The position numbers and the translations under genes are program-made. Below the pieces are notes generated by a model. That model saw nothing but the letters and a program-made list of their open reading frames with translations. It ran no database searches and had not been told where the DNA came from. From Polaribacter atrinae (lineage in GTDB: Bacteria > Bacteroidota > Bacteroidia > Flavobacteriales > Flavobacteriaceae): DNA of 64,000 bases. The number at the start of each line of letters is the position of its first letter. The first letter of the stretch is position 1. Below, in pieces: positions 1 to 64,000 of the stretch. The stretch lies in the NCBI RefSeq assembly GCF_038023995.1, contig NZ_CP150660.1, positions 1,796,501-1,860,500 on the forward strand, written 5' to 3'.

Positions 1-257
1 AAGATCTACTTGCTAGACAAACCAATATTTATGCAGATAACAAAAACAACAAAATTGTAATTTCTAAAAATCAAGAAGTGTATATCAATAATGTTGAATT
101 GTTTGATATTCTTGGTAAAAAAATAAGTCTTTGGACTATTAAAGAACAAAAAGAAACCTACCAATTAGAAATCAAAAAACAAATACCAACTGGTATTTAC
201 ATTGTTAAAATGAACACAGATAAAGGAACAATAAATAAGAAAGTAGTAATTGAATAG
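1..257 (+). CDS. C-terminal end of a type IX-secreted protein (partial)
   Basis: Open from the window edge in the frame whose codons start at base 3, ending in TAG at 255-257. The visible 84 residues read as a type A sorting domain: a hydrophobic strand with VELFDILGK, then IPTGIYIVKM and a basic tail ending NKKVVIE. In Bacteroidota this domain directs secretion through the type IX system and is removed at the surface. The functional part lies outside the window, so the substrate or activity cannot be stated. Confidence 0.85.
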   Translation, partial: DLLARQTNIYADNKNNKIVISKNQEVYINNVELFDILGKKISLWTIKEQKETYQLEIKKQIPTGIYIVKMNTDKGTINKKVVIE

Positions 258-302
258 CAAATACTCCATACCTCTAGTTCAAAAATGAGGTGTCGATTTA
301 AT

Positions 303-341
303 AAAAAACTCTAAAGACAATAATCTTTAGAGTTTTTTTTT
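303..341 (+). terminator. Rho-independent terminator of the secreted protein gene
   Basis: The stem AACTCTAAAGA pairs with TCTTTAGAGTT around a short AT loop and is followed by nine T residues, 50 bases after the stop codon of the upstream gene. Confidence 0.85.
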
Positions 342-600
342 AGGAAATTTTTAATGGCAATATTAGTTCTATTACCCCCAACTATTAAAGTTCTTTTCTG
401 AATAGTACTAGTACTCATTCCAAAAAGTCTTGGTTGTTTTTAGAATGCAAGCCAACCTCTACTATTATAAATCATCTACAGAATTATACGATGTAATAAT
501 ATGTAATGTGATAATTAAAAGGACCTAATATATGATACCTACTTCAATACAGTTAGGTTCTATCAATAGAACAAATAATTGTAATTAGATGTTAATATTT

Positions 601-2182
601 TTATGAGGAAAAAGAGGTTGTATCCTTAAAGGTTTCTTTTAAATAATCTACCAATTTAAAATCTTCTTTTTTAATACCTAACTTATTTGTAATTCGATAT
701 CTTTTACTCTCTACAGATCTAACAGAGGTGTTTAAGAAAACACTAATCTCTTTCGTTTTAAAGCCCATAAATAGATAGTAACATATAATCACTTCAGAAG
801 GATTTAACTCTGGGTGTTTTATAGACATTTGATTAAAAAACTCTGCATTAAGATTATTTATTAAATCTAAATGATCTTCGCCTTTTACTAAAAGAACAGA
901 AGAACTATGATGAATATCTTTATGAAGGCTTTTAATTTTATTTCTTTAGTCATCTATATTTGTAATTGAAGAAATGTTTTTAATTTCCTTCTTTAAATCT
1001 ACGATATAGTTTTCTAAGCTTTTAACTTTAATTTATCATGATTATTCTCAATTAGAGAATATTCTCTTCTCCGTTTAGAAAAATCTTTTAAAACTCTTTT
1101 TAGACTCTTATATTTTACAAAAACAAAAACAACACCTACTACTAAAAGAGTAACTAAAAATGCAATCCAATTTCTATTTAAAAAATTCTTCTTAGTTTCT
1201 ACTTCTAGAATTTTAGAATTCTTTATAAATGATTCATTAATATTATAACTGGCATTTATGTTTTCATTAATTAAGTTTTGATTATGGTTTTTAAGGGAAT
1301 CTATATAATTGTTCTTATTTTGTGTGTCCTTTAATTCTTCATAATATGCAATATAATTTTTAAACTGATTTTCCTTATCAAAATTATTCATGTAAAGACG
1401 CATATCATCTACCTTTTTTAAATAAAAAGCCGTAGAATCTAATTCCTTTCTAGTCAAAAACATCTTAGAAAAACTGATATTTAAAGAAACATCATGTATT
1501 TTATAAAGGTATTTTGTAATGGTAGTATCGTTCTCTAAAGTTTTAAAATCAGTATAATATTTTATTCTATTTGCATCATCATTTAGATCTACAAAATTAG
1601 TTACAAGCATAAATAAAGCATATAACTGATAAAAAGAATCCTCTTTTATTGACTTATAACAATCTAACTTAGAACGGATTAATTCGTTACTTTTTTTGTA
1701 ATTCTTATTATACAACTCAATGTATGCTTTCATTTGCATTACATCTATCAAGCCATATTTATGATTGTATAGAATTTTTCTGCTTTTTTAAGATAATTTA
1801 AGGCAGAAGTATCCTTTTTAACAATATATAAATTATAGAATAACTCTATGCTAGCTGCACCAGCTAACTCATAATTCTTCTCTAATTCTGCATATTTTAG
1901 TCCAAGAATATTATAATGATAAACTTCGGCACTCCTATTTAAGTGACTACTTAAAACTGCTTTAAGATGATAATAATCTGCAAGTTTACCTTTAATATTT
2001 TTTTCTAAAGGATTAGGGATAGAATCTAGAAATTGCTCAGCTATTCTTGGGTAATTATCTATTCTATTGCTCGCAGAATCTATATATTTTAAATAAACAC
2101 CACTAGATTCCTGAGCATAAAAATTTATGCTTAGAAAAAAGATTATCAGCTTAAAAATGCTGTTATTATTATTTTTAATCAA
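601..2182 (-). pseudogene. Broken TPR-type LuxR-family regulator
   Basis: Three pieces on the minus strand form one protein of about 520 residues. The first (2182 to 1748) has a signal peptide ending FYAQ and TPR-like helices. The second (to 1014) continues the helices and has one membrane span (near 1100-1170) followed by a basic coiled region. The third (828 to 601) is a LuxR-type helix-turn-helix with KTKEISVFLNTSVRSVESKR. A one-base loss near 1750 (ATGGCTTGA where a ...GCTTTGATA frame is expected), a frameshift near 1018 and an in-frame TAA near 946-948 break it. Intact relatives in Flavobacteria are membrane-tethered transcription regulators with extracytoplasmic TPRs. The break is seen; the family is recognised from architecture. 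Confidence 0.8.
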
Positions 2183-3046
2183 AATAAGCGGAGACTTTAT
2201 AATTTGTTAGGATAATAAACAAAAATAGTAAAGTTTCATTAACAACCATAACGATTAATAACTTTAACCTAAAAAAGAAAGATAAGAAGTTCTATGACAA
2301 TATTTTATAAAAGCACTATAAAACCAACACTAATTTTATTATTAATGTGCGTAGTTAGTGAGTAGTAGAAAACAAGAACTATTCTTTTAAACTTATTCAT
2401 ATTTGTACTTTTAATTAATTCTCTATTTTAAAAGCATGTTTGATTCTTTAATGAGACAAAAATATTTTTAGAAAATAATTTATGATTACAAATAAACGTT
2501 TAACTATTTTACCCAATAGTTGATCTAAAAATAGTTGATTCGATATACACCTACCAAAATGTAGAGCATATCAAAACTGAATTCATGAAGACATTATTTT
2601 AATAAATACAGAAATGTATGATGTAAATAAATATTGATGAGTTAGGTATTACCAATTTCTAATAAAGCAGAATTAACTCTATCTAATAAAATTTTACCAG
2701 TAGTAAGTAATTTTACAATTGTTGTAGCAGAAAGTAGTTGGGGGACTAGGTTTGGCTAATGTGTTCCTTCTAATCGAGGGGAAACACATTAACAATTACT
2801 ACTACTGGTTTTTTCTAATTTAAGTGCTTTTAAATAAAAAATATCGCAATTATTAATATTGACAAGCACAACACACTTCAAGAAAAAAAGGAATATCTAA
2901 CTTAAATACTCTCTAATTAAATAGCGACTAAAGAGCGTGATACCAAAGTGCGTAGCTTGTGCGTAGTTTTATTTATTGACCCCGAATGTTTTTAAATTAA
3001 AAAAATATGATATTTGTATTAACATATTTTTAACATTAAATAAAAC
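2183..3046. other. Gene-free AT-rich stretch with one structured element
   Basis: No supportable reading frame is present. The stretch separates two pseudogenes and may hold further unrecognisable gene debris. The only clear structure is the inverted repeat at 2696-2814, listed separately. Confidence 0.6.
2696..2814 (+). ncRNA. Structured inverted-repeat element ending in a T run
   Basis: ACCAGTAGTA at 2696-2705 is the exact reverse complement of 2800-2809, the outer stem extends with mismatches, and six T residues follow. Inside, AATGTGTT (2758-2765) pairs with AACACATT (2783-2790). It could be a small RNA with its own terminator, a MITE, or the end of a lost transposon. No family is recognised. 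Confidence 0.35.
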
Positions 3047-6000
3047 ATGAAAAATACATTACACAAAGTTTATTTTATTCTTTATTGGTTGCTTTCAAGT
3101 AAATGCACAAACTATAAATTATAAAAAAGAAGCTTCTAAAGAAAATAGTAACTTCTTTGAGATTGTAAAGAAAACTATTTAAATTTATTTGAAAACAACT
3201 CCAATACAAAAGCAAGATCTTCTTCTACAACAAAGCCTTGGGTACAAATTGGTCCAACTGCAATCGTAGAAAAAAATGGTAATTTTGATTATCCAGGTCC
3301 TGGTAGAGTAGATGTTGTAGCAATAGATCCTGCAAATTCTAATATTATGTACATTGGTACTCCTTCTGGTGGTTTGTGGAAAACTACAGATAAAGGTGCT
3401 ACTTGGTCTCCAAAAACAGATCACTTAGCTGGTATGGGAGTTACTGATATTTTAATTGCCCCTACATCTACCACACCTACTAGCGCTACTACAACTGCTA
3501 ATAATACGCTTTATATGGCAACGGGAGATAGAGACAGCAAACACGTTAGCTCTATAGGTTTATTTAAGTCTACAAATAGTGGAGAAACTTGGACTGTTTT
3601 ACCTGATTTCAGTTTTTCATTAAGTCAAAATGAATACATTAGAGATATTAGTTTTTTACCAGGAACACCTACTACTCTTTTTGCATTAACAAATGACAGA
3701 ATAAGAAAATCTACCGATAGTGGTGCTACATGGTACGATGCCGGATTTACACATGCAAATGGTTATAATGAAGAATTTCAAACAATTGTTTTTCAACCAT
3801 CTAACACTAACATCGTTGTGGTTTCTGATGTCTGGGGAGGCTTATGGTATTCTAATGATGCTGGAGATAATTTTGTACAACATAGTGTATTTAAAGCTCC
3901 AGTGAATACTAACGGAGACTACCCTACACAAAACATATTAAGACTTACAGCTACACCTGCGGATAATCTTCATTTTTATGGAATAGATCAAAATGGTATG
4001 TTCAAAAAATTTAGTTTTTCTTTTGCTGATGATGCTTCAGATTTAGTTAAAAATATACATGTTACAGCAGATATTAATGGCACTCCTACTCCGTTTGATT
4101 CTCAAAGTGGATAAATACAATGTATTGCTGTTTCTCCTGCAGATTCAGATGACTTAATGGTGGGTGGTGTACAAGGATGGAAATCGATAGATAATGGAGA
4201 TAGTTTTACTCCTGTTTTAAATGCATATTCTAATCCACTACCTGCTGGTCAAATTCATGTGCATGCAGATCATCACTTTTTATTATTTACAGATGACTCT
4301 CATATTATTAATGGAAATGATGCAGGACTTAGAATGGGCTCTTTTTCACCAACTTCAGATTTAGATGTCCCGGATATTTCTAGTGGTTTAATTATTACAC
4401 AATCTTTTAATATTGCAATTACCCATGGTTTAAATGGCGATGATTATATGATGGCAAACCAAGATAATGATGGTTTTTCTAAAGTTTCACAGGGCGGAAC
4501 ACAAAAATGGGTTGCAGCTGTAGCCGGAGATGGAACAGGAACAGCTATAGACATTGACAACCCAAATATTAGATATTTAGGAGGAACAAGCGGACAATTA
4601 AACAGAACCGATGATGGTTACCAACTTCATTACGAAAATGCTACACAAGTATTACCTGAAGATAAAGATAATGCAGCTTTTATTTCTCCAATAGAACTAC
4701 ACCCTACTGTTGCTGCAACAGTTTATGTAGGCCATGGAGATGTTAAAAAATCTACTAACAGAGGTGGCACTTGGACAAGCTTAAACTCAGGATTAACAAT
4801 GACAGAGTTTTTAGATGTTTCTCTTAACAACTCTAATGTTAGAATATTTGCTATTGGTGAAGTTGCTGAAACCTCTACACTTAAAAGAAGTATAGATGAC
4901 GGTGCAACTTGGTCTACCATAGCAAGCCCTAGTGGCGCTAAGATTAATAGCGTATATGCAGTACCTAATACAAACACAGTATATGCAACAGTAAAAAGTT
5001 ACAGTGCAGGAAATAAAGTGTATAAAAGTATAAATAACGGAGATACTTGGACAAATATTAGTGGCGACTTACCTAATATCATCATGTTTAAAGTTATTTT
5101 AGATCCAAATAAAACTAATGAAACTATTTATTTAGCTACAGAAATAGGTGTTTATTTTACCGACAATTCTACTACTAACTGGTCTAAACTAGCTACAGAT
5201 TTACCAAATGTAAGAATTAGTGATATTAAGATAAGTCCAAATAACGGAAACATTTATGTAGGTACTTTTGGTAGAGGAATGTGGGTTTATAACGACCAAA
5301 AATACTTTGATAATACTATTCCTGCAAACGTATATTGGTCAGACACTTCTAGTTGGGAAGGTAAAACTTTACCAACAACTGCAGATGATGTTTTTATAAA
5401 AACATCCGAAGAGGTAACTTTAGATTCTAATGGTGCCGTTGCAAAATCTTTAGAAATTGCAGACGGTGGTTATTTAAATATTGAAAAAAATGCTGACTTA
5501 ACAGTTGAAAATGATGTTGATTCTCATTCTACAAATAGCGGTATATACATATATTCTGATACAGCTAATAGTGGTGTATTAATTGCAAAAGGAAATAGCA
5601 CAGGTAAAGTAACCTATGTTAGAGGTGGTTTATTAGCTTCTAAATGGAGTCTTGTTACACCACCCGTTACAGGACAAAAAGTAAAAGATTTTGCTTTATA
5701 TGCTAATAATGATATCAGAAAGAATACAGATACTGGGGCAGATCCAAACAGATATGCAATTGCTAAATATAATGATGCAAATGCAACCAATGAAAAATGG
5801 GAATATTTTGATGTAAACATTGATGCAGATGTAGAGTTCGAAAAAGGTATTGGATATTCTATGTCTAAAGGAACAGATGGTGAAGTTACTTTTACAGGTA
5901 CTATACAAACAAGTTCTTTAAATATAGATGCCACGCATAACAAATGGGTTGCAGTTGGTAATCCTTTTACAGCATATTACCCAGCAAATAAAGAAGCTAC

Positions 6001-6934
6001 AGGAAACTTTATTTTAGAAAACACAACAAAACTTGCAGTTGATGCGCCAGCAGTATATGTTTGGGAAAATAGCCAAGAAAAATATGTTGCTTTTACAAAT
6101 GATGCTTCTGCAGATTTAAAAGTATTGGCTCCAGGGCAAGGATTCTTTATAAAAATGAAACCATCTGGAACTGATGAAATAGTTACTTTTAACAATGCTT
6201 ATTTAGGTACTAAAACATCATTAACAGGTAATCATACTTTTAGTAAAATTACTAAAACAACACCTTATATAAAACTATATATTGCAAAAGGAGCTATAAA
6301 AGTAAATACAGATATTATCTTTTCTGAAGATGCAACTACAGGTTTTGATGCTGGAAAAGATATTATCAATTTTAATTCATCGGCATTTGATTTAACAACT
6401 AAATTATTAGACAACTCTAGCGATAAAGATTATACAATTCAGTCTATACCAAATAACGATTACGAAAATCAAATAGTTCCTTTAAACCTTAAAGGAAAAG
6501 CGAATGAGGAAATTACTTTTTCTGCTTTAAATAGTAATTTACCAGAAGGATAAAAAATTTTCTTAGAAGATAAAGAGACTGGTAGTTCTTACGAGTTAAG
6601 TGATACAGAAAAATACACCTTAACATTAAGTAGTGATGCTAGTGGTTTTGGACGTTTTTATGTACACATCTCTTCGCAAGATTTAAGTGTAATTTCTAAT
6701 GATGTATCAAAAATTCAGATTTTTAATCAGAATAATTTCTTACAAATAAAAGGAACAAACACCGGAACCTTAAAAATTGATTTATTTGATCTTAACGGTA
6801 AAGCTATATTAAAAGAAAACAAATCTTCAGAAAAATATAGCCCTCTAGATTTAAACGGCCTTTCTAAAGGAGTTTACTTAGTAAAAGTTACTACTGAAGG
6901 AAAATCAGTTTCTAAAAAAATAATTATAGACTAA
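3047..6934 (+). pseudogene. Broken secreted BNR/sortilin-like beta-propeller with type IX sorting domain
   Basis: The original protein had about 1295 residues: a signal peptide (ATG at 3047, cleavage near VNAQ), repeated SxDxGxTW propeller motifs (for example STNSGETW, STDSGATW, SNDAGD, SINNGDTW) across the first half, a beta-rich middle, and a type A sorting domain at the end (YSPLDLNGLSKGVYLVKV, ending KKIIID). Damage: a frameshift inside the signal peptide near 3070-3084, a second near 3170-3182 that restores the frame, and in-frame TAA codons at 4112-4114 and 6551-6553, each after GGA and each readable as a former CAA. The family includes exo-acting glycosidases and surface binding propellers; the substrate is unknown. 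The downstream small gene 6953-7117 stays intact. Confidence 0.85.
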
Positions 6935-6952
6935 CCTCTTTATAACGAACAC

Positions 6953-7117
6953 ATGAATATTAAAGACAATAAAAAAATAGATAGAAAAGAAGCTTTAAAA
7001 GAAATAGGAAAGTATGGTAAGTATGCTGCTTTAACAGCCTTAGGGACCTATATGATCTTAAGCCCTCAAAAAGCACAAGCTACCTCTGCTCCAGAGAATC
7101 TTGGAAACGGATTTTAA
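6953..7117 (+). CDS. Small 54-residue protein, unknown function
   Basis: The ATG lies 18 bases after the stop of the secreted propeller pseudogene and the frame closes with TAA just before a terminator. The protein starts with a charged segment (MNIKDNKKIDRKEALKEIGK), then a hydrophobic helix (YAALTALGTYMIL) and SPQKAQA, like a short exported or membrane-anchored protein. Small proteins of this shape follow secreted proteins in other Flavobacteria as I remember them. It is intact although its neighbour is broken. No function can be assigned. Confidence 0.6.
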   Translation: MNIKDNKKIDRKEALKEIGKYGKYAALTALGTYMILSPQKAQATSAPENLGNGF

Positions 7118-7129
7118 TAAATTTTTAAA

Positions 7130-7160
7130 AACTCGATACTATATTAGTATCGAGTTTTTT
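7130..7160 (+). terminator. Terminator after the small gene
   Basis: ACTCGATACTA pairs with TAGTATCGAGT around a short loop, followed by TTTTTT. It closes the propeller and small-protein unit. Confidence 0.9.
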
Positions 7161-7298
7161 ATTATTATAAATTCTACAAACAGTTTTTAAAATTATCAGT
7201 TTACAAACTATAGAATAATAAGATTACACGTACCTTTAGGCTATCAAAGAAATAATAGATTCATTTTACTGATAATTCTATTTTAGACTAAACTGCTG

Positions 7299-8183
7299 AT
7301 GAAAACAAAACTTCTTATTTTTAAAACTGTTGCTAATTATTTAAGTTTTACAAAAGCTGCAGAACAATTATTTTTATCGCAGCCAGCAATTTCTAAATCT
7401 ATTAGAAATTTAGAAGAAGCCTACAAAACCACCTTATTTTTAAGAAAAAGAAACTCCATAAAATTAACAAGTGAAGGAAAGGCTTTTTTAATTTACACCA
7501 ATAAAATTTTAGAAATTTATGCAGAAATGGAAAATCAATTCTTGCATAAAAATGAAAATCATCCAGATTTAATCAACTTTGGTGTTAGTACTACTTTGGC
7601 AAATTATATTATGCCAAAAGTAATTGCAAAATTTAGAGTACAGTTTCCAAATACTAAATTTGAAATAACTGCTGGAAATTCTGACGATATTGAAGAACTC
7701 ATCCTAAACCAAACACTAAACTTCGGAATTATAGAAGGTAAAAACACCAACCGAAAACTACAGTTTAGTAAGTTTATGAAAGATGAAATTGTGTTAGTTA
7801 CAAATGCAAAAAACTACACCTTTAAAAAAGGTCTTATTAGTTTAGAAGTCTTACAAGAAGTTCCTTTTATTATGCGAGAACTAGGTTCTGGTACTAAAGA
7901 AATAGTTGTAGAACATTTAAACAAACACCACATTAAAAAACTGAACACCGTAGTAACATTAAATAGCACAGAAGCCATTAAAAATTATCTTTTAAATTCT
8001 GATAATTTTGCCTTTATTTCTATTCATGCTATTTCTGAAGAACTCACAAATAACAAGCTTAAAATAATTGACGTTAAGGACTTGTCTATTGAAAGGTGGT
8101 TTTATTTTGTATCTAGAACAGGGTATCAATCTAACTTAATGAGCTACTTTGAAAAATACACATTAAACAACTATAACTTTTAG
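7299..8183 (+). CDS. LysR-family transcription regulator
   Basis: The 294-residue length is typical of LysR. Residues 1-60 form the winged helix-turn-helix (SFTKAAEQLFLSQPAISKSI). The rest is the periplasmic-binding-like effector domain, including the common ELGSGTKEIV stretch. The gene lies 64 bases upstream of a YeiH-type membrane protein on the same strand. A LysR regulator next to YeiH is known from Escherichia coli (YeiE/YeiH), so it probably controls that neighbour. The inducer is not visible in the sequence. Confidence 0.9.
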   Translation: MKTKLLIFKTVANYLSFTKAAEQLFLSQPAISKSIRNLEEAYKTTLFLRKRNSIKLTSEGKAFLIYTNKILEIYAEMENQFLHKNENHPDLINFGVSTTLANYIMPKVIAKFRVQFPNTKFEITAGNSDDIEELILNQTLNFGIIEGKNTNRKLQFSKFMKDEIVLVTNAKNYTFKKGLISLEVLQEVPFIMRELGSGTKEIVVEHLNKHHIKKLNTVVTLNSTEAIKNYLLNSDNFAFISIHAISEELTNNKLKIIDVKDLSIERWFYFVSRTGYQSNLMSYFEKYTLNNYNF

Positions 8184-8205
8184 TTATATTAAACAATAAA
8201 TAAGT

Positions 8206-8238
8206 TTGCTTAATAGTTATTCTTAGTCCTTAGTTTTG
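8206..8238 (+). promoter_or_regulatory. Bacteroidota-type promoter of the YeiH gene
   Basis: TTG at 8206-8208, a 22-base spacer, and TAGTTTTG at 8231-8238 match the flavobacterial -33/-7 pattern TTG...TAnnTTTG. The transcript would start only a few bases before the ATG at 8248, so the second ATG at 8260 may be the real start. Confidence 0.6.
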
Positions 8239-8247
8239 TATCGATAA

Positions 8248-9180
8248 ATGAATCTCGATATGAAAACCACAATTGCCAAAATCATTTTTTTCTTAATTAT
8301 AATTATTGCGCTATTTAGCACAATGAATAGTCCAACGGCCTTATTACTTGGTTTTGTATTTGCTATCATCTTTAGAAGCCCATTTAAATCTAAAAGCTAT
8401 AAAGCAATTCATATCCTTTTAAAAGTAGCAGTGGTGGGCTTGGGTTTTGGAATGCTAATTAAAGAAACATTAGCAACAAGTAAGCAAGCTTTTAGTCTTA
8501 CCTTTTTCTCTATTTTCTTAACAGTAGGTTTAGGTTTAATACTTACAAAAACATTAAAATTAGATAAAAAATTAGGGCATTTAATTACCTCCGGAACTGC
8601 TATTTGTGGCGGAAGTGCCATTGCCGCTATTTCTCCAGTAATTAAAGCAAATAGCAAAACAATAAGTGTTGCTTTAGGTATTGTTTTCTTATTAAACTCT
8701 GTAGCCTTGTTTCTTTTCCCTACAATTGGACATTTTTTACATTTATCTCAAGAACAATTTGGGTTGTGGTGTGCTATTGCTATACATGACACTAGCTCTG
8801 TTGTGGGCACTGCCCTAAGTTATGGAGATGAAGCACTAAGAATTGCTACAACAGTAAAACTATCAAGAACACTTTGGATAATACCTTTGGCTATTTTATC
8901 TATGTTTATATTTAAAACAAAAGGAGAAAAAATTTCAATTCCTTATTTTATTCTACTTTTTATATTGGCTATTATTATAAATAGTTATCATTTAATTCCT
9001 ACAGAAATTACTTCTGAAATTGTTTTTTATTCTAAAAGAGTCTTGGTCGTAACCTTATTTCTTGTAGGAACCACAATCTCTATAAAAGACTTAAAATCTA
9101 CAGGAATAAAACCTATTGTACTTGCATTAAGCTTGTGGGGATTTATCTCAATTTTTTCATTAATATACATTACTTATTAA
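8248..9180 (+). CDS. yeiH: YeiH/UPF0324 family putative exporter, about ten membrane spans
   Basis: The protein has 310 residues and is almost wholly hydrophobic. Family hallmarks are GTAICGGSAIAAISPVI in the middle and AIHDTSSVVGTALSYG near two thirds. YeiH proteins are inner-membrane carriers annotated as putative sulfate exporters; the substrate is not firmly known. A LysR gene lies directly upstream, as in other bacteria. The start at 8248 sits almost on the predicted transcription start, so translation from 8260 (MKTTIAKI) is equally likely. Confidence 0.88.
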   Translation: MNLDMKTTIAKIIFFLIIIIALFSTMNSPTALLLGFVFAIIFRSPFKSKSYKAIHILLKVAVVGLGFGMLIKETLATSKQAFSLTFFSIFLTVGLGLILTKTLKLDKKLGHLITSGTAICGGSAIAAISPVIKANSKTISVALGIVFLLNSVALFLFPTIGHFLHLSQEQFGLWCAIAIHDTSSVVGTALSYGDEALRIATTVKLSRTLWIIPLAILSMFIFKTKGEKISIPYFILLFILAIIINSYHLIPTEITSEIVFYSKRVLVVTLFLVGTTISIKDLKSTGIKPIVLALSLWGFISIFSLIYITY

Positions 9181-9278
9181 AAGTGACAATTTAAAAAAAC
9201 TATTTATAAAGAATTAAATCTTATATAATTGAACTTACTAAAAACAAATACTCATAAGTATCTGAAATAATTCAACAA

Positions 9279-9317
9279 AAAAAAACCTCTTCTTAATGAC
9301 TAAGAAGAGGTTTTTAG
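9279..9317. terminator. Bidirectional terminator between convergent genes
   Basis: AACCTCTTCTTA and TAAGAAGAGGTT flank a short loop, with an A run on the left and TTTTT on the right. It can stop the rightward YeiH transcript and the leftward cobalamin operon. Confidence 0.85.
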
Positions 9318-9374
9318 GTTTCTTTTAAAGAAAGAAATGAATGCTAACATTCCCCCTATTCTAAAACAAATTAT

Positions 9375-10493
9375 TTAATTGTTTAACATATTTAAATCTG
9401 CAATACCTGTTACTTCTGTAGAAAGTTCTCCTAACCACCCCATATTTGCTAAGATTCCTGTTTGAACCTTAACAAAGTCAATTCCTGTTAGATTCACCGT
9501 ATTTCCTTCGTTATCAACAGCGTCTGAAATATCTAATTTATCGCCTCCTGGAGTATTATCAGCATATCCATATTCAAAAGCATTACTTTTAATCCAGCTA
9601 GGGTTGCTCATGTCAATATTATTATCTGTCAAAAGAGTCCCTGTAATTGTATAAGAATCTTCTGTAATAAATTCTGGATAAAATTTTGTTGATATAACAC
9701 CACTTTCCCCTTCACTATCTATCCAAGTTACAACATCTGAAGCTTCATTAGGTCTAGAGTAAGTTACACTATAGTTTTTTATGGTTCCTTCTAAAGCATC
9801 TGCACTTCCTTTAATTTCATACCAAGTATCATCTGCAATTCCATTTGCATTTTCATCTTGCATTACCCAAACAACACCAGGTTCTGCAAAACCAGAAAAT
9901 GCATTTCCATACATCATTATATCAGCTGCATCTTCTGTATTTATAACTGTATGATCAAAAGTATAAGAAACAGTACCTCCCCATGCTCCTAAAGTAACCA
10001 TTCCTTTTTTGCCTTCAAGAGTTTTAGCTCCTTCTAAAGTACCAATTGAACTATTAATTCTTTGACCAGGTGCAGGTAAATAATCTAGTAAAGTTGTTAC
10101 ATATAAATTACTTTCCTCTGTAATTGGACGAATTAATGCGTTTACTACAATAGTATACTCATTTCTAAATACACCTGCATTATTAGATGATTCATACGTT
10201 ACGGTATAAGTTCCAGATTTTTCTGGAATAAAATCATAAGTAGCTGTAGAAGATGTAACGTTACCTTCTAAAGACCATTTTTCTGTGTATTCTGCATCAT
10301 TCATTTTTGTTGCCGAAAAATTAATGGTTTCTCCCATTAACATCTCTATATTATTACTTTTTTCTGATAATTCAATTACAGGAGCTACACTAAAAAGGTC
10401 TATTTCTGAAGTACAAGACGATGCCATTATTACTAAAAAGCAAGAGATTAAGAAAATTACACGTGGTTTTAAAAGTTGACTAAATTTGTTCAT
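9375..10493 (-). CDS. Surface lipoprotein of the cobalamin uptake operon (BtuH-like)
   Basis: This 372-residue lipoprotein has signal peptide and lipobox VIMASSC. Residues 35-120 look like a PKD-type beta-sandwich (GTYTVTYESSNNAG), followed by a larger beta-rich domain (GMVTLGAWGGTVSYTFDH, NAFSGFAEPGVVWVM). It is the third gene of a unit with a BtuG-like propeller and a TonB-dependent receptor under a cobalamin riboswitch. In Bacteroides, surface lipoproteins in this position (BtuG, BtuH) bind corrinoids and pass them to BtuB. The role in vitamin B12 capture is inferred from context; BtuH identity is not proven by a motif. Confidence 0.7.
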   Translation of the reverse strand: MNKFSQLLKPRVIFLISCFLVIMASSCTSEIDLFSVAPVIELSEKSNNIEMLMGETINFSATKMNDAEYTEKWSLEGNVTSSTATYDFIPEKSGTYTVTYESSNNAGVFRNEYTIVVNALIRPITEESNLYVTTLLDYLPAPGQRINSSIGTLEGAKTLEGKKGMVTLGAWGGTVSYTFDHTVINTEDAADIMMYGNAFSGFAEPGVVWVMQDENANGIADDTWYEIKGSADALEGTIKNYSVTYSRPNEASDVVTWIDSEGESGVISTKFYPEFITEDSYTITGTLLTDNNIDMSNPSWIKSNAFEYGYADNTPGGDKLDISDAVDNEGNTVNLTGIDFVKVQTGILANMGWLGELSTEVTGIADLNMLNN

Positions 10494-10531
10494 AATTTTA
10501 ATTTAAAAAGTTGGTTATTGAATGATAATTA

Positions 10532-11671
10532 TTAATATTTAAATACTACTTTGTTAGGAATATCACCGGTCTCTACAGACCACTTTAAAACTCCTTCTGA
10601 TGAAAAACAATACAATTTTCCTGGAGTAGCATAATCTTTAGCGTCTGTAATTAGAATGTCTTTTGTTTCTGGGTTTATCTCAATACCGTAAGGAACTTGT
10701 ATTAAATCTTTACTATCTTCTGTTATAAAAGAATCTTGAAGTATAGTTTCTGTTTTAGTATCTAATAGATTATAAGAAACCGTCATTTCTCCTGTAAAAA
10801 AACTAAATTCTGTACTGTAGATATACATTATATCATCAGAAATAGTCATATTTCCTACCGCTAAATCAAACGAAGTTTTAACCTCATCTATTTCTGTATC
10901 AACAACAAAAAGTTTAGACGGTGTTTCATAATAATCTCCTCTAGAAGAAACATATAAATCTCCTTCACTATCCATTTGCATACGATGTAGATTGATACCT
11001 ACTTCTATACGTTTTGTTTCTTCAAAACTAGCAATATCAATTACAGAAACAGTAGATTCATAATTTGGCGGACTATATCCTCCAGAATTGGCAACATAAA
11101 TTTTATCATTATGCACCACCAATTCTTCGGGTTGTCTACCTACATTTACAGAACGAGTAACACTAAGGCTTGTAGTATCAATTTCCATGATTTTTCCGTT
11201 TACAGCATTCGGATCTCCAATAACACCTAAGTAAGTACTCAAATACGCTTTTCCTTTATAAAACTTTATATATCTACAATTATCAATATTTATTTGCTTA
11301 ATTTTTTTACGGGTATTTGCATCTAAAACTTCTACTTTATTAGATGCATTTACAACCACATATAATTTAGAACCATAAATTCCCATATCATTTCCAACAT
11401 CTCCCAAACCACCTACTTCTTCTGGGTTTTCCGTTCTAAAAACTTCTTTTTCATAAATTCCGGTCTCAAAATCCATATAATCTAAAGCAGCCTTATTCAT
11501 AGACATATTGCCCGCATTCAGTAAATAAAACCCCTTTAATTCCGCAATAGGTTCTGTAGGAACTTCCGGATTTATTGGATCATCAAAATTCTCATTGCTG
11601 CTACATGAATTTAAAAAAAACACAACAGCTAAAGCTGATGCAATTTGTAAACTTAATTTTCTTTTGTTCAT
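10532..11671 (-). CDS. btuG: BtuG-like beta-propeller lipoprotein, cobalamin capture
   Basis: This 379-residue lipoprotein (lipobox FFLNSCSS) is predicted as a seven-bladed YncE-type propeller with repeated blades such as GSKLYVVVNASNKVEVLD and NDKIYVANSGG. It starts FYLLNAGN, matching the E-G-x-F-I-x-N-E/A-G-N opening typical of BtuG relatives. Its start overlaps the end of the receptor gene by 4 bases. BtuG of Bacteroides binds corrinoids with very high affinity on the cell surface and docks on BtuB. The riboswitch upstream makes the same role likely here. Confidence 0.82.
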   Translation of the reverse strand: MNKRKLSLQIASALAVVFFLNSCSSNENFDDPINPEVPTEPIAELKGFYLLNAGNMSMNKAALDYMDFETGIYEKEVFRTENPEEVGGLGDVGNDMGIYGSKLYVVVNASNKVEVLDANTRKKIKQINIDNCRYIKFYKGKAYLSTYLGVIGDPNAVNGKIMEIDTTSLSVTRSVNVGRQPEELVVHNDKIYVANSGGYSPPNYESTVSVIDIASFEETKRIEVGINLHRMQMDSEGDLYVSSRGDYYETPSKLFVVDTEIDEVKTSFDLAVGNMTISDDIMYIYSTEFSFFTGEMTVSYNLLDTKTETILQDSFITEDSKDLIQVPYGIEINPETKDILITDAKDYATPGKLYCFSSEGVLKWSVETGDIPNKVVFKY

Positions 11672-13677
11672 AATAAAAAATTTAAAGTGAAACGATAGGA
11701 TCTCCCAGGCATCGGAAAGTTTTTTACTACCGCATATTGTTGATTAAATACATTATTTACTGCTACTAAAACTTTTAATTTTTTTCTATTGAATAAGAGT
11801 GTTTTTCCTAAACTTAAATCGTGTGTAAACCATGGTTCTAAATAATTAGAACTGATGTTTGCCTTTTGGCTGTATCTTTCTCCCGTATAAATAAAACTGT
11901 AATTAAATTCTATTTCTTGGTAATCTATCATTGCATTTACACTACCACTATGGCGCGGTATATACGGAATTTGATCTCCGTAATTACTGGCATTAGCAGT
12001 AACATCTATAGATTCTTGATACGTATAGCTTAAATTGGTATTGTACTTAAATTTTGTTCCTAAACTTCCACTTGCTTTTATACTTGTTTCTATTCCGGTG
12101 GTTTCTACTTTACCTAAATTTAGCATTGTCCATCTAAATAAATTAGCCCCAGGAACTGCTACAATTTTGTTGTCTATCCAAATTTTATACACATCTGCTT
12201 GAAGATCAAATGCTGTTTTTTTAAACTCTGTTTGATAAGAAAATCCAAGATTTACCTGAGCAGCATCTTCTGGATCTAAAAACGTATTTCCTATAAAAGT
12301 ATAATACAAATCATTAAAAGTTGGCATTCTAAAAATCTCTTTATAAAAACTTCTTACCCTAAATTTATTAGAAGTAAAAGGTTGCCAATTCATCATAATT
12401 GTAGGTGAGTACTTCTGTAAATCTTCTGCCGCCTCATAATATAGCACCGTTTCATCTACAGTAGTACTTAACACACTTGCTTGTATGTGTATTTTATCAA
12501 AATTAAAATCGGCAGCTAAAGCTGATAAAAGCGTAATTCTTTTAGGGTAAGAAAATCGATACAAATTTGCATCCATCGTATTCTTTTGTAAGTCTGTTGC
12601 CAGAGATAATTTCCAAAAAGGAGAAACCTGAAACGTATTTACCATCGACAAATAATATTCTTCTTGGGTATATCTGTTGTCTAGTTCTCCGTCTACCTTT
12701 ATAATTTCTGGGTCTACATATCGAGAATAATTATGCGCATATTTACCTCTTAACACAAAAAAATAAAAGTCGTTTACATGGTTTGTAAATGCTCCTTGCA
12801 GAAAATTATTTCGATCCCATAAACGTTGCGGACGCTTAAAACGATTGGCAACAATGGCTCCTGGCAATCCTCTCTCAGAATCGTAATGATATAATTTCAC
12901 ATTCCAATTATTCTTAATTCCGTTCGAACCATGCAAAGATGCTTCTGCCCTAAAAGATTCAATATCGGCATTATTTCGCGTTGCTATAGTATCATAACTT
13001 CCGTTGGTATATCTAAATTTATATTTTCCGTTAGCATTGAGATATTCTGTACTAACACGAGCACTTAAATGCTTATTAATTTTAAAATCTAAATTCACAG
13101 AAGGATTTACCAAGCCAAAAGAACCTGTTTTTAGGCTTACATTTGTATTGATACTTTTCCCTTCAGAAAACTGAGGCGTTTTTGTTTTTAGATAAATACT
13201 ATTTGAAGAAGCATAAGATTTAGCAGATTGATTTAAATCTGAACGTTGCCCTTGATACAATGAAACAGCCTCCATATTTTGCAAAGAATATTTACCTAAA
13301 TCTATTTGCCCATTTTGAGCATTACCTAGTTGAACACCATCATAAAAAACACCCGTATGTTGCGAGCCCATGCCTCTTACATTTATGGTTTTTATACCAC
13401 CAATTCCGCCATAATCTTTTAACTGAACTCCGCTAAAAAAACGAATTGCATCAGCAACACTAGAATTACTTAAACGCGTTAAAGACTTACCTGTTAAAGA
13501 CTGAACAGAAACAGGAGAAAAGTGCTTTTTTAACTTCTCTTTATTGGCTACTAAAAATATTTCTTTAAGCTGAACGGCGTTTGTTGAATCAATTTTTTGG
13601 GCATGTAAAGAACTCGAATTACAGCATCCAATAATTAAACAAATAGCCCCAAAAGAATGTAAAAAAGAAGTCCTCAT
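11668..13677 (-). CDS. btuB: TonB-dependent cobalamin receptor (BtuB-like)
   Basis: The 669-residue outer-membrane protein has a signal peptide ending SLHAQ, a plug domain (residues about 45-150 with SVADAIRFFSGVQLKDYGG and INVRGMGSQHTGVFYDGVQLG), then a 22-strand-type barrel ending in an aromatic residue motif (YRFTLNFLL). It is shorter than typical SusC receptors, as expected for BtuB/siderophore receptors. It is the first gene after a cobalamin riboswitch and overlaps the BtuG-like gene by 4 bases. It imports corrinoids with energy from TonB-ExbBD encoded elsewhere. Confidence 0.88.
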   Translation of the reverse strand: MRTSFLHSFGAICLIIGCCNSSSLHAQKIDSTNAVQLKEIFLVANKEKLKKHFSPVSVQSLTGKSLTRLSNSSVADAIRFFSGVQLKDYGGIGGIKTINVRGMGSQHTGVFYDGVQLGNAQNGQIDLGKYSLQNMEAVSLYQGQRSDLNQSAKSYASSNSIYLKTKTPQFSEGKSINTNVSLKTGSFGLVNPSVNLDFKINKHLSARVSTEYLNANGKYKFRYTNGSYDTIATRNNADIESFRAEASLHGSNGIKNNWNVKLYHYDSERGLPGAIVANRFKRPQRLWDRNNFLQGAFTNHVNDFYFFVLRGKYAHNYSRYVDPEIIKVDGELDNRYTQEEYYLSMVNTFQVSPFWKLSLATDLQKNTMDANLYRFSYPKRITLLSALAADFNFDKIHIQASVLSTTVDETVLYYEAAEDLQKYSPTIMMNWQPFTSNKFRVRSFYKEIFRMPTFNDLYYTFIGNTFLDPEDAAQVNLGFSYQTEFKKTAFDLQADVYKIWIDNKIVAVPGANLFRWTMLNLGKVETTGIETSIKASGSLGTKFKYNTNLSYTYQESIDVTANASNYGDQIPYIPRHSGSVNAMIDYQEIEFNYSFIYTGERYSQKANISSNYLEPWFTHDLSLGKTLLFNRKKLKVLVAVNNVFNQQYAVVKNFPMPGRSYRFTLNFLL

Positions 13678-13789
13678 ACTTAAATTTTGTATACGAGGAT
13701 AGAATAAGAGAAGTTCTACATATCTAAAATATTAGATAGGCAGATTCCTAATTCTAGCTTCAATCCTCGAAAGCTTAATGAATTATTTA

Positions 13790-13960
13790 AAAATGGCAGG
13801 TCTTCTGACTTACTCCATCCACCCGGTCTTCCCATTCTTTCGAAAAGTGACTATTCGGATTTCAATTTTAGAGCTTACAGCTGCGGGACAGTTCTAGGTT
13901 TACACTAGATTCCCATTTTAATATCAAGTTTTTAAACTTGATAACCATTCTTAGTTAAAA
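13790..13960 (-). promoter_or_regulatory. Cobalamin (B12) riboswitch
   Basis: Read on the minus strand, the region shows the conserved order of the B12 riboswitch: GGTTATCAAG...GGGAATCTAGTG near the 5' end, a core with CTGTCCCGCAGCTGTAAG, and the 3' signature AAGTCAGAAGACCTGCC (plus strand 13795-13811). It ends about 115 bases before the ATG of the BtuB-like receptor. Corrinoid binding should shut down expression of the three-gene uptake operon. No clear terminator lies between aptamer and start codon, so control is probably at translation. Confidence 0.93.
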
Positions 13961-14440
13961 AATAAAGTACAAATCTATCTACTTTTCAGGAATAAACAAC
14001 ATGCTTTTATTGTTTATTTCTAAACAAAATCACTATTGATTAAAACCTAAAAAAAGCACAAATAATTTGAATAAAAATCAACAATAATGCTACTTTGTTG
14101 AAGTAAAAAAAATGAATAAATAAAAAGGCAGAACGCTCTCTTTTTACAAATAAAATACTAATAATAATCTATGATAAAAATCAATAGCCAAAAAATTAAA
14201 AAGCTGTGATAATATCACCTAAAAAAAAACAACTCCAAATAAAATAATTTAATGACGATAAACACTGTCCCCCAACAACATTAAAATACTCAAAAAAATA
14301 TTATAAATGAAGTTGCAACAAATTTATTTACTAATGGTTTATTTAAAACCAGTGTACTTTTAGCTATTCATTTAATCAATAATTAGGTTTTAAAAGAAAT
14401 TTAAAGTCTGTGATAAAAGTGTAACCAAGGTTTTTAAGAA
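13961..14440. other. Intergenic AT-rich region
   Basis: No supportable gene is seen. The right half of the stretch before the riboswitch must hold the promoter of the cobalamin operon (leftward), but I cannot place a convincing TTG/TAnnTTTG pair. Confidence 0.5.
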
Positions 14441-14446
14441 TAAAAA

Positions 14447-14472
14447 GCCTCACGGGTTTCCGTAAGGCTCTT
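14447..14472 (-). terminator. Terminator of the response regulator gene
   Basis: On the minus strand GAGCCTTACGG pairs with CCGTGAGGCT around AAAC and is followed by TTTTTATT. It lies 120 bases after the stop of the response regulator. The loop and inner stem also contain ACGGGTTTCCGT, one of the ACGG-N4-CCGT motifs of this window. Confidence 0.75.
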
Positions 14473-14547
14473 AATTAGCACTCTTTCCTTTTCAATAGTT
14501 TCTTTCCCTAACTACTTTTCAAAGATATCCCAATAAAACATAGAGAT

Positions 14548-14565
14548 ATTACGGTTTTCCGTAAT
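14548..14565. promoter_or_regulatory. ACGG-tttt-CCGT palindrome
   Basis: ATTACGG TTTT CCGTAAT is a perfect 7-bp inverted repeat 27 bases beyond the 3' end of the response regulator gene. Related motifs occur at 14452, 15343, 37771 and 49652. It may be an operator for a dimeric regulator. Confidence 0.45.
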
Positions 14566-14591
14566 TAGCATCCTTTTTTTTTAAAATATTA

Positions 14592-15269
14592 TTATATCAA
14601 CCCAAAATCTTTAGAAATAGCCACTAAATGCGCAGGATTATTCGCATTAAAATGTTCCTTTAAAAACTTTAATCTTTTTTCTATAGCACTCATACTAGAT
14701 GGTAAAATTCCTTTTTCTTTTAGGTTTTTACTAATTTCCTCTTGTAATAATCCTCTAGAAAGAAAAGCTATTAATGAAATATCAAAATCGGTAATCTCAA
14801 CTACTTGCTTTGGATGAACGGTAGTATTTAATTCTGGTGAAATATAAAACTGATTTGAAGTAGAAATTGCATGCATGGCATTCTTTAATTCTTTTAATCC
14901 GTTTCTATTCTTCCAAACATATCCATCTACCCGTAATGTTTTGTATAAATGCTGAATTTTATAAGGTTTATCTTCAACGGAAAACACAACAATCTTTAAG
15001 CCTGAAAAATCATTCCTAATTTTTTCTATTAATTCTTCTCCAGATTTTAATTTCTGTGGTGTACCATCATTTTGAAAAGACAGATCAGAAATGATTAAAT
15101 GGTAAGGAGTATTGTTTAAATAAGCACTTTTAACTTTAGCATACGCTTCATCACAATACGAAGCAAAATCTATTTGTTTTATTCCTATTTCTTCTAAAGC
15201 TATTTTAATTCCGCTATTAATAACATCTAAATCTTCTGCTACCAAAACTTTTTGAAACATTTTTATCAT
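14592..15269 (-). CDS. Response regulator, REC plus LuxR-type DNA-binding domain
   Basis: The 225-residue protein has a receiver domain (residues 5-130) with the acidic pair at VLVAEDLD, phospho-acceptor Asp in LIISDLSF and the Lys in KNRNGLKE region. The C-terminal 65 residues form a NarL/LuxR-like helix-turn-helix (SRGLLQEEISKNLKEKG, then SAIEKRLKFLKEHF). A Met at position 4 (MFQKVLV) is an alternative start. No histidine kinase is adjacent, so the partner is unknown. ACGG-N4-CCGT type palindromes lie on both sides of the gene, at 14548 and 15343, suggesting self-control. Confidence 0.85.
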   Translation of the reverse strand: MIKMFQKVLVAEDLDVINSGIKIALEEIGIKQIDFASYCDEAYAKVKSAYLNNTPYHLIISDLSFQNDGTPQKLKSGEELIEKIRNDFSGLKIVVFSVEDKPYKIQHLYKTLRVDGYVWKNRNGLKELKNAMHAISTSNQFYISPELNTTVHPKQVVEITDFDISLIAFLSRGLLQEEISKNLKEKGILPSSMSAIEKRLKFLKEHFNANNPAHLVAISKDFGLI

Positions 15270-15342
15270 TTTAAAATAAAAGGTTACTTATATATTTATC
15301 ATTAATTTAATATCAAATTTAATTTTTCATTTTATCGTTTTT

Positions 15343-15358
15343 ATACGGGTTTCCATAT
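15343..15358. promoter_or_regulatory. Imperfect ACGG-N4-CC palindrome upstream of the response regulator
   Basis: ATACGGGTTTCCATAT lies 74 bases before the start codon of the leftward response regulator gene. It matches the palindrome at 14548 except for one mismatch pair. The position suits an operator or activator site. Confidence 0.4.
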
Positions 15359-15409
15359 TTAGAAAAAAACAACATCTATTAAAAAAATAATTAACCACAC
15401 TTTTAAAAG

Positions 15410-15440
15410 TTGGCTGCTCTAAAAATATTTCTTAGTTTTG
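15410..15440 (+). promoter_or_regulatory. Promoter of the zinc-ribbon gene and its structured leader
   Basis: TTG at 15410-15412, a 20-base spacer, and TAGTTTTG at 15433-15440 fit the flavobacterial promoter pattern. The predicted transcript begins at about 15445, at the start of the inverted repeat that frames the structured leader. Confidence 0.65.
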
Positions 15441-15443
15441 TAA

Positions 15444-15560
15444 TGTATCAGGAACGCAAAAAATGCGTACCAACCGAGCACAACAGCCACGGTGGTTTAG
15501 AATACGGACAGTTCAGTCAAAATAAATGAACCTCCTTTTTTAATTTATTTCCCTGATACA
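15444..15560 (+). ncRNA. Structured leader or small RNA
   Basis: TGTATCAGG (15444-15452) pairs exactly with CCTGATACA (15552-15560), closing a 117-base domain. Inside are three hairpins: ACGCA/TGCGT, ACCAACCG/CGGTGGT, and GTTCA/TGAAC followed by CCTCC and a T run. The domain starts at the predicted transcription start and ends 17 bases before the ATG of the next gene. It may be a cis-regulatory leader, or a separate RNA with a weak internal terminator. I do not recognise a known riboswitch class. Confidence 0.5.
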
Positions 15561-15577
15561 TAACTTTTAAATTATGT

Positions 15578-16291
15578 ATGATGAAAACTGTTTTTACAAC
15601 GCAAGAAGGCGTTAAAATGAATGCTGAACTAGACTTTGGGAGCACTACAACCATTAAAAATGAGTTTAATGTTCTTATGACTACCTATGAAACAATGTTT
15701 AATATTGAGCTTAATTATTTCTACAGAATTACAGATGATGGCTATATGCAACTAGCTTATTCTACTGACGATGCATTAGAAATTAAAGCCCAATACAAAC
15801 TTCAATTTAGCACTAAAAAAGAAGATATTATTTATATTGTTCATCAATTAATTGAGGCAAATTACCTCTATGATGGATTCCCTACAATAAAAGACAGTCC
15901 TATTTTTACTCAACAAGAGTTTCAGCAAATTATTAATGATATAAAAAAATCAAGATCAACTGAAAAAGAAAAAGCCTCTCAAAAAATTACACCATTAATT
16001 TCATTATTAAAACAACACCAACTAAACCCAATTCCTACTGGTTTTAATAAAAATAGCTGGGTTGCAAATTGCCCTTCTAGAGGGAATCATTTTATACAAA
16101 TTGTAACTTCTAACGACCAATGGGGCTGCGGATATTGTAAACGTAAAGGAGGAAAAGAAGCATTAGAAAAATGGTTACAGGAAATAAAATCTTTACAAGA
16201 CCAAAAAAGATTGACCACCATGCTGAAAGAATTAGATAAAGGGAGTATTCAAACTAAAAGTACTTTAAAATGGTGGCTAAATAGGTATTGA
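15578..16291 (+). CDS. Unknown protein with CHC2-like zinc ribbon
   Basis: The start is the second-to-closest of paired ATGs (MMKTVF). The protein has 237 residues. Residues about 165-195 contain C-P-S-R-G-N-H ... W-G-C-G-Y-C, spaced like the CHC2 zinc ribbon of DNA primases (C-x5-H ... C-x2-C). The N-terminal 110 residues are acidic and contain no motif I recognise; residues 120-150 are lysine-rich. A nucleic-acid binding role is inferred from the ribbon only. The gene stands alone behind a structured leader. Confidence 0.6.
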   Translation: MMKTVFTTQEGVKMNAELDFGSTTTIKNEFNVLMTTYETMFNIELNYFYRITDDGYMQLAYSTDDALEIKAQYKLQFSTKKEDIIYIVHQLIEANYLYDGFPTIKDSPIFTQQEFQQIINDIKKSRSTEKEKASQKITPLISLLKQHQLNPIPTGFNKNSWVANCPSRGNHFIQIVTSNDQWGCGYCKRKGGKEALEKWLQEIKSLQDQKRLTTMLKELDKGSIQTKSTLKWWLNRY

Positions 16292-16557
16292 ATACTAGCA
16301 TTCTTATGGATGTAAAAAATTAAATATTACAATAAGTTGCACTTTATAACACAAAAGCATCCTACATCACCACCTTCTTAAAATAATGTTAAAAATATTT
16401 TGTTAGTTACTCTCAACTTGAACGACAGATGTGTATATCAAAGAATTATTCGAATAAAAATTATACGAATACAATTGATATTCAACTTGTACGGAAGGAA
16501 TAATTCTTAAATCACCACCGTAACAAGCAAGTTATAAAATTACATAAAGCAAAATAA

Positions 16558-17298
16558 ATGCTATTAGATAAAAATAAAATATTTATAACAGGAATTCTTG
16601 GGATATTAGGAAGTGTTCTTGTTGGTGTTGGAGAGTTTCTTCTTCATTTTAGTCTACATATTATTGGTAATGCAGACAACTATCAGTTTTTTCAATTTGT
16701 ACCAAAAAATAGTTTGATAAAAGGGCATTTTTTAGCAGTATTTGGTGTTCCTTTTTACTTTTTAGGCTATTATCATATTTATAAAATGTTAGAAAAAGGG
16801 AATAAAAAACTAGCTTCTATCGTTTTTGGATTAGGTATTTTAGCTTTTACTATTGGCGGTTTCTGGATTACTTCTAGAGCTTTTCTAGGAACAATTGTTC
16901 ATCTTCAAAATGATATTGATACTAAAGTTTATCAAAAAATATTAGACAATTACACCTTAATTAGTGAATCTCTTGTTCAGATATTAAGAATAATCATTCT
17001 TTTACTTTCCGTATTTTTCAGTATTACAATACTAAAAGGAGGAACCTGTTATAAGAAATGGATGGCTATTTTTAACCCTATCGTTTTATTAATTTCTGTA
17101 TCTACATTGTACTTTATTTCTCCACAAATAGGAAAATACATAGCACCAATAGCAATGAATGTTGTTCATTTTATAGTATTTAGTTTATCATTATATCAAC
17201 TCAAAAAAACAACCCTTTATCAATATGAAAATAATAAAAAGAATTGCAGGAATTATATTAACACTAATAGTATTATTAGTAATTATTGTAGCTGTTAA
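16558..17298 (+). CDS. Multi-span membrane protein, unknown function
   Basis: The 246-residue protein has about seven hydrophobic segments (for example ITGILGILGSVLVGVGEFLL, FLAVFGVPFYFLGYYHIY, LASIVFGLGILAFTIGG). Its layout resembles the uncharacterised DUF6796-type membrane proteins, from memory. Its last 74 bases overlap the start of the next gene in another frame, so the two are probably co-transcribed. The final basic and cysteine-containing tail may come from this overlap rather than from the ancestral protein. Confidence 0.6.
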   Translation: MLLDKNKIFITGILGILGSVLVGVGEFLLHFSLHIIGNADNYQFFQFVPKNSLIKGHFLAVFGVPFYFLGYYHIYKMLEKGNKKLASIVFGLGILAFTIGGFWITSRAFLGTIVHLQNDIDTKVYQKILDNYTLISESLVQILRIIILLLSVFFSITILKGGTCYKKWMAIFNPIVLLISVSTLYFISPQIGKYIAPIAMNVVHFIVFSLSLYQLKKTTLYQYENNKKNCRNYINTNSIISNYCSC

Positions 17299-18871
17299 AT
17301 TTAGCACAGATAGAAATAACCCATACAACAATGCAATAGCAGACAATTTAATTCCTACATTCAAGGAAATTCCAATCGACTTTACACATCAATTTAACGG
17401 AACAGAATCATTACCTGTTACCGCATCTGTATTAATTGATATTGATAATGATGGTGTTGATGAATTATTTTTAGGAGGAGGATACAATCAGCAAGATGAA
17501 ATTTTTAGTTACAAGGAAGGGAAATTTATTTCTATACCTGAAAACGTAGGGCTTCCAAAGAAAGAAAATAAGACAACTTTAAGTGGAGCTTCCACAGATT
17601 TTGACAACAATGGTTTTACCGACTTAATTCTTTCTAGAGAAGATGGCATTGTAATTTATTATAATAACAACGGAAAATTTACACCAAAGAAATTAGAATA
17701 TGATTTGGCAGACAACGCAACACCATTAGGTTTAACTTTAGGTGATGTAAATAAGGATGGTTTTACCGATATTTTTGTTGCTAATTACATTAGAAAAAAA
17801 CAAATGGTTGGGCAAAATAATTTTAGCAAAAATTATGGTCCTCAAAGTCTTTTACTAATCAATAATGGAGACAATACGTTTAAAAACACAACTATTGAAG
17901 CAGGTTTAGAATACATTCATAATACTTTTATGGGTATTTTGATTGATATTGATAACGACACTTGGCTCGATCTAATTATTGCTTATGATACAGGAGAAAT
18001 TAGAACTTACAAAAACAAAGGTGATGGAACTTTTGAAATGAAAGAAAATCCATCAACCACTAAATATGCCTATCCAATGGGAATAGCTGTAGGTGATTAT
18101 AATAATGATGGTTTAGTAGATTTTATGTTTTCAAATACAGGATCTAAAGTACCTAGTTTCGTGGCAAGCGGAAACATTGAAAACAAAGATCTTTTTAATC
18201 CTAATTGGATATTTTTTGAGAATAAAGGTAATTTCGTATTCGAAGATGTAGCAGAAATAACACAAACTAAAGATTTTGAATTTTCTTGAGGAGCTGTATT
18301 TGCAGATATGAACAATAACGGGTTACAAGATTTAATTGTAGCAGAAAACTATATTGATTTTCCACCACATAAAATATTTAAATTACCAAGTAGATTTTTA
18401 ACCCAAAAAGAAGACCATACTTTTGTTGCTACTGAAGAAAAAAGTGGTGTTGTAAACCCTAATTATGCAATTACTCCTTTGGTAAGTGATTTTAATAAAG
18501 ATGGTTATTTAGACCTTATTTGGGTAAACATAGGCACACCTGTTTTGGCTTTTATTAATGATGGAGGCGACAATAATTTTATTAAAGTAAAATTAGATGA
18601 TAATGCTGAAAATTTAGGAGCTAAAATAGAAGTGATAACTTCTGGTGATAAAAAAATAACGGAAGATTTTATAGTTGGAGAAGGATTAACAAGTGATCAA
18701 TCTGCAACTTTACATTTTGGTTTAGGCAAAGACTCTATAAAAAGTGTTATTGTTAAATATATTAGCGGAAAAGAATACACGTTTCAAACCCCTAAAATAA
18801 ATACACTTTTAACAATTCCTAAAATTTCAGTTTCAGATACCATTCCTTCTGCTCAATTAATTCAAAAATAA
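17225..18871 (+). pseudogene. VCBS/FG-GAP repeat protein with UnbV-like C-terminus, split by one stop
   Basis: One reading frame of 548 codons is interrupted only by TGA at 18287-18289, where the context FS*GAVFADMNNNGLQDL calls for Trp (TGG to TGA). The protein has an N-terminal membrane anchor (IILTLIVLLVIIVAV), at least five calcium-binding-like FG-GAP repeats (DIDNDGVDELFLGGG, DFDNNGFTDLILS, DVNKDGFTDIFVAN, DYNNDGLVDFMFS, DFNKDGYLDLIWV) and an ASPIC/UnbV-like end (LGAKIEV ... LHFGLG). Such proteins are secreted or surface-anchored and of unknown role. Downstream 18871 starts directly at its stop. It may be a young pseudogene, or a sequencing error if not confirmed. Confidence 0.8.
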
Positions 18872-19254
18872 TGAAACTTAAAAAAGTATTACATATTATT
18901 TTAATACTGATTTTTGTTTTAAGTATTTTGGGAGCAAGTAGTTTAGTTTACGATGAATTTATAAACGAATCTATTTGCCCTAAAATATTTAATATACCTG
19001 CTTGTTATATTATAATGGGGTGTTTTATAATGCCTTTACTCCGACATCTTTTAAAATGGAATAACTACATCTATTTTATTGGAACAGGACTTGCTTTTTC
19101 TATTGCTTTGTATGGCACAACAACACAACTATTAGAAATTGTACAATGCCCAAAGACTTCTACAGGAATACCAATGTGCTTTATTTCACTATCCATTTTT
19201 ACAAGTCTAATCTTCTTAAAAATAATGTTATTAAAAATTAAGAAACAGATTTAA
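18871..19254 (+). CDS. Small four-span membrane protein
   Basis: The 127-residue protein has four hydrophobic segments and three or four cysteines in SICPKIFNIPACYIIMG and VQCPKTSTGIPMCFIS. The paired C-P-K-x6-P-x-C patterns face the membrane edge and could be redox-active or metal-binding, loosely like vitamin K epoxide reductase-type proteins; I do not claim membership. It shares its ATG with the last base of the VCBS gene stop, so it belongs to that unit. Confidence 0.6.
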   Translation: MKLKKVLHIILILIFVLSILGASSLVYDEFINESICPKIFNIPACYIIMGCFIMPLLRHLLKWNNYIYFIGTGLAFSIALYGTTTQLLEIVQCPKTSTGIPMCFISLSIFTSLIFLKIMLLKIKKQI

Positions 19255-19313
19255 GCTTTAGCCATATTTCAGGACTAGACACAGACCAGAGGGTAATTAT
19301 GAACAAGAAAAAA

Positions 19314-19342
19314 AAGACGAAAACTATTTAGTTTTCGTCTTT
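19314..19342. terminator. Bidirectional terminator
   Basis: AAGACGAAAACT pairs with AGTTTTCGTCTT around ATTT, with A residues on the left and T residues on the right. It overlaps the last codons of the leftward lipoprotein gene and serves both converging units. Confidence 0.8.
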
Positions 19343-19819
19343 AGGTTTGATAAATTCTGATTGGTATTTTTCTAAAAACTTCTTCTGTCTTGCAATCATT
19401 TGTTGGCTTAATTTATCAATGTCCATAAAGTCTTTTCCAAAATTACTTCCAAAAAAATCATCATTAAAGAAATGTTTACTAAAAAGTGAATCTTGAGAAA
19501 AAACAGCATCAAACCCTTGATTTTCAAATCCTGAATAATTTGAGAAAAATCGTGATTTAAAAGATTGCATCAAACTATCTTTATCAGACAATGAGAAATT
19601 ATTAAACTTATCGTTAGAAGACCAAGAATAAATACTGTCATATCTAATTAAGTTTCCGTTTTGATCAAATTCTTTATCAACTTTCCAAGTGCCTTTAGGC
19701 TCTTCAACTATATCAGTTTTATTATCTTCTTTTTCAACTTTTTTAGTTTCATTTTCTTGTCCTTTACAACTAATACTTAACAAGCTAACCATAAATATTA
19801 AAATATACTTTTTCATCAC
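19328..19819 (-). CDS. Small exported lipoprotein, unknown function
   Basis: The 163-residue protein starts with a lipoprotein signal (MVSLLSISCKGQ). The rest is charged and rich in Ser, Phe and Asp, with no recognised domain; the middle has repeated FxNFSxSDKD-like turns. It lies 8 bases after the 86-residue gene, so they are co-transcribed leftward, probably with the heat-shock gene further upstream. Confidence 0.55.
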   Translation of the reverse strand: MMKKYILIFMVSLLSISCKGQENETKKVEKEDNKTDIVEEPKGTWKVDKEFDQNGNLIRYDSIYSWSSNDKFNNFSLSDKDSLMQSFKSRFFSNYSGFENQGFDAVFSQDSLFSKHFFNDDFFGSNFGKDFMDIDKLSQQMIARQKKFLEKYQSEFIKPKDEN

Positions 19820-19827
19820 TTTATATT

Positions 19828-20088
19828 TTACGTTAAACTTAATTCTGAGTTTATTGTATCTCTTTTTAACAAAACGCCTGTTTCTATCATTTTAATCAAT
19901 TTGTTTTGATGGAATACTTTTGATTTTCTTTCTCCATTTTTATACCAAACACATTCCAAATAAGTGTCTTTATTAACCAAACCAAATATTGACTCTTTTT
20001 TGGGAACATATTTAATAACTTGCATTTTTGGGGAGATAAGTTTTCCTTTAACTGTTACCCATTCCCCAGATTTAAATTTTCTTGGCAT
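19828..20088 (-). CDS. Small conserved-looking protein, possible SH3-like fold
   Basis: The 86-residue protein begins PRKFKSGEWVTVKGKLISPKMQVIKYV, like small beta-barrel (SH3/KOW-type) proteins of Bacteroidota, and continues with ECVWYKNGERKSKVFHQNKL. It has no membrane signal. It lies between sHsp and the lipoprotein gene on the same strand. No role can be assigned. Confidence 0.55.
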   Translation of the reverse strand: MPRKFKSGEWVTVKGKLISPKMQVIKYVPKKESIFGLVNKDTYLECVWYKNGERKSKVFHQNKLIKMIETGVLLKRDTINSELSLT

Positions 20089-20182
20089 AACATTATAATT
20101 TTAAAGAATTAAACTTATTAATAAGAGAATACTGAAAAAACAGCATCCTCTTAATATTTTACTCATAAATTTATTGAAACAA

Positions 20183-20659
20183 TTATGAAATCTGAATGCT
20201 TCTGGCAGGCTTTTGTTTTGCCTCTTCTTTTTTTGGTAAAAGAATACTTAAAATACCATTTTCATAATTTGCATTAATCTTTTCATCGTTTACACTTTCT
20301 GGTAAATTAAAGGTTCTTTTAAACGAGGAATAACCAAACTCTCTGCGAGTATAATTTTCTTCCTTGTGTTCGTTTTCTTCCTTCGTTTCTGTAGAAATAG
20401 ACAATACTTGATTATCGAGGTCAAGTTGAAAATCTGACTTTTTTAAACCTGGAACAGCCATTTCTACCACAAAAGCGTCGGCAGTTTCTTTAATGTTTAC
20501 TTTTGGTAAAGTAATACCAGTATTGAAATTTGAAGTAAATACTGATGGTAGGTCTCTATTGATAAAGTCATCTAACCAATTAGACAAAGTTGGAAAGTTT
20601 TGATTTGAAATGCTGTTCGCTAAACTTCCATTTTTAGGAACAGTTGCTAAATTGTTCAT
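20183..20659 (-). CDS. Small heat-shock protein Hsp20
   Basis: The 158-residue protein has the alpha-crystallin domain from about residue 45: LPKVNIKETADAFVVEMAVPGLKKSDFQ, then REFGYSSFKRTFNLPESV and the closing ANYENGILSILLPKK. The C-terminal SIQIS supplies the IxI oligomer motif. It is an ATP-independent holdase in the cytoplasm. It is first in a leftward unit with 19828-20088. Confidence 0.93.
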   Translation of the reverse strand: MNNLATVPKNGSLANSISNQNFPTLSNWLDDFINRDLPSVFTSNFNTGITLPKVNIKETADAFVVEMAVPGLKKSDFQLDLDNQVLSISTETKEENEHKEENYTRREFGYSSFKRTFNLPESVNDEKINANYENGILSILLPKKEEAKQKPARSIQIS

Positions 20660-20899
20660 AATTACAAAATTTTAAATTAAACATTATTTTTCAAATTTGA
20701 AATCTCAACGACTTCATTCTATTTTAAACAAATTAAATACCAAAATCGATTTATTGTCTCTTATAACAATTATTACATAATATCCTATATAAACATGACA
20801 AAAACATGAAATATTGTCATATTTACTCACAATAAAATGACATATTTACATTTGGTGTTTATAATAAAACTATAAATCAATTATGCGAAATAAAAGTTT

Positions 20900-21300
20900 T
20901 AAACAAGCACTATACTTCAAAGTAAAAAACAGAAATTTATAAGAAGTTAGAAGAAAAAGATACTCATTTATTACTTCTCATAAAGTTTATATCTTATAGT
21001 ATTTTAAGACCTATTGAAAATTGAAGATTTTGGCATTCAGGATAGAAAACTATATATAAAGGCAAAAAACAAACCTGTACAAATAAAAATTATTTCGGAT
21101 TTTTATTTAAAAGTTTATCTGATAAGGATCCAAAATCACATTTTTTTTTGGAAGATTTGAGAGCAGTGGAATGCGGAAGAAATCAATAATGGGAATGAGT
21201 TTTCAAAAAGATTCAAGGCTATTAAGGGCGCTCTAAAACTTGGAGAAGAATATATGGTGTCTAGTTTTAAGTATACTTTGTTGTGTATATGATTTATCTC
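20900..21300 (+). pseudogene. Decayed catalytic part of a tyrosine integrase
   Basis: No open frame remains, but across frames the plus strand encodes KKLEEKDTHLLLLIKFISYSILRPIE, then an EDFGIQDRKLYIKAKNKPVQIKI-like stretch, then FSKRFKAIKGALKLGEEYMV and SSFKYTL. The same order occurs in the intact island integrase (LEKEDPHLLLFIKFVSYCFIRPIEVCR, FSKRFTSVVK, HGVYSFRHTF). Frameshifts and stops are numerous and catalytic His/Arg positions are changed (HGVYSFRH to YMVSSFKY). It is a relic of an older element, on the opposite strand to the N-terminal relic at 21487-21783. Confidence 0.7.
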
Positions 21301-21486
21301 TTTTTAGAACAGATTTTAAAAAGCCCAACCCTACTCTTATTTTAAACAAATCTATTTTTATTAATTATACTCACTTTCAATTCTAAAGTCAACTTAAAAG
21401 TTTCTAAAATAGTTATATGCTGGTCCTTCTCTATAGCATAAGGTTGTTGCCAAACTATTGATTTCTTACTACTCTTGTTGATTCTA

Positions 21487-21783
21487 CTAAAAACAAAGGG
21501 GCATCAACTCACTATTGTCTTCATATAGATTAAAACCACATTCTAACAACTCTAACACAGCTTGCTTGAGTACTTTTAAAAATGTAAAGCGTTCTTTTTT
21601 CGTTTTTAACTTGTTTGCTCCTGCTTTAATATTAGGCTTCCTTTCTAATTTTACCGTTATAGGATTTATGAAAGAAAAATAAACATGCAAGGGGCTTATC
21701 AAGCGATGCCATTTCCTCTTTTAAAGTGGATATAAAACAACGCCTCCAATATAGATTTTTGGCTCAGAATAATTCAATTTCAT
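21487..21783 (-). pseudogene. Decayed N-terminal part of a tyrosine integrase
   Basis: From ATG at 21783 the minus strand reads MKLNYSEPKIYIGGVVLYPL, a stop, then PLHVYFSFINPITVKLERKP and NIKAGANKLKTKKERFTF, the arm-binding start of a Bacteroidota integrase (typical YVYFSFRNPETGKLER). The piece stops at YEDNSEL. It begins 100 bases downstream of the truncated tRNA copy, the same position the live integrase holds next to the intact tRNA, so it is probably what remains of an earlier element at this att site. Confidence 0.72.
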
Positions 21784-21835
21784 AGGTAAAACGTTTACGG
21801 TACGTAAAAGTAAGAAACTTATAGACATAAAAAAA

Positions 21836-21860
21836 ACGGTTCGTGTAACACGAACCGTTG
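21836..21860 (-). terminator. Terminator beside the truncated tRNA copy
   Basis: AACGGTTCGTG and CACGAACCGTT form a perfect 11-bp stem with a 3-base loop; on the minus strand seven or more T residues follow. It stands just downstream of the tRNA 3' half copy, like the terminator at 53493-53516 beside the intact tRNA. Confidence 0.85.
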
Positions 21861-21882
21861 ATTTTATTGGCTTTAAACCTAG

Positions 21883-21925
21883 TAGCGGGAACTGGACTCG
21901 AACCAGTGACCTTCGGGTTATGAGT
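21883..21925 (-). repeat. Left attachment site: 3' half of initiator tRNA-fMet
   Basis: These 43 bases are identical to 53538-53580, the anticodon-to-3'-end half of the intact initiator tRNA gene, in the same orientation. Beyond 21925 the sequence no longer matches tRNA. This is the standard scar of tRNA-targeted integration and marks the left island end. Confidence 0.93.
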
Positions 21926-21970
21926 TCACGTAAATAACTGATTTACTGAATTTTAACCTTTTTATTATTT

Positions 21971-21999
21971 AAATCGTGTTCTAAAACGTGTTCAGTTTA
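21971..21999 (+). repeat. Left arm-like integrase repeats
   Basis: AAATCGTGTTCTAAAACGTGTTCAGTTT contains two CGTGTTC units 12 bases apart, 46 bases inside the left att core. Nearly the same sequence occurs near the right end at 53424-53450. This placement suits arm-type integrase binding sites. Confidence 0.6.
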
Positions 22000-22149
22000 G
22001 TTCAGATTATTATTGTATTAATTTCTAATCAAATATACACAATTTTAAAGACTTGAATTTTGGAAATATATAAACCAAAAATAAATAATGAGCTATAAAA
22101 ATCATACATATAGCTCATGTCATATAAAAATTGGAATTAGTTATATAAG

Positions 22150-23220
22150 AATTAGCCTCATTTCACATAAGATAAAGAGAATCTAGAACATTTAGAAATA
22201 CAATTTTCAAAAATATAGGACTCGTATTAGCTGCTATAAACATATACAAAGTGTTTCTAAAAATGATTTATTAGTAGAAATATTGAGTGAAGAAGCTATA
22301 AAAAATTCAGAAATTGAAGGGGAAATTTTAAACCGAGAAAGTGTGCAATCTTCTATTAAAAAAAAATTGATTTTGCTACGGATAAAAAAAAAATTGCACC
22401 CGCAGAATTTGGTATCTCTGAAATGATGGTAGACTTATATTACCACTTTAATAAAGATTTAAACCACAACCAACTTTTTAAATGCCATAAAATGCTTACC
22501 AACGGCAGAAGGGATTTAACAAATATAGGTAACTATTGACCCCATAAAGATCTTATGTAAGTTGTATCTAGAAGAATAGATTAACCTACTGTTCATTTTG
22601 AAGCTCCTCCTTCTATTGAAATACAAGCTGAAATGGAACAATTTATTAATTGGTTTAATGAAATACATCATTCAAATTATACAAGTATGTTACCACGTGC
22701 CAAAGCAAGTATTACACATCTTTATTTTGTTTGTATTCACCCTTTTGAAGATGGAAACGGATGAATTGGACGTGCATTAGCAGAAAAATTAATTGCAGTA
22801 AGCTCTAAACAGCCTACCATAATTTCTCTATCACATACCATAGAAGCACATAAAAAAATGTATTACAATTCAATTGAAACCAATAATACAACTTTAGAAA
22901 TTACAGATTGATTGCAATACTTTAGCAAGACCATTATAGAAGTACAACAAAACACTTTAAAACGTGTAGATTTTATTGTAGAAAAAGCAAAGTTTTTTCT
23001 ACAGTATTCTACCCAACTTAATAACAGGCAACAAAAAGTATTGCTGAGAGTATTTGAAGCAGGTTATACTGGTTTTATAGGTGGTTTAAGTTCTGAAAAG
23101 TATACTAAAATTGCTAAAACCTCCTCCTCTACTGCTACAACAAATTTAAAAGATCTAGTGGATAAAGGTATTTTAACAAAAAGGAACTTTAAAAAGTACT
23201 CGTTTTAAATTAATTTTGAA
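22150..23220 (+). pseudogene. Broken Fic-family AMP transferase
   Basis: The frame encodes a DUF4172-type Fic protein of about 360 residues: EILSEEAIKNSEIEGEILNRESV (inhibitory-helix region), IAPAEFGISEMMVDLYYHFN, FEAPPSIEIQAEMEQFINWF, and the catalytic motif HPFEDGNG-stop-IGR, where HPFxDGNGRxxR is expected. Stops are at 22537, 22558, 22582, 22762 and 22909; four of five fit CGA, CAA or TGG changed by one transition. Homopolymer indels near 22358-22395 and a frameshift near 23190 add damage. Intact Fic enzymes AMPylate target proteins. It is the only rightward cargo gene at this end. Confidence 0.82.
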
Positions 23221-23234
23221 GGCAATTTAATTTT

Positions 23235-23276
23235 ATTTCAGCAATACTTTTTTTTAAAAAAAAGTATTGCTGAAAT
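23235..23276. terminator. 42-bp perfect palindrome, bidirectional terminator
   Basis: ATTTCAGCAATAC plus eight T, followed by eight A and the exact reverse complement. It lies between the Fic remnant (rightward) and the 269-residue gene (leftward). T8/A8 in the stem allows termination in both directions. Confidence 0.7.
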
Positions 23277-23289
23277 TATAAATGATGGT

Positions 23290-24099
23290 TTATTGTAATA
23301 TTTTTTTAAACTCACTTTTAAAGTAAGAAGCAATCTTATAAGGTACTTTTCTATATTCTTCCTCTGGTAATTGTATTCCTTCTGTTTCTTCTATCAAAGA
23401 CCTTAATAAAGCATAATTATTATTTGTAAACTTTTTAAGTTCTTTTTTAAGAATACTTCTTTCGTTTTTAAATCTATTTTGAAGTTCCTCTATATTAGAA
23501 AAATTAAAAGATTCTTCATCATAGCTCAACATAAACGCGCTTACAATTTCTATATATTCTTTTAGGCTTATTTTTCCATTTTGCCCTCCACGATTCGCAT
23601 ATTTGTCTTCAAAAAAAACAGACAACCACTTATTAAATGTTCTTTGATCTTGGTAGCCCAATTCTTTTCTTGTTTTACTTAAACTTAGTTGTAATTTTTT
23701 CTCTAATAAAGGAATTATAGAAACCTTCATTCTACTTTCAGACAAGTTTAAAATGGATTCCATTTCTGGTGCAATAGATTGTAAAAATGCTAAACTTTTA
23801 GATAGTTCTTCTGCATCTACAGCACTCATGCTTCCTAAATTAGCTACATTATCAATTATATCAGTAATTGGAGTACTTGTAATATTCAAAAAAGGTCCAA
23901 TAAATTTCGCTAAAATTGCAGGGTTTAATTCTTTCAAAAACTCATCTACAGGATTCTTTTTATACTCTTTAAAATATTTTTGAGCAGCTTCTTCAGACCC
24001 AAATTTTCGAATATAATAATTCTCAATTATTTTACAAGCGCTCTCTTCTGTTATATTAGGTACGATTTTATTTAAGTTGAAATAAGTATCTGATTTCAT
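23290..24099 (-). CDS. Unknown 269-residue helical protein
   Basis: I recognise no family. The protein is mostly alpha-helical and charged, without signal peptide or membrane span. The middle has DQRTFNKWLSVFFEDKYANRGGQNGKISLKEY, where QDQRTFNKWL looks like part of a DNA-binding or adaptor helix pair. Upstream of the ATG are a 31-bp near-palindrome (24128-24158) and a long trinucleotide repeat. It may be a regulator of the neighbouring system, but that is inference from position only. Confidence 0.6.
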   Translation of the reverse strand: MKSDTYFNLNKIVPNITEESACKIIENYYIRKFGSEEAAQKYFKEYKKNPVDEFLKELNPAILAKFIGPFLNITSTPITDIIDNVANLGSMSAVDAEELSKSLAFLQSIAPEMESILNLSESRMKVSIIPLLEKKLQLSLSKTRKELGYQDQRTFNKWLSVFFEDKYANRGGQNGKISLKEYIEIVSAFMLSYDEESFNFSNIEELQNRFKNERSILKKELKKFTNNNYALLRSLIEETEGIQLPEEEYRKVPYKIASYFKSEFKKILQ

Positions 24100-24127
24100 A
24101 GTATTAAAATTAAAGGTTTAAAAAAAT

Positions 24128-24158
24128 TTGTTCTACTGAAATTATTTCAGGAGAACAA
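24128..24158. promoter_or_regulatory. Near-palindrome upstream of the 269-residue gene
   Basis: TTGTTCT-a-CTGAAAT and ATTTCAG-g-AGAACAA form two 14-base arms around one T, 29 bases before the ATG. The position and symmetry fit an operator for a dimeric regulator, or a hairpin in the leader. Confidence 0.45.
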
Positions 24159-24164
24159 CCTATT

Positions 24165-24271
24165 GATTATAATAATTATGATAATGGTGATGATAATGAT
24201 AATGATAAATTGATAATAATAATAATAATAATAATAATGATGATGATGATGATGGTAATGGTAATGGTAAA
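24165..24271. repeat. Trinucleotide microsatellite (GAT/AAT/GGT)n
   Basis: About 107 bases of imperfect trinucleotide repeats: GATAAT units, then nine AAT-type units in a row, five GAT units, and three GGTAAT-type units. It lies 66 to 172 bases upstream of the 269-residue gene start. Such tracts change length easily. Confidence 0.85.
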
Positions 24272-24331
24272 ATATTAAGTAAATATAGATAATCTCCTTT
24301 TATAAAACGAGCTCTATAATTTTAAATTATA

Positions 24332-24439
24332 CTACTCTCTAGAGTGCCAATACTCTGCATTGTTCTCATTTAATTGATTAGAATGATTGTCTAAATCTGC
24401 TTGTGTTGGATCGTCTTTTCTGTTCATTAAGTTTTTCAT
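24332..24439 (-). CDS. Small 35-residue protein
   Basis: ATG at 24439, TAG at 24332. The protein is hydrophilic, starts MKNLMNRKDDPTQADLDNHS and ends NNAEYWHSRE. The N/D-rich body with a final A-x-Y-W-x-S-R recalls small Bacteroidota proteins ending in YWxSRG, from memory. An alternative start is the Met at residue 5. It lies between the ten-gene operon and the 269-residue gene on the same strand. Confidence 0.45.
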   Translation of the reverse strand: MKNLMNRKDDPTQADLDNHSNQLNENNAEYWHSRE

Positions 24440-24699
24440 AATTAAAGTGTTTAAATTAATACTACCGCAAAACTAATGTATAATTGCTTTCTCATTTTTA
24501 ATTAGTACATGATGATGAAAAAAAAAACTCATTTAATCTTATTTTTTTTAATAATTGAATGCATTTGACACTTAGAATGAGATTAATCGTTCTTCTTTCC
24601 TCTTAAATTCTTGTCATAATGAATAATAATAAGTTAATTCATAATAAAAATTAGATTACTTCGACTATGATATTCTAATTATAAGACTTATTACTGTGC

Positions 24700-25245
24700 T
24701 TATTTTCTAAGCCAACCTAACAATAAATCATTCTCAATTTCCCATACTCCATTTTTGTGAATCAACTTAAAAGTTGCTCTAGACATTCTGCCTACATTTT
24801 GTTGAACAATTTCAATCTCACTGTCACTAACTTTAGATACAATTGCAACATGACCGTATTTATTAAATCTATGACCATCCATAATTACTAAATCATTTAC
24901 TCTTGGCTGAGATTTACTTTTGTTAGAATATTGAGTAAGATTTCTTGCTGTATTTTTTTGCCCATCTTTTAACCCATGATTATAAAAGTCTTTTGCATGT
25001 CCAAAGGTGTTTGGCATTTTGTGACTTAAATGATCATAATAATACCTTTTTACAAACTCGACACATTGCCATTCTAGACCATAATTATATCCGTTCGTAG
25101 CCCTATGTCTAGTGTTTTTACCTTGATGTAAATAGACTGGAACATTATTAAAGGTATCTATAATTTCATTTCCTTTTTTATCATACGATCTATTACAATT
25201 TATAAAGCAAGCGCTTAATATCAATAATAAAAGAATCTTTTTCAT
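24700..25245 (-). CDS. CHAP-domain lipoprotein, likely peptidoglycan hydrolase or amidase
   Basis: The 181-residue lipoprotein (lipobox CFINC) carries one CHAP domain. Cys lies in EWQCVEFVKRYYYD, His in NKYGHVAIVSKV, and a polar residue follows in EIVQQN, giving the Cys-His-Asn/Glu active site. CHAP enzymes cut peptidoglycan peptides or hydrolyse gamma-glutamyl amides such as glutathionylspermidine; the GLEWQCVEF context fits both groups. The enzyme is anchored outside the cytoplasm. It is the last gene of the ten-gene operon, 11 bases after the nuclease gene. It may open the cell wall for the envelope machine. Confidence 0.82.
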   Translation of the reverse strand: MKKILLLLILSACFINCNRSYDKKGNEIIDTFNNVPVYLHQGKNTRHRATNGYNYGLEWQCVEFVKRYYYDHLSHKMPNTFGHAKDFYNHGLKDGQKNTARNLTQYSNKSKSQPRVNDLVIMDGHRFNKYGHVAIVSKVSDSEIEIVQQNVGRMSRATFKLIHKNGVWEIENDLLLGWLRK

Positions 25246-25256
25246 AGTTAAGAAGT

Positions 25257-26168
25257 TTAATCAATAATACATTCTAAAAAAACAGGTAAATGATCAGATA
25301 ACATTCTTGCATTTTTTAAATTATCACATGTTTTAACAAAATCTAAATGATCTGAATTAACAAATTTTACTTCTGCTGAAGTATAGTATATATTATCAAT
25401 AGAATGGTTTAAATAAACACCATTCTTACAAGACATTTTTAAGGTAGTTTTTTTATTTTTAACAGCACTTTTAAAACCTAAACTATATAGATCATCCCAC
25501 ACCTTATGACGTTCGTTTAAATTAAAATCTCCAACAATAAAAATATTATTCGTATTTAACCTTTTTGGGTAATCTTTTAAAAATTTAATTTCTTCTTCTG
25601 GGTGATCATTATGTTTTCTTGAATGAAAGTTGACAACATAAAACGGAGTATTGCCTTTTTTAAGTTTAAACTTCCCAATAAATGGTTCTCTAAAACACTT
25701 ATCTTCTAAGTCTTTATCTAAATATGCTTTTTCTAGTATGCTAACTTTTGAGGTTTTCCACAGAATAGCATATCGTTCTGACATGTATACTGATGGACTT
25801 TTTGTAGGGTTACTAATTTGATAATCCCATTTACTCCCCATTCTATTTAATTCGTCGACAATTTTAGCTACTGCTTGGGCTCCTGCAGGGTCTTTTGCAG
25901 CCACTTCTTGAATAGCAACTAAATCAAAATTCCTAAGAATTTCAGCAATTTCAATAATTTCTTCTGCATTCTTAGTTCTACCTAAATTTTGAATATTCCA
26001 GGTAAGTATTTTTATTGAGTTTTGGTCGCTTTTTTTTAATATTGTTTCTTGAGTGTTTAATGTAGCAGATTCTAAGTTTTTTAACTTACTATTTTTACTA
26101 CTTATGGATTCACACGAGAATTGTAATAATAATGAAACGACAAAGAAATATTGTATTAACCTATGCAT
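25257..26168 (-). CDS. Exported DNase I-like (EEP) nuclease, lipoprotein
   Basis: The 303-residue protein has a lipoprotein signal (LLLQFSCES). The endonuclease/exonuclease/phosphatase fold is clear: metal-binding Asn in KILTWNIQN, Glu in LVAIQEV, catalytic His in VVNFHSR, Asp-x-Asn in IVGDFNLNE, and Asp-His in MLSDHLPVF. All key residues are present. The fold cuts DNA, RNA or phosphoesters; the substrate is unknown. Its start overlaps the retropepsin gene by one base. A nuclease on the outside of the inner or outer membrane, in an operon with an envelope machine, could attack incoming DNA. Confidence 0.86.
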   Translation of the reverse strand: MHRLIQYFFVVSLLLQFSCESISSKNSKLKNLESATLNTQETILKKSDQNSIKILTWNIQNLGRTKNAEEIIEIAEILRNFDLVAIQEVAAKDPAGAQAVAKIVDELNRMGSKWDYQISNPTKSPSVYMSERYAILWKTSKVSILEKAYLDKDLEDKCFREPFIGKFKLKKGNTPFYVVNFHSRKHNDHPEEEIKFLKDYPKRLNTNNIFIVGDFNLNERHKVWDDLYSLGFKSAVKNKKTTLKMSCKNGVYLNHSIDNIYYTSAEVKFVNSDHLDFVKTCDNLKNARMLSDHLPVFLECIID

Positions 26169-26701
26169 TATTCTAATGTAATTTCTCCTCTTTTATAATC
26201 AATTGATATTTTTCCAAATTGCTCAAAAGCAGACTGACCTAGCAGAAGTGGTGCGATTTCATTATGTACTACTGAAGCTTCAATGTTTCTTAAAATAATA
26301 TTACCAATTTTAACTGTTTTCAAATTTATTATCGTTCCTTCAGAGATATCTCCATTAGCATCACTAAATTTCGCAGTTCCTTTAATGTCATCTTTGGTTA
26401 ATGTTCCTTGTTTCATTAAAAAAGTTGCTTCTGTTTCAGAGATTGAAATTATACCAGCTCCTGTGTCAAATATGAAGTCCATTTTAGCTCCGTTTAGTTC
26501 AACAGGTACATAGTAAACTCCATTACGCTTTTCCATTTTAATAATGGTTTTACCTGTTGACCTTTCTCTTGTTGTTAGTTCTCTTTTTGAAGGTATGTTT
26601 TCCACTTTGTTATTTCTAAACTTTTGAGCAGATTTAGAACAGCCATTGCAACTGGTTAAAGCAAAAGACAATATTATATATGTTAATAATCTAAATTTCA
26701 T
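26168..26701 (-). CDS. Exported retropepsin-like aspartic protease, lipoprotein
   Basis: The 177-residue protein has a lipobox (FALTSCNG). The single-domain clan AA protease shows the catalytic DTGAG in MDFIFDTGAGIISI, flap-like central strands, and the closing motif LLLGQSAFEQFGKISIDYKRG, as in the TIGR02281-type bacterial retropepsins. It should work as a homodimer in the periplasm or on the surface. It directly abuts the MotB-like gene. It might process a partner protein of this operon; substrate unknown. Confidence 0.85.
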   Translation of the reverse strand: MKFRLLTYIILSFALTSCNGCSKSAQKFRNNKVENIPSKRELTTRERSTGKTIIKMEKRNGVYYVPVELNGAKMDFIFDTGAGIISISETEATFLMKQGTLTKDDIKGTAKFSDANGDISEGTIINLKTVKIGNIILRNIEASVVHNEIAPLLLGQSAFEQFGKISIDYKRGEITLE

Positions 26702-27382
26702 TTATTTTGAGTATTCTATTTTTGGTATTATTTGTATAGAAAATCGTTTGTTGTTTTCTTCAATTTTATCACGACATAGACCATTAAATCCACTTCCACT
26801 AATTAAAATTTCTGAATTATATTTTCTTAAGTTAATATTATTAATGCTCCAAAGGTTATAAACAGCCAAAGCTCTTTCGTAGCTTTTTTTATAACCATAC
26901 TCGTTATCACTACTAAATTTTTTATCCCAAGAATTTGCCATATTTCCTTCTATAATTATTAAATAAGAAAAATTGGCATTTGCAACATTCAAGTTTTTTA
27001 ATAGTTCCTCTAATTTATTCCCAACCTTTATAGTAGAAGATTTGTATTTTTGTAAAATAGTTGATTTATTTGGTTCAAATATTTCTATACTATTTAATTC
27101 TTTTGAAATATATTTTTTGCAATCTTCCAAATAAATAAAGTCTCTATCATTTTGTAAAGGTTTAAATTGCTCATTTAATTGTAATATTTTATTTAATTTT
27201 TCGTTATCGGCTTCAATTTTTTCTTTTTCTTTTTCAAGTTCAACTAAGGCATCCTGAAGTTTCTTTTTCTCTTGATTAAGCATTACAGAAGTAAGAACAT
27301 ATAAAACTAGAACAACAAAAAAAAGACTTGTCATTAAGTCTGAAAAACTCATCCAAAAAAAATCTTTGTGTTTTTTACTCAT
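26702..27382 (-). CDS. MotB/OmpA-like stator partner (ZorB-like)
   Basis: The 226-residue protein has one membrane span at residues 12-34 with SFSDLMTSLFFVVLVLYVL, where Asp15 holds the place of the proton-binding Asp of MotB (AYADFVTAMM). A coiled coil follows (residues 36-66). The C-terminal half is an OmpA-like domain (LIIIEGNMAN, YERALAVYNLW, SGSGFNGL, NNKRFSIQII), degenerate but in order. MotB relatives anchor stators to peptidoglycan and pass ions; ZorB of Zorya is the closest defence analogue I know. It abuts the MotA-like gene without a gap. Confidence 0.83.
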   Translation of the reverse strand: MSKKHKDFFWMSFSDLMTSLFFVVLVLYVLTSVMLNQEKKKLQDALVELEKEKEKIEADNEKLNKILQLNEQFKPLQNDRDFIYLEDCKKYISKELNSIEIFEPNKSTILQKYKSSTIKVGNKLEELLKNLNVANANFSYLIIIEGNMANSWDKKFSSDNEYGYKKSYERALAVYNLWSINNINLRKYNSEILISGSGFNGLCRDKIEENNKRFSIQIIPKIEYSK

Positions 27383-29203
27383 TTATTTATTTTTTTTGGG
27401 AGTAAAAAAAAATTTTATCTTACTTGCAACACTCTTTTTTTTATTACTCTTTAATGGAGCTGCTTTATTTTTGTTATTTGATGTTGTTTTTGATTTTTCT
27501 ACACTTGCTCTTAATGATTTAATTTCTATATTAACTAAATCTAATTGATTTTTTGAATTACTCTTTATCTCATTAATAGATTCGTGTAGTTTATCAAGCA
27601 AGTCGAGTTTTTCAAAATGTCTTTTGTATTGAGAAAAATTACTTTCCATTAGTTCCTCTTCTTTTTTTGAAACTTTCTTAAGACTTTCTATTTTTTCTGA
27701 AAAAGCATTTTTTAACAATTTTTCTTCAGTTAAAGTTCTTTCTTTAATAGCGTTTATATTTTCAGTATATGCTTTTATTACAGAGTCCTCTTCTGTTATG
27801 GTTAATTGTTTTATTGCATCAATTTTTTCTGTTGTATGCTCTCGGAGTTCAACTAACGATTTATTTAAAATATCATCTACTTTCTTCACAGAGTCAGTTA
27901 ATAAATCTCCCCTTTCACTCAATACTTCATAATGGTCGTTTAAAAATTGAACCAACTTATTACTTTCTTCAATTCTAGAATCTAGTTTTTCAGCTAGTCC
28001 TTCAAAATTATTTGCTTTTTTTAATAATGTTTGAAAAGAATTTGATAGTCTAGTTGTACCATCTACAGTTGCGTTTAGAGAACTTAAATATTGATTAAAT
28101 TTATGTAAATCTTCTGTTCCAGCTTTTAACTCCCTTAATACTTTTATATTTGCTTTTGCAAACTCAGTAATATCAATGTTTTCAAGACTTTGTAGAATGT
28201 TATCTTGTGCAATAACAGCATCATAGTTTTTATTTAATAAGCCTGTTAAACGATTAATATTAACGGTAAAATTATCATTAAATTTAACAAGGTTTGTATG
28301 TAACATAAATACACTTGATGAAACACTTTGATTTAGAATAGGAAGTAATTCTGTTTGGATGAACGTATAAAAATCATTTTTTGCTATTTCTACGTCTTTT
28401 CGAGCAGTTTTATAATAGGTAGAGTTTGATACAGTAAATAGCAAACCAATAAAACTTGCAGACATTGCAATAGACACACCGATTAGAAAGCCTTTGATTT
28501 CGAATTGGTCTCCATCACCAGAAATTAAAAAAAGATTTATAAGCCCGAAAATAATACCAAGCATTGTACCCATTAAACCTAGATATAATGGTGTTGTAAT
28601 TCTTTGGCTTATATCTTCATCTTCTGTATCAATATTTCTTTCTGTAATGTCTTTAATTAGATTAAAATCTGTAGTAGCTCCTTTGTTTCGTAATAGATAA
28701 ACGTTTATAGAGTGTAAAAGACCATCAAAAATTGTATTACTTGTTTCGTTTGGATTGATTAAACTTATTTCATTTACAAACGACTCTTGTTCATTAGAGT
28801 TTTCGTAATTAGCGTGATAATTATGGATTGCAATAGCTTCATCTATTATTTCTTCTTTTAGCGTTGCTTTGATGTTTTCAGAAAAATCAACTTTTATTTT
28901 ATCCTTAATTTCAGTAATTGTTAAAGGCTCTAAGTTTTCATAAGTATATTCAAAATCATCAGATATTGATTTTATGTCTGTATTTTCTATTTCATATTTC
29001 GATAAATTATCTAAAACAACTTTTGGCTGAAAAACTTGTAAATCTTCAACAGGAATATTAAATAACTTTATTTTGAAGAAATCTTTGTTAGGAATTATCG
29101 ATTTGAGAACATTTATTTTTTTAAACGTTTTTAGCGTTTGAAAAATTTGAATTAATATGATTAGGCCAACTAATAGAAATTCAATTATCGTAATATTATT
29201 CAT
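27383..29203 (-). CDS. MotA/TolQ/ExbB-like stator with long coiled-coil tail (ZorA-like)
   Basis: The 606-residue protein has a first span at residues 5-25 and the MotA/TolQ core at about 200-265: PLYLGLMGTMLGIIFGLINL, then IKGFLIGVSIAMSASFIGLL. Beyond it about 340 residues are predicted long helix, with repeated heptad-like blocks near the end (TEEDSVIKAYTENINAIKERT, TEEKLLKNAFSEKIESLKKVS). The final 40 residues are very basic. MotA-type proteins form ion channels around a MotB dimer. The long tail is like ZorA, where it reaches into the cytoplasm. Start overlaps the previous gene by 8 bases. Confidence 0.85.
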   Translation of the reverse strand: MNNITIIEFLLVGLIILIQIFQTLKTFKKINVLKSIIPNKDFFKIKLFNIPVEDLQVFQPKVVLDNLSKYEIENTDIKSISDDFEYTYENLEPLTITEIKDKIKVDFSENIKATLKEEIIDEAIAIHNYHANYENSNEQESFVNEISLINPNETSNTIFDGLLHSINVYLLRNKGATTDFNLIKDITERNIDTEDEDISQRITTPLYLGLMGTMLGIIFGLINLFLISGDGDQFEIKGFLIGVSIAMSASFIGLLFTVSNSTYYKTARKDVEIAKNDFYTFIQTELLPILNQSVSSSVFMLHTNLVKFNDNFTVNINRLTGLLNKNYDAVIAQDNILQSLENIDITEFAKANIKVLRELKAGTEDLHKFNQYLSSLNATVDGTTRLSNSFQTLLKKANNFEGLAEKLDSRIEESNKLVQFLNDHYEVLSERGDLLTDSVKKVDDILNKSLVELREHTTEKIDAIKQLTITEEDSVIKAYTENINAIKERTLTEEKLLKNAFSEKIESLKKVSKKEEELMESNFSQYKRHFEKLDLLDKLHESINEIKSNSKNQLDLVNIEIKSLRASVEKSKTTSNNKNKAAPLKSNKKKSVASKIKFFFTPKKNK

Positions 29204-30473
29204 AAGTTATTTGAGCTTTTTCTTTAACAATCCATTTATCATCTTGTTTTATTGCAATACCAGGCTTAATAGTAATGATTTTTTTTGCGTTTTGGTTAAG
29301 TGGTTCAGTTTCTTCACAAGCTGGATATAAAAATGAATCTGGTGCATTTAAAGCTCGTTTTGCTGAGTTTTCTGTATTAAAAAACTGAAACTCTGCTTGA
29401 TTATTCTCTTTTAGAGTAAATTTATAGAATTTACCGTCTTTATCATCATTAACATCAAAAGCATTAAAAACTTTATCACTAACTGGTGTTTTAGCAAAAG
29501 CAAATTTTTGGGTCTCTTTTGGCTTTGGCTGTGAAATACTCTTTACTTGACTTGTTTTTTGCATACCTGAAACCGAACTATTGGTATTACTATTTTGAAG
29601 TCGTTCTATATCCAAATTTAACTTTGATATTTTATCGTAGATGTCTTTAATATCTCTTTCAGGACGAGAATTATTACTTTTATTACGATTATTGGATGGA
29701 TTAAATTGAATTTTAGATTGTTCGTATTCGCTTTTACTTAAACGTCTGTCAATTCTTTCGTTTAACTTTTTATTACTTATATAATTGTAAATAAATAAAA
29801 TAATAAATGCTAATAATATTAATGCGAAAAGTAACCAATTAGGAAAAAATGTACTTTTTAATTGATTAGTATCTTCTTTATTTATAATACTGTTAGAGTG
29901 ATTAATTTCATTTGTTGTAATTGATTCTGCTGTATTAATTGTTTCATTGTCTTCAAAAGAAGTTTGTTCTTTGAGACTATTTAAGGTTTTATTTAATTCA
30001 GATTCTAAACTACTTTTAAGTTCTTTAACAGCCGAATATTTTAAGACTATTTTACTAAAATCATCATTATTATAAAAACCATTTAAAATATTATTTATAG
30101 CTTGTTGTTTATTTATGCCATCTAAGTTTACTTTCTTAGATTCTTTTACAGCACTTTCTAATTTGCCTGCGAAACCACTAAAATTGTTATTTGATAATAG
30201 AACTTTTAGTTTGTCATAAGTAATATGTTCTTCAATGTTACAATTTTCTAATTTTTGTTTGATTACGCTTTCAAAAGATTTTTTTTCTCTATTAAACTCA
30301 TTCTGATTGTAATTTTCAGCTTTTCCATTAGATATATATTGATTTGTATATGCATAAGATATTTTGCAAGCACAATAATCAACAGCTATATCATATTCCT
30401 CTTTAGGACTTTGTGCATTTAAAGTCAAACTTGTAAAAAATAAGACTATTATTAAAGTAAAAAGTTTATGCAT
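29196..30473 (-). CDS. Single-span membrane protein of the envelope operon
   Basis: The 425-residue protein has a signal peptide (LTLNAQS). The outer part (20-210) holds four or so cysteines (DYCACK, LENCN) and helices. One span lies at about 215-240 (FFPNWLLFALILLAFIILFIYN). The cytoplasmic half begins with a basic Ser/Asn-rich linker and coiled coil (DIYDKISKLNLDIERLQNS) and ends in a small beta-rich domain (residues 325-425, KFYKFTLKENNQAEFQFFNTE). It links outside to inside next to the Hsp70-fold and stator genes. The C-terminal domain family is not recognised. Confidence 0.72.
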   Translation of the reverse strand: MHKLFTLIIVLFFTSLTLNAQSPKEEYDIAVDYCACKISYAYTNQYISNGKAENYNQNEFNREKKSFESVIKQKLENCNIEEHITYDKLKVLLSNNNFSGFAGKLESAVKESKKVNLDGINKQQAINNILNGFYNNDDFSKIVLKYSAVKELKSSLESELNKTLNSLKEQTSFEDNETINTAESITTNEINHSNSIINKEDTNQLKSTFFPNWLLFALILLAFIILFIYNYISNKKLNERIDRRLSKSEYEQSKIQFNPSNNRNKSNNSRPERDIKDIYDKISKLNLDIERLQNSNTNSSVSGMQKTSQVKSISQPKPKETQKFAFAKTPVSDKVFNAFDVNDDKDGKFYKFTLKENNQAEFQFFNTENSAKRALNAPDSFLYPACEETEPLNQNAKKIITIKPGIAIKQDDKWIVKEKAQITYE

Positions 30474-30477
30474 AATA

Positions 30478-33400
30478 TTACTTATTTAGTTCTGTTACAA
30501 TTTTGTAGCTTAATTTATTTAACGCACCAACTAAAGGGTAAAAGAATAAAGACTCTTCTAGTGCTATGTTTGTATTACCTTGTAAGGATTCAATTTTTCT
30601 TCTTAATCCTGTATCTAATAAGTTTAGAGTTTCTTCCTTCAGGATTGATTTGTAATTATCCAAATGGGCTGAATTTACACCAAAATATTTCTTGAAATTC
30701 ATAGAATCATCAATAGCGAATAATAAGTCAATAAAGTTATCTACTTCTGATACTACAGATTTCGTTAAATCATCACTAATATTATTGTATTTAATAGGGT
30801 TTTCGTTAATTGTAGTTTTTTCTGTATTACCTATTAAAACAGATTTGATATCCTCAATGTCACCAATAGAATCCACATCTATTTCTAAGCCGCCTTTACA
30901 AGTTATTTCTTTTGGATTTTTTTCAATATTAATTTTTACTTTATGATTTTTATTTCCTTCAAAGACTTTATCAAAAATTAAACCTGTAAGCTTATTTAAC
31001 TTGTCTAATTTATCACTTCCATTAGTTATTAAAATAGATTTTGAACCTGTTCCACTAAACAAAATATTTGTTGGTGCATCTATACCTTTTGCTTTCATTA
31101 AGTTAGCTATGTGGTATATTAAAGAAGAGTAAAAAACAATAAAAACAATTTTTAAATCATTATCATTTGAAAGCCAAGTGTTAAATAAAAGTGGTGCTTT
31201 TTTATTAATTACAGCTGTGTTTTTTTCTAGTGAAAAGAAAAAGGCAACTAAATCTTCGGACTTTTTCTTACTACTAATTTGGTCAAATGCACCTTTTAAA
31301 TTTGTCAGTTTATTATCAACAATTAATTCATTGATTTTTTCCTGATACTTTACAATAAAACCATTATTGTTAGGCGAACCACCATAACCATCTCCAAAAA
31401 TAGAATTAGCTGCAAAACGTGCAGAAGTTAAGGCGATAGGTTTCTCTTTTTGAAATATTACCACATCACTAGTACCACCACCAATGTCAATAGACACAAC
31501 AGTATCTGTGCCTGCAATTACATTGCCGTGATTTTGATAATAATAATATGGTGCTATTGATTCTGATAACTTTGAAGTTTTACCTTCTTTAAAATATTTT
31601 GTAAAATAGGTATTCCAAATGCCTTCTAATTGGTCTATTTTGCCTGGGTCCATACTAGATGGATAAAACCAAATTAGTTCAGTTTTATTTATATCACCTT
31701 TATTGAATAATACTTTAGACCTTATTAAAAGTAATATTTTTTCGATGAATTTTTCAACTCTAATTTTATTTGGACTATTAGTATCTTCAAAATCTGACCA
31801 TTTTAAATTTGTAGTTATTTCAGCATCAATATTGCTCTTATATTTTTCGTAATCAAAAGGAATATTTATATCTGCAAAGGCTTCTGGTGTCGATGAGAAA
31901 TTTAGGCTTCTGCTTTCTCCCGAAACTGTACGAATAGGAAAGTTAAACTCAGAATTATTACTTATTATTTTAGGTAAAAATTCGTGTCTTAAAAAATTCT
32001 CCATTTCTACAACGTCAGTATCAGTGCTTGAACTATGCAAAGTTTCATACTGAATTTCATCTTTTGAAATAGTAAAAGGTAAAGATGATTTATCACCTTC
32101 AACTTTATATTCAATATGCGTATTTGTAGTACCAAAATCCACTGCAAACTTCATCTTTTTTGAGCCATAGTTTGCTTTTAATTTAGGTATTATTATTCCT
32201 AGATTATCATTATAGCCAACTTCAATATAATCAAACTGCTGCTCTAAAGAATAAAAGTCAGTCTGAATGATTCCATCTTTTTTTAACGTTCTTGAAGTTT
32301 TATCTACTTCTAATGAATCTTTAGTTATATTAGAATAAAACTTTAGAGATAATGAATTGTGACTATTTACAGCATCTACGCCTTGGTCTAAAGCCATTAT
32401 TTTGTAAAATGAATCATATTCAATTTTAAGAAATGGATAAACAGCAAGCGAGATTTTATTGTCAATAATAACACCTTTATTATTTTCAACATCTTTATTG
32501 TCAGATTTTGCAGAACCATAATATCTTTCAAATGTAATATAATCTACATTTCTGTTTCCTTTAATTGGTATTCTAAGTTTAACATCGATTGAGCCAGAAA
32601 ATACTTTTGCTTCAAACATAGGTTTCCCATTAGGTAATGGTTTTTGAAGGTCTTCTGTATCAAAATATTCAAAGAATTTTTTAGATAATGGTAACAGAAA
32701 ACTTTTGTTATTATCACCACTTTCATTCTTAATATTACCATCAAAATATTTATCAGAGTTTAAAACGTAAGGAACTCTAATTATTTGTGGTTGTAAAAAA
32801 TCACTTACGGTTAGATAAGGAAATTTATCTAGTTGTCCCGGCAGTGTTCTTTCATTAATTGGTTTTTCATCAAAATAAGGAACCACCCAACTGTTGTCCC
32901 ATTTTACATTCCGATCTGTATAAATAAGAGATTCTGTAAAGTTGTTTTGTAAAACAAGTGGTTTATCCCTAGTTTTAGAAGATATAATTGTAAACTCACT
33001 TAAACTCTCAATGGTTGTTCTTCTATTTTCAATTTTCTTTTTCTTTAAAGGGACACCTAAAATTTCAATATTATTGTTTTCACCTATGTCTAGGGGTGAA
33101 TAAGAACTATTTATTCTCCCTACTAAGTCATCAGTTTTTTCCTCTTCGATTTTGCAAAGATCTCCATATAAAGTATTATTGTAACCATCCAAACGAGTCA
33201 AACTCTTTTCTAAATAATCCGCTAAATCTCTCATTTTAGTTTTAAGCTCAGGATACCCATTCACTAATTTGTAAATGTATTTTTGAAATTCTATATCTCT
33301 CTTATAGAGGGGCTTTAAATCATTATCAAAAAATATATCATTACCATTTTCAATGTTTGCAAAGCTTAAATCATTAGCAGACGTAAAAAACAAAGTTGTT

Positions 33401-33888
33401 GGCGAAGTTCCTCCAACAATTTTGTTGTCATAAAATATAAAATACAATTTATTTAATGAATTAAAATTGTTTGAACTAGCATCTTGCTTTAAAAATAAAT
33501 CTAATGTTTCTCCTAAGAGTTTGTGTTTAGGATTACTTGATGTCAAAAGATTGTTAAGGTCAGTGTTTTTATCCCAAGTTTTAATTTGTACTCTATCACC
33601 AAGTTTATCGAAATTGAAAAACATTTCAGCAACATCAAAACAGTCAGAAACTAATTTATGATAGATGGTGTTACCATCAAAATTATTTGAATCTGCAACA
33701 TATTTGAAAGCTGACCTAACCAAATCTACTCTTGCAAAAGGGCTTGGAATAGAAGTAGGGTCGGTTGTTGAATAATCTCCATCAGGATTATTAATATCTT
33801 CAATTACAGTTGGACCATATGGCTCACCTCTGTCTTCCCAATCTTGTAAATCTCTGTCTTGAAATAGTCTATATACCTTAGTAGCCAT
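30478..33888 (-). CDS. 1136-residue protein with actin/Hsp70-fold ATPase domain (SrfB-like)
   Basis: The first 575 residues are beta-rich and unrecognised. The ATPase fold follows: phosphate-1 loop FAVDFGTTNTHIEY at about 580, phosphate-2 loop VVSIDIGGGTSDVVIF at about 800, adenosine motif NILFSGTGSKSILIT at about 940. Spacing fits a large Hsp70/MreB/ParM-type domain with insertions. Size and order recall the SrfB virulence-factor family, though I cannot verify membership. No signal or membrane span: cytoplasmic. It lies 2 bases from the tubulin-like gene, so both cytoskeletal-type NTPases are made together. Confidence 0.82.
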   Translation of the reverse strand: MATKVYRLFQDRDLQDWEDRGEPYGPTVIEDINNPDGDYSTTDPTSIPSPFARVDLVRSAFKYVADSNNFDGNTIYHKLVSDCFDVAEMFFNFDKLGDRVQIKTWDKNTDLNNLLTSSNPKHKLLGETLDLFLKQDASSNNFNSLNKLYFIFYDNKIVGGTSPTTLFFTSANDLSFANIENGNDIFFDNDLKPLYKRDIEFQKYIYKLVNGYPELKTKMRDLADYLEKSLTRLDGYNNTLYGDLCKIEEEKTDDLVGRINSSYSPLDIGENNNIEILGVPLKKKKIENRRTTIESLSEFTIISSKTRDKPLVLQNNFTESLIYTDRNVKWDNSWVVPYFDEKPINERTLPGQLDKFPYLTVSDFLQPQIIRVPYVLNSDKYFDGNIKNESGDNNKSFLLPLSKKFFEYFDTEDLQKPLPNGKPMFEAKVFSGSIDVKLRIPIKGNRNVDYITFERYYGSAKSDNKDVENNKGVIIDNKISLAVYPFLKIEYDSFYKIMALDQGVDAVNSHNSLSLKFYSNITKDSLEVDKTSRTLKKDGIIQTDFYSLEQQFDYIEVGYNDNLGIIIPKLKANYGSKKMKFAVDFGTTNTHIEYKVEGDKSSLPFTISKDEIQYETLHSSSTDTDVVEMENFLRHEFLPKIISNNSEFNFPIRTVSGESRSLNFSSTPEAFADINIPFDYEKYKSNIDAEITTNLKWSDFEDTNSPNKIRVEKFIEKILLLIRSKVLFNKGDINKTELIWFYPSSMDPGKIDQLEGIWNTYFTKYFKEGKTSKLSESIAPYYYYQNHGNVIAGTDTVVSIDIGGGTSDVVIFQKEKPIALTSARFAANSIFGDGYGGSPNNNGFIVKYQEKINELIVDNKLTNLKGAFDQISSKKKSEDLVAFFFSLEKNTAVINKKAPLLFNTWLSNDNDLKIVFIVFYSSLIYHIANLMKAKGIDAPTNILFSGTGSKSILITNGSDKLDKLNKLTGLIFDKVFEGNKNHKVKINIEKNPKEITCKGGLEIDVDSIGDIEDIKSVLIGNTEKTTINENPIKYNNISDDLTKSVVSEVDNFIDLLFAIDDSMNFKKYFGVNSAHLDNYKSILKEETLNLLDTGLRRKIESLQGNTNIALEESLFFYPLVGALNKLSYKIVTELNK

Positions 33889-33890
33889 AA

Positions 33891-35411
33891 TTATAATAGT
33901 TTTTTGTTTACCAATGATTTAGTTGCTTGTGAAAATACTCCCATAAATCTTTTCGGTGGACTTGGCGCATCTCCTAATTTGTCAGAAGCTTTATTTAAGT
34001 GATTCACAAATAATTCATAATTGTTTTGTGCAAAAGGATTGAATTTGTTTTTTCGTTCTGGAATTCCAGTAACCAAAGTAAAAATACTCGTTGTATCTAT
34101 TTTAAAATCAGTAATTTCGTTCTGCTCATTAGTAATTGGGTTTATTGCAAAAGGCGCAAATGATATTTGATTACGGAATACTTCGGCTAACCAAATTCTA
34201 AACTCTTTATTAAAGTCTGATAAGAAATTTTTATAAAAAGATTGTTGAATAAAATTTGTGTCGAATTTTGCTCCATCTTCTGAAACAAATGGATAGTTTT
34301 TATCAATTGCCCAAGTCATTTTATCTTTTAAAAATAAATTGAAATAGAAATATTCTGTTAAGTTGTTTATAATTGAATTTTTTGTGCCATCAAACAAATC
34401 ATTAAAACTAAGTTGTCTAACAGCTTTAGTTCCAAATTCTTTATAAGTAGGGTTTGAAGCAATGCCATTTTTAGTTTCTAAATAAATATCTTCTGTATGT
34501 GCAAAATCAATTATTGATAAAGCAGATGCCAATTCTATAAAATGAGCATCATTTTTTTGATTTGTACCTCCTTCAATGTTTTCATAAGTATTTTCTGCTG
34601 AATCACCTATGTAGTATAAAGAATTTATAGAATTATTTCCAGAAATATTTCTAGCATAATAATGTAAAGCTGCTTTTGTTTTTGTTATAAAACCGTGACT
34701 GTCAATTTCAGAATTATCGTTTTGTTTTACTTTGAAATATGGTAAAACAGAAATTGCTCCGATTCTTGAATTTTTTAGATGTTCGTAATTTTTACCACCA
34801 ACTTTACCTTTTCTTAAGTTTTTAAGGAGTAGAGGAAAACCTGCTGCACCAGTTCCACCAAATATTGAACTTACAACAAAAATTCTATCATTTGCTTCAT
34901 AGCTATCTGCAAATGATTGAAACACCTCCGATTTTGTGAATTGGTTTAAAACAACACTACCAATATTTGGGTTTCCTTTAAAACCAACACCTAAATCGGC
35001 ATCTAAATTCTTTTCTGAAAATAACAATTTCACTAAGTTTTTATTATTCGCATCTAGCGAATTAAAATCTATAAAATCCTTGAATCTATCATTTTGAATT
35101 CCATCTAATTCAAATCGAAAACCATCAAAAACTTTTGCTCCACCACCTTTTTCTGTAACAATATCACTTAATGTTGAGATTTTGTTTTTGAAAAAATTGT
35201 TTTGTTCGTAACCATCTACAGTTTTATGAACATTTTGGTAATCTCTAAGTAGTTTTATTGTTCTATTTAAATCCCCCCCAGCACTATCTGGATCAATTAG
35301 AATGGGAACAACATCAAAATTTGTTTTTACTCCTGACGCTAGAAGCATTGTTAACGTTTTAATTACTCTTGCACCAGTACCACCTATTCCGAATATATAT
35401 AATTTTGCCAT
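33891..35411 (-). CDS. FtsZ/tubulin-like GTPase
   Basis: The 506-residue protein begins with the nucleotide loop YIFGIGGTGARVIKTLTML (residues 3-21). The tubulin signature loop is FGGTGAAGFPLLLKNLR at about 183-199. Length and motif variants fit the Tubulin_2-type FtsZ-like families rather than FtsZ or TubZ. No membrane span. Makarova and Koonin (2010, from memory) described such a family in operons with vWA and OmpA-type proteins and predicted membrane remodelling. Partners here agree with that neighbourhood. A filament-forming role is inferred. Confidence 0.82.
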   Translation of the reverse strand: MAKLYIFGIGGTGARVIKTLTMLLASGVKTNFDVVPILIDPDSAGGDLNRTIKLLRDYQNVHKTVDGYEQNNFFKNKISTLSDIVTEKGGGAKVFDGFRFELDGIQNDRFKDFIDFNSLDANNKNLVKLLFSEKNLDADLGVGFKGNPNIGSVVLNQFTKSEVFQSFADSYEANDRIFVVSSIFGGTGAAGFPLLLKNLRKGKVGGKNYEHLKNSRIGAISVLPYFKVKQNDNSEIDSHGFITKTKAALHYYARNISGNNSINSLYYIGDSAENTYENIEGGTNQKNDAHFIELASALSIIDFAHTEDIYLETKNGIASNPTYKEFGTKAVRQLSFNDLFDGTKNSIINNLTEYFYFNLFLKDKMTWAIDKNYPFVSEDGAKFDTNFIQQSFYKNFLSDFNKEFRIWLAEVFRNQISFAPFAINPITNEQNEITDFKIDTTSIFTLVTGIPERKNKFNPFAQNNYELFVNHLNKASDKLGDAPSPPKRFMGVFSQATKSLVNKKLL

Positions 35412-35434
35412 GCTTAATATTTTTATACTTTGTT

Positions 35435-35857
35435 TTAAAATTTACCGAAAAATAATTTAGGTGTTCCTTTGGCATTACTTCTCAACCATTTAAAGCAATA
35501 AGTCCAAACTATAAAGAACAAAGTTGATGTAATTGCAGTAATTAAACCGAATGTTATGTATTCAATGATTTCATATTCTATGCCTAAACCATAAAAAACA
35601 TTTTGAGGAATAAAGCATCCTACTAAAAAGGCAATTAAAAAATTTATTAATAGCATTACTAACCAATGTTGCCAACGGGAGAAACTAGGTCTGTTTATTA
35701 TAAAATAAAAGGTGAGTACAAGTATTAAACTTGTTAAAGTCGTAATTAGCCCAATAGAGACGTATAGATTTTCAGTAAACAAGTCATCAGAAAACACTCC
35801 TCTGTATGCAAGAGTTCCCCATTCAAAAACTCCCGAGAAAAATACATTTAAATCCAT
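35435..35857 (-). CDS. Small membrane protein with three to four spans
   Basis: The 140-residue protein has hydrophobic segments at about 32-53 (SIGLITTLTSLILVLTFYFII), 62-85 (HWLVMLLINFLIAFLVGC) and 97-120 (ITFGLITAITSTLFFIVWTY). The end is basic (KWLRSNAKGTPKLFFGKF). It lies 3 bases after the vWA lipoprotein gene and 23 before the tubulin-like gene. It may be the membrane dock for the GTPase. No family is recognised. Confidence 0.68.
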   Translation of the reverse strand: MDLNVFFSGVFEWGTLAYRGVFSDDLFTENLYVSIGLITTLTSLILVLTFYFIINRPSFSRWQHWLVMLLINFLIAFLVGCFIPQNVFYGLGIEYEIIEYITFGLITAITSTLFFIVWTYCFKWLRSNAKGTPKLFFGKF

Positions 35858-35860
35858 AAT

Positions 35861-37396
35861 TTATTTTTTAATTTCTATATTTATATTGAAGTAAGATTCG
35901 TTTTTAGGGTCTTGAATAGTGTATGCTTCAAAAACACCTTGAACCAAGTAGAGTAGACCAAAAGTTTTATCTAGTTCATTTTCTACATCTCTATCGTCTA
36001 TGCTATTACTTTCTTCAACCCAAGAGGGTATTTTGTTTGATAATTCTAACTTTAAATCTTGAAGTGTAAATTTACTTGAAGTAGCAACTGTTATTATATG
36101 TGTCGCAGTTGTTTTTTCGACTGTGAGAAAATCTCTTTTCTCAATTTTATTTCTGTCTACTTTTTCTATAGAATTTATAGAATAACCATCTGGCACAACA
36201 TAGTTTTCTATATTCATTAAATATGATTTGTCTACAGGGATATTTTCTAAATCTACTGCAATTGAAAATTGAAGGTTACCGTTTTCGTATTCAATTTCAT
36301 TTATGCTTTTTAAATATTTAGCTTTTCTGTCTGTTGGTTTAAAATTACCTATTTTATTGGTTTCTTTTAAAACTATGAAAAAAGGTTGGTTATTTTCTTG
36401 TGAATTTGATAAATAGTAACTGTTCTCAAAACCTTTTAACTGTTTAAGATTAATTTCTTCTTGAAAGGTTTTTATTAAATTATGTTTCCCAATAATCCAA
36501 AAATAATAGGGTCTTTCTTTTTTACTTAATCGAGTTTTACTATTATCCTTATCATAATAACATCCGTCAAACTTTGAATTCATTTTTAATACAATTGTTG
36601 AAAAATTAAATTCTTTAGATTTTTCAAGAAATGCACCTTTAGTTAAGCTTTTTTGAAATTCAAGAGCTCCCTCCGTGTCTTTTCCTTTATCTAGAGAATA
36701 AATGCAATCAGAAGTTAAAATTGATATTTCGTTTTGTTTGGTGCTGTCTAATATTATTTCTAATATTTCATTCAGTTTACTAACCGATCTATTTCCAACT
36801 TTATATGGGGCTTTACTAGGTTCTAAGGTTTCAACAAAATTATTTACCTCATCAACTTTTGAAGGGTGTATTTTTGTATTTATAAAGTTTATGTTTAAAT
36901 TTTGATTGTTGTTTTTTTCTTTGTTGTATTTGTATTGTAGTTGTACAAGTAAATCGGATAATGCAGCTTCAAACTCTGTAGTCCCTTTAACGTAACCGTC
37001 CATACTACCAGAGTTTTCAATAAAAATACTAACTTTTGTGTTTTTATCTTCATTCTCAGAATCCTTATAAGGACTAAAAATTTTCGACTCTGTATTGTTT
37101 CGCCTTTTATTCGCAACTGATAAAATTAAATTAGTGAGTTCTTCTTGGTTTATTTCATTGTTTGAATTTATGATTTGAGGTAAATCAAGACTGTTTTCGT
37201 TTACATATTCAATAAATTCATTTCTTTCTTTTTCAGTAATTTCATTCCCACTTCGCAGAGCTATATTAATTTTTTTATTTAGTTCATCTATTGGTTCATT
37301 AGCACAAGAATTTAAAAACACTAAGCTTCCAAATAAAAACAGTGTGCAAAAAATCGATAATTTTGTTTGTTTCTGTTGAATAATAGTTTTTTTCAT
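35861..37396 (-). CDS. vWA-like lipoprotein, first gene of the ten-gene operon
   Basis: The 511-residue protein has a lipobox (VFLNSCANE). Residues about 120-280 look like a von Willebrand A domain: VSIFIENSGSMDGYV gives a MIDAS-like E-N-S-G-S motif with Glu in place of the usual first Asp, and ISILTSDCIYSL supplies the later Asp. Helices around EFEAALSDLLVQLQYKY match vWA helix 1. The C-terminal 230 residues are beta-rich. vWA domains bind partner proteins through a metal. The anchor outside the inner membrane suggests a receptor or scaffold role for the envelope machine. Confidence 0.8.
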   Translation of the reverse strand: MKKTIIQQKQTKLSIFCTLFLFGSLVFLNSCANEPIDELNKKINIALRSGNEITEKERNEFIEYVNENSLDLPQIINSNNEINQEELTNLILSVANKRRNNTESKIFSPYKDSENEDKNTKVSIFIENSGSMDGYVKGTTEFEAALSDLLVQLQYKYNKEKNNNQNLNINFINTKIHPSKVDEVNNFVETLEPSKAPYKVGNRSVSKLNEILEIILDSTKQNEISILTSDCIYSLDKGKDTEGALEFQKSLTKGAFLEKSKEFNFSTIVLKMNSKFDGCYYDKDNSKTRLSKKERPYYFWIIGKHNLIKTFQEEINLKQLKGFENSYYLSNSQENNQPFFIVLKETNKIGNFKPTDRKAKYLKSINEIEYENGNLQFSIAVDLENIPVDKSYLMNIENYVVPDGYSINSIEKVDRNKIEKRDFLTVEKTTATHIITVATSSKFTLQDLKLELSNKIPSWVEESNSIDDRDVENELDKTFGLLYLVQGVFEAYTIQDPKNESYFNINIEIKK

Positions 37397-37926
37397 TCTG
37401 TTTTGATTGTTAGTTAGATTAATGCGCTTTATTTTTGAGCTTAAAACTTAAAATTTACTTTGTTTATTTTTACTGGTTGGACAATCGTTTCTATCTTAGT
37501 AGTATTTCTTTTACTGAAGGCCTATAAGATTTACAACAAACCATTACTAGAGTAAGTAATAAAAAGATTGATGTTTTAAACACTTTTTTTAGCATAGGAT
37601 AATAGATTACACTTACAAAAAATTGTTTTGTAAACAATTAATTATAGTAATTTGATTAATTAAGTAATATGTAGAAGATGAAATAGCAATTTTCATTTAA
37701 TCCTACCAAATATAACAAAATATCTAACTTTTAATATTAATAATCAAAATTAAATTAATAAAAACCAGTTTTATTACGGTTTCCCGTAATAATCAATAAT
37801 AGTTCGTTAACCTTTTTTTAAAGTAATTTATTTACCATAATCTAAACGTAGTAAACATTTGTCAGCTTAACCTTAATCATTTACTTCATTAAAAGCTTTT
37901 TTAACACATAATAACTTAATTCTTAA
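37397..37926. other. Spacer between McrC and the ten-gene operon, with ACGG palindrome
   Basis: No gene is seen in 530 bases. It must hold the leftward promoter of the ten-gene operon. The only clear element is a perfect 9-bp inverted repeat TTATTACGG TTTC CCGTAATAA at 37771-37792, the best copy of the ACGG-N4-CCGT motif, 375 bases before the vWA gene start. Confidence 0.55.
37771..37792. promoter_or_regulatory. ACGG-tttc-CCGT palindrome near the envelope operon
   Basis: Perfect 9-bp arms with a 4-base centre. It matches the palindromes next to the chromosomal response regulator (14548, 15343). Confidence 0.45.
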
Positions 37927-39168
37927 TCACAAAACCAACAATTCTAACACCTTCTCACCTAAAACCTCATCCAGTTCCCCATCCTCTAAAACAGAAACAA
38001 AACCCATTTTACACTGATGCTCTATTGCTGAATGATTTTTTTCTTGATCCAGGACATAATCATCTGTTAAGTACGATTTAAAACTATTTTCTCTAGTATC
38101 TCCTGGGTACAATAACAATGCTTTTTCTGCGTCCCAAAAACGACAATACGCATACATTTGACGTAAATCACTTACTGAAGCAGTATTATTTTTTGGTCTT
38201 TTCCATTTTGTGTCAATTATAAATGTTTGCGAACCTTTACGCAACACAACATCTGGTCTTAAACTATTGCCTCCCCAAAAGGATTTAGATTCTTGTCCTG
38301 ACACTTCTATATCAGTACCTAAACAAGCCTTCTGTAACTGCTTTAAAACATAGGTTTCCCATAATTCATTCATATCAAATAATAGTGACAACATCTTTTC
38401 TTTTCCGCTTGATATATCTGGCGAATAATTTAAAATAATTAGTCTCGCTAACTCTAATGAATTCGCATATCCAACAGATTTTCTATTTAACAGAATTTCA
38501 TTAAGTTGTTTTTCTGTAATAGGTTTTTGATCTACTTCTGGAAAATTTAACTGCACTCTGTTTGCTAAATCCTGTAATCTAGTTCCGTTTGTAAACTGAG
38601 TAACAATAATTAATGCTTTTTGTAATACTTGATGTAAAAAGTGATTACTATCGTACACTTGATGCGTAGTATAAAACCGTTCTTTATGGACTATATTTTC
38701 TCGAATATGTCCTGCAAATTGTAATTTACCTTTTAATGCTTTTGTATTTTGTGTCTGCTTTCTATAGTTTTTAATCAAACCTTTTCTAACCAAAATTTCT
38801 ACTTCTAATAAGTACAATTCAAAATAAACTTCTAGTAAATTAAGATGCTGTCTTTTTACATGCGCTGCTCCTGTAGATGATGCTTTAAGCTTTCCGCATG
38901 CTTGTAACATTTTTAATAAAACACCTTTCCATTTAGTATCTGCATCATCTTTATCTGCTTTTGGGTGAATTTCAATAGTTAAACCATCTACCTGAATTAC
39001 GCCAACATACTGATTAAATTTAATCCCTTTTGCAATAGATTCAAAATAATTACTATCGTGATATTCGTTCAGTTTTAATAGCGCATCTAAATGTACTTGC
39101 CTAAAACCTTCCTCACCAACGTATAAACGTTGGTGTTCAAAAACCGATATTGTCTTATTACTTATCAA
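37927..39168 (-). CDS. mcrC: McrC-type nuclease subunit of McrBC
   Basis: The 413-residue protein has the McrC N-terminal beta-rich domain (FNQYVGVIQVDGLTIEIHPK) and a C-terminal PD-(D/E)xK nuclease: LRPDVVLRK then TFIIDTKWKR at about residues 300-325. It abuts the McrB gene, 1 base apart. McrC joins the McrB ring and cuts modified DNA. It belongs to the leftward defence run of the island. Confidence 0.9.
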   Translation of the reverse strand: MISNKTISVFEHQRLYVGEEGFRQVHLDALLKLNEYHDSNYFESIAKGIKFNQYVGVIQVDGLTIEIHPKADKDDADTKWKGVLLKMLQACGKLKASSTGAAHVKRQHLNLLEVYFELYLLEVEILVRKGLIKNYRKQTQNTKALKGKLQFAGHIRENIVHKERFYTTHQVYDSNHFLHQVLQKALIIVTQFTNGTRLQDLANRVQLNFPEVDQKPITEKQLNEILLNRKSVGYANSLELARLIILNYSPDISSGKEKMLSLLFDMNELWETYVLKQLQKACLGTDIEVSGQESKSFWGGNSLRPDVVLRKGSQTFIIDTKWKRPKNNTASVSDLRQMYAYCRFWDAEKALLLYPGDTRENSFKSYLTDDYVLDQEKNHSAIEHQCKMGFVSVLEDGELDEVLGEKVLELLVL

Positions 39169-41619
39169 TTATTCCGCTTGCTTTTTTCCTAACAATGATA
39201 AAATTGCATCGATTACATTATCTTCATCTACTTTCTTTAAAAGGAATGAAGGTGCTTTAAAATCATTTGAATTTTCATAAGAAAAATCTGCAAAATTGAT
39301 AGCATCATTTTTTTTCTTTTCTACAAACCCTTTTCCTAACACCAATCCTATTTTACCATAATCACCATAAAAATACTCTTGTAATAAAGGCACTATTTTA
39401 GTATTAAAAGCTTTGGCTAGTTTTTCTTCTGAATTTACTTTACAAAAGTACGAATGACCAATGGCATGATCTCTATCTATTAATAACTCTATACGCTCGT
39501 TTATCTTTTTTAAAACTTCAGATAGCTTAATATGATCTACTTCTTCATTTTCTATAACAGTATAATCTGGCATCATTTCTTTAAACTCAAAACGACGTCT
39601 TAATGCAGTGTCTAATGCTTCTACAGATCTATCTGCTGTATTCATGGTACCATAAATATCTAAGTTAGAAGGTACACTGAAATTTGTTTTAGAATACGGT
39701 AACTTAATACTTAACTCGTTTTTAGCGCCACTTCGTTTATCGGTTTCAATAAGCGTTATTAACTCACCAAAAATAGCAGAAACGTTTCCTCTATTTATTT
39801 CATCTATAAAAATAGCATATCTATTTTCAGGGTCATTTTTTGCTTTTGTACACAATTTTTTAAAAACACCATCTTCAATCTTATATCCTAAATCTTTAGT
39901 TTCTTCTTCTGTTTCAGGAAAAACAGGTTTGATTCCTTCTATAAAATCTTCATAAGCGAAAGATTGGTGAAATGTTACGAAATCGTAATTTTTTATAACT
40001 GTTTCATTATTGCTTTTAAAATTGTTAACCTCATCTATTATATCATATATTTCAGGAATTTGCTCTTTTGTTTCTTCCTCAAGTAACTGCCACATTTTAT
40101 CATTATTCTTATCAAAAATTAACGGATTTTGACGTTGTTTATATGCTACATTTTCTGAAGAAGTTATCGTGTGCATTTGCAACGTTCCCCATATTGTAGC
40201 TCTCACATTTTTAGATTCTGATAAGGATGCTTTCGTTTTCACCCATCTATTCTCCAAAATCTCATTTACTTTTGACGTTCCATTTTCAATGAGTGCGATT
40301 GCTATTACTTGCCACCAAGTTAAATTCGTTATTTTATTTTCAAAAAACTTTTCTTTGGTAATAGCATTCTCTTTAAGCGTATATCCATCAAACAACTGAT
40401 CTTTTAAATAAAAGGTTTTCCCTGTTCCTGGAGGTCCGTATAGAATTTGGTTTGTTGGTGGAGTATTATTTATTTCTATAACATTTCTACTTTCAACCTT
40501 ATCTCCCTTCATAATCGCTAATAATTTGTCGTAATAACTTGTGTTTTCATTCCCTTTTTCTTTGTATTTTGTAATATTGGTTAAGGTTTTTAATGCGAGG
40601 TTAAAATCTAATTTCCAATTACCTTTTAAAATCCAATCTACATTTCTATAATTTTTATAAGATTCTCTCTCATCATCAAAAAAAAGTTCCGAAGTAACTT
40701 CGCCATAACCTATCAATTCGTTTAGTCCTTTTTTAACAATAATAATATCTCCTGGTTTCATTACTTTTAAAAAATCATAATTCGCAGCGGTATTATTAGT
40801 TTTTCCTGAAGTAGTATTCGCTAATTCTTGAAGTTTTATTTTAATGGATTTTTTAGTGGAATATGCATTTAAATCACCTAAACCATCCCAACCAAGTCCC
40901 ATAATTCCCTTTTCGTAAAATTCTTCCCATTTACTAGCATTTTTACCTGGAGCATACATCCAATAATTTATAGGTTCAAATTTATTAAACATTTGATATA
41001 AAATGTCTTGAGCTACTAAAAGGTGATTTGAACCATCATAATACTCAGGAATAAAAGATTTTACTAATTCAATAAGTTCGGTATCATTTTCTATATATTC
41101 AGAAATTATTTGATGTATCAATTCTAAATAATGTGCATACCTTTCATTTACTTTCGCTTGTTCAATATTTAACAAATCGCACAATTCCTTATAATAAGCA
41201 TACTTGTAAAAAGTATATTTTTCTGGATTGTAATAAGTTAAATAAACCGATATGGTTCTTTCGTCTTGATGATGAGAAAGAGTTTCTCCTAATCCTCTAT
41301 AGATTTTTAAAGTTTCTTTATTAAACGATTTAACTCTAGTATTTAAATCAATAGATTCATTAAAGAGATTCTTAAAAAGTAAACGTATTTTTTCGGGTTC
41401 TTTAAGTAATAATTGTTTAATAACTGCTTTACTCATAGCATAAGGCAAATTATCGTAATTAATTTTCTTTACTTCATCTAAAAAATTGTCAGCATTTAAA
41501 TTTGGAAGTCCTTTGTATTTTTTTAGTAATTCCCATTTATAACGTTCATCTTTTAAATGCGTTTTTTCAATTTCTCTTTTGTAATTATCTATAAGGGGTT
41601 GCAATTTATTCTTAGGCAT
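39169..41619 (-). CDS. mcrB: McrB-type AAA+ GTPase with EVE-like reader domain
   Basis: The 816-residue protein has an N-terminal helical part, then at about 215-345 an EVE/PUA-like domain (NYWMYAPGKNASKWEEF, IMGLGWDGLGDLNAY, MKPGDIIIVKKG), and an AAA+ motor: Walker A YGPPGTGKTF at about 393, Walker B YAIFIDEINRG at about 601 and the McrB signature MNTADRS at about 660. EVE-like domains bind modified bases, so the target is probably phage or foreign DNA with base modification. GTP hydrolysis drives translocation before McrC cuts. Confidence 0.9.
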   Translation of the reverse strand: MPKNKLQPLIDNYKREIEKTHLKDERYKWELLKKYKGLPNLNADNFLDEVKKINYDNLPYAMSKAVIKQLLLKEPEKIRLLFKNLFNESIDLNTRVKSFNKETLKIYRGLGETLSHHQDERTISVYLTYYNPEKYTFYKYAYYKELCDLLNIEQAKVNERYAHYLELIHQIISEYIENDTELIELVKSFIPEYYDGSNHLLVAQDILYQMFNKFEPINYWMYAPGKNASKWEEFYEKGIMGLGWDGLGDLNAYSTKKSIKIKLQELANTTSGKTNNTAANYDFLKVMKPGDIIIVKKGLNELIGYGEVTSELFFDDERESYKNYRNVDWILKGNWKLDFNLALKTLTNITKYKEKGNENTSYYDKLLAIMKGDKVESRNVIEINNTPPTNQILYGPPGTGKTFYLKDQLFDGYTLKENAITKEKFFENKITNLTWWQVIAIALIENGTSKVNEILENRWVKTKASLSESKNVRATIWGTLQMHTITSSENVAYKQRQNPLIFDKNNDKMWQLLEEETKEQIPEIYDIIDEVNNFKSNNETVIKNYDFVTFHQSFAYEDFIEGIKPVFPETEEETKDLGYKIEDGVFKKLCTKAKNDPENRYAIFIDEINRGNVSAIFGELITLIETDKRSGAKNELSIKLPYSKTNFSVPSNLDIYGTMNTADRSVEALDTALRRRFEFKEMMPDYTVIENEEVDHIKLSEVLKKINERIELLIDRDHAIGHSYFCKVNSEEKLAKAFNTKIVPLLQEYFYGDYGKIGLVLGKGFVEKKKNDAINFADFSYENSNDFKAPSFLLKKVDEDNVIDAILSLLGKKQAE

Positions 41620-41709
41620 CTCAATAATTTAAAAACTCAACTTGTTATAATTCTGTTTTCTGATAAATTATATATTTTATTCACTAATATTATTTGGATA
41701 ACATATCAT

Positions 41710-42084
41710 TTATTTTATTATTAATTCATTCTCCCAAAGTGCTAAAACAACATCCATTTGAGAGTTAGATCTTTTATCTCCTAAATTAAGTTCTGTCCAA
41801 AGTTCTTTTGGAGTATAGGTTTTATTATCTGCCCATTTTAATATTTCAATAGCTTGCAAAGCATATTCTTTATTCTTAACAGATCGTGTATATTCTCCTT
41901 TTGGAACTCCTTTAACTAAACCTGCTTCGCACAAACCTAGAAAAGTACCTTTTGGGCATCCTTTTTCTTGTGAACTTTTTGTCTCAAAAATCTCTTTTGC
42001 AGCTCTAGCGTAAATTTCTGTAATAGAATAAGAGCTTTTATAATTTTGTACAGCCTTTAAAGCTGTTTGACCATATTTATTCAT
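41710..42084 (-). CDS. Small protein coupled to the reverse transcriptase gene
   Basis: The 124-residue protein overlaps the end of the reverse transcriptase gene by 4 bases, so it is translationally coupled. Notable parts: KYGQTALKAVQNYK, KGCPKGTFLGLCEAGLVKGVPKG, and KWADNKTYTPKELWTELNLGD. It resembles a small family I remember as DUF6979, but that name is uncertain. No signal or membrane span. It may be an accessory protein or effector of the reverse transcriptase unit. Confidence 0.65.
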   Translation of the reverse strand: MNKYGQTALKAVQNYKSSYSITEIYARAAKEIFETKSSQEKGCPKGTFLGLCEAGLVKGVPKGEYTRSVKNKEYALQAIEILKWADNKTYTPKELWTELNLGDKRSNSQMDVVLALWENELIIK

Positions 42085-43634
42085 GATATATTAACTTTGT
42101 TACTATTATTAACTTTGTTGTCATGAAATTTCATTAATTTATAAAATTGACTCCAAAATTTTCTACTTTGTTTTTTTATAACGTCTTTTTCTCCATTTAG
42201 TAACTTCATGGAGTCATTTGCCTTATTAATGTAGCTTAAATAATTACCCCAATAATATTTTTTAGTTTTAATATAAACTGTTTTATCTTCTTTTGAAGGA
42301 TGATAAATTAGTTTTCGTTTTGCTCCTCTATGTGTAAAACGCTTATATAACCTCGATTTAAAGATACTTTTATCTGGGTTTTTACTATTTATAGATAAAG
42401 AAGAAGATTTTTTAAACGACCTTTTCATTGATCTATAAAATTTAGAAAAACCAGAATTTTTAATAAGGACTCTTTGCCCATCGTATGAAAAACCTAAATA
42501 TTCAAGGCACTTATTATAATTATGTTTTTTTGATTTTTCATCTATTTCAAACCCTTTAAAAACACCATCTATTTCTTCGAACCGATAAACAGCAGTCTTT
42601 GAAGGGTGAATTTCTAATTTTGCTAAATTTTTAACTTTGTCACGAATAAACTTTATTATTTCGTCTTCATATTTTTGTTCACAAATTATAATTAGATCAT
42701 CACTATATCTTTGGCAGTAACCTCCAATAGCATCTATCTTATCATAAACTTCTTGATCAAAATCTAGCATATAAATATTGGCTAATGTTGCACTAATAGG
42801 ACTTCCTTGTGGAATACCTATTTTATTATTAGCAGAAATAACTAAATTTAAATTATTGGATAAAAACTCTTCTTTTGTACAATATGCAATAGCTTTTTTT
42901 TCTTTAAAATAGCTGTTAGATTTAATCTCAATTCTTTTAACCTCTTTATCATTAGAAGAGTTTGGGACACCTCTTTCTACCAACATTGTTCCGTTATAGC
43001 TATTATATAATTGATCACCTTCAACGTAATGTAAATTAGTTAAGGCTTTAAAAACATTATAATGATCATCTGGTAGAGAACTTTTATTTAATACTTTACA
43101 CCATTGCTTTTTTAAAATCTTATGATCTAAATTATCAAAAAAGGCAGTAACGTCTGCTACGATTGCTGTAAGTTTTTTGTTCTTATTTCTTTTGATAAAT
43201 TCAAATGTACTTTTTGCAAAATCAATATTACATTTATTTTTTTCTGAACCAATTTCGATAGGTATTTTACGATAAGCTACAATAGATTCATTAAAGTTTT
43301 TAGTTTCTATTAATTTTCGATACTGTTCACTAATTAAATAATTATAATACGAAAAGACCACGGAATCTATATGAGAAGCATAATATATATGCCTTACTTT
43401 AGGTTTATCTATAAATCGTTTACGCTCACCTGTTTTTTTATTTCGAATAAGATTGACTGTATCAGCTCTATACTTTCTTGAAACTATAGTTTTATGGATT
43501 AAAGGTAAAAAACTATGTTCCTTAATAGATTTTTTGCTTTCTACGTACTCTTTTACCCATTTGTAATCCTTTATAGTTAAAGGTTCACCTATGTGAGGGT
43601 ATCGTTTTAATTTAAACCAATCTTCAGTTTCCAT
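42081..43634 (-). CDS. Reverse transcriptase of a probable anti-phage (UG/DRT-type) unit
   Basis: The 517-residue protein has palm motifs in order: AIVADVTAFFDNLDH at about 160, GIPQGSPISATLANIYM at about 273, and catalytic RYSDDLIII at about 310 (YSDD instead of YADD). It lacks a group II maturase or integrase domain. The start METEDWFKLKRYPHIGEPLT and the basic, aromatic C-terminal 150 residues suit the standalone defence reverse transcriptases of the unknown groups. A structured 320-base segment lies 13 bases upstream, and a small gene overlaps the end. The exact DRT class is not determined. Confidence 0.85.
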   Translation of the reverse strand: METEDWFKLKRYPHIGEPLTIKDYKWVKEYVESKKSIKEHSFLPLIHKTIVSRKYRADTVNLIRNKKTGERKRFIDKPKVRHIYYASHIDSVVFSYYNYLISEQYRKLIETKNFNESIVAYRKIPIEIGSEKNKCNIDFAKSTFEFIKRNKNKKLTAIVADVTAFFDNLDHKILKKQWCKVLNKSSLPDDHYNVFKALTNLHYVEGDQLYNSYNGTMLVERGVPNSSNDKEVKRIEIKSNSYFKEKKAIAYCTKEEFLSNNLNLVISANNKIGIPQGSPISATLANIYMLDFDQEVYDKIDAIGGYCQRYSDDLIIICEQKYEDEIIKFIRDKVKNLAKLEIHPSKTAVYRFEEIDGVFKGFEIDEKSKKHNYNKCLEYLGFSYDGQRVLIKNSGFSKFYRSMKRSFKKSSSLSINSKNPDKSIFKSRLYKRFTHRGAKRKLIYHPSKEDKTVYIKTKKYYWGNYLSYINKANDSMKLLNGEKDVIKKQSRKFWSQFYKLMKFHDNKVNNSNKVNIS

Positions 43635-43642
43635 AATTTTAA

Positions 43643-43970
43643 AATAGGGCCAGATACTATTAGTAGCAGGTTTAGAATGTACATGCCTTTCGAAGCTTTC
43701 ACTCTAAAGAGCTATTGCAACGCTACTCTTTTCAGGTATAGAAATTGTTATCTTTGTAATAACCTTCTTAAACATTATTAAAATGCCTAATAGATTAATT
43801 CGCAAATGCAACTTCAAGAAGTCAACAGTTCTTACACTGTTGTCAACCATATCCTCAATTATCACTTTACTGGGTGATTATTTGGATAATGGTATCTTCC
43901 TTCCAATCTAACGTATATCTTAGAAAGTAAAACTGAGTAAAACGTAACATTCCGACCTTCTGGCCCATTT
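43643..43970 (-). ncRNA. Candidate non-coding RNA partner of the reverse transcriptase
   Basis: No gene fits in this 330-base gap. GGGCCAGA (43647-43654) and TCTGGCCC (43959-43966) are an exact inverted repeat bounding it. Inside, ACCATATCC/GGATAATGGT (43846-43894) encloses AATTATCAC/GTGATTATT, and CAACAGT/ACTGTTG (43823-43842) forms another stem. In known DRT systems and retrons, a folded RNA encoded just upstream is the template for the reverse transcriptase. The arrangement fits, but transcription is not shown. Confidence 0.6.
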
Positions 43971-43991
43971 TATTATTTTAATTATTCTTCT

Positions 43992-44255
43992 TTATTTTAA
44001 TACCTCAAAAGGCCAAGTATAATGGCTATGTATAAATGGTTTACCTCCGTCTTTATTTGTGATGATAGCTTTAATTTTAAACTTTGTTCCAACATCAAAT
44101 TTAGTTGACAGATCTTTAGAACATCTAACATGCATATCCTCTGTAAAAGGTTCTTGACCTGCAATTGGTTTTATATGTATTTCGCCATGTAAACCTGACG
44201 TATTTTTGGGCTTATAACTCTCTACTATTATATAGCTATACTCTTCCTTTTTCAT
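43992..44255 (-). CDS. Small protein between hsdS and the reverse transcriptase unit
   Basis: The 87-residue protein has a beta-barrel-like pattern: YSYIIVESYKP, GLHGEIHIKPIAG, MHVRCSKDLSTKFDVGTKFKI and HSHYTWPFEVL. It is 11 bases after hsdS, so it belongs to that transcript. It also stands directly before the candidate RNA. No family is recognised; an OB- or SH3-like fold is only a guess. Confidence 0.6.
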   Translation of the reverse strand: MKKEEYSYIIVESYKPKNTSGLHGEIHIKPIAGQEPFTEDMHVRCSKDLSTKFDVGTKFKIKAIITNKDGGKPFIHSHYTWPFEVLK

Positions 44256-44266
44256 TTTTACTAGTT

Positions 44267-45484
44267 TTACAACTCCCCCTTAAAAGCCTGATCTAACAAA
44301 CTGCTCTTTAAGGCTTTTAAATGATTTAGTTTTTCGGTTTGGGTTTCTTCTAGTGCTATTAATCTTTCTTCTGCATGTTTAAATTTTTCAACAACTTTTT
44401 GCTGTTTTTTTAACGATGGAAGTGCCAATTTAATTTGTTTCAATCTGGTTAAGGCTAGCTTTGGCTGAGCAACTTGTTTCGTTGAATCTTCAACAAATCT
44501 TTTAAACTTATCACTTTTAGTATAATAATAAACAAATGCGTTATCAATTGTGGATTTATCTTTATAAACTAAACGCGCTGCATTTTCGGTTAAATTAGCA
44601 CCATTTAATTGTTTTGGAATTATTCCAGTCTTGCCAATTGTACCTGCTATACTGATATACAAATCATCATTTGTTATGATATATCGTGATATCTGTTCGT
44701 GAATTTCTTTTGATATAAATTTTAACTTATCAATTTCAATAGTTCCGTTTTCAGAGAAATCTGTAACTCTTATATATGGATAATCTGTTTTAAACTCTAA
44801 TAATTTTTGTCCTTTTGGCAAACGCTTTCCTCCTTTGACATCTGCTATTTCAGAAATACTAACAACTTTACTTGTTTCTTCTAACCTCCCAAACTCCTCA
44901 TCCAAAACACTCCCCATCAAAGCCTGCGTATGCAAAATATTAGCCTCTAACAAACTAATAGCTTTATCTATTTTGGCAAACAAACCATCTAACTTAGCAA
45001 CGATGCGTTGTTGTTCTGGTAATGGTGGAAGTGGAATTTTAAACTTTTTTAGACTTGCTGCAGAAAGGTTTGGTTGAGCTGTTCCATTATCATATTTTTT
45101 AATCAATTCAGAACATAAATGACTTTCTAAAAACAATTTTAAAAATCCTAAATTTACTTTATCACTTGGTCTTATAATAACTAATGATGATGCTATTCCT
45201 CCATCAATATCATCTTCAATTTCTGCAAACTTCCCTAAGGACCCCCTTAAACAAAAAAGAATATCACCCTTTCTAACCTTACCACTTCCTAATAAATCAA
45301 ATCTTTCTTTTGAAATATAATTTAATGAACTTTTATTTATTTTATTGTCGGATATATTGCCAGCACTAAAAAAAGGTATTCCTATATCTATATAAGCACT
45401 TCGTGAAGGATAATTTTTCCCTCTATCTCCATTTTCGAAATCACAGATTTCAGAAAATGCTATTTCTATGAATTTACCCATCAA
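44267..45484 (-). CDS. hsdS: Type I restriction-modification specificity subunit HsdS
   Basis: The 405-residue protein has two target-recognition domains (about 1-150 and 205-345) separated and followed by the conserved coiled-coil spacers: LPPLPEQQRIVAKLDGLFAKIDKAI and LPSLKKQQKVVEKFKHAEERL. It ends in SSLLDQAFKGEL, as usual. HsdS sets which DNA sequence is methylated or cut by the M and R subunits. Its start overlaps hsdM by 11 bases; MGKFIE at residue 2 is an alternative start. Both recognition domains are complete, so the enzyme should recognise a bipartite site. Confidence 0.93.
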   Translation of the reverse strand: MMGKFIEIAFSEICDFENGDRGKNYPSRSAYIDIGIPFFSAGNISDNKINKSSLNYISKERFDLLGSGKVRKGDILFCLRGSLGKFAEIEDDIDGGIASSLVIIRPSDKVNLGFLKLFLESHLCSELIKKYDNGTAQPNLSAASLKKFKIPLPPLPEQQRIVAKLDGLFAKIDKAISLLEANILHTQALMGSVLDEEFGRLEETSKVVSISEIADVKGGKRLPKGQKLLEFKTDYPYIRVTDFSENGTIEIDKLKFISKEIHEQISRYIITNDDLYISIAGTIGKTGIIPKQLNGANLTENAARLVYKDKSTIDNAFVYYYTKSDKFKRFVEDSTKQVAQPKLALTRLKQIKLALPSLKKQQKVVEKFKHAEERLIALEETQTEKLNHLKALKSSLLDQAFKGEL

Positions 45485-47018
45485 TCAACTGTTCTATTTG
45501 GTTCATTAATGTATTTATTTCTCTATCGTTTTGCTTAATGGATTTTAGCAAATCTTTTGGTGTTTGGTGTATTACCTCAACTACTTTGTGTGGGTTTTTG
45601 GCACTAAGGTCATAGTCTTTTATATCTGTAACGTTAACAGTCCAATCGTTGCATAGAGATTCGTTTTCAGAAGAGACAGATTGCTTCGTTCCTCGCAATG
45701 ACGGTTTTAATTTGGCATTGGTGTGGTTGCGCTCTTTTGGATTGTGAAATAAATGTACAAACTCTTTTATATGCTCGTAAGCAATAGGTTTGTTTTTGGT
45801 AAGCTTGTAAGGTGGTGTTACATCGTAATACCAAATGTTATTGGTTGCGCCTTTTCTATCAAAATATATAATATTGGTTTTTACACCACTATAGGGTAAA
45901 AACACACCTGCAGGCAAACTTACAATGGTATGCACATTATAGTTTTCTAACAAGGTTTGTTTTACTTTGGTAAACGCATTATTAGTTTGAAACAATACGC
46001 CTTCTGGCACTACAATAGCGGCTCTACCTTCTAGTTTTAGCATTTTCATAAAATGCTGCATAAACAGTATTTCTGTAGCGTTACTTTCTACAGGGAAGTT
46101 TTGTTGTATTTGTTTTTTCTCTTTTCCGCCAAAAGGTGGATTTGCTAAAATTACATTGTGTCTGTCTTTTTCTTGATAATCACGTATGTTTTGGGTAAGT
46201 GTATTGCCTTTGTACACATTTGGACTTTCTATACCGTGGAGAATCATATTCATCATCCCCATTACATACCCCAAACTGGTTTTTTCCATCCCAAAAAAGG
46301 TGTCGTTTTGTATGGTTTCCCAATCTTTAGCAGACAGTTTTTCTTTTTTATCACCATCCGTTAAAAAATCAAATGCTTCCACTAAAAAACCACCAGAACC
46401 AACTGCACCATCGTAAATTGTATCGCCTACTTTTATATCGGTGGTTTCTACCATTGCTTTAATAATGGCTCTTGGTGTGTAAAATTCACCAGAGTTACCA
46501 CCATCGCTTCCCATACTTTTTAGTAGGTTTTCGTAGACTTGAGATAGCTCAAACAACTCATCACTGCTCTGAAAATCTAAAGCATCGATAATGTCTAAAA
46601 CTTCACGCAACGTATGTCCGCTTGCAATACGATTATCTAGATATTCAAAAATAGCACCTATTTTATAGGTTAGCGTTTTTGGATCGTTAGTGGTGCTTTT
46701 AAAAGCTTTCAAATACGGAAACAACGTATTGTTTACAAAGTCTATTAAATCGTCTCCTGTTAAAGCACGTTTTACATCTAGTTTGCCATCGTCATCTTTA
46801 GGGCACGCCCATTGATGCCAGCGTAAATCTTTACGTAATACATAATTATAATCTGTACCTTCTAAAAAGGCTTCATCTGCTTTATTATCTTCGTAATCGT
46901 TTAAAAATTTAAGAAACAGAACCCAAGAAATTTGCTCTGTGTAGTGCATAGCACCAGAAATACCATCGTCTCTTCTTAAAATATCTGTAATTCTGTCTAT
47001 GTTGTTTTGTATGCTCAT
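45474..47018 (-). CDS. hsdM: Type I DNA methyltransferase HsdM
   Basis: The 514-residue protein has the HsdM N-terminal helical domain, an AdoMet motif IYDGAVGSGGFLVEAFD (residue about 203; the usual DPACGTGG is changed to DGAVGSGG) and the catalytic NPPFGG at about 293, for N6-adenine methylation. Near the C-terminus KPSLRGTKQSVSSENES is encoded by a dispersed repeat (45677-45703), an in-frame insertion. It overlaps hsdS by 11 bases. Confidence 0.93.
   Translation of the reverse strand: MSIQNNIDRITDILRRDDGISGAMHYTEQISWVLFLKFLNDYEDNKADEAFLEGTDYNYVLRKDLRWHQWACPKDDDGKLDVKRALTGDDLIDFVNNTLFPYLKAFKSTTNDPKTLTYKIGAIFEYLDNRIASGHTLREVLDIIDALDFQSSDELFELSQVYENLLKSMGSDGGNSGEFYTPRAIIKAMVETTDIKVGDTIYDGAVGSGGFLVEAFDFLTDGDKKEKLSAKDWETIQNDTFFGMEKTSLGYVMGMMNMILHGIESPNVYKGNTLTQNIRDYQEKDRHNVILANPPFGGKEKKQIQQNFPVESNATEILFMQHFMKMLKLEGRAAIVVPEGVLFQTNNAFTKVKQTLLENYNVHTIVSLPAGVFLPYSGVKTNIIYFDRKGATNNIWYYDVTPPYKLTKNKPIAYEHIKEFVHLFHNPKERNHTNAKLKPSLRGTKQSVSSENESLCNDWTVNVTDIKDYDLSAKNPHKVVEVIHQTPKDLLKSIKQNDREINTLMNQIEQLIDG
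45677..45703 (-). repeat. Dispersed GTCATTGCGAGG repeat inside hsdM
   Basis: On the minus strand CGTCATTGCGAGGAACGAAG followed by CAATCTG is nearly identical to the left arm of the intergenic repeat at 47033-47054. It encodes SLRGTKQS in frame. This repeat is common in Bacteroidota genomes in my memory. Confidence 0.75.
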
Positions 47019-47032
47019 TTATGTATTTTGTT

Positions 47033-47108
47033 GTCATTGCGAGGAACGAAGCAATCTGTTAATTGTTTTCGTTTCCTCTTATGAGCTTGCTTCGTGCCTC
47101 GCAATGAC
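47033..47108. repeat. Palindromic dispersed repeat between hsdR and hsdM
   Basis: GTCATTGCGAGGAACGAAGCAA pairs with TTGCTTCGTGCCTCGCAATGAC over 22 bases with one mismatch, around a 32-base loop. It fills most of the 103-base gap between hsdR and hsdM and would fold as a strong hairpin in the transcript. Confidence 0.8.
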
Positions 47109-47121
47109 GTTTAATTTTTTA

Positions 47122-49443
47122 TTATCCTGCTTTATAAATGTTCTCTTGTAATTTATAATACGCTCCTAAAAGTGTTTTCATATCACCAAAAGCAGTTTTA
47201 GCATCTTTAGGTGTGCCTAATTTTAGCTTTACTAAATCGCCTAGTTTGTCACGTTGTAATTCTTCAATTCCATATTCTTCGTAATGTTTTAAGATAAATT
47301 CTAAAAAATCACGAGCTTCGAGGTTTTTATAGACTTCAAAAAATTCAGGTTCGTCTTTTACAAACTTAACTCGTTGTTTACGCGTCATTAAATTAGAGTC
47401 AAATGAAATATGAGAAAGCACATCAAAAATATCGCATTCTGGTGTGGCAATCATGTTTCTTAGATCGTTTAATTGTTCGTTATCAAAACCTAAATCGCCT
47501 AATTTTATCAATAAATCTGCTCTTGTATCTGGGTTAGACCAAATTTCACGTAGATGTTTTTCATCTTTATAAACAGTTGGCAATTCACCTACTAATTTTT
47601 CTAAAAATTCTCGTTCTGTTAATGGCTTTCCATTTTCGTCTATATAACGAGTGTCTATGTCTGTTACTTTTAATTGACGACCATTACTTAAAGAAATGAT
47701 TAGTTTTTCTTTACGTTCATAAGGTTCTCCTGGTTCGTTTACTTTTGGTTTACGTGGTGGTTTTGGTGTTGGCTCTCCACCTTCGCCTCCAGCAAGTTCT
47801 TCGGGTTCTCCATCCCATTCTGCATCATAAAATAAATTGGTTGCACCTACAAAATCGATAATTGTAAAAAAATCTTTACCATCAAACACACGAGTACCAC
47901 GACCAATAATTTGCTTAAACTCGACCATAGAACCAATGGGAGCTGTAAGCACAATATTACGTACATTTCTAGCATCTACACCTGTAGTTAACATTTTAGA
48001 AGACGTTAATATTACAGGAATGTCTTTGTCATTATCCTGAAAAGCTTCGAGAAGTTCTCTACCATGTTTCCCTTCATCACTAGTAACACGCACACAGTAA
48101 TTAATATCCGTAACGGTTTTATGTTTGTTTATATAATCTCTTAAATCTAATGCATGATCTTGATTGGCGCAAAACACAATGGTTTTATCCATTTTACCAA
48201 TTTGTTGTAAAATGGTTTGTGCCACCAACTCAATTCGCTGTTTTACAGTTATACTATTGTTGAAGTCTTTAAGTTCGTAACGATCTTTTACAACTTCACC
48301 TTGAATAATTTTACTATCGTTGGTGTGAATGTATTCGTCTATATTAGTAGTAATTCGTTTTACTTTATATGGAGTTAGAAAACCATCTTGAATACCTTCT
48401 TTTAAAGAATATTCATAAATAGGTTTACCAAAATATTTATAAGTATCTATGTTATCGTCTCGTTTTGGTGTTGCTGTTAATCCTAAATGAATGGCTGGTT
48501 TAAAGTGATCTAGAATAGCTCGCCAAGAACCTTCTTCGTTGGCACTTCCTCGGTGACATTCATCTATCACAATTAAATCGAAAAAATCACTTGGGTATTC
48601 TTTATAAAAACCACCAATATTTTCTCGTTCTGCAATGGCTTGATAAATAGCAAAAAAGATATAGGCATTGGTTGGCACTACGCCATTTCGTTTTCTTACT
48701 TCTTCCCCATCAATTTTAATCACATCTTTTTCATAAGGATTAAAAGTATTGATGGCTTGGTCTGCCAAAACATTTCTATCTGCAAGAAACAAAACTCTTG
48801 GTCGTCTGTCGTTTCCGTCTAAATTCCATTTTGCCTGTAATAACTTATGTACTATTTGAAATGAAATAAAGGTTTTCCCTGTTCCTGTTGCTAAGGTTAA
48901 CAAAATACGATCTTGCCCATCTGCAATACTTTCCATCACCTTGCTCACTGCAATCTCTTGGTAGTAACGTGGTCCAAAATTTCCAGTAAGTAAAAATGGA
49001 ATATTATGTAGTTTCTCTTTTAAAGCATTTTTAGTTCCAAAAAGCCTATTATATAGTTCTTGAGGTGTTGGAAAATTATCAATATAACTCCCTTTGCCTG
49101 TACTTCTATCAAATTCATAGATTTGAGCACCGTTAGTTGCATAAACAAAGTTTATTTTTAATTTTTCGGCATACTCTAAAGCTTGCTGCAATCCTTTTGT
49201 AGGATGATCGGCTAGTTTTTTAGCTTCAACAATAGCTAAATTGGTATTGTTGAATTTTAAAAGATAATCAAGAAATAACCGTTTTCCTCTTTTATTACCT
49301 AGCAGTTTTCTACCATCTGTAAAGTAGTATTCTCTAACAATATGTATAGACTCCCAATGGCTATCAATCAATTTAGGATCAATAAAATTAGCCCTAGTAT
49401 CAGATTCTGATAAGTTTTTATTATTCATTTTCAATAGATTCAC
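47122..49443 (-). CDS. hsdR: Type I restriction enzyme motor and nuclease HsdR
   Basis: The 773-residue protein starts with an HsdR-type nuclease domain (FLDYLLKFNNTNLAIVEAKK carries the E-x-K), then a superfamily 2 helicase: Walker A LATGTGKTF at about 184, box II LIVIDECHR at about 295, LGLTATPKRDD, and the later QIIGRGTRVFDGKD. The C-terminal EcoEI-type domain follows a Pro-rich linker near 565 (PTPKPPRKPKVNEPGE). An alternative start is Met6. It translocates and cuts unmethylated DNA with HsdM and HsdS. Confidence 0.93.
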   Translation of the reverse strand: MNLLKMNNKNLSESDTRANFIDPKLIDSHWESIHIVREYYFTDGRKLLGNKRGKRLFLDYLLKFNNTNLAIVEAKKLADHPTKGLQQALEYAEKLKINFVYATNGAQIYEFDRSTGKGSYIDNFPTPQELYNRLFGTKNALKEKLHNIPFLLTGNFGPRYYQEIAVSKVMESIADGQDRILLTLATGTGKTFISFQIVHKLLQAKWNLDGNDRRPRVLFLADRNVLADQAINTFNPYEKDVIKIDGEEVRKRNGVVPTNAYIFFAIYQAIAERENIGGFYKEYPSDFFDLIVIDECHRGSANEEGSWRAILDHFKPAIHLGLTATPKRDDNIDTYKYFGKPIYEYSLKEGIQDGFLTPYKVKRITTNIDEYIHTNDSKIIQGEVVKDRYELKDFNNSITVKQRIELVAQTILQQIGKMDKTIVFCANQDHALDLRDYINKHKTVTDINYCVRVTSDEGKHGRELLEAFQDNDKDIPVILTSSKMLTTGVDARNVRNIVLTAPIGSMVEFKQIIGRGTRVFDGKDFFTIIDFVGATNLFYDAEWDGEPEELAGGEGGEPTPKPPRKPKVNEPGEPYERKEKLIISLSNGRQLKVTDIDTRYIDENGKPLTEREFLEKLVGELPTVYKDEKHLREIWSNPDTRADLLIKLGDLGFDNEQLNDLRNMIATPECDIFDVLSHISFDSNLMTRKQRVKFVKDEPEFFEVYKNLEARDFLEFILKHYEEYGIEELQRDKLGDLVKLKLGTPKDAKTAFGDMKTLLGAYYKLQENIYKAG

Positions 49444-49806
49444 TCATTGCAGCATCAATAAGACTTATTACTATAAGACATATATATGCAAAGAATTAAG
49501 TTTAGCATTTTTTTCGCAATTTTATACTAAAAAGATAAAAACTAAAGATATGTATTCTACTTAAATACCGCAATAAGAAACAAGCAAAATGACAAGAGAA
49601 AAACGTATCTCTTTTTGAAATTTAAAAATAGTTAAATGATTTAGGAAAATAGTACGGTTTCCCATAATTGAAATAAATCACTTACTCTAAATTCTTTTTA
49701 AAACACACCAAAAGTAAAGTCGAAATATGGAAAGTACCCAAATGATTTGGTGGTAAATTTTTAATTTTATCATAACGTTATAAATTAGAATCGATTATGC
49801 ATTAAT
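49444..49806. other. Gene-free region upstream of hsdR
   Basis: About 360 bases without a gene. It holds the leftward promoter of hsdR, which I cannot place. At 49652 GTACGGTTTCCCATAA is an imperfect copy of the ACGG-N4-CCGT palindrome. The right end (49796-49806) is the left arm of the palindrome split by the insertion sequence. Confidence 0.5.
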
Positions 49807-49845
49807 TATACGTAGGCAGTATCTCATAAACTGTGTAAGTTTTAA

Positions 49846-49879
49846 AATCTCAGGTTAAATATTAATCTGAGATTTTTTT
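49846..49879 (+). terminator. Terminator inside the insertion sequence before the transposase
   Basis: AATCTCAG pairs with CTGAGATT and is followed by TTTTTTT, 30 bases before the transposase ATG. It shields the transposase from outside transcription. Confidence 0.8.
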
Positions 49880-49907
49880 ATTCATTAATTTTAACTTTTA
49901 CACACTT

Positions 49908-51104
49908 ATGAAACCAGAAGATTTATTAAACGAAGACTTTTTAAAACAATTCAAGAATGCACCAGAGCTAACATCCTTTTTAGAACAGTTGCACAAACGT
50001 GGTATTGAGAAGTTACTAGAAGGGGAACTAGATGCCCATTTAGACTACGATAAGCACAAAAAAAGTAAAGCAGCCAACCTTCGAAATGGTTACACTAAAA
50101 AGAAATTAAAATCCGTTTTAGGAGAAACAGAGATTCAAGTTCCTCGAGACCGTGATAGTTCTTTTAATCCTTTAATTGTAAAGAAAAGAGAAAGTACAAC
50201 AGAAGGCATCGAAAATATTATTATATCGCTTTATGCCAAAGGCATGAGTAACAGTGATATTGAAGAACAAATACGTGAGCTGTACGATTTTAATATTTCT
50301 ACATCCACTATTTCAAGGATTACAGATAAGATTACAGAAGATGTTATTGCTTGGCGGAACAGGCCTTTGGAGGCCACTTACCTAATTGTTTGGATGGATG
50401 GCATCGTATTTAAAGTTAGGGAAAACTCTAAAGTCATAAACAAGACTATTTATATTGCAGTAGGCCTGAGAACAGATGGCAAAAAGGAAGTCCTAGGATT
50501 ATGGTTAGGTAAAAATGAATCTTCAGCCTTTTGGATGAGTGTTTTAACCGATATTAAAGCTCGAGGAACTCAAGATATACTTATCACAGCTACCGATAAT
50601 TTAAATGGATTTACGGATACTATTAAAACTATTTTTCCGAAATCAACGACTCAAATTTGTGTTGTGCATCAAATAAGAAATTCGTGTCGTTACGTGGTCT
50701 GGAAGGACAAAAAGGAATTTACTCGTGACATGAAGCAAATCTATACTGCTCCTACAAAAGAAGCTGCCAAAGCTGCTTTAAATGACTTCAAAACTAAATG
50801 GGATTCTAAATATTCTTACGCCATTAAAAGTTGGGAAAATAATTGGGATGAGCTTACAGTATTCTTTGATTTTCCTATTGAAATAAGAACCATAATCTAC
50901 ACCACAAATCTTATAGAAAACCTAAATGGAAAGATACGGAAATACACAAAAAACAAACTCTCGTTTCCAACCGATGAAGCAGTTATGAAATCCGTGTTTT
51001 TAGCTTTGAGAGAAAGCACTAAAAAATGGACCATGCCAATCAGAAATTGGGGAGTGATACTAAATCAATTTTTAGCTATATTTGAAAACAGGATTAAGTT
51101 ATAA
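49908..51104 (+). CDS. IS256-family DDE transposase
   Basis: The 398-residue transposase shows the mutator-type catalytic triad: Asp in [10 protein letters not shown] at about 163, Asp in TATDNLNGF at about 229, Glu in [12 protein letters not shown] at about 336, with the C-x2-H element in [11 protein letters not shown]. The N-terminal part ([28 protein letters not shown]) is the family DNA-binding region. The gene is complete and runs against the flanking genes. Confidence 0.95.
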
Positions 51105-51210
51105 ATAACCTAACCCTGAAATTTTGAACTTACACACTTTTTAGGATAGTGTCTATACGTACAATTAACGCATAATTGAGTCTATTCTATTTTTTAGAAG
51201 ATGATTCCAC

Positions 51211-51861
51211 CTACAAATCAACACCAAAAACTTTTTCCAATAAATAATTACGAGATTCCTCATCTGTAATTAAATATTTCTTTTTTGTAGATTCTTTTTC
51301 AATAGTATTGATTTCTTTTTTGATCGTCGAGAAATTATCAACAACAAAAGAACGGATATTCACTTCAATTTTTACCTCACCATTTTCATCTGGAAAAGTT
51401 TCTAAAAGGTCTTTTTGATGCTGGCCATATAAATCTGCCTGCATTTTAAAATAGGTAATGTATTTTTTATAAAATTCATTCGTTCCGTTTTCTACATCTT
51501 CAACCATCTCATCACACCAACACTTCATTCCAAGTAAATGGTTTCGATAGTTATTGTATAAAAAATTAAACTGAGCTTCCTTTAATGTTGCATAACAATC
51601 TACTAGATCAAAAAGATTCGCCCTTAACTCACCTCCTTTTTTCAACATCTCCATGGCATCATCTTGCACATCTACATAACTAACTTCCTCTATAGCTTTG
51701 GCAACAATTAACCGATCAAACAACCAATCAATATTTTTCTTTTGCTCATCATCAATTTCGTCTTCCACTAAACTCTTAGAAACGTAAAACAAAAGAGGGT
51801 AAGAAGCCCTATCTCTTAACTCGTTATAAATTTCGTGCTGTTTTGGTTGTTTTTCTGACAT
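51211..51861 (-). CDS. Unknown protein coupled to the integrase
   Basis: The 216-residue protein begins directly after the integrase stop codon, without a gap, so it is made from the same transcript. It is acidic and helical, with FDRLIVAKAIEEVSYVDVQDDAMEML and KCWCDEMVEDVENG, no signal peptide and no known DNA-binding motif. A role as excision or copy-control factor is possible, from position only. The family is not recognised. Confidence 0.6.
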   Translation of the reverse strand: MSEKQPKQHEIYNELRDRASYPLLFYVSKSLVEDEIDDEQKKNIDWLFDRLIVAKAIEEVSYVDVQDDAMEMLKKGGELRANLFDLVDCYATLKEAQFNFLYNNYRNHLLGMKCWCDEMVEDVENGTNEFYKKYITYFKMQADLYGQHQKDLLETFPDENGEVKIEVNIRSFVVDNFSTIKKEINTIEKESTKKKYLITDEESRNYLLEKVFGVDL

Positions 51862-53487
51862 TTATTCAAATAATTTGGAGTAATCTTCTGGTAATTCCGC
51901 ATCAATATCTCGTAAATACTTTTCTAACGAAACCATAGAAGTATGACCTGTAATTAACATCAAACTACTTTTCGCTTCAAAAGGAGTTGCTTTTTCTCTT
52001 AATTTTCGATACAATTTAGAAATAAACGTATGTCTAAAACTATAAACCCCATGATCTTCTGTTAAACCAAATTGTTCTTTTACAACACTTGTAAAGCGTT
52101 TAGAAAAATGATCTCTTCTATTAATTTCTTTCGCATCCCAAAAAGCACCAATTGCTTTGGGGGTAAATAAATAAGACTCTTTATCTAATTTTGATAAATC
52201 TGGCAATACTTCCCATAAAATATCAGGAATTATTTTTGTCTTTTTAGCACTCGTTTTTGCTTTATATTGAATTCTTCTTTCCTCAATATTGATATCCTTT
52301 ATTTTTATTCTACAAACTTCTATAGGTCTAATAAAACAATAAGAAACAAACTTTATAAATAACAATAAATGAGGATCTTCTTTTTCTAAATATTTAAATA
52401 TCTTTTTTTGCTCTTCTAAAGAATATGTTTTATGTCTTTTAGGTTTTGATGTTAAAATTGGTATGGATTGAATATAGTTTTCATCTACCAATTCATTGTC
52501 TTTTAATACCTGAAACAAACTTCCTAATTCTGTTCTATAATTATTTCTACTTCTTGCACTTGTTCTTAAAAGAATGGTATTTAAATATTCTATGATATCT
52601 TTTCTAGCAATACTTTTTATATTCTTTTTATCAGGGTAACTTGCCTCCATCCACGCAATAAACTTATTGCTCTTTCTTCTATAGTCACTAATCGTTCTTT
52701 CACTTACTTCCTTTTCTTTTAATTCTAATGCAAGATCAAAAGTTTTTGTAATAGAAATTCCATCATCTTCAACTTTTGCAATTGTTTTATTATCATCAGC
52801 AATCTTTTTATTTTGGATTGCAGCACGCTCTCCACCTTCTTTATTCTCAGCTATAGCTACATTTTCAACTAAATCTTCGTTATTTAAACCTGAAGCAATA
52901 CTTTTCTCTTGCTTAGCAATACTTTTTGTTATTGGAGACAAATCAGCTTTTTGTTTTTCTGTCGATAGAACTTTTTCTCCATTAGCAATACTTTCTGTTA
53001 CACTAACTTCATTTTCTCCTCCAAGAACAATTGTTTGTTCCTCTATAGCTTCTTTTATTGCTGACTTTATAGCATCATTTAAATAACTTGGAATTCCCTC
53101 TTCTTTTACAACTTGTTCTTTAACTTTTTTCTTCGGAGTTTCTTTTAGAAAAGGATCCTTCAATTTTTGATGTAAAAGAGTATTATCTACAAACGGATTA
53201 AATCCTTTCTTCAATAAAAAAAGTAAATTTTTTCTGTAAGAGGTTAAAATAGTTAACCGAGCTTCTTTGGTTTTGTAGTTGTTCGCCTTTCCATAAATAT
53301 TACCCATACGTTTCATTTTTCCTGTTTCTGGATCTTTAAATGAAAAATACACATACCACCGTTTAGAGAGATCTCCATTTGCAGTATAAATTTTGGGTGC
53401 GGAAAACAGTGGTAAAACTTTCGAATCGTGTTCCAAATCGTGTTCAATTTTGGAAGTAAAGGTAATGAATTCGTAAATTGATTGCAT
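51862..53487 (-). CDS. Tyrosine integrase of the island
   Basis: The 541-residue integrase has an N-terminal arm-binding domain (RWYVYFSFKDPETGKMKRMG), a long linker (about 150-250) with heptad-like repeats of IA (ESIANGEK, KSIAKQE, KSIASGL, KKIADDN, KTIAKVE), a core-binding domain (SERTISDYRRKSNKFIAWME) and the catalytic domain: Arg in FIRPIEVCRI, His and Arg in HGVYSFRHTF, His in LITGHTSM, Tyr in LEKYLRD. All catalytic residues are present. It is 51 bases from the tRNA it restored. The linker is longer than in most relatives. Confidence 0.93.
   Translation of the reverse strand: MQSIYEFITFTSKIEHDLEHDSKVLPLFSAPKIYTANGDLSKRWYVYFSFKDPETGKMKRMGNIYGKANNYKTKEARLTILTSYRKNLLFLLKKGFNPFVDNTLLHQKLKDPFLKETPKKKVKEQVVKEEGIPSYLNDAIKSAIKEAIEEQTIVLGGENEVSVTESIANGEKVLSTEKQKADLSPITKSIAKQEKSIASGLNNEDLVENVAIAENKEGGERAAIQNKKIADDNKTIAKVEDDGISITKTFDLALELKEKEVSERTISDYRRKSNKFIAWMEASYPDKKNIKSIARKDIIEYLNTILLRTSARSRNNYRTELGSLFQVLKDNELVDENYIQSIPILTSKPKRHKTYSLEEQKKIFKYLEKEDPHLLLFIKFVSYCFIRPIEVCRIKIKDINIEERRIQYKAKTSAKKTKIIPDILWEVLPDLSKLDKESYLFTPKAIGAFWDAKEINRRDHFSKRFTSVVKEQFGLTEDHGVYSFRHTFISKLYRKLREKATPFEAKSSLMLITGHTSMVSLEKYLRDIDAELPEDYSKLFE
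53424..53450 (+). repeat. Right arm-like integrase repeats (inside int)
   Basis: GAATCGTGTTCCAAATCGTG followed by TTCAATT contains two TCGTGTTC units 12 bases apart, matching 21971-21999 near the left end. It lies 88 bases inside the right att core, within the first codons of the integrase gene. Confidence 0.6.
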
Positions 53488-53492
53488 AAAAA

Positions 53493-53516
53493 AACAGTTT
53501 AGCGAACTAAACTGTT
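53493..53516 (-). terminator. Element-borne terminator of the tRNA
   Basis: AACAGTTTAG and CTAAACTGTT pair around a 4-base loop, followed on the minus strand by TTTTTTT and at once by the integrase ATG (53487). It ends the tRNA transcript just before int. Confidence 0.8.
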
Positions 53517-53537
53517 GTTTTATACTGATTTAAAGTT

Positions 53538-53611
<74 letters not shown>

Positions 53612-53779
53612 TTGTAATTCCGAAAATAACTTCTTAGCTTTTAACTTTCGATTCATAATTTCGATTCGTTATTTCCGACTGCAAATATACAACATAACTA
53701 AACAACTGACCAAACTTTTTTCGATTTTTTTTTAATTATTTTTTAATGCCCTAAATTCTAAACAAATATAAAAAGGAAT

Positions 53780-53787
53780 TATCTTTG
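53780..53787 (+). promoter_or_regulatory. Promoter -7 box of era
   Basis: TATCTTTG fits TAnnTTTG and ends 4 bases before the ATG of era, so the message is leaderless or nearly so. Confidence 0.6.
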
Positions 53788-53791
53788 CACT

Positions 53792-54676
53792 ATGACGCAT
53801 AAAGCAGGTTTTGTAAATATTATAGGAAATCCTAACGTAGGTAAATCAACATTAATGAATGCATTAGTAGGTGAGAAATTGTCTATTATAACAGCTAAAG
53901 CACAGACTACGAGGCATAGAATCTTAGGAATTGTGAACGAAGACGACTATCAAATTGTGTTTTCTGATACTCCAGGGATTTTAAAACCTGCCTACGAGCT
54001 GCAATCTTCTATGATGGATTTTGTAAAATCTGCCTTCGAAGATGCAGATGTACTTATATATATGGTAGAAGTTGGTGAGAAGGAATTAAAAAATGAAGCT
54101 TTCTTTAAAAAAATCATCCATAGTGAGATTCCTGTTATTCTACTTTTAAATAAAATTGACAAGTCTTCTCAGGAAGAAGTTGAAGAAAAAATTGAATATT
54201 GGAAAAACAAAGTTCCCAATGCAGAAGTGTTTGTAATTTCTGCGTTAGAAAAATTTAATGTTCCTGCAGTTTTCGAAAAAATAAAAGAGTTATTACCAGA
54301 AGGTCCTGCTTTTTATCCGAAGGATCAATTAACAGACAAACCAGAACGCTTTTTTGTAAATGAAAAAATTAGAGAAAAAATTCTAATGCATTACAAAAAA
54401 GAAATTCCGTATTCTGTAGAAGTAGAAACAGAAGAATTTATAGAAGAAGAAAATATTGTGAGAATTCGTTCTATTATCATGGTAGAAAGAGAAACGCAAA
54501 AAGGTATTATTATTGGACATAAAGGATCTGCACTAAAACGTGTTGGTGCCGAAGCTAGAAAAGATTTAGAAAAGTTTTTTGAGAAAAAAGTTTTTATAGA
54601 GTTATATGTAAAGGTGAATAAAAACTGGCGTAGTGATAAAACGCAATTAAAGCGTTTTGGTTATAATCAAGGGTAA
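53792..54676 (+). CDS. era: GTPase Era, 30S ribosomal subunit maturation
   Basis: The 294-residue protein has the G motifs GNPNVGKST (residues 12-20), DTPG, NKID, and a C-terminal KH domain with VERETQKGIIIGHKGSALKRVG. Era binds the 3' end of 16S rRNA and helps mature the small subunit at the membrane. The start at 53792 agrees with family N-termini. It is divergent from the tRNA and just outside the island, so it marks the conserved right flank. Confidence 0.97.
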   Translation: MTHKAGFVNIIGNPNVGKSTLMNALVGEKLSIITAKAQTTRHRILGIVNEDDYQIVFSDTPGILKPAYELQSSMMDFVKSAFEDADVLIYMVEVGEKELKNEAFFKKIIHSEIPVILLLNKIDKSSQEEVEEKIEYWKNKVPNAEVFVISALEKFNVPAVFEKIKELLPEGPAFYPKDQLTDKPERFFVNEKIREKILMHYKKEIPYSVEVETEEFIEEENIVRIRSIIMVERETQKGIIIGHKGSALKRVGAEARKDLEKFFEKKVFIELYVKVNKNWRSDKTQLKRFGYNQG

Positions 54677-54721
54677 TAAAAAACTTCTTTATATAATTTA
54701 AAAATTTCTATTTAAATCATC

Positions 54722-54757
54722 ATTCCCGTTATTGCACTTAATTGTAGTAACGGGAAT
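54722..54757. terminator. Bidirectional terminator after era
   Basis: ATTCCCGTTA pairs exactly with TAACGGGAAT around a 16-base loop, with AT-rich flanks, between the convergent era and the 169-residue gene. Confidence 0.8.
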
Positions 54758-54768
54758 TTTAATTTACT

Positions 54769-55278
54769 CTATTTATCAATAATAGTAATTAAAAAATCAT
54801 GTAATTCTTTCATTTGTTTTTTACCAGTCTCTTTACCTATACTTCCTAAAAAATACAGTAACAACCATATTAAAGGCAGCGCAACCAATATAGCGATAGG
54901 AAACACCAAGCTTTCCCCTAAACGATATTGAACATACGTAAAGACTCCAACTCCTAAAAATAATGTTGCTACAACAAAATGGACAAACATAAAAAGTGTC
55001 CAAACTTGTGGTTTTGGTCCAAATAATCCTTTTAAGGTTGATGTATTTTCTGCTGCGTCTACAACCTCGAAATGTAATTGAGGAGACCAAAAATGACTTT
55101 TTTTGACAGGAATATCAATAAAGATATGTTTATCTGCTACCCTACTCCTATATATACAAGCATCACTTTTTAGATATGTTGTAATTCTTTGAAGCAATTC
55201 ATCCGAATTCTCTTTTAAATCAATAGAAAATCTAGGTCGTAAAAAAAAATCACTATTTCTTTCTTCTTGAACACTCAT
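54769..55278 (-). CDS. Membrane protein with two spans, unknown function
   Basis: The 169-residue protein has a soluble N-terminal domain (FSIDLKENSDELLQRITTYL, HIFIDIPVKKSHFWSPQLHFEV) and two spans at about 95-118 (LFMFVHFVVATLFLGVGVFTY) and 125-147 (IAILVALPLIWLLLYFLG). It faces era and diverges from der. Similar small proteins occur near these genes in Flavobacteriaceae, from memory; no role is known. Confidence 0.65.
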   Translation of the reverse strand: MSVQEERNSDFFLRPRFSIDLKENSDELLQRITTYLKSDACIYRSRVADKHIFIDIPVKKSHFWSPQLHFEVVDAAENTSTLKGLFGPKPQVWTLFMFVHFVVATLFLGVGVFTYVQYRLGESLVFPIAILVALPLIWLLLYFLGSIGKETGKKQMKELHDFLITIIDK

Positions 55279-55416
55279 TAGTTTGATATTATTTTTTAAA
55301 AGTAATTAAAAATTACATTCTAATAACCACTCAACCAAAAAACACAAAAACTACCTTATATTTTTATACTATTTTAAAGACTTTTTTTTTAATATCAATC
55401 TTACAACCTTAAATTG

Positions 55417-55424
55417 TATCTTTG
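55417..55424 (+). promoter_or_regulatory. Promoter -7 box of der
   Basis: TATCTTTG fits TAnnTTTG and lies 19 bases before the ATG at 55443. It also shows that the TTG at 55422 lies inside the promoter and is not the start codon. Confidence 0.6.
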
Positions 55425-55442
55425 CAAAAATTTTCAATAGAG

Positions 55443-56753
55443 ATGAACAGTATTGTTGCCATTGTAGGAAGACCAAATGTAGGAAAGTCAACGCTTTTTA
55501 ATAGATTGGTACAAAGAAGAGAAGCCATTGTAGATTCTGTAAGCGGAGTTACAAGAGATAGACATTATGGAAAATCTGACTGGAATGGTAAAGAATTTTC
55601 AGTAATTGACACTGGTGGATACATTACCGGTTCTGACGATATTTTTGAAGGTGAAATTAGAAAACAAGTAAATCTTGCCATTGATGAAGCAGATTTAATT
55701 GTTTTTGTAGTAAACGTAGAAGACGGAATTACACCTATGGATGCGGAAGTTGCTAAACTTTTACGCAAGGTTAAAAAACCAATTTTTACGGTAGTAAACA
55801 AAGTTGATAACGCAATGCGTGAGCCTGATGCTATAGAGTTTTACAACCTAGGCTTAGGAGAATACTTTACAATTGCTTCTATTAACGGAAGTGGTACTGG
55901 AGAATTATTAGATGCGCTAGCAGAAAAAATGCCAGAACCAGAAGAAGTAAATTTAGAAGAAGAAGCATTGCCTAGATTTGCTGTTGTTGGAAGACCAAAC
56001 GCAGGAAAATCATCATTTATAAACTCATTAATTGGGCAAGACAGAAATATTGTAACAGATATTGCTGGTACAACTAGAGATTCTATCGATACCAAGTACA
56101 ATCGTTTTGGTTTCGATTTTAATTTAGTAGATACTGCTGGGATTCGTAAAAAATCTCGTGTAAAAGAAGATTTAGAATTTTATTCTGTAATGCGTGCAGT
56201 ACGTACCATAGAATATTCAGACGTTATAGTTTTAGTTGTTGATGCAACTCGTGGTTTCGAAGGTCAAGATCAAAATATATTTTGGTTGGCAGAAAAGAAC
56301 AGAAAAGGAGTTGTTATCTTAATCAACAAATGGGATTTAGTGGAGAAAGAAACCAATACCATGCGAGATTATGAAGCTATGGTTAGAAAACAAATTGAAC
56401 CTTTTACAGATGTGCCAATTGTATTTATCTCTGCATTAACAAAACAACGTTTATTTAAAGCAATAGAAACAGCAGTAGAAGTTTTTCAAAAAAGAAAAAC
56501 TAAAATACAAACAAGTAAGTTTAACGAAACAATGTTAGATATTATTAAAACCTCTCCACCACCAGCAATAAAAGGGAAGTTTGTAAAAATTAAATACTGT
56601 ATGCAATTGCCTACGCAAACACCGCAATTTGTGTTTTTCTGTAATTTACCACAGTACGTTAGAGATTCTTACAGACGTTTTCTAGAAAACAAATTAAGAG
56701 ATATCTACGATTTTTCTGGTGTACCAATCACTATTTATTTTAGACAGAAATAA
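55443..56753 (+). CDS. der: GTPase Der (EngA), 50S ribosomal subunit assembly
   Basis: The protein has 436 residues when started at the ATG at 55443 ([20 protein letters not shown]), which follows the promoter box. Two GTPase domains in tandem: GRPNVGKST with DTGG and NKVD, then GRPNAGKSS with DTAG and NKWD, and a KH-like C-terminal domain ending GVPITIYFR. Der acts late in 50S assembly and is essential. Confidence 0.97.
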
Positions 56754-56823
56754 TACTATCTTGTAACTTTTGTTACTTTTATACGTCTAAGAGCATAGTA
56801 TATTGTAATTCTATTTATAAGAC

Positions 56824-59211
56824 ATGAAAATTATTGAATCGAAATTAGTTGCTGAAACGGACTTACCATTACAACTAAACGTATCTTTTAACAAGATTTT
56901 TGACTTGTTTAAAAAGTATACGGATATAGAATATGCAAAACATCCGTACCATAGTTCTGCAAAAAAGATGGTGCAGTTAATTAATAAGCACCCAGAATTG
57001 AACAATGGTTTCTCTGATTATAGTTTATTAGAAAAATATAAAGAACAGATAGACTTATTATTAAACCCTTTATTTCCAGAACCTTTACTATTAAATGAAA
57101 TAAAAGCAGCGAGCATACCTTTCTCTTTTACTTCTTTTAAATTTTCAAATCGTTTTGAAAATATATTAAAAAATGCAGGTGATAATTTCGAATTAAATGT
57201 TCGTAATTTCGAAGATGACAGTATGTACATTATGGCATGTACATTTATTTTAAGTTATGTTTATGGTTTTAACGTTGATGTAAAAAGACCTTTCTATTTT
57301 GATATTCCAGATGGTACAACTGGAACCATGAAATATTACAGAACCACTTTTAATGCTGATTTTTCTGATATTACAGCTACAAAAGACGCACCTATATTAA
57401 CAGAAAAAGATTTTAAAGAATTACTTAATAACTTTGATAACATAGCCTTGTGGAAAGAAAAATTCCCTCCGAATAGCTATATTTTTAAAGGATTTGGACT
57501 TATTAGTTTGTTTGATGTTACTTCAGAAGAAATGTTGTCATCCATTAAAGCAAATCTATTAGAAGGCGGGAAAGATTTAATACCAAAGCTTCAGAGTAAT
57601 TTAAGAGATTTTTACAGTATTAAAGATTTAAAATTAGGGTATTCTATTTTTGATAATATCAATACCAAAATTTGCGAAACACAGGTAAATAAATCCAATA
57701 GTTTAATTTTAAACCATGGAACAGAAATAAATTGTGATTCAACATATTTTTGCAATTCTATAATGCAAAAAGTTTTTAAAGATCATGAAACTTTTATTAT
57801 TTCTGACGTTGCAGAATATGGATTAAAAACAAACAATAATCTTTTTTCTCAGAACCTTCAAAAAAACAATATTCAGAGTATTATACTAATTCCTATTAAG
57901 GCGACAGACAATGGAGATTTGGCTTTATTAGAAATTGCTTCACCAAGAGCGTATGATTTAAACTCTGTAAATATCAACAAGTTAAAAGATATTATTCCTG
58001 TTTTTGAAGTAGCAGTAAAAAGAACTTCAGAAGAGCATCAAAATATACTAGAAGCTACTATTCAAGAAAATTACACATCTATACACAGTTCTGTAAAGTG
58101 GCGTTTTTATGAGGCAGCAGAAAAATACCATGCAGCTCGTCAAAATAATAGTAACGCAAAATTAGACGAAATTGTATTTAATGAAGTCTATCCATTGTTT
58201 GGGCAAAGTGATATAAAAGGATCTTCAACCGCTAGAAACGAAGCTATTCAAGAAGATTTAACAACACAATTAACCCTAGCAATCACCGTATTAAAAGATG
58301 CTTGTAAAACAGAAAGACTCCCTATTTACAATGAGTTAATGTTTAGAGTTTCCTCTTACTTAATTGATGTAAAAAAAGGTTTAAATGCAGGTGATGAAAT
58401 TAATATTTTAGACTTTTTAGGTAGAGAGATCTACCCTGTCTTTAATCATATCAATAATATTAGCACAGAACTTTCTAAAAAAGTAAGTGTGTATATGAAC
58501 CGTTTAGATAAAGATTTAAATGTTGTTTACGAAAAAAGGAAAGAGTACGAGAATAGTGTAACCCTGTTAAATGATAAATTAGCACAATTCTTAGACAACA
58601 AACAGAAGCAAGCACAAGAAATGTTTCCTCATTATTTTGAGCGTTACAAAACAGATGGCGTAGAGTACAATATGTATATCGGACAAACGATTACAAAAAA
58701 CAGAAAATTTGATAGCTTGTATTTATACAACCTACGTTTATGGCAGTTACAAACCACTTATGAAATGGAAAATCTTGCATTTTATGAGCGTAAAAACATG
58801 CAACATGATTTACAAGTTGCTTCTTTAATTCTAGTACATAGCAATGCAATGGCTATTAAATTTAGAATGGATGAAAAACAATTTGATGTAGACGGGGCTT
58901 ACAACATTAGATACGAAATTATAAAAAAGAGAATTGACAAAGCAAATATAAAAGGAACAAATGAACGTTTAACAGTTCCTGGTAAAATTGCCATTGTATA
59001 TTCTCAAGACAAAGATGCTATAGAGTACATTAAATATATTAACTATTTACAATCTAAAAATCAATTAGGAAAAATTGAATTCTTAGAATTAGAAGATCTA
59101 CAAGGTGCCTCTGGATTAAAAGCATTGCGTGTAGAAGTTAAATATCAAGAAAATTTTGATGTGAATAAAACAATAACTTTTAATGATTTAATTAAAGAAA
59201 TTGAAGCTTAA
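56824..59211 (+). CDS. Large GAF-like protein of Bacteroidota, unknown role
   Basis: The 795-residue cytoplasmic protein has no signal or membrane span. Residues about 300-400 read like a GAF-type sensor domain (FIISDVAEYGLKTNN, QSIILIPIKATDNGDLALLEIASP). The middle has long helices (SSVKWRFYEAAEKYHAAR) and the C-terminal half more helices. Proteins of this size annotated as GAF domain proteins are common next to der in this group, from memory. No enzymatic motif is seen. It converges with and overlaps the end of the HD-PycTM gene by 4 bases. Confidence 0.68.
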   Translation: MKIIESKLVAETDLPLQLNVSFNKIFDLFKKYTDIEYAKHPYHSSAKKMVQLINKHPELNNGFSDYSLLEKYKEQIDLLLNPLFPEPLLLNEIKAASIPFSFTSFKFSNRFENILKNAGDNFELNVRNFEDDSMYIMACTFILSYVYGFNVDVKRPFYFDIPDGTTGTMKYYRTTFNADFSDITATKDAPILTEKDFKELLNNFDNIALWKEKFPPNSYIFKGFGLISLFDVTSEEMLSSIKANLLEGGKDLIPKLQSNLRDFYSIKDLKLGYSIFDNINTKICETQVNKSNSLILNHGTEINCDSTYFCNSIMQKVFKDHETFIISDVAEYGLKTNNNLFSQNLQKNNIQSIILIPIKATDNGDLALLEIASPRAYDLNSVNINKLKDIIPVFEVAVKRTSEEHQNILEATIQENYTSIHSSVKWRFYEAAEKYHAARQNNSNAKLDEIVFNEVYPLFGQSDIKGSSTARNEAIQEDLTTQLTLAITVLKDACKTERLPIYNELMFRVSSYLIDVKKGLNAGDEINILDFLGREIYPVFNHINNISTELSKKVSVYMNRLDKDLNVVYEKRKEYENSVTLLNDKLAQFLDNKQKQAQEMFPHYFERYKTDGVEYNMYIGQTITKNRKFDSLYLYNLRLWQLQTTYEMENLAFYERKNMQHDLQVASLILVHSNAMAIKFRMDEKQFDVDGAYNIRYEIIKKRIDKANIKGTNERLTVPGKIAIVYSQDKDAIEYIKYINYLQSKNQLGKIEFLELEDLQGASGLKALRVEVKYQENFDVNKTITFNDLIKEIEA

Positions 59212-60410
59212 ACAGCTATTTCTAAACTATAAAAAGAAATTGCAAACGCCAATACACTTACAATAATACCAATCATAAAAACGGTATACGTAATTCTTAA
59301 TATTTTATATTTTCTATTTAAAACCAAGCCTAAGAAATACAGATCTTTGGTTAAAGAGCCATATAAATAATCTCTGTCTTGCATCATCTCCTGAATTCCC
59401 CATTCAAAATCTGGTAATTTCATTTGATGAAAATTCCCGAAAAATAATAAATTTACTTTTTTATTAGCAACATCTACCTTTGTAAATTTTCCTTCGGTAA
59501 CATTTGGTCTTGTTGCTAAAATGGATAATATGATAGAAGCAACTGTAAAAACAACAAATATTACAGTAGGTATTATTAAGAAACTATTAGAAGGTTTGTC
59601 TAATTTTGGTATTAAATTAGACATTGCTAAAGAAACAATAATAGCATTTACAGAAAGTAAAATATTGGCTTTTGTATCTGCAATATTACTTAATGTCATG
59701 TGATTTTTTAAAGCAACCCTAAACATGGTTTCTACGCCTCTTTCTGGAACTTCACTTTTATTTTGTTTAATTTCTAGAGCTTCTTTTTTCTGCTTAAACT
59801 TTGCTAAATTTTCTTTTATTTTATGTTGATTCTTCAATAATTTAGAGATATTCTTATCTTTTCCTTTGCTCCAATTTTTTAAAGCATAAGCAGTATAATA
59901 CTTATGACCTTTAGTTAAAAAATCTATATTAATCGCAATCCATTCTGTATCAGAAAACTTCTTATTCTCTGTACTTTCCCATTCTTTTCTCAATAATTCT
60001 AACTTATTTTCAAAGTTTTTACTTCCTAAATGTGCACAATCTGCATCCATTATAATCTGTTCTAAATCATCGTCAGATTCATACCCCATTTTAGTAGCTA
60101 AAATCAATTTAGAGATTACTGCGATCCTTTTTTCGTCTATATCCTTATCTTTTAAAAAATCTTTAAGAATTTTCACACTTTCTTCTTCATGATTCTTTGC
60201 ATCTTTTATAAAACCCGTATCATGAAACAAGGCAGCAAGCTGTAAATTTTCTTTAGAAATCTTATCGATCTTTAAGTCTTCTGCAAGTTCCGCTGCATAC
60301 GCAACAACATCTTGTGTATGTGTTATATTATGGTACACATAAGCAGTATCTAACTCCTCATTTAATAAATTAAAAACATGCTTTTCTGCCTCAATAATTA
60401 ATGTGCTCAT
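59208..60410 (-). CDS. HD phosphohydrolase fused to a Pycsar-type membrane effector domain
   Basis: The 400-residue protein has an HD domain at 1-200: YHNITHTQDVVAYA, LAALFHDTGF (the HD pair), and IIMDADCAHLG for the second Asp. After a basic linker, residues 225-400 match the PycTM domain (DUF5706): ERGVETMFRVALKNHMTLSNIADTKANILLSVNAI, then membrane spans near 260-300 and 370-390. PycTM proteins are membrane-damaging effectors of cyclic UMP/CMP defence, while HD domains often cut nucleotides. No cyclase is nearby. Outside the island, so possibly housekeeping. Confidence 0.82.
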   Translation of the reverse strand: MSTLIIEAEKHVFNLLNEELDTAYVYHNITHTQDVVAYAAELAEDLKIDKISKENLQLAALFHDTGFIKDAKNHEEESVKILKDFLKDKDIDEKRIAVISKLILATKMGYESDDDLEQIIMDADCAHLGSKNFENKLELLRKEWESTENKKFSDTEWIAINIDFLTKGHKYYTAYALKNWSKGKDKNISKLLKNQHKIKENLAKFKQKKEALEIKQNKSEVPERGVETMFRVALKNHMTLSNIADTKANILLSVNAIIVSLAMSNLIPKLDKPSNSFLIIPTVIFVVFTVASIILSILATRPNVTEGKFTKVDVANKKVNLLFFGNFHQMKLPDFEWGIQEMMQDRDYLYGSLTKDLYFLGLVLNRKYKILRITYTVFMIGIIVSVLAFAISFYSLEIAV

Positions 60411-60600
60411 TGTAAAATTATTTTATAAATAAATAAGAAGAAACTATTATTCCGTTAACTACTTTATCAATATTGGTCGTAAATTTATCGTTTGCTTTCA
60501 ACAGCTTACAAATTAACAATTATTTGTAAGGAAACAAGTGTTTTTACGTCTAAAAAACTCGATAGCATAATCATACTAATTTAATAAAAAGGAAACAAAT

Positions 60601-61047
60601 ATGCTTACTTGGAAAGAAATTATAAACTTTAGTGTAAAAGGAAATCCAATTCCAGACAGAAGAGTAGAAAAATCTGAAAAAGAATGGAGAGATCAATTAA
60701 CTGCAGAACAATTTAGAATCACAAGACACAAGGGTACAGAAAGACCAAATTCTGGTGCTTTGTGTAGTATCTATGATGAAGGGCAATACAATTGTGTTTG
60801 TTGTAATACGCCATTATTTGACTCTACTATAAAGTTCGATTCTAGTTCTGGTTGGCCAAGCTTTACGCAACCTATTAAAGAAAACGCCATTAAATATCAT
60901 AAAGATGTTTCTTTTGGTATGGTAAGAGTAGAAGTAATGTGCAATACTTGCGATGGTCATTTAGGACACGTTTTTCCTGACGGACCAGAACCAAGTGGTT
61001 TGCGTTATTGTATTAATTCTGAATCTATGATTTTAGAAACAAAATAA
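60601..61047 (+). CDS. msrB: Methionine-R-sulfoxide reductase MsrB
   Basis: The 148-residue protein has zinc cysteines in CVCC and CNTC, SGWPSFTQP, GHVFPDGP and the catalytic Cys in LRYCINSESM. No signal peptide, so cytoplasmic. It reduces the R isomer of methionine sulfoxide in oxidised proteins. It heads a redox cluster with msrA, a glutaredoxin-like gene and selO. Confidence 0.96.
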   Translation: MLTWKEIINFSVKGNPIPDRRVEKSEKEWRDQLTAEQFRITRHKGTERPNSGALCSIYDEGQYNCVCCNTPLFDSTIKFDSSSGWPSFTQPIKENAIKYHKDVSFGMVRVEVMCNTCDGHLGHVFPDGPEPSGLRYCINSESMILETK

Positions 61048-61049
61048 GA

Positions 61050-61105
61050 TTCTTTAACCGCAAAGACTCAAAGATTTTTCGCAGAGTGCGCAAAGATTTT
61101 TTATG
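61050..61105 (+). repeat. Dispersed GCAAAGA repeat between msrB and msrA
   Basis: CCGCAAAGACTCAAAGATTT and TCGCAGAGTGCGCAAAGATT are two related halves in the 100-base gap. Such CGCAAAG-rich spacers are scattered in Flavobacteria, from memory. A further short palindrome GGGTTAAAACCC follows at about 61117. Confidence 0.5.
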
Positions 61106-61155
61106 CTTTGAAATGGGTTAAAACCCACTGTTTCGAAATGATAAAGAAAATAAAA

Positions 61156-61692
61156 ATGAATAAAAATTTACAAATCGCCACTTTAGGAGGTGGATGTTTT
61201 TGGTGTACAGAAGCTGTATTTCAAGAAGTAAGAGGTGTAGAAAAAGTTATTTCTGGTTATGCTGGCGGAAACGTACCTGGTGAACCAACCTACAGAGAAA
61301 TTTGTTCTGGTTTAACGGGTCATGCAGAAGTGATTCAAATCACGTTTGATACAAGTGTAATTTCTTATGAAGATATTTTAGTCATTTTTATGACCACGCA
61401 CGATCCTACAACTTTAAACCAGCAAGGAGCAGACAGAGGAACTCAATATCGTTCTGTAGTTTTTTATCACGATAATAATCAGCAACAGATTGCAATAGAA
61501 GTTTTGAAGCAAATTCAGGGTTATTATGATGATAAAATAGTAACTGAATTAAGTGCATTGCCTATTTTTTATAAAGCGACGCAAGAACATCAAGATTTTT
61601 ACAAAAATAATAACGGACAAGGATACTGTACTTTTGTGATAGAGCCTAAATTATCGAAATTGAGACAATTGCATGCAGATAAATTAAAATAA
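61156..61692 (+). CDS. msrA: Methionine-S-sulfoxide reductase MsrA
   Basis: From the ATG at 61156 the protein has 178 residues (MNKNLQIATLGGGCFWCTEA). An upstream ATG at 61108 would add 16 residues encoded by the dispersed repeat, so I reject it. The catalytic Cys is in GGGCFWCTEAVF, and GYAGG, THDPTTLNQQGADRGTQYRS are family hallmarks. It reduces the S isomer; it complements MsrB upstream. Confidence 0.95.
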   Translation: MNKNLQIATLGGGCFWCTEAVFQEVRGVEKVISGYAGGNVPGEPTYREICSGLTGHAEVIQITFDTSVISYEDILVIFMTTHDPTTLNQQGADRGTQYRSVVFYHDNNQQQIAIEVLKQIQGYYDDKIVTELSALPIFYKATQEHQDFYKNNNGQGYCTFVIEPKLSKLRQLHADKLK

Positions 61693-61693
61693 G

Positions 61694-61930
61694 ATGATTA
61701 AATTATTTGGCACAGAAAGATGTCATAAAACTCAATATTATAAAACATTTTTAGAAACGCGTAATTTAGATTACGCGTTTTTAGATATAGAAAAGTCTGT
61801 AGAAAATGCAGAGGAATTACGTAACTTGTATAAAAATAGAAAACTAAATTTTCCTACAATTACAATAAACACTAAAAAGTTAAGAAATCCTTCGGATAAA
61901 GACCTTCTTAAATGGATTGATACATTATGA
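61694..61930 (+). CDS. Small glutaredoxin-like protein
   Basis: The 78-residue protein starts IKLFGTERCHKTQYYKTFLE, a thioredoxin fold with one active-site-like Cys (C-H-K-T) where glutaredoxins have CPYC, and ends with LNFPTITIN, the cis-Pro turn. It lies 1 base after msrA and overlaps selO by 4 bases, so all belong to one operon. Monothiol glutaredoxin activity, perhaps recycling Msr or SelO partners, is inferred. Confidence 0.75.
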   Translation: MIKLFGTERCHKTQYYKTFLETRNLDYAFLDIEKSVENAEELRNLYKNRKLNFPTITINTKKLRNPSDKDLLKWIDTL

Positions 61931-63486
61931 TGAACCTAAACATAAAAGACACTTTTACAGCAGAAAACCCTTCGGATGTTAATTTAGAAAACACAAGAAG
62001 ACAAGTAGAAAATGCTGCTTTTTCTTATGCAGATCCAAAGAAAACAGCAAAACCAGAAGTGCTACATGTTTCACCAGAAATGGCTACTGAATTAGGTATT
62101 TCTGAGGAAGACACACAATCAGAATTCTTTAAAAATATTGTAACCGGAAACGAAATTTACCCAAATACAAAACCGTATGCCATGTGTTATGCAGGACATC
62201 AATTTGGAAATTGGGCAGGACAATTAGGCGACGGAAGAGCTATTAATTTGTTTGAAGTTGAACACCATACTAAAAACTGGAAAGTACAATTAAAAGGAGC
62301 TGGCGAAACTCCGTATTCTAGAACTGCAGATGGTTTGGCTGTTTTACGGTCGTCCGTTAGAGAATATTTATGTGCAGAAGCCATGTTTCATTTGGGCGTG
62401 CCAACCACAAGATCTTTGTCTTTAAGTTTGTCTGGTGATAATGTTTTAAGAGATGTTTTATACGATGGAAATCCGGCTTACGAAAAAGGTGCTATTGTTT
62501 CTAGAATTTCTCCTTCATTTCTACGTTTTGGTAGTTTCGAAATTTTTGCAGCTAGAAAAGACCTAAAAAACTTAAAAGGTTTGATGGATTATACCATTAA
62601 ACATCATTTTGCACATTTAGGAAAACCATCCAAAGAAAATTACATCAACTTTTTTAAGGAAGTTTCAGAACGTACTTTAAAAATGATTATTCATTGGCAA
62701 CGTGTTGGTTTTGTACACGGAGTAATGAATACAGATAACATGTCTATTCTTGGTTTAACCATAGATTTTGGGCCTTATGGTTGGTTAGAAGGGTTCGATT
62801 TTGGTTGGACACCGAATACAACCGACATTCAGCATAAACGCTATAGATACGGAAATCAACCAAATATTGGTTTGTGGAATTTGTATCAACTAGCCAATGC
62901 GTTGTATCCAATTATTGAAGAAGTAGACCCTTTAAATGCTATTTTAGAACAATATAAAATCGATTTTGAAATACAATCTTTACAGATGATGAAATCTAAA
63001 TTAGGTTTATCTACTTCGGATGAAGACGATCTAAAATTGATTCAGAATTTAGAGGATACTTTACAATTAGTAGAAACAGATATGACGATCTTCTTTAGAA
63101 ATTTAAGCAATTTTACAGGTGATAAATCGGGTTTAAAGTTGATAAAAGAAGCTTTTTACGACTTTGAAAACATTTCTGATGAAGTAATACATAATTGGGA
63201 TTTGTGGTTCAAAAAATACGATGAAAGACTTCAAATAGAACGAATTTCATCCGAAGAAAGAAAAGAAAAAATGGATTTGGTTAATCCTAAATATGTGCTT
63301 AGAAACTATATGTCTCAAATGGCAATTGATGAAGCAGATAACGGAAATTACGCTTTAATTGATGAATTATTTCAACTCTTAAAAAATCCATATGCAGAAC
63401 AAACAGAAAACGAAAAATGGTTTGCAAAAAGACCAGAATGGGCAAGAAATAAAGTAGGTTGCTCTATGTTGTCTTGTAGTTCATAA
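61927..63486 (+). CDS. selO: SelO/YdiU protein AMPylase
   Basis: The 519-residue protein has the pseudokinase-like core of SelO: YAMCYAGHQFGNWAGQLGDGRA, WKVQLKGAGETPYSRTADG, VLRSSVREYLCAEAM, HGVMNTDNMSILGLTIDFGPYG. It ends ARNKVGCSMLSCSS, where Cys replaces the Sec of animal SelO. SelO moves AMP onto proteins, linked to redox stress. Start overlaps the glutaredoxin-like gene. The context with msrA/msrB supports a role in oxidative stress. Confidence 0.95.
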   Translation: MMNLNIKDTFTAENPSDVNLENTRRQVENAAFSYADPKKTAKPEVLHVSPEMATELGISEEDTQSEFFKNIVTGNEIYPNTKPYAMCYAGHQFGNWAGQLGDGRAINLFEVEHHTKNWKVQLKGAGETPYSRTADGLAVLRSSVREYLCAEAMFHLGVPTTRSLSLSLSGDNVLRDVLYDGNPAYEKGAIVSRISPSFLRFGSFEIFAARKDLKNLKGLMDYTIKHHFAHLGKPSKENYINFFKEVSERTLKMIIHWQRVGFVHGVMNTDNMSILGLTIDFGPYGWLEGFDFGWTPNTTDIQHKRYRYGNQPNIGLWNLYQLANALYPIIEEVDPLNAILEQYKIDFEIQSLQMMKSKLGLSTSDEDDLKLIQNLEDTLQLVETDMTIFFRNLSNFTGDKSGLKLIKEAFYDFENISDEVIHNWDLWFKKYDERLQIERISSEERKEKMDLVNPKYVLRNYMSQMAIDEADNGNYALIDELFQLLKNPYAEQTENEKWFAKRPEWARNKVGCSMLSCSS

Positions 63487-63503
63487 AACTATTTACAAAT
63501 TAA

Positions 63504-63534
63504 GACCTCACAGGTTTTAAAAACCTGTGAGGTC
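63504..63534. terminator. Palindromic terminator or dispersed repeat after selO
   Basis: GACCTCACAGGTTTT and its reverse complement form a near-perfect 31-base palindrome 17 bases after selO. The same GACCTCACAGG palindrome is scattered in Flavobacteria, from memory, and can end transcripts. Confidence 0.8.
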
Positions 63535-63552
63535 TCTTAAAATAATACAAAA

Positions 63553-64000
63553 ATGAAATTAGGATTAGGAACCGCAGCTTTAGGAAGACCTCAATACATT
63601 AATGTTAGAACAGAAGAATGTGATAATTCTGACTTAACGGAATTTAGAAACCAGAGTTTTGCTGTTTTAGAAGAAGCTTATCATTTAGGAATTCGTTATT
63701 TTGATACGGCTCCAGGTTACGGTTTAGCAGAAGAATTATTGTTAGAATGGGTACAAACCAAAGATGACAATTCTATTGAAGTTGCTACAAAATGGGGGTA
63801 TACGTACACCGCAAATTTTGATGCAAACGCAACGGTTCACGAGGTAAAAGAGCATAGTTTGTCTAAATTAAATGAGCAGTGGAATTTCTCTAAACAACTC
63901 CTCCCCTATTTAAAAGTGTATCAAATTCATTCTGCAACTTTAGAAACTGGTGTTTTAGAGAATACCGAAGTTTTAGAACAATTGGCTTTCTTAAAAAAGG
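63553..64000 (+). CDS. Aldo/keto reductase, 5' part
   Basis: The ATG at 63553 opens a frame to the window end (149 codons). It starts MKLGLGTAALGRPQYI and shows the family strand with RYFDTAPGYGLAEELLLEW (catalytic Asp and Tyr), VATKWGYTY (Lys) and LKVYQIHSA (His). It should be an NADPH-dependent oxidoreductase; the substrate is unknown. The rest lies outside the window. Confidence 0.88.
   Translation, partial: MKLGLGTAALGRPQYINVRTEECDNSDLTEFRNQSFAVLEEAYHLGIRYFDTAPGYGLAEELLLEWVQTKDDNSIEVATKWGYTYTANFDANATVHEVKEHSLSKLNEQWNFSKQLLPYLKVYQIHSATLETGVLENTEVLEQLAFLKK

Follow-up and report, generated by a model that had tools for sequence, protein, structure and literature searches.

A Bacteroidota operon joining tubulin-like and actin-fold NTPases, a ZorAB-related motor and exchangeable secreted hydrolases: a possible envelope-spanning machine

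The window analysed here, a stretch of 64,000 nucleotides from Polaribacter atrinae, carries ten leftward open reading frames between positions 24700 and 37396, with intergenic gaps of -8 to +23 bases on ORF coordinates (Table 1). These coordinates and gaps, given in an earlier note on the same DNA, were all reproduced, and the ten-gene operon is confirmed as real. Among the ten proteins, Pfam matches above the cut-off are those of CHAP, Exo_endo_phos and gag-asp protease, in agreement with the CHAP peptidase, EEP nuclease and retropepsin previously named, while single sequences reach MotB_plug, MotA_ExbB, Tubulin_2 and FtsA below the cut-off. The order of the core genes is repeated across loci of Bacteroidota and hence is not a matter of chance, which bears out the expectation that homologues would be found together elsewhere. 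This core comprises seven genes, encoding the vWA-like lipoprotein, the small membrane protein, the tubulin-like GTPase, the actin-fold ATPase, the bitopic protein, MotA and MotB. The ten genes do not constitute one fixed system, as the earlier note had it; beyond the seven core genes, the protease slot is often but not always filled, the EEP nuclease is occasional and the CHAP protein is recognised in the window only (one of 83 sets, many loci ending before its position). A Sulfuricurvum bin contains the core, and cyanobacterial plasmids contain part of it, in both cases with no motor recognised.

Table 1. Coordinates in the window of the operon genes and of the features of the surrounding island
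Feature	Coordinates	Strand	Support or occurrence
Distal att copy, 43-bp tRNA-Met 3' end	21882..21924		Perfect 43-bp direct repeat
Secreted CHAP amidase/peptidase, lipoprotein-like, 181 aa, window only	24700..25245	-	CHAP E 4.1e-15
Secreted EEP-family nuclease, lipoprotein-like, 303 aa, swappable	25257..26168	-	Exo_endo_phos E 9e-9
Secreted retropepsin-like aspartic protease, lipoprotein, 177 aa, swappable slot	26168..26701	-	gag-asp_proteas E 2.8e-17
MotB/ZorB-like subunit, 226 aa, TM aspartate and OmpA-like domain (by eye)	26702..27382	-	ZorB1 E 1.4e-12
MotA/TolQ/ZorA-like motor subunit, 606 aa, long tail after TM helices	27383..29203	-	48/61 loci
Bitopic protein, 425 aa, core	29196..30473	-	Present at 60/61 loci having at least 8.5 kb downstream
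Actin/Hsp70-fold ATPase, 1136 aa, ~575 aa N-terminal extension, core	30478..33888	-	
Tubulin/FtsZ-like GTPase, 506 aa, core	33891..35411	-	Tubulin_2 E 2e-4, Tubulin E 5.8e-4, both below cut-off
Small membrane protein, 140 aa, ~3 TM by eye, core	35435..35857	-	Found in 60/68 loci
vWA-like lipoprotein, 511 aa, core	35861..37396	-	
Other island defence genes: McrC-like, McrB-like AAA, DRT2 reverse transcriptase (42081-43634), HsdS, HsdM, HsdR	37927..49443	-	
Island tyrosine recombinase	51862..53487	-	Phage_integrase E 8.6e-10
tRNA-Met with other att copy (53538-53580)	53538..53611	-	ARAGORN and repeat

The tubulin-like protein retains GGTG at residues 10-13 and 185-188 as well as G191 in all 17 sequences compared, and no extended coiled coil is evident by eye in its 506 residues. 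It shares 27.5-30.8% identity with five cyanobacterial plasmid proteins; plasmid records returned six matches (five cyanobacterial and one on a Prevotella replicon) and phage records none, and its alignment used as a profile found no match among PDB sequences at E 0.1. The large ATPase displays an actin fold from about residue 577 to 1007, with MamK and MreB as nearest structures and DnaK tied within 1 Z in a comparison covering residues 576-1011. The ATPase is thus as close to the filament-forming MreB/MamK as to Hsp70, which modifies the previous reading of an Hsp70-fold protein.

The vWA label of the lipoprotein has no Pfam support in any of the 34 members, but the predicted structure matches mostly vWA-type entries, with modest Z values of 5.3 to 7.2, and residues E127, S131 and D230 are invariant, position 129 being S or T. 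As a profile, its alignment matched no PDB sequence at E 0.1, and two cyanobacterial proteins taken for vWA gave no Pfam match, the second being analysed from its annotated start (409 aa). A protein of 514-616 aa that follows MotA in six loci (X600) was considered as a second vWA protein and rejected, with an hhalign probability of 2.6%. The small membrane protein matches no family above the cut-off. By eye, the bitopic protein shows a signal peptide, a periplasmic part, one TM, a coiled coil and a conserved C-terminal domain; C386, G405 and W414 are invariant in 22 sequences.

The motor had been described as of MotAB type and Zorya-like, a view that is sustained by the MotB subunit, since ZorB models match all 26 members and the MotB profile retrieves type I ZorB (8vvn) as the best structure (E 2.7e-13), followed by MotB 6ykp (9.7e-7) and, below the latter, type II ZorB (8vvi, 5.6e-4). 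The link of MotA to ZorA appears weak, the best single model (ZorA2) matching nine of 32 members with a best value of 3.8e-13 and leaving the window copy unmatched. Together, the two subunits appear related to ZorAB with conserved channel-type residues, namely D15 of MotB (26/26 members) and T213 and T257 of MotA (30 and 31 of 32, respectively). The motor is not always present, since recognised MotA is absent from 13 of 61 loci and recognised MotB from nine retropepsin loci, of which eight belong to Spirosoma.

The new element is the tail of secreted, mostly lipoprotein hydrolases, which changes from locus to locus among retropepsin (24 loci including the window, with DTGA in every one), trypsin, SNase, EEP nuclease (eight loci including the window), NucA-type nuclease and transglutaminase-like proteins, with CHAP in the window. 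Where MotA loci extend 1.5 kb or more past the last motor gene (43 cases), a recognised hydrolase is present in 35 and missing from eight. On the tubulin tree, the hydrolase type changes at least 11 times (47 scored rows of 81; the labels leave out the L021 trypsin because of its upstream position) and, as judged from comparison of the predicted proteins, the hydrolases swap while the core stays. By a home-made rule, a lipobox is found in 24/24 retropepsin, 13/13 trypsin, 4/4 NUC, 2/2 TGL, 11/14 SN and 1/1 CHAP ORFs, against 28/181 control ORFs, but in only 2/9 EEP ORFs. The secreted proteases and nucleases, with the wall amidase of the window, resemble antibacterial cargo and the motor residues are conserved, as might befit a competition or secretion system that launches or exports hydrolases against adjacent cells; we deem this improbable, given that the lipobox suggests anchoring of most hydrolases to the cell's own envelope and that the ten proteins match no secretin or needle family. 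Bacteroidota also rely on lipoprotein hydrolases and PMF-driven motors for uptake, and the operon could then serve nutrient acquisition or digestion at the surface, with an energiser of its own. This we regard as very improbable: no SusC/SusD-type match occurs among the ten proteins, the hydrolase set is a mix of nucleases, proteases and an amidase, and we know of no place for a tubulin/actin pair in such loci. The trypsin-like members are Trypsin_2 proteases, a common periplasmic type.

The presence of the system is rare and patchy. Counting the genome of the window in each case, it is found in one of 24 genomes of the same genus (G000-G023), in 12 of 295 of the class at 1e-30 and in nine of 395 of the phylum at E < 1e-90; a genus tally of 2/39 included a second match, in G031 (20 bits, 84 residues), which was dropped. 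At E 1e-3, matches occur in 172 of the 395 of the phylum; those listed beyond the nine mostly cover 25-60 residues of FtsA type, and intermediate matches are seen in G365 (1.3e-11) and G340 (1.9e-6). The tubulin tree follows host families, requiring 18 changes where the least possible is 17, with 23 rows in no family.

In the window, the operon resides in a 31.7-kb island with the characters of an integrative element, being bounded by a perfect 43-bp direct repeat of the tRNA-Met end with an adjacent tyrosine recombinase; in the relative L133, the left flank of the island adjoins an intact tRNA-Met. The proposal that the operon is carried between restriction systems on an island is therefore correct for the tRNA-bounded island but not for the flanks, as the type I RM, McrBC and DRT2 genes are all found to the same side of the operon. 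Relatives of the window HsdM occur near only two of 80 other loci (L035 and L057), and none of HsdR, DRT2, McrB or McrC near these 80. The upstream flanks of 20 loci, L057 among them, gave 91 PADLOC families from 113 proteins at E 1e-15 (counting families, not matching proteins), those listed (25 of 91) being mostly type I RM plus PDC, mad2 and MTase_II, versus six families without RM (mad3, mad8, RtcR, GlgB) from 107 control proteins. The difference amounts mainly to a few RM and PDC genes, and broad linkage to defence islands at other loci is weak. Of note, a two-component pair near the operon was discarded, for the 669-aa ORF (11668-13677) encodes a TonB receptor, which leaves only an orphan response regulator.

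These data also bear on an envelope-maintenance or membrane-remodelling machine, whose motor and NTPases would move or remodel the envelope, with the hydrolases as quality-control enzymes. The span of the core over phyla, including cyanobacterial plasmids, the tubulin tree following host families, the Trypsin_2 members and the Tubulin_2/vWA/OmpA theme in the excerpted text of the 2010 FtsZl1 paper (PMC2875224) would agree with it. We nonetheless find it rather unlikely, because presence is rare and patchy, hydrolase type has changed repeatedly, the nucleases of the tail (SNase, EEP and NucA-type) are poorly suited to quality control of the envelope and the window operon sits on a defence-rich mobile island.

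Our literature search found no description of the whole set of core, motor and swapped hydrolases, in line with the earlier note, but its parts are foreshadowed by the FtsZl1/vWA neighbourhoods of 2010, the tubulin/HSP70 conflict systems of 2020 and Zorya. According to excerpts of Makarova and Koonin (2010; PMC2875224), neighbourhoods of FtsZl1 (Pfam Tubulin_2) form a predicted membrane machine with vWA and OmpA, the tubulin-like protein carries an extended coiled coil in most of the family, and a P-loop GTPase or protein kinase partner is frequent, not universal. Our operon shares the Tubulin_2-kind protein (PF13809 is precomputed on 15 of 120 homologues among those listed, the window copy remaining below the cut-off at E 2e-4), the vWA-domain partner and the OmpA-type domain, with no P-loop GTPase or protein kinase in the Pfam matches of the ten proteins; in the excerpts, neither an actin-fold ATPase nor a MotAB motor nor hydrolase swapping is mentioned. 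Zorya, in the portion of its description used here (PMC11890865), resembles the operon in its MotAB-like pair, in modular effectors, in a B subunit bearing a domain of peptidoglycan-binding type and in an A subunit with a long tail, likenesses read here from sequence. It differs in that our operon additionally has NTPases related to tubulin and actin, as well as a vWA-like lipoprotein, and its putative effectors are secreted whereas those of Zorya are cytosolic; at E 0.1, the PADLOC models of ZorC+D, ZorE and ZorF+G match none of the ten proteins. The GAP1-N2 systems, as outlined in part of Kaur et al. (2020; PMC7159879), are GTPase-centric conflict systems with a TRAFAC GTPase and GAP1 at their centre, the former not being found among the Pfam matches of our ten proteins. 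Their conflict-type operons likewise include proteins with tubulin, HSP70 and vWA domains, but in that text tubulin and HSP70 are non-overlapping themes, found chiefly in firmicutes and actinobacteria, whereas both NTPase folds occur here together with a PMF-type motor. Finally, vWA force transducers of TolQR-like motors likewise link a vWA protein to a PMF motor, but in the excerpt consulted (PMC12204202) the vWA protein is tethered to the inner membrane and is itself the transducer, while here it is a separate lipoprotein and a MotB-type protein is present besides.

The earlier interpretation of the operon is supported in part, its role in defence or competition being putative. We tentatively favour, though slightly readier to doubt it than to accept it, an envelope-spanning sensor and actuator of Bacteroidota whose role, probably defensive, would be to deploy hydrolases in the periplasm. 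Damage or intrusion at the peptidoglycan or outer membrane may be sensed by the vWA lipoprotein together with the MotB domain, as proposed for Zorya; proton flow would turn or strain MotAB; and the tubulin/actin pair, perhaps as filaments, would build or position the complex beneath the membrane. Anchored proteases, nucleases and amidase would then be locally released or activated in the periplasm, where they may cut injection machinery, incoming DNA or cell wall, as a Zorya turned outward that shares the motor idea but places its effectors outside the cytoplasm. This reading is favoured by the conserved gene order, the ZorAB-related motor, the swapped lipobox hydrolases, the patchy presence and the defence-rich tRNA-Met island, and is weakened by the scant defence-gene linkage elsewhere, the tubulin tree following host families, the loci lacking a motor, the low lipobox rate of EEP and the weak MotA-ZorA link. 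Its boldest extension, a new class of bacterial immunity in which a proton-driven, peptidoglycan-anchored motor coupled to paired tubulin/actin filaments would, on phage attack, deploy exchangeable periplasmic proteases, nucleases and amidases and so destroy the invader while it is still in the envelope and its genome has yet to enter the cytoplasm, strikes us as doubtful.

If the sensor and actuator reading is true, relatives of tubulin and actin cooperate with a PMF motor in one operon, a combination that our literature search did not find, the site of action shifts from cytoplasm to envelope and the motor principle of Zorya extends to a new setting. The swapping tail provides a handle on function, since the same core can be compared with a protease and with a nuclease, and the operon offers a cloneable route to the role of FtsZl1/vWA operons, a question standing since 2010.

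The ten leftward genes singled out in the earlier note lie at the places and on the minus strand claimed for them, with gaps of -8 to +23 bases. Its family labels stood in part when compared with Pfam: the CHAP (E 4.1e-15), EEP (E 9e-9) and gag-type aspartic protease (E 2.8e-17) matches of the window proteins were above cut-off, those to MotB_plug, MotA_ExbB, Tubulin_2 and FtsA only under it. Among the PADLOC matches listed for the ten proteins, strong ones are confined to MotB, which matches ZorB1 (E 1.4e-12), the sole other row pairing the EEP protein weakly with SduA (E 4.5e-4).

An alignment of the tubulin-like GTPase, scanned against one genome per species (84,980 species), returned 341 loci; profiles made from the proteins of the window served to read the neighbourhoods of the best 80. 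The expectation that the homologues occur together elsewhere was borne out in these neighbourhoods, in which the recurrent order is vWA-like lipoprotein, a 140-residue membrane protein (TM140), tubulin, actin-fold ATPase, a 425-residue bitopic protein (TM425), MotA and MotB. The ATPase is present in 80/80 loci, vWA in 67 and TM140 in 60 of the 68 having at least 2.6 kb upstream, and TM425 in 60, MotA in 48 and MotB in 40 of the 61 having at least 8.5 kb downstream, some of which stop short of MotB. The hosts, as named in the records, are mainly Bacteroidota, together with three Leptospiraceae (MotA in 3/3 and MotB in 1/3 by the window-protein profiles), one Sulfuricurvum, where the same profiles found neither MotA nor MotB, and one Williamsia. 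On the tubulin tree the locus labelled Williamsia (L025) clusters with rows of Chitinophaga type; its contig may have been mis-binned.

The main discovery is the exchangeable set of hydrolase genes at the 3' end. Their families were assigned by profile over the loci, strands and places were tabulated, and Pfam checks were added. Retropepsins occur at 24 loci including the window, SNases at 14 (three of these on the opposite strand), trypsin-like proteins at 12 downstream and at a thirteenth (L021) upstream, EEP at eight (one, L035, on the opposite strand), DNA/RNA non-specific endonucleases at three, transglutaminase-like proteins at two and CHAP at one. Retropepsin and trypsin never co-occur at one locus, and leaders past the lipobox, e.g. 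SGCSGCSxSG or SCKRPxR, are common to some members of both. Under a home-made lipobox rule the pass rate of the hydrolases, EEP excepted (2/9), is far above that of control ORFs (28/181). On a tubulin tree of 81 rows, built by a quick method, hydrolase type (any hydrolase on the locus, except the upstream trypsin of L021) changes at least 11 times over 47 scored rows and five states, a raw count with no shuffle baseline; the remaining 34 rows are unlabelled. A recognised hydrolase is found in 43/61 loci having at least 8.5 kb downstream, and in 35/43 MotA loci having at least 1.5 kb past the last motor gene. Six loci (L004, L005, L008, L010, L011 and L027) carry after MotA a 514-616 residue membrane protein of no recognised family, with MotB next in five; no recognised hydrolase was found at these six, of which L010 and L011 stop at MotB and L004 soon after.

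The top structural match of the MotB profile is 8vvn (E 2.7e-13), followed by 6ykp, a MotB (9.7e-7), and 8qyd (1e-6), which we take to be ZorB, with 8vvi lower down (5.6e-4). As a table in the Zorya modularity paper (PMC11890865) gives 8VVN as Shewanella type I ZorAB and 8VVI as type II, the best match of MotB, judged on profile scores, is type I ZorB, yet not every ZorB outscores MotB. ZorB models match 26/26 MotB members; on the same kind of score the link of MotA to ZorA is weaker, its profile reaching 8vvi ZorA (0.0013) and TolQ (0.044) amid coiled-coil rows, and the best single ZorA2 model matching 9/32 members. Residues D15 of MotB (26/26) and T213 (30/32) and T257 (31/32) of MotA, presumably equivalent to the MotB and TolQ channel residues, are conserved. 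No MotB was recognised at nine retropepsin loci. Between MotB and retropepsin, L028 has an extra pair that by eye resembles a second MotA/MotB-type set, with no Pfam support.

Two cyanobacterial plasmids (L142, L143) encode relatives of the tubulin (E 2e-45 each), the ATPase (4e-20 and 4e-30) and TM425 (1e-6 and 9e-10). The vWA profile matches on one (2e-10); on the second plasmid, a divergent protein encoded nearby, which carries DGSGSM, is unmatched by the profile and is vWA-like by eye only. Because MotA and MotB have no profile match on either plasmid, the tubulin/ATPase/TM425 core may extend more widely than the motor-bearing form of Bacteroidota.

Own genome included, presence was recorded in 1/24 same-genus genomes (G000-G023 of 39 searched), 9/395 phylum genomes (E < 1e-90) and 12/295 class genomes (1e-30). 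Host-family labels change 18 times on the tubulin tree against a least possible 17 (23/81 rows in no family); since they track host family, the operon seems to have spread mainly inside families and is often absent. Linkage to defence genes at other loci is weak. A response regulator gene outside the island belongs to a family also present on six other operon loci and in 0/181 control ORFs, and has a 71% paralogue elsewhere in the genome. A DUF805-type membrane protein gene lies directly ahead of the operon at four loci, 4-6 bp upstream of vWA in L022, L024 and L058 and 190 bp in L040.

Coordinates of features at the island and related loci
Feature	Stretch	Position	Remark
tRNA-Met	window	53538-53611	3' end carries 43-bp repeat unit
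Perfect 43-bp repeat of tRNA-Met 3' end	window	21882-21924	
Left-flank segment	window	21510-21924	43 bp + about 370 bp to its left
DRT2 gene	window	42081-43634	
Short ORF	window	22912-23208	by eye like C-terminal remnant of Fic protein
Response regulator gene	window	14592-15269	
Extra MotA/MotB-like pair	L028	18604-20609	

A phage-type integrase gene adjoins tRNA-Met. The left-flank segment aligns (72%) in the homologous stretch L133 beside intact tRNA-Met and era, a site that is not simply empty because an integrase relative sits just to its left. Six stretches (L134-L138, L140) have tRNA-Met next to era without this flank; L139 has no tRNA in its fetched part, which excludes the upstream side. 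The island contains type I RM, DRT2, McrBC and a Mutator transposase. The DRT2 reverse-transcriptase defence gene, a strong PADLOC match (E 5e-139), shares the island with the operon.

Comparison literature includes Makarova and Koonin 2010, Kaur 2020 and papers on Zorya modularity, periplasmic force transducers, MotAB stator evolution and FtsZ/tubulin origin. In agreement with the earlier view that the system is not described as a whole, the titles and abstracts listed for the combination or its parts, among which subscription papers are thinly covered, contain no description of the whole gene set. The gene combination is real and conserved; its mechanism is one that we infer, and its putative role is likely in defence.
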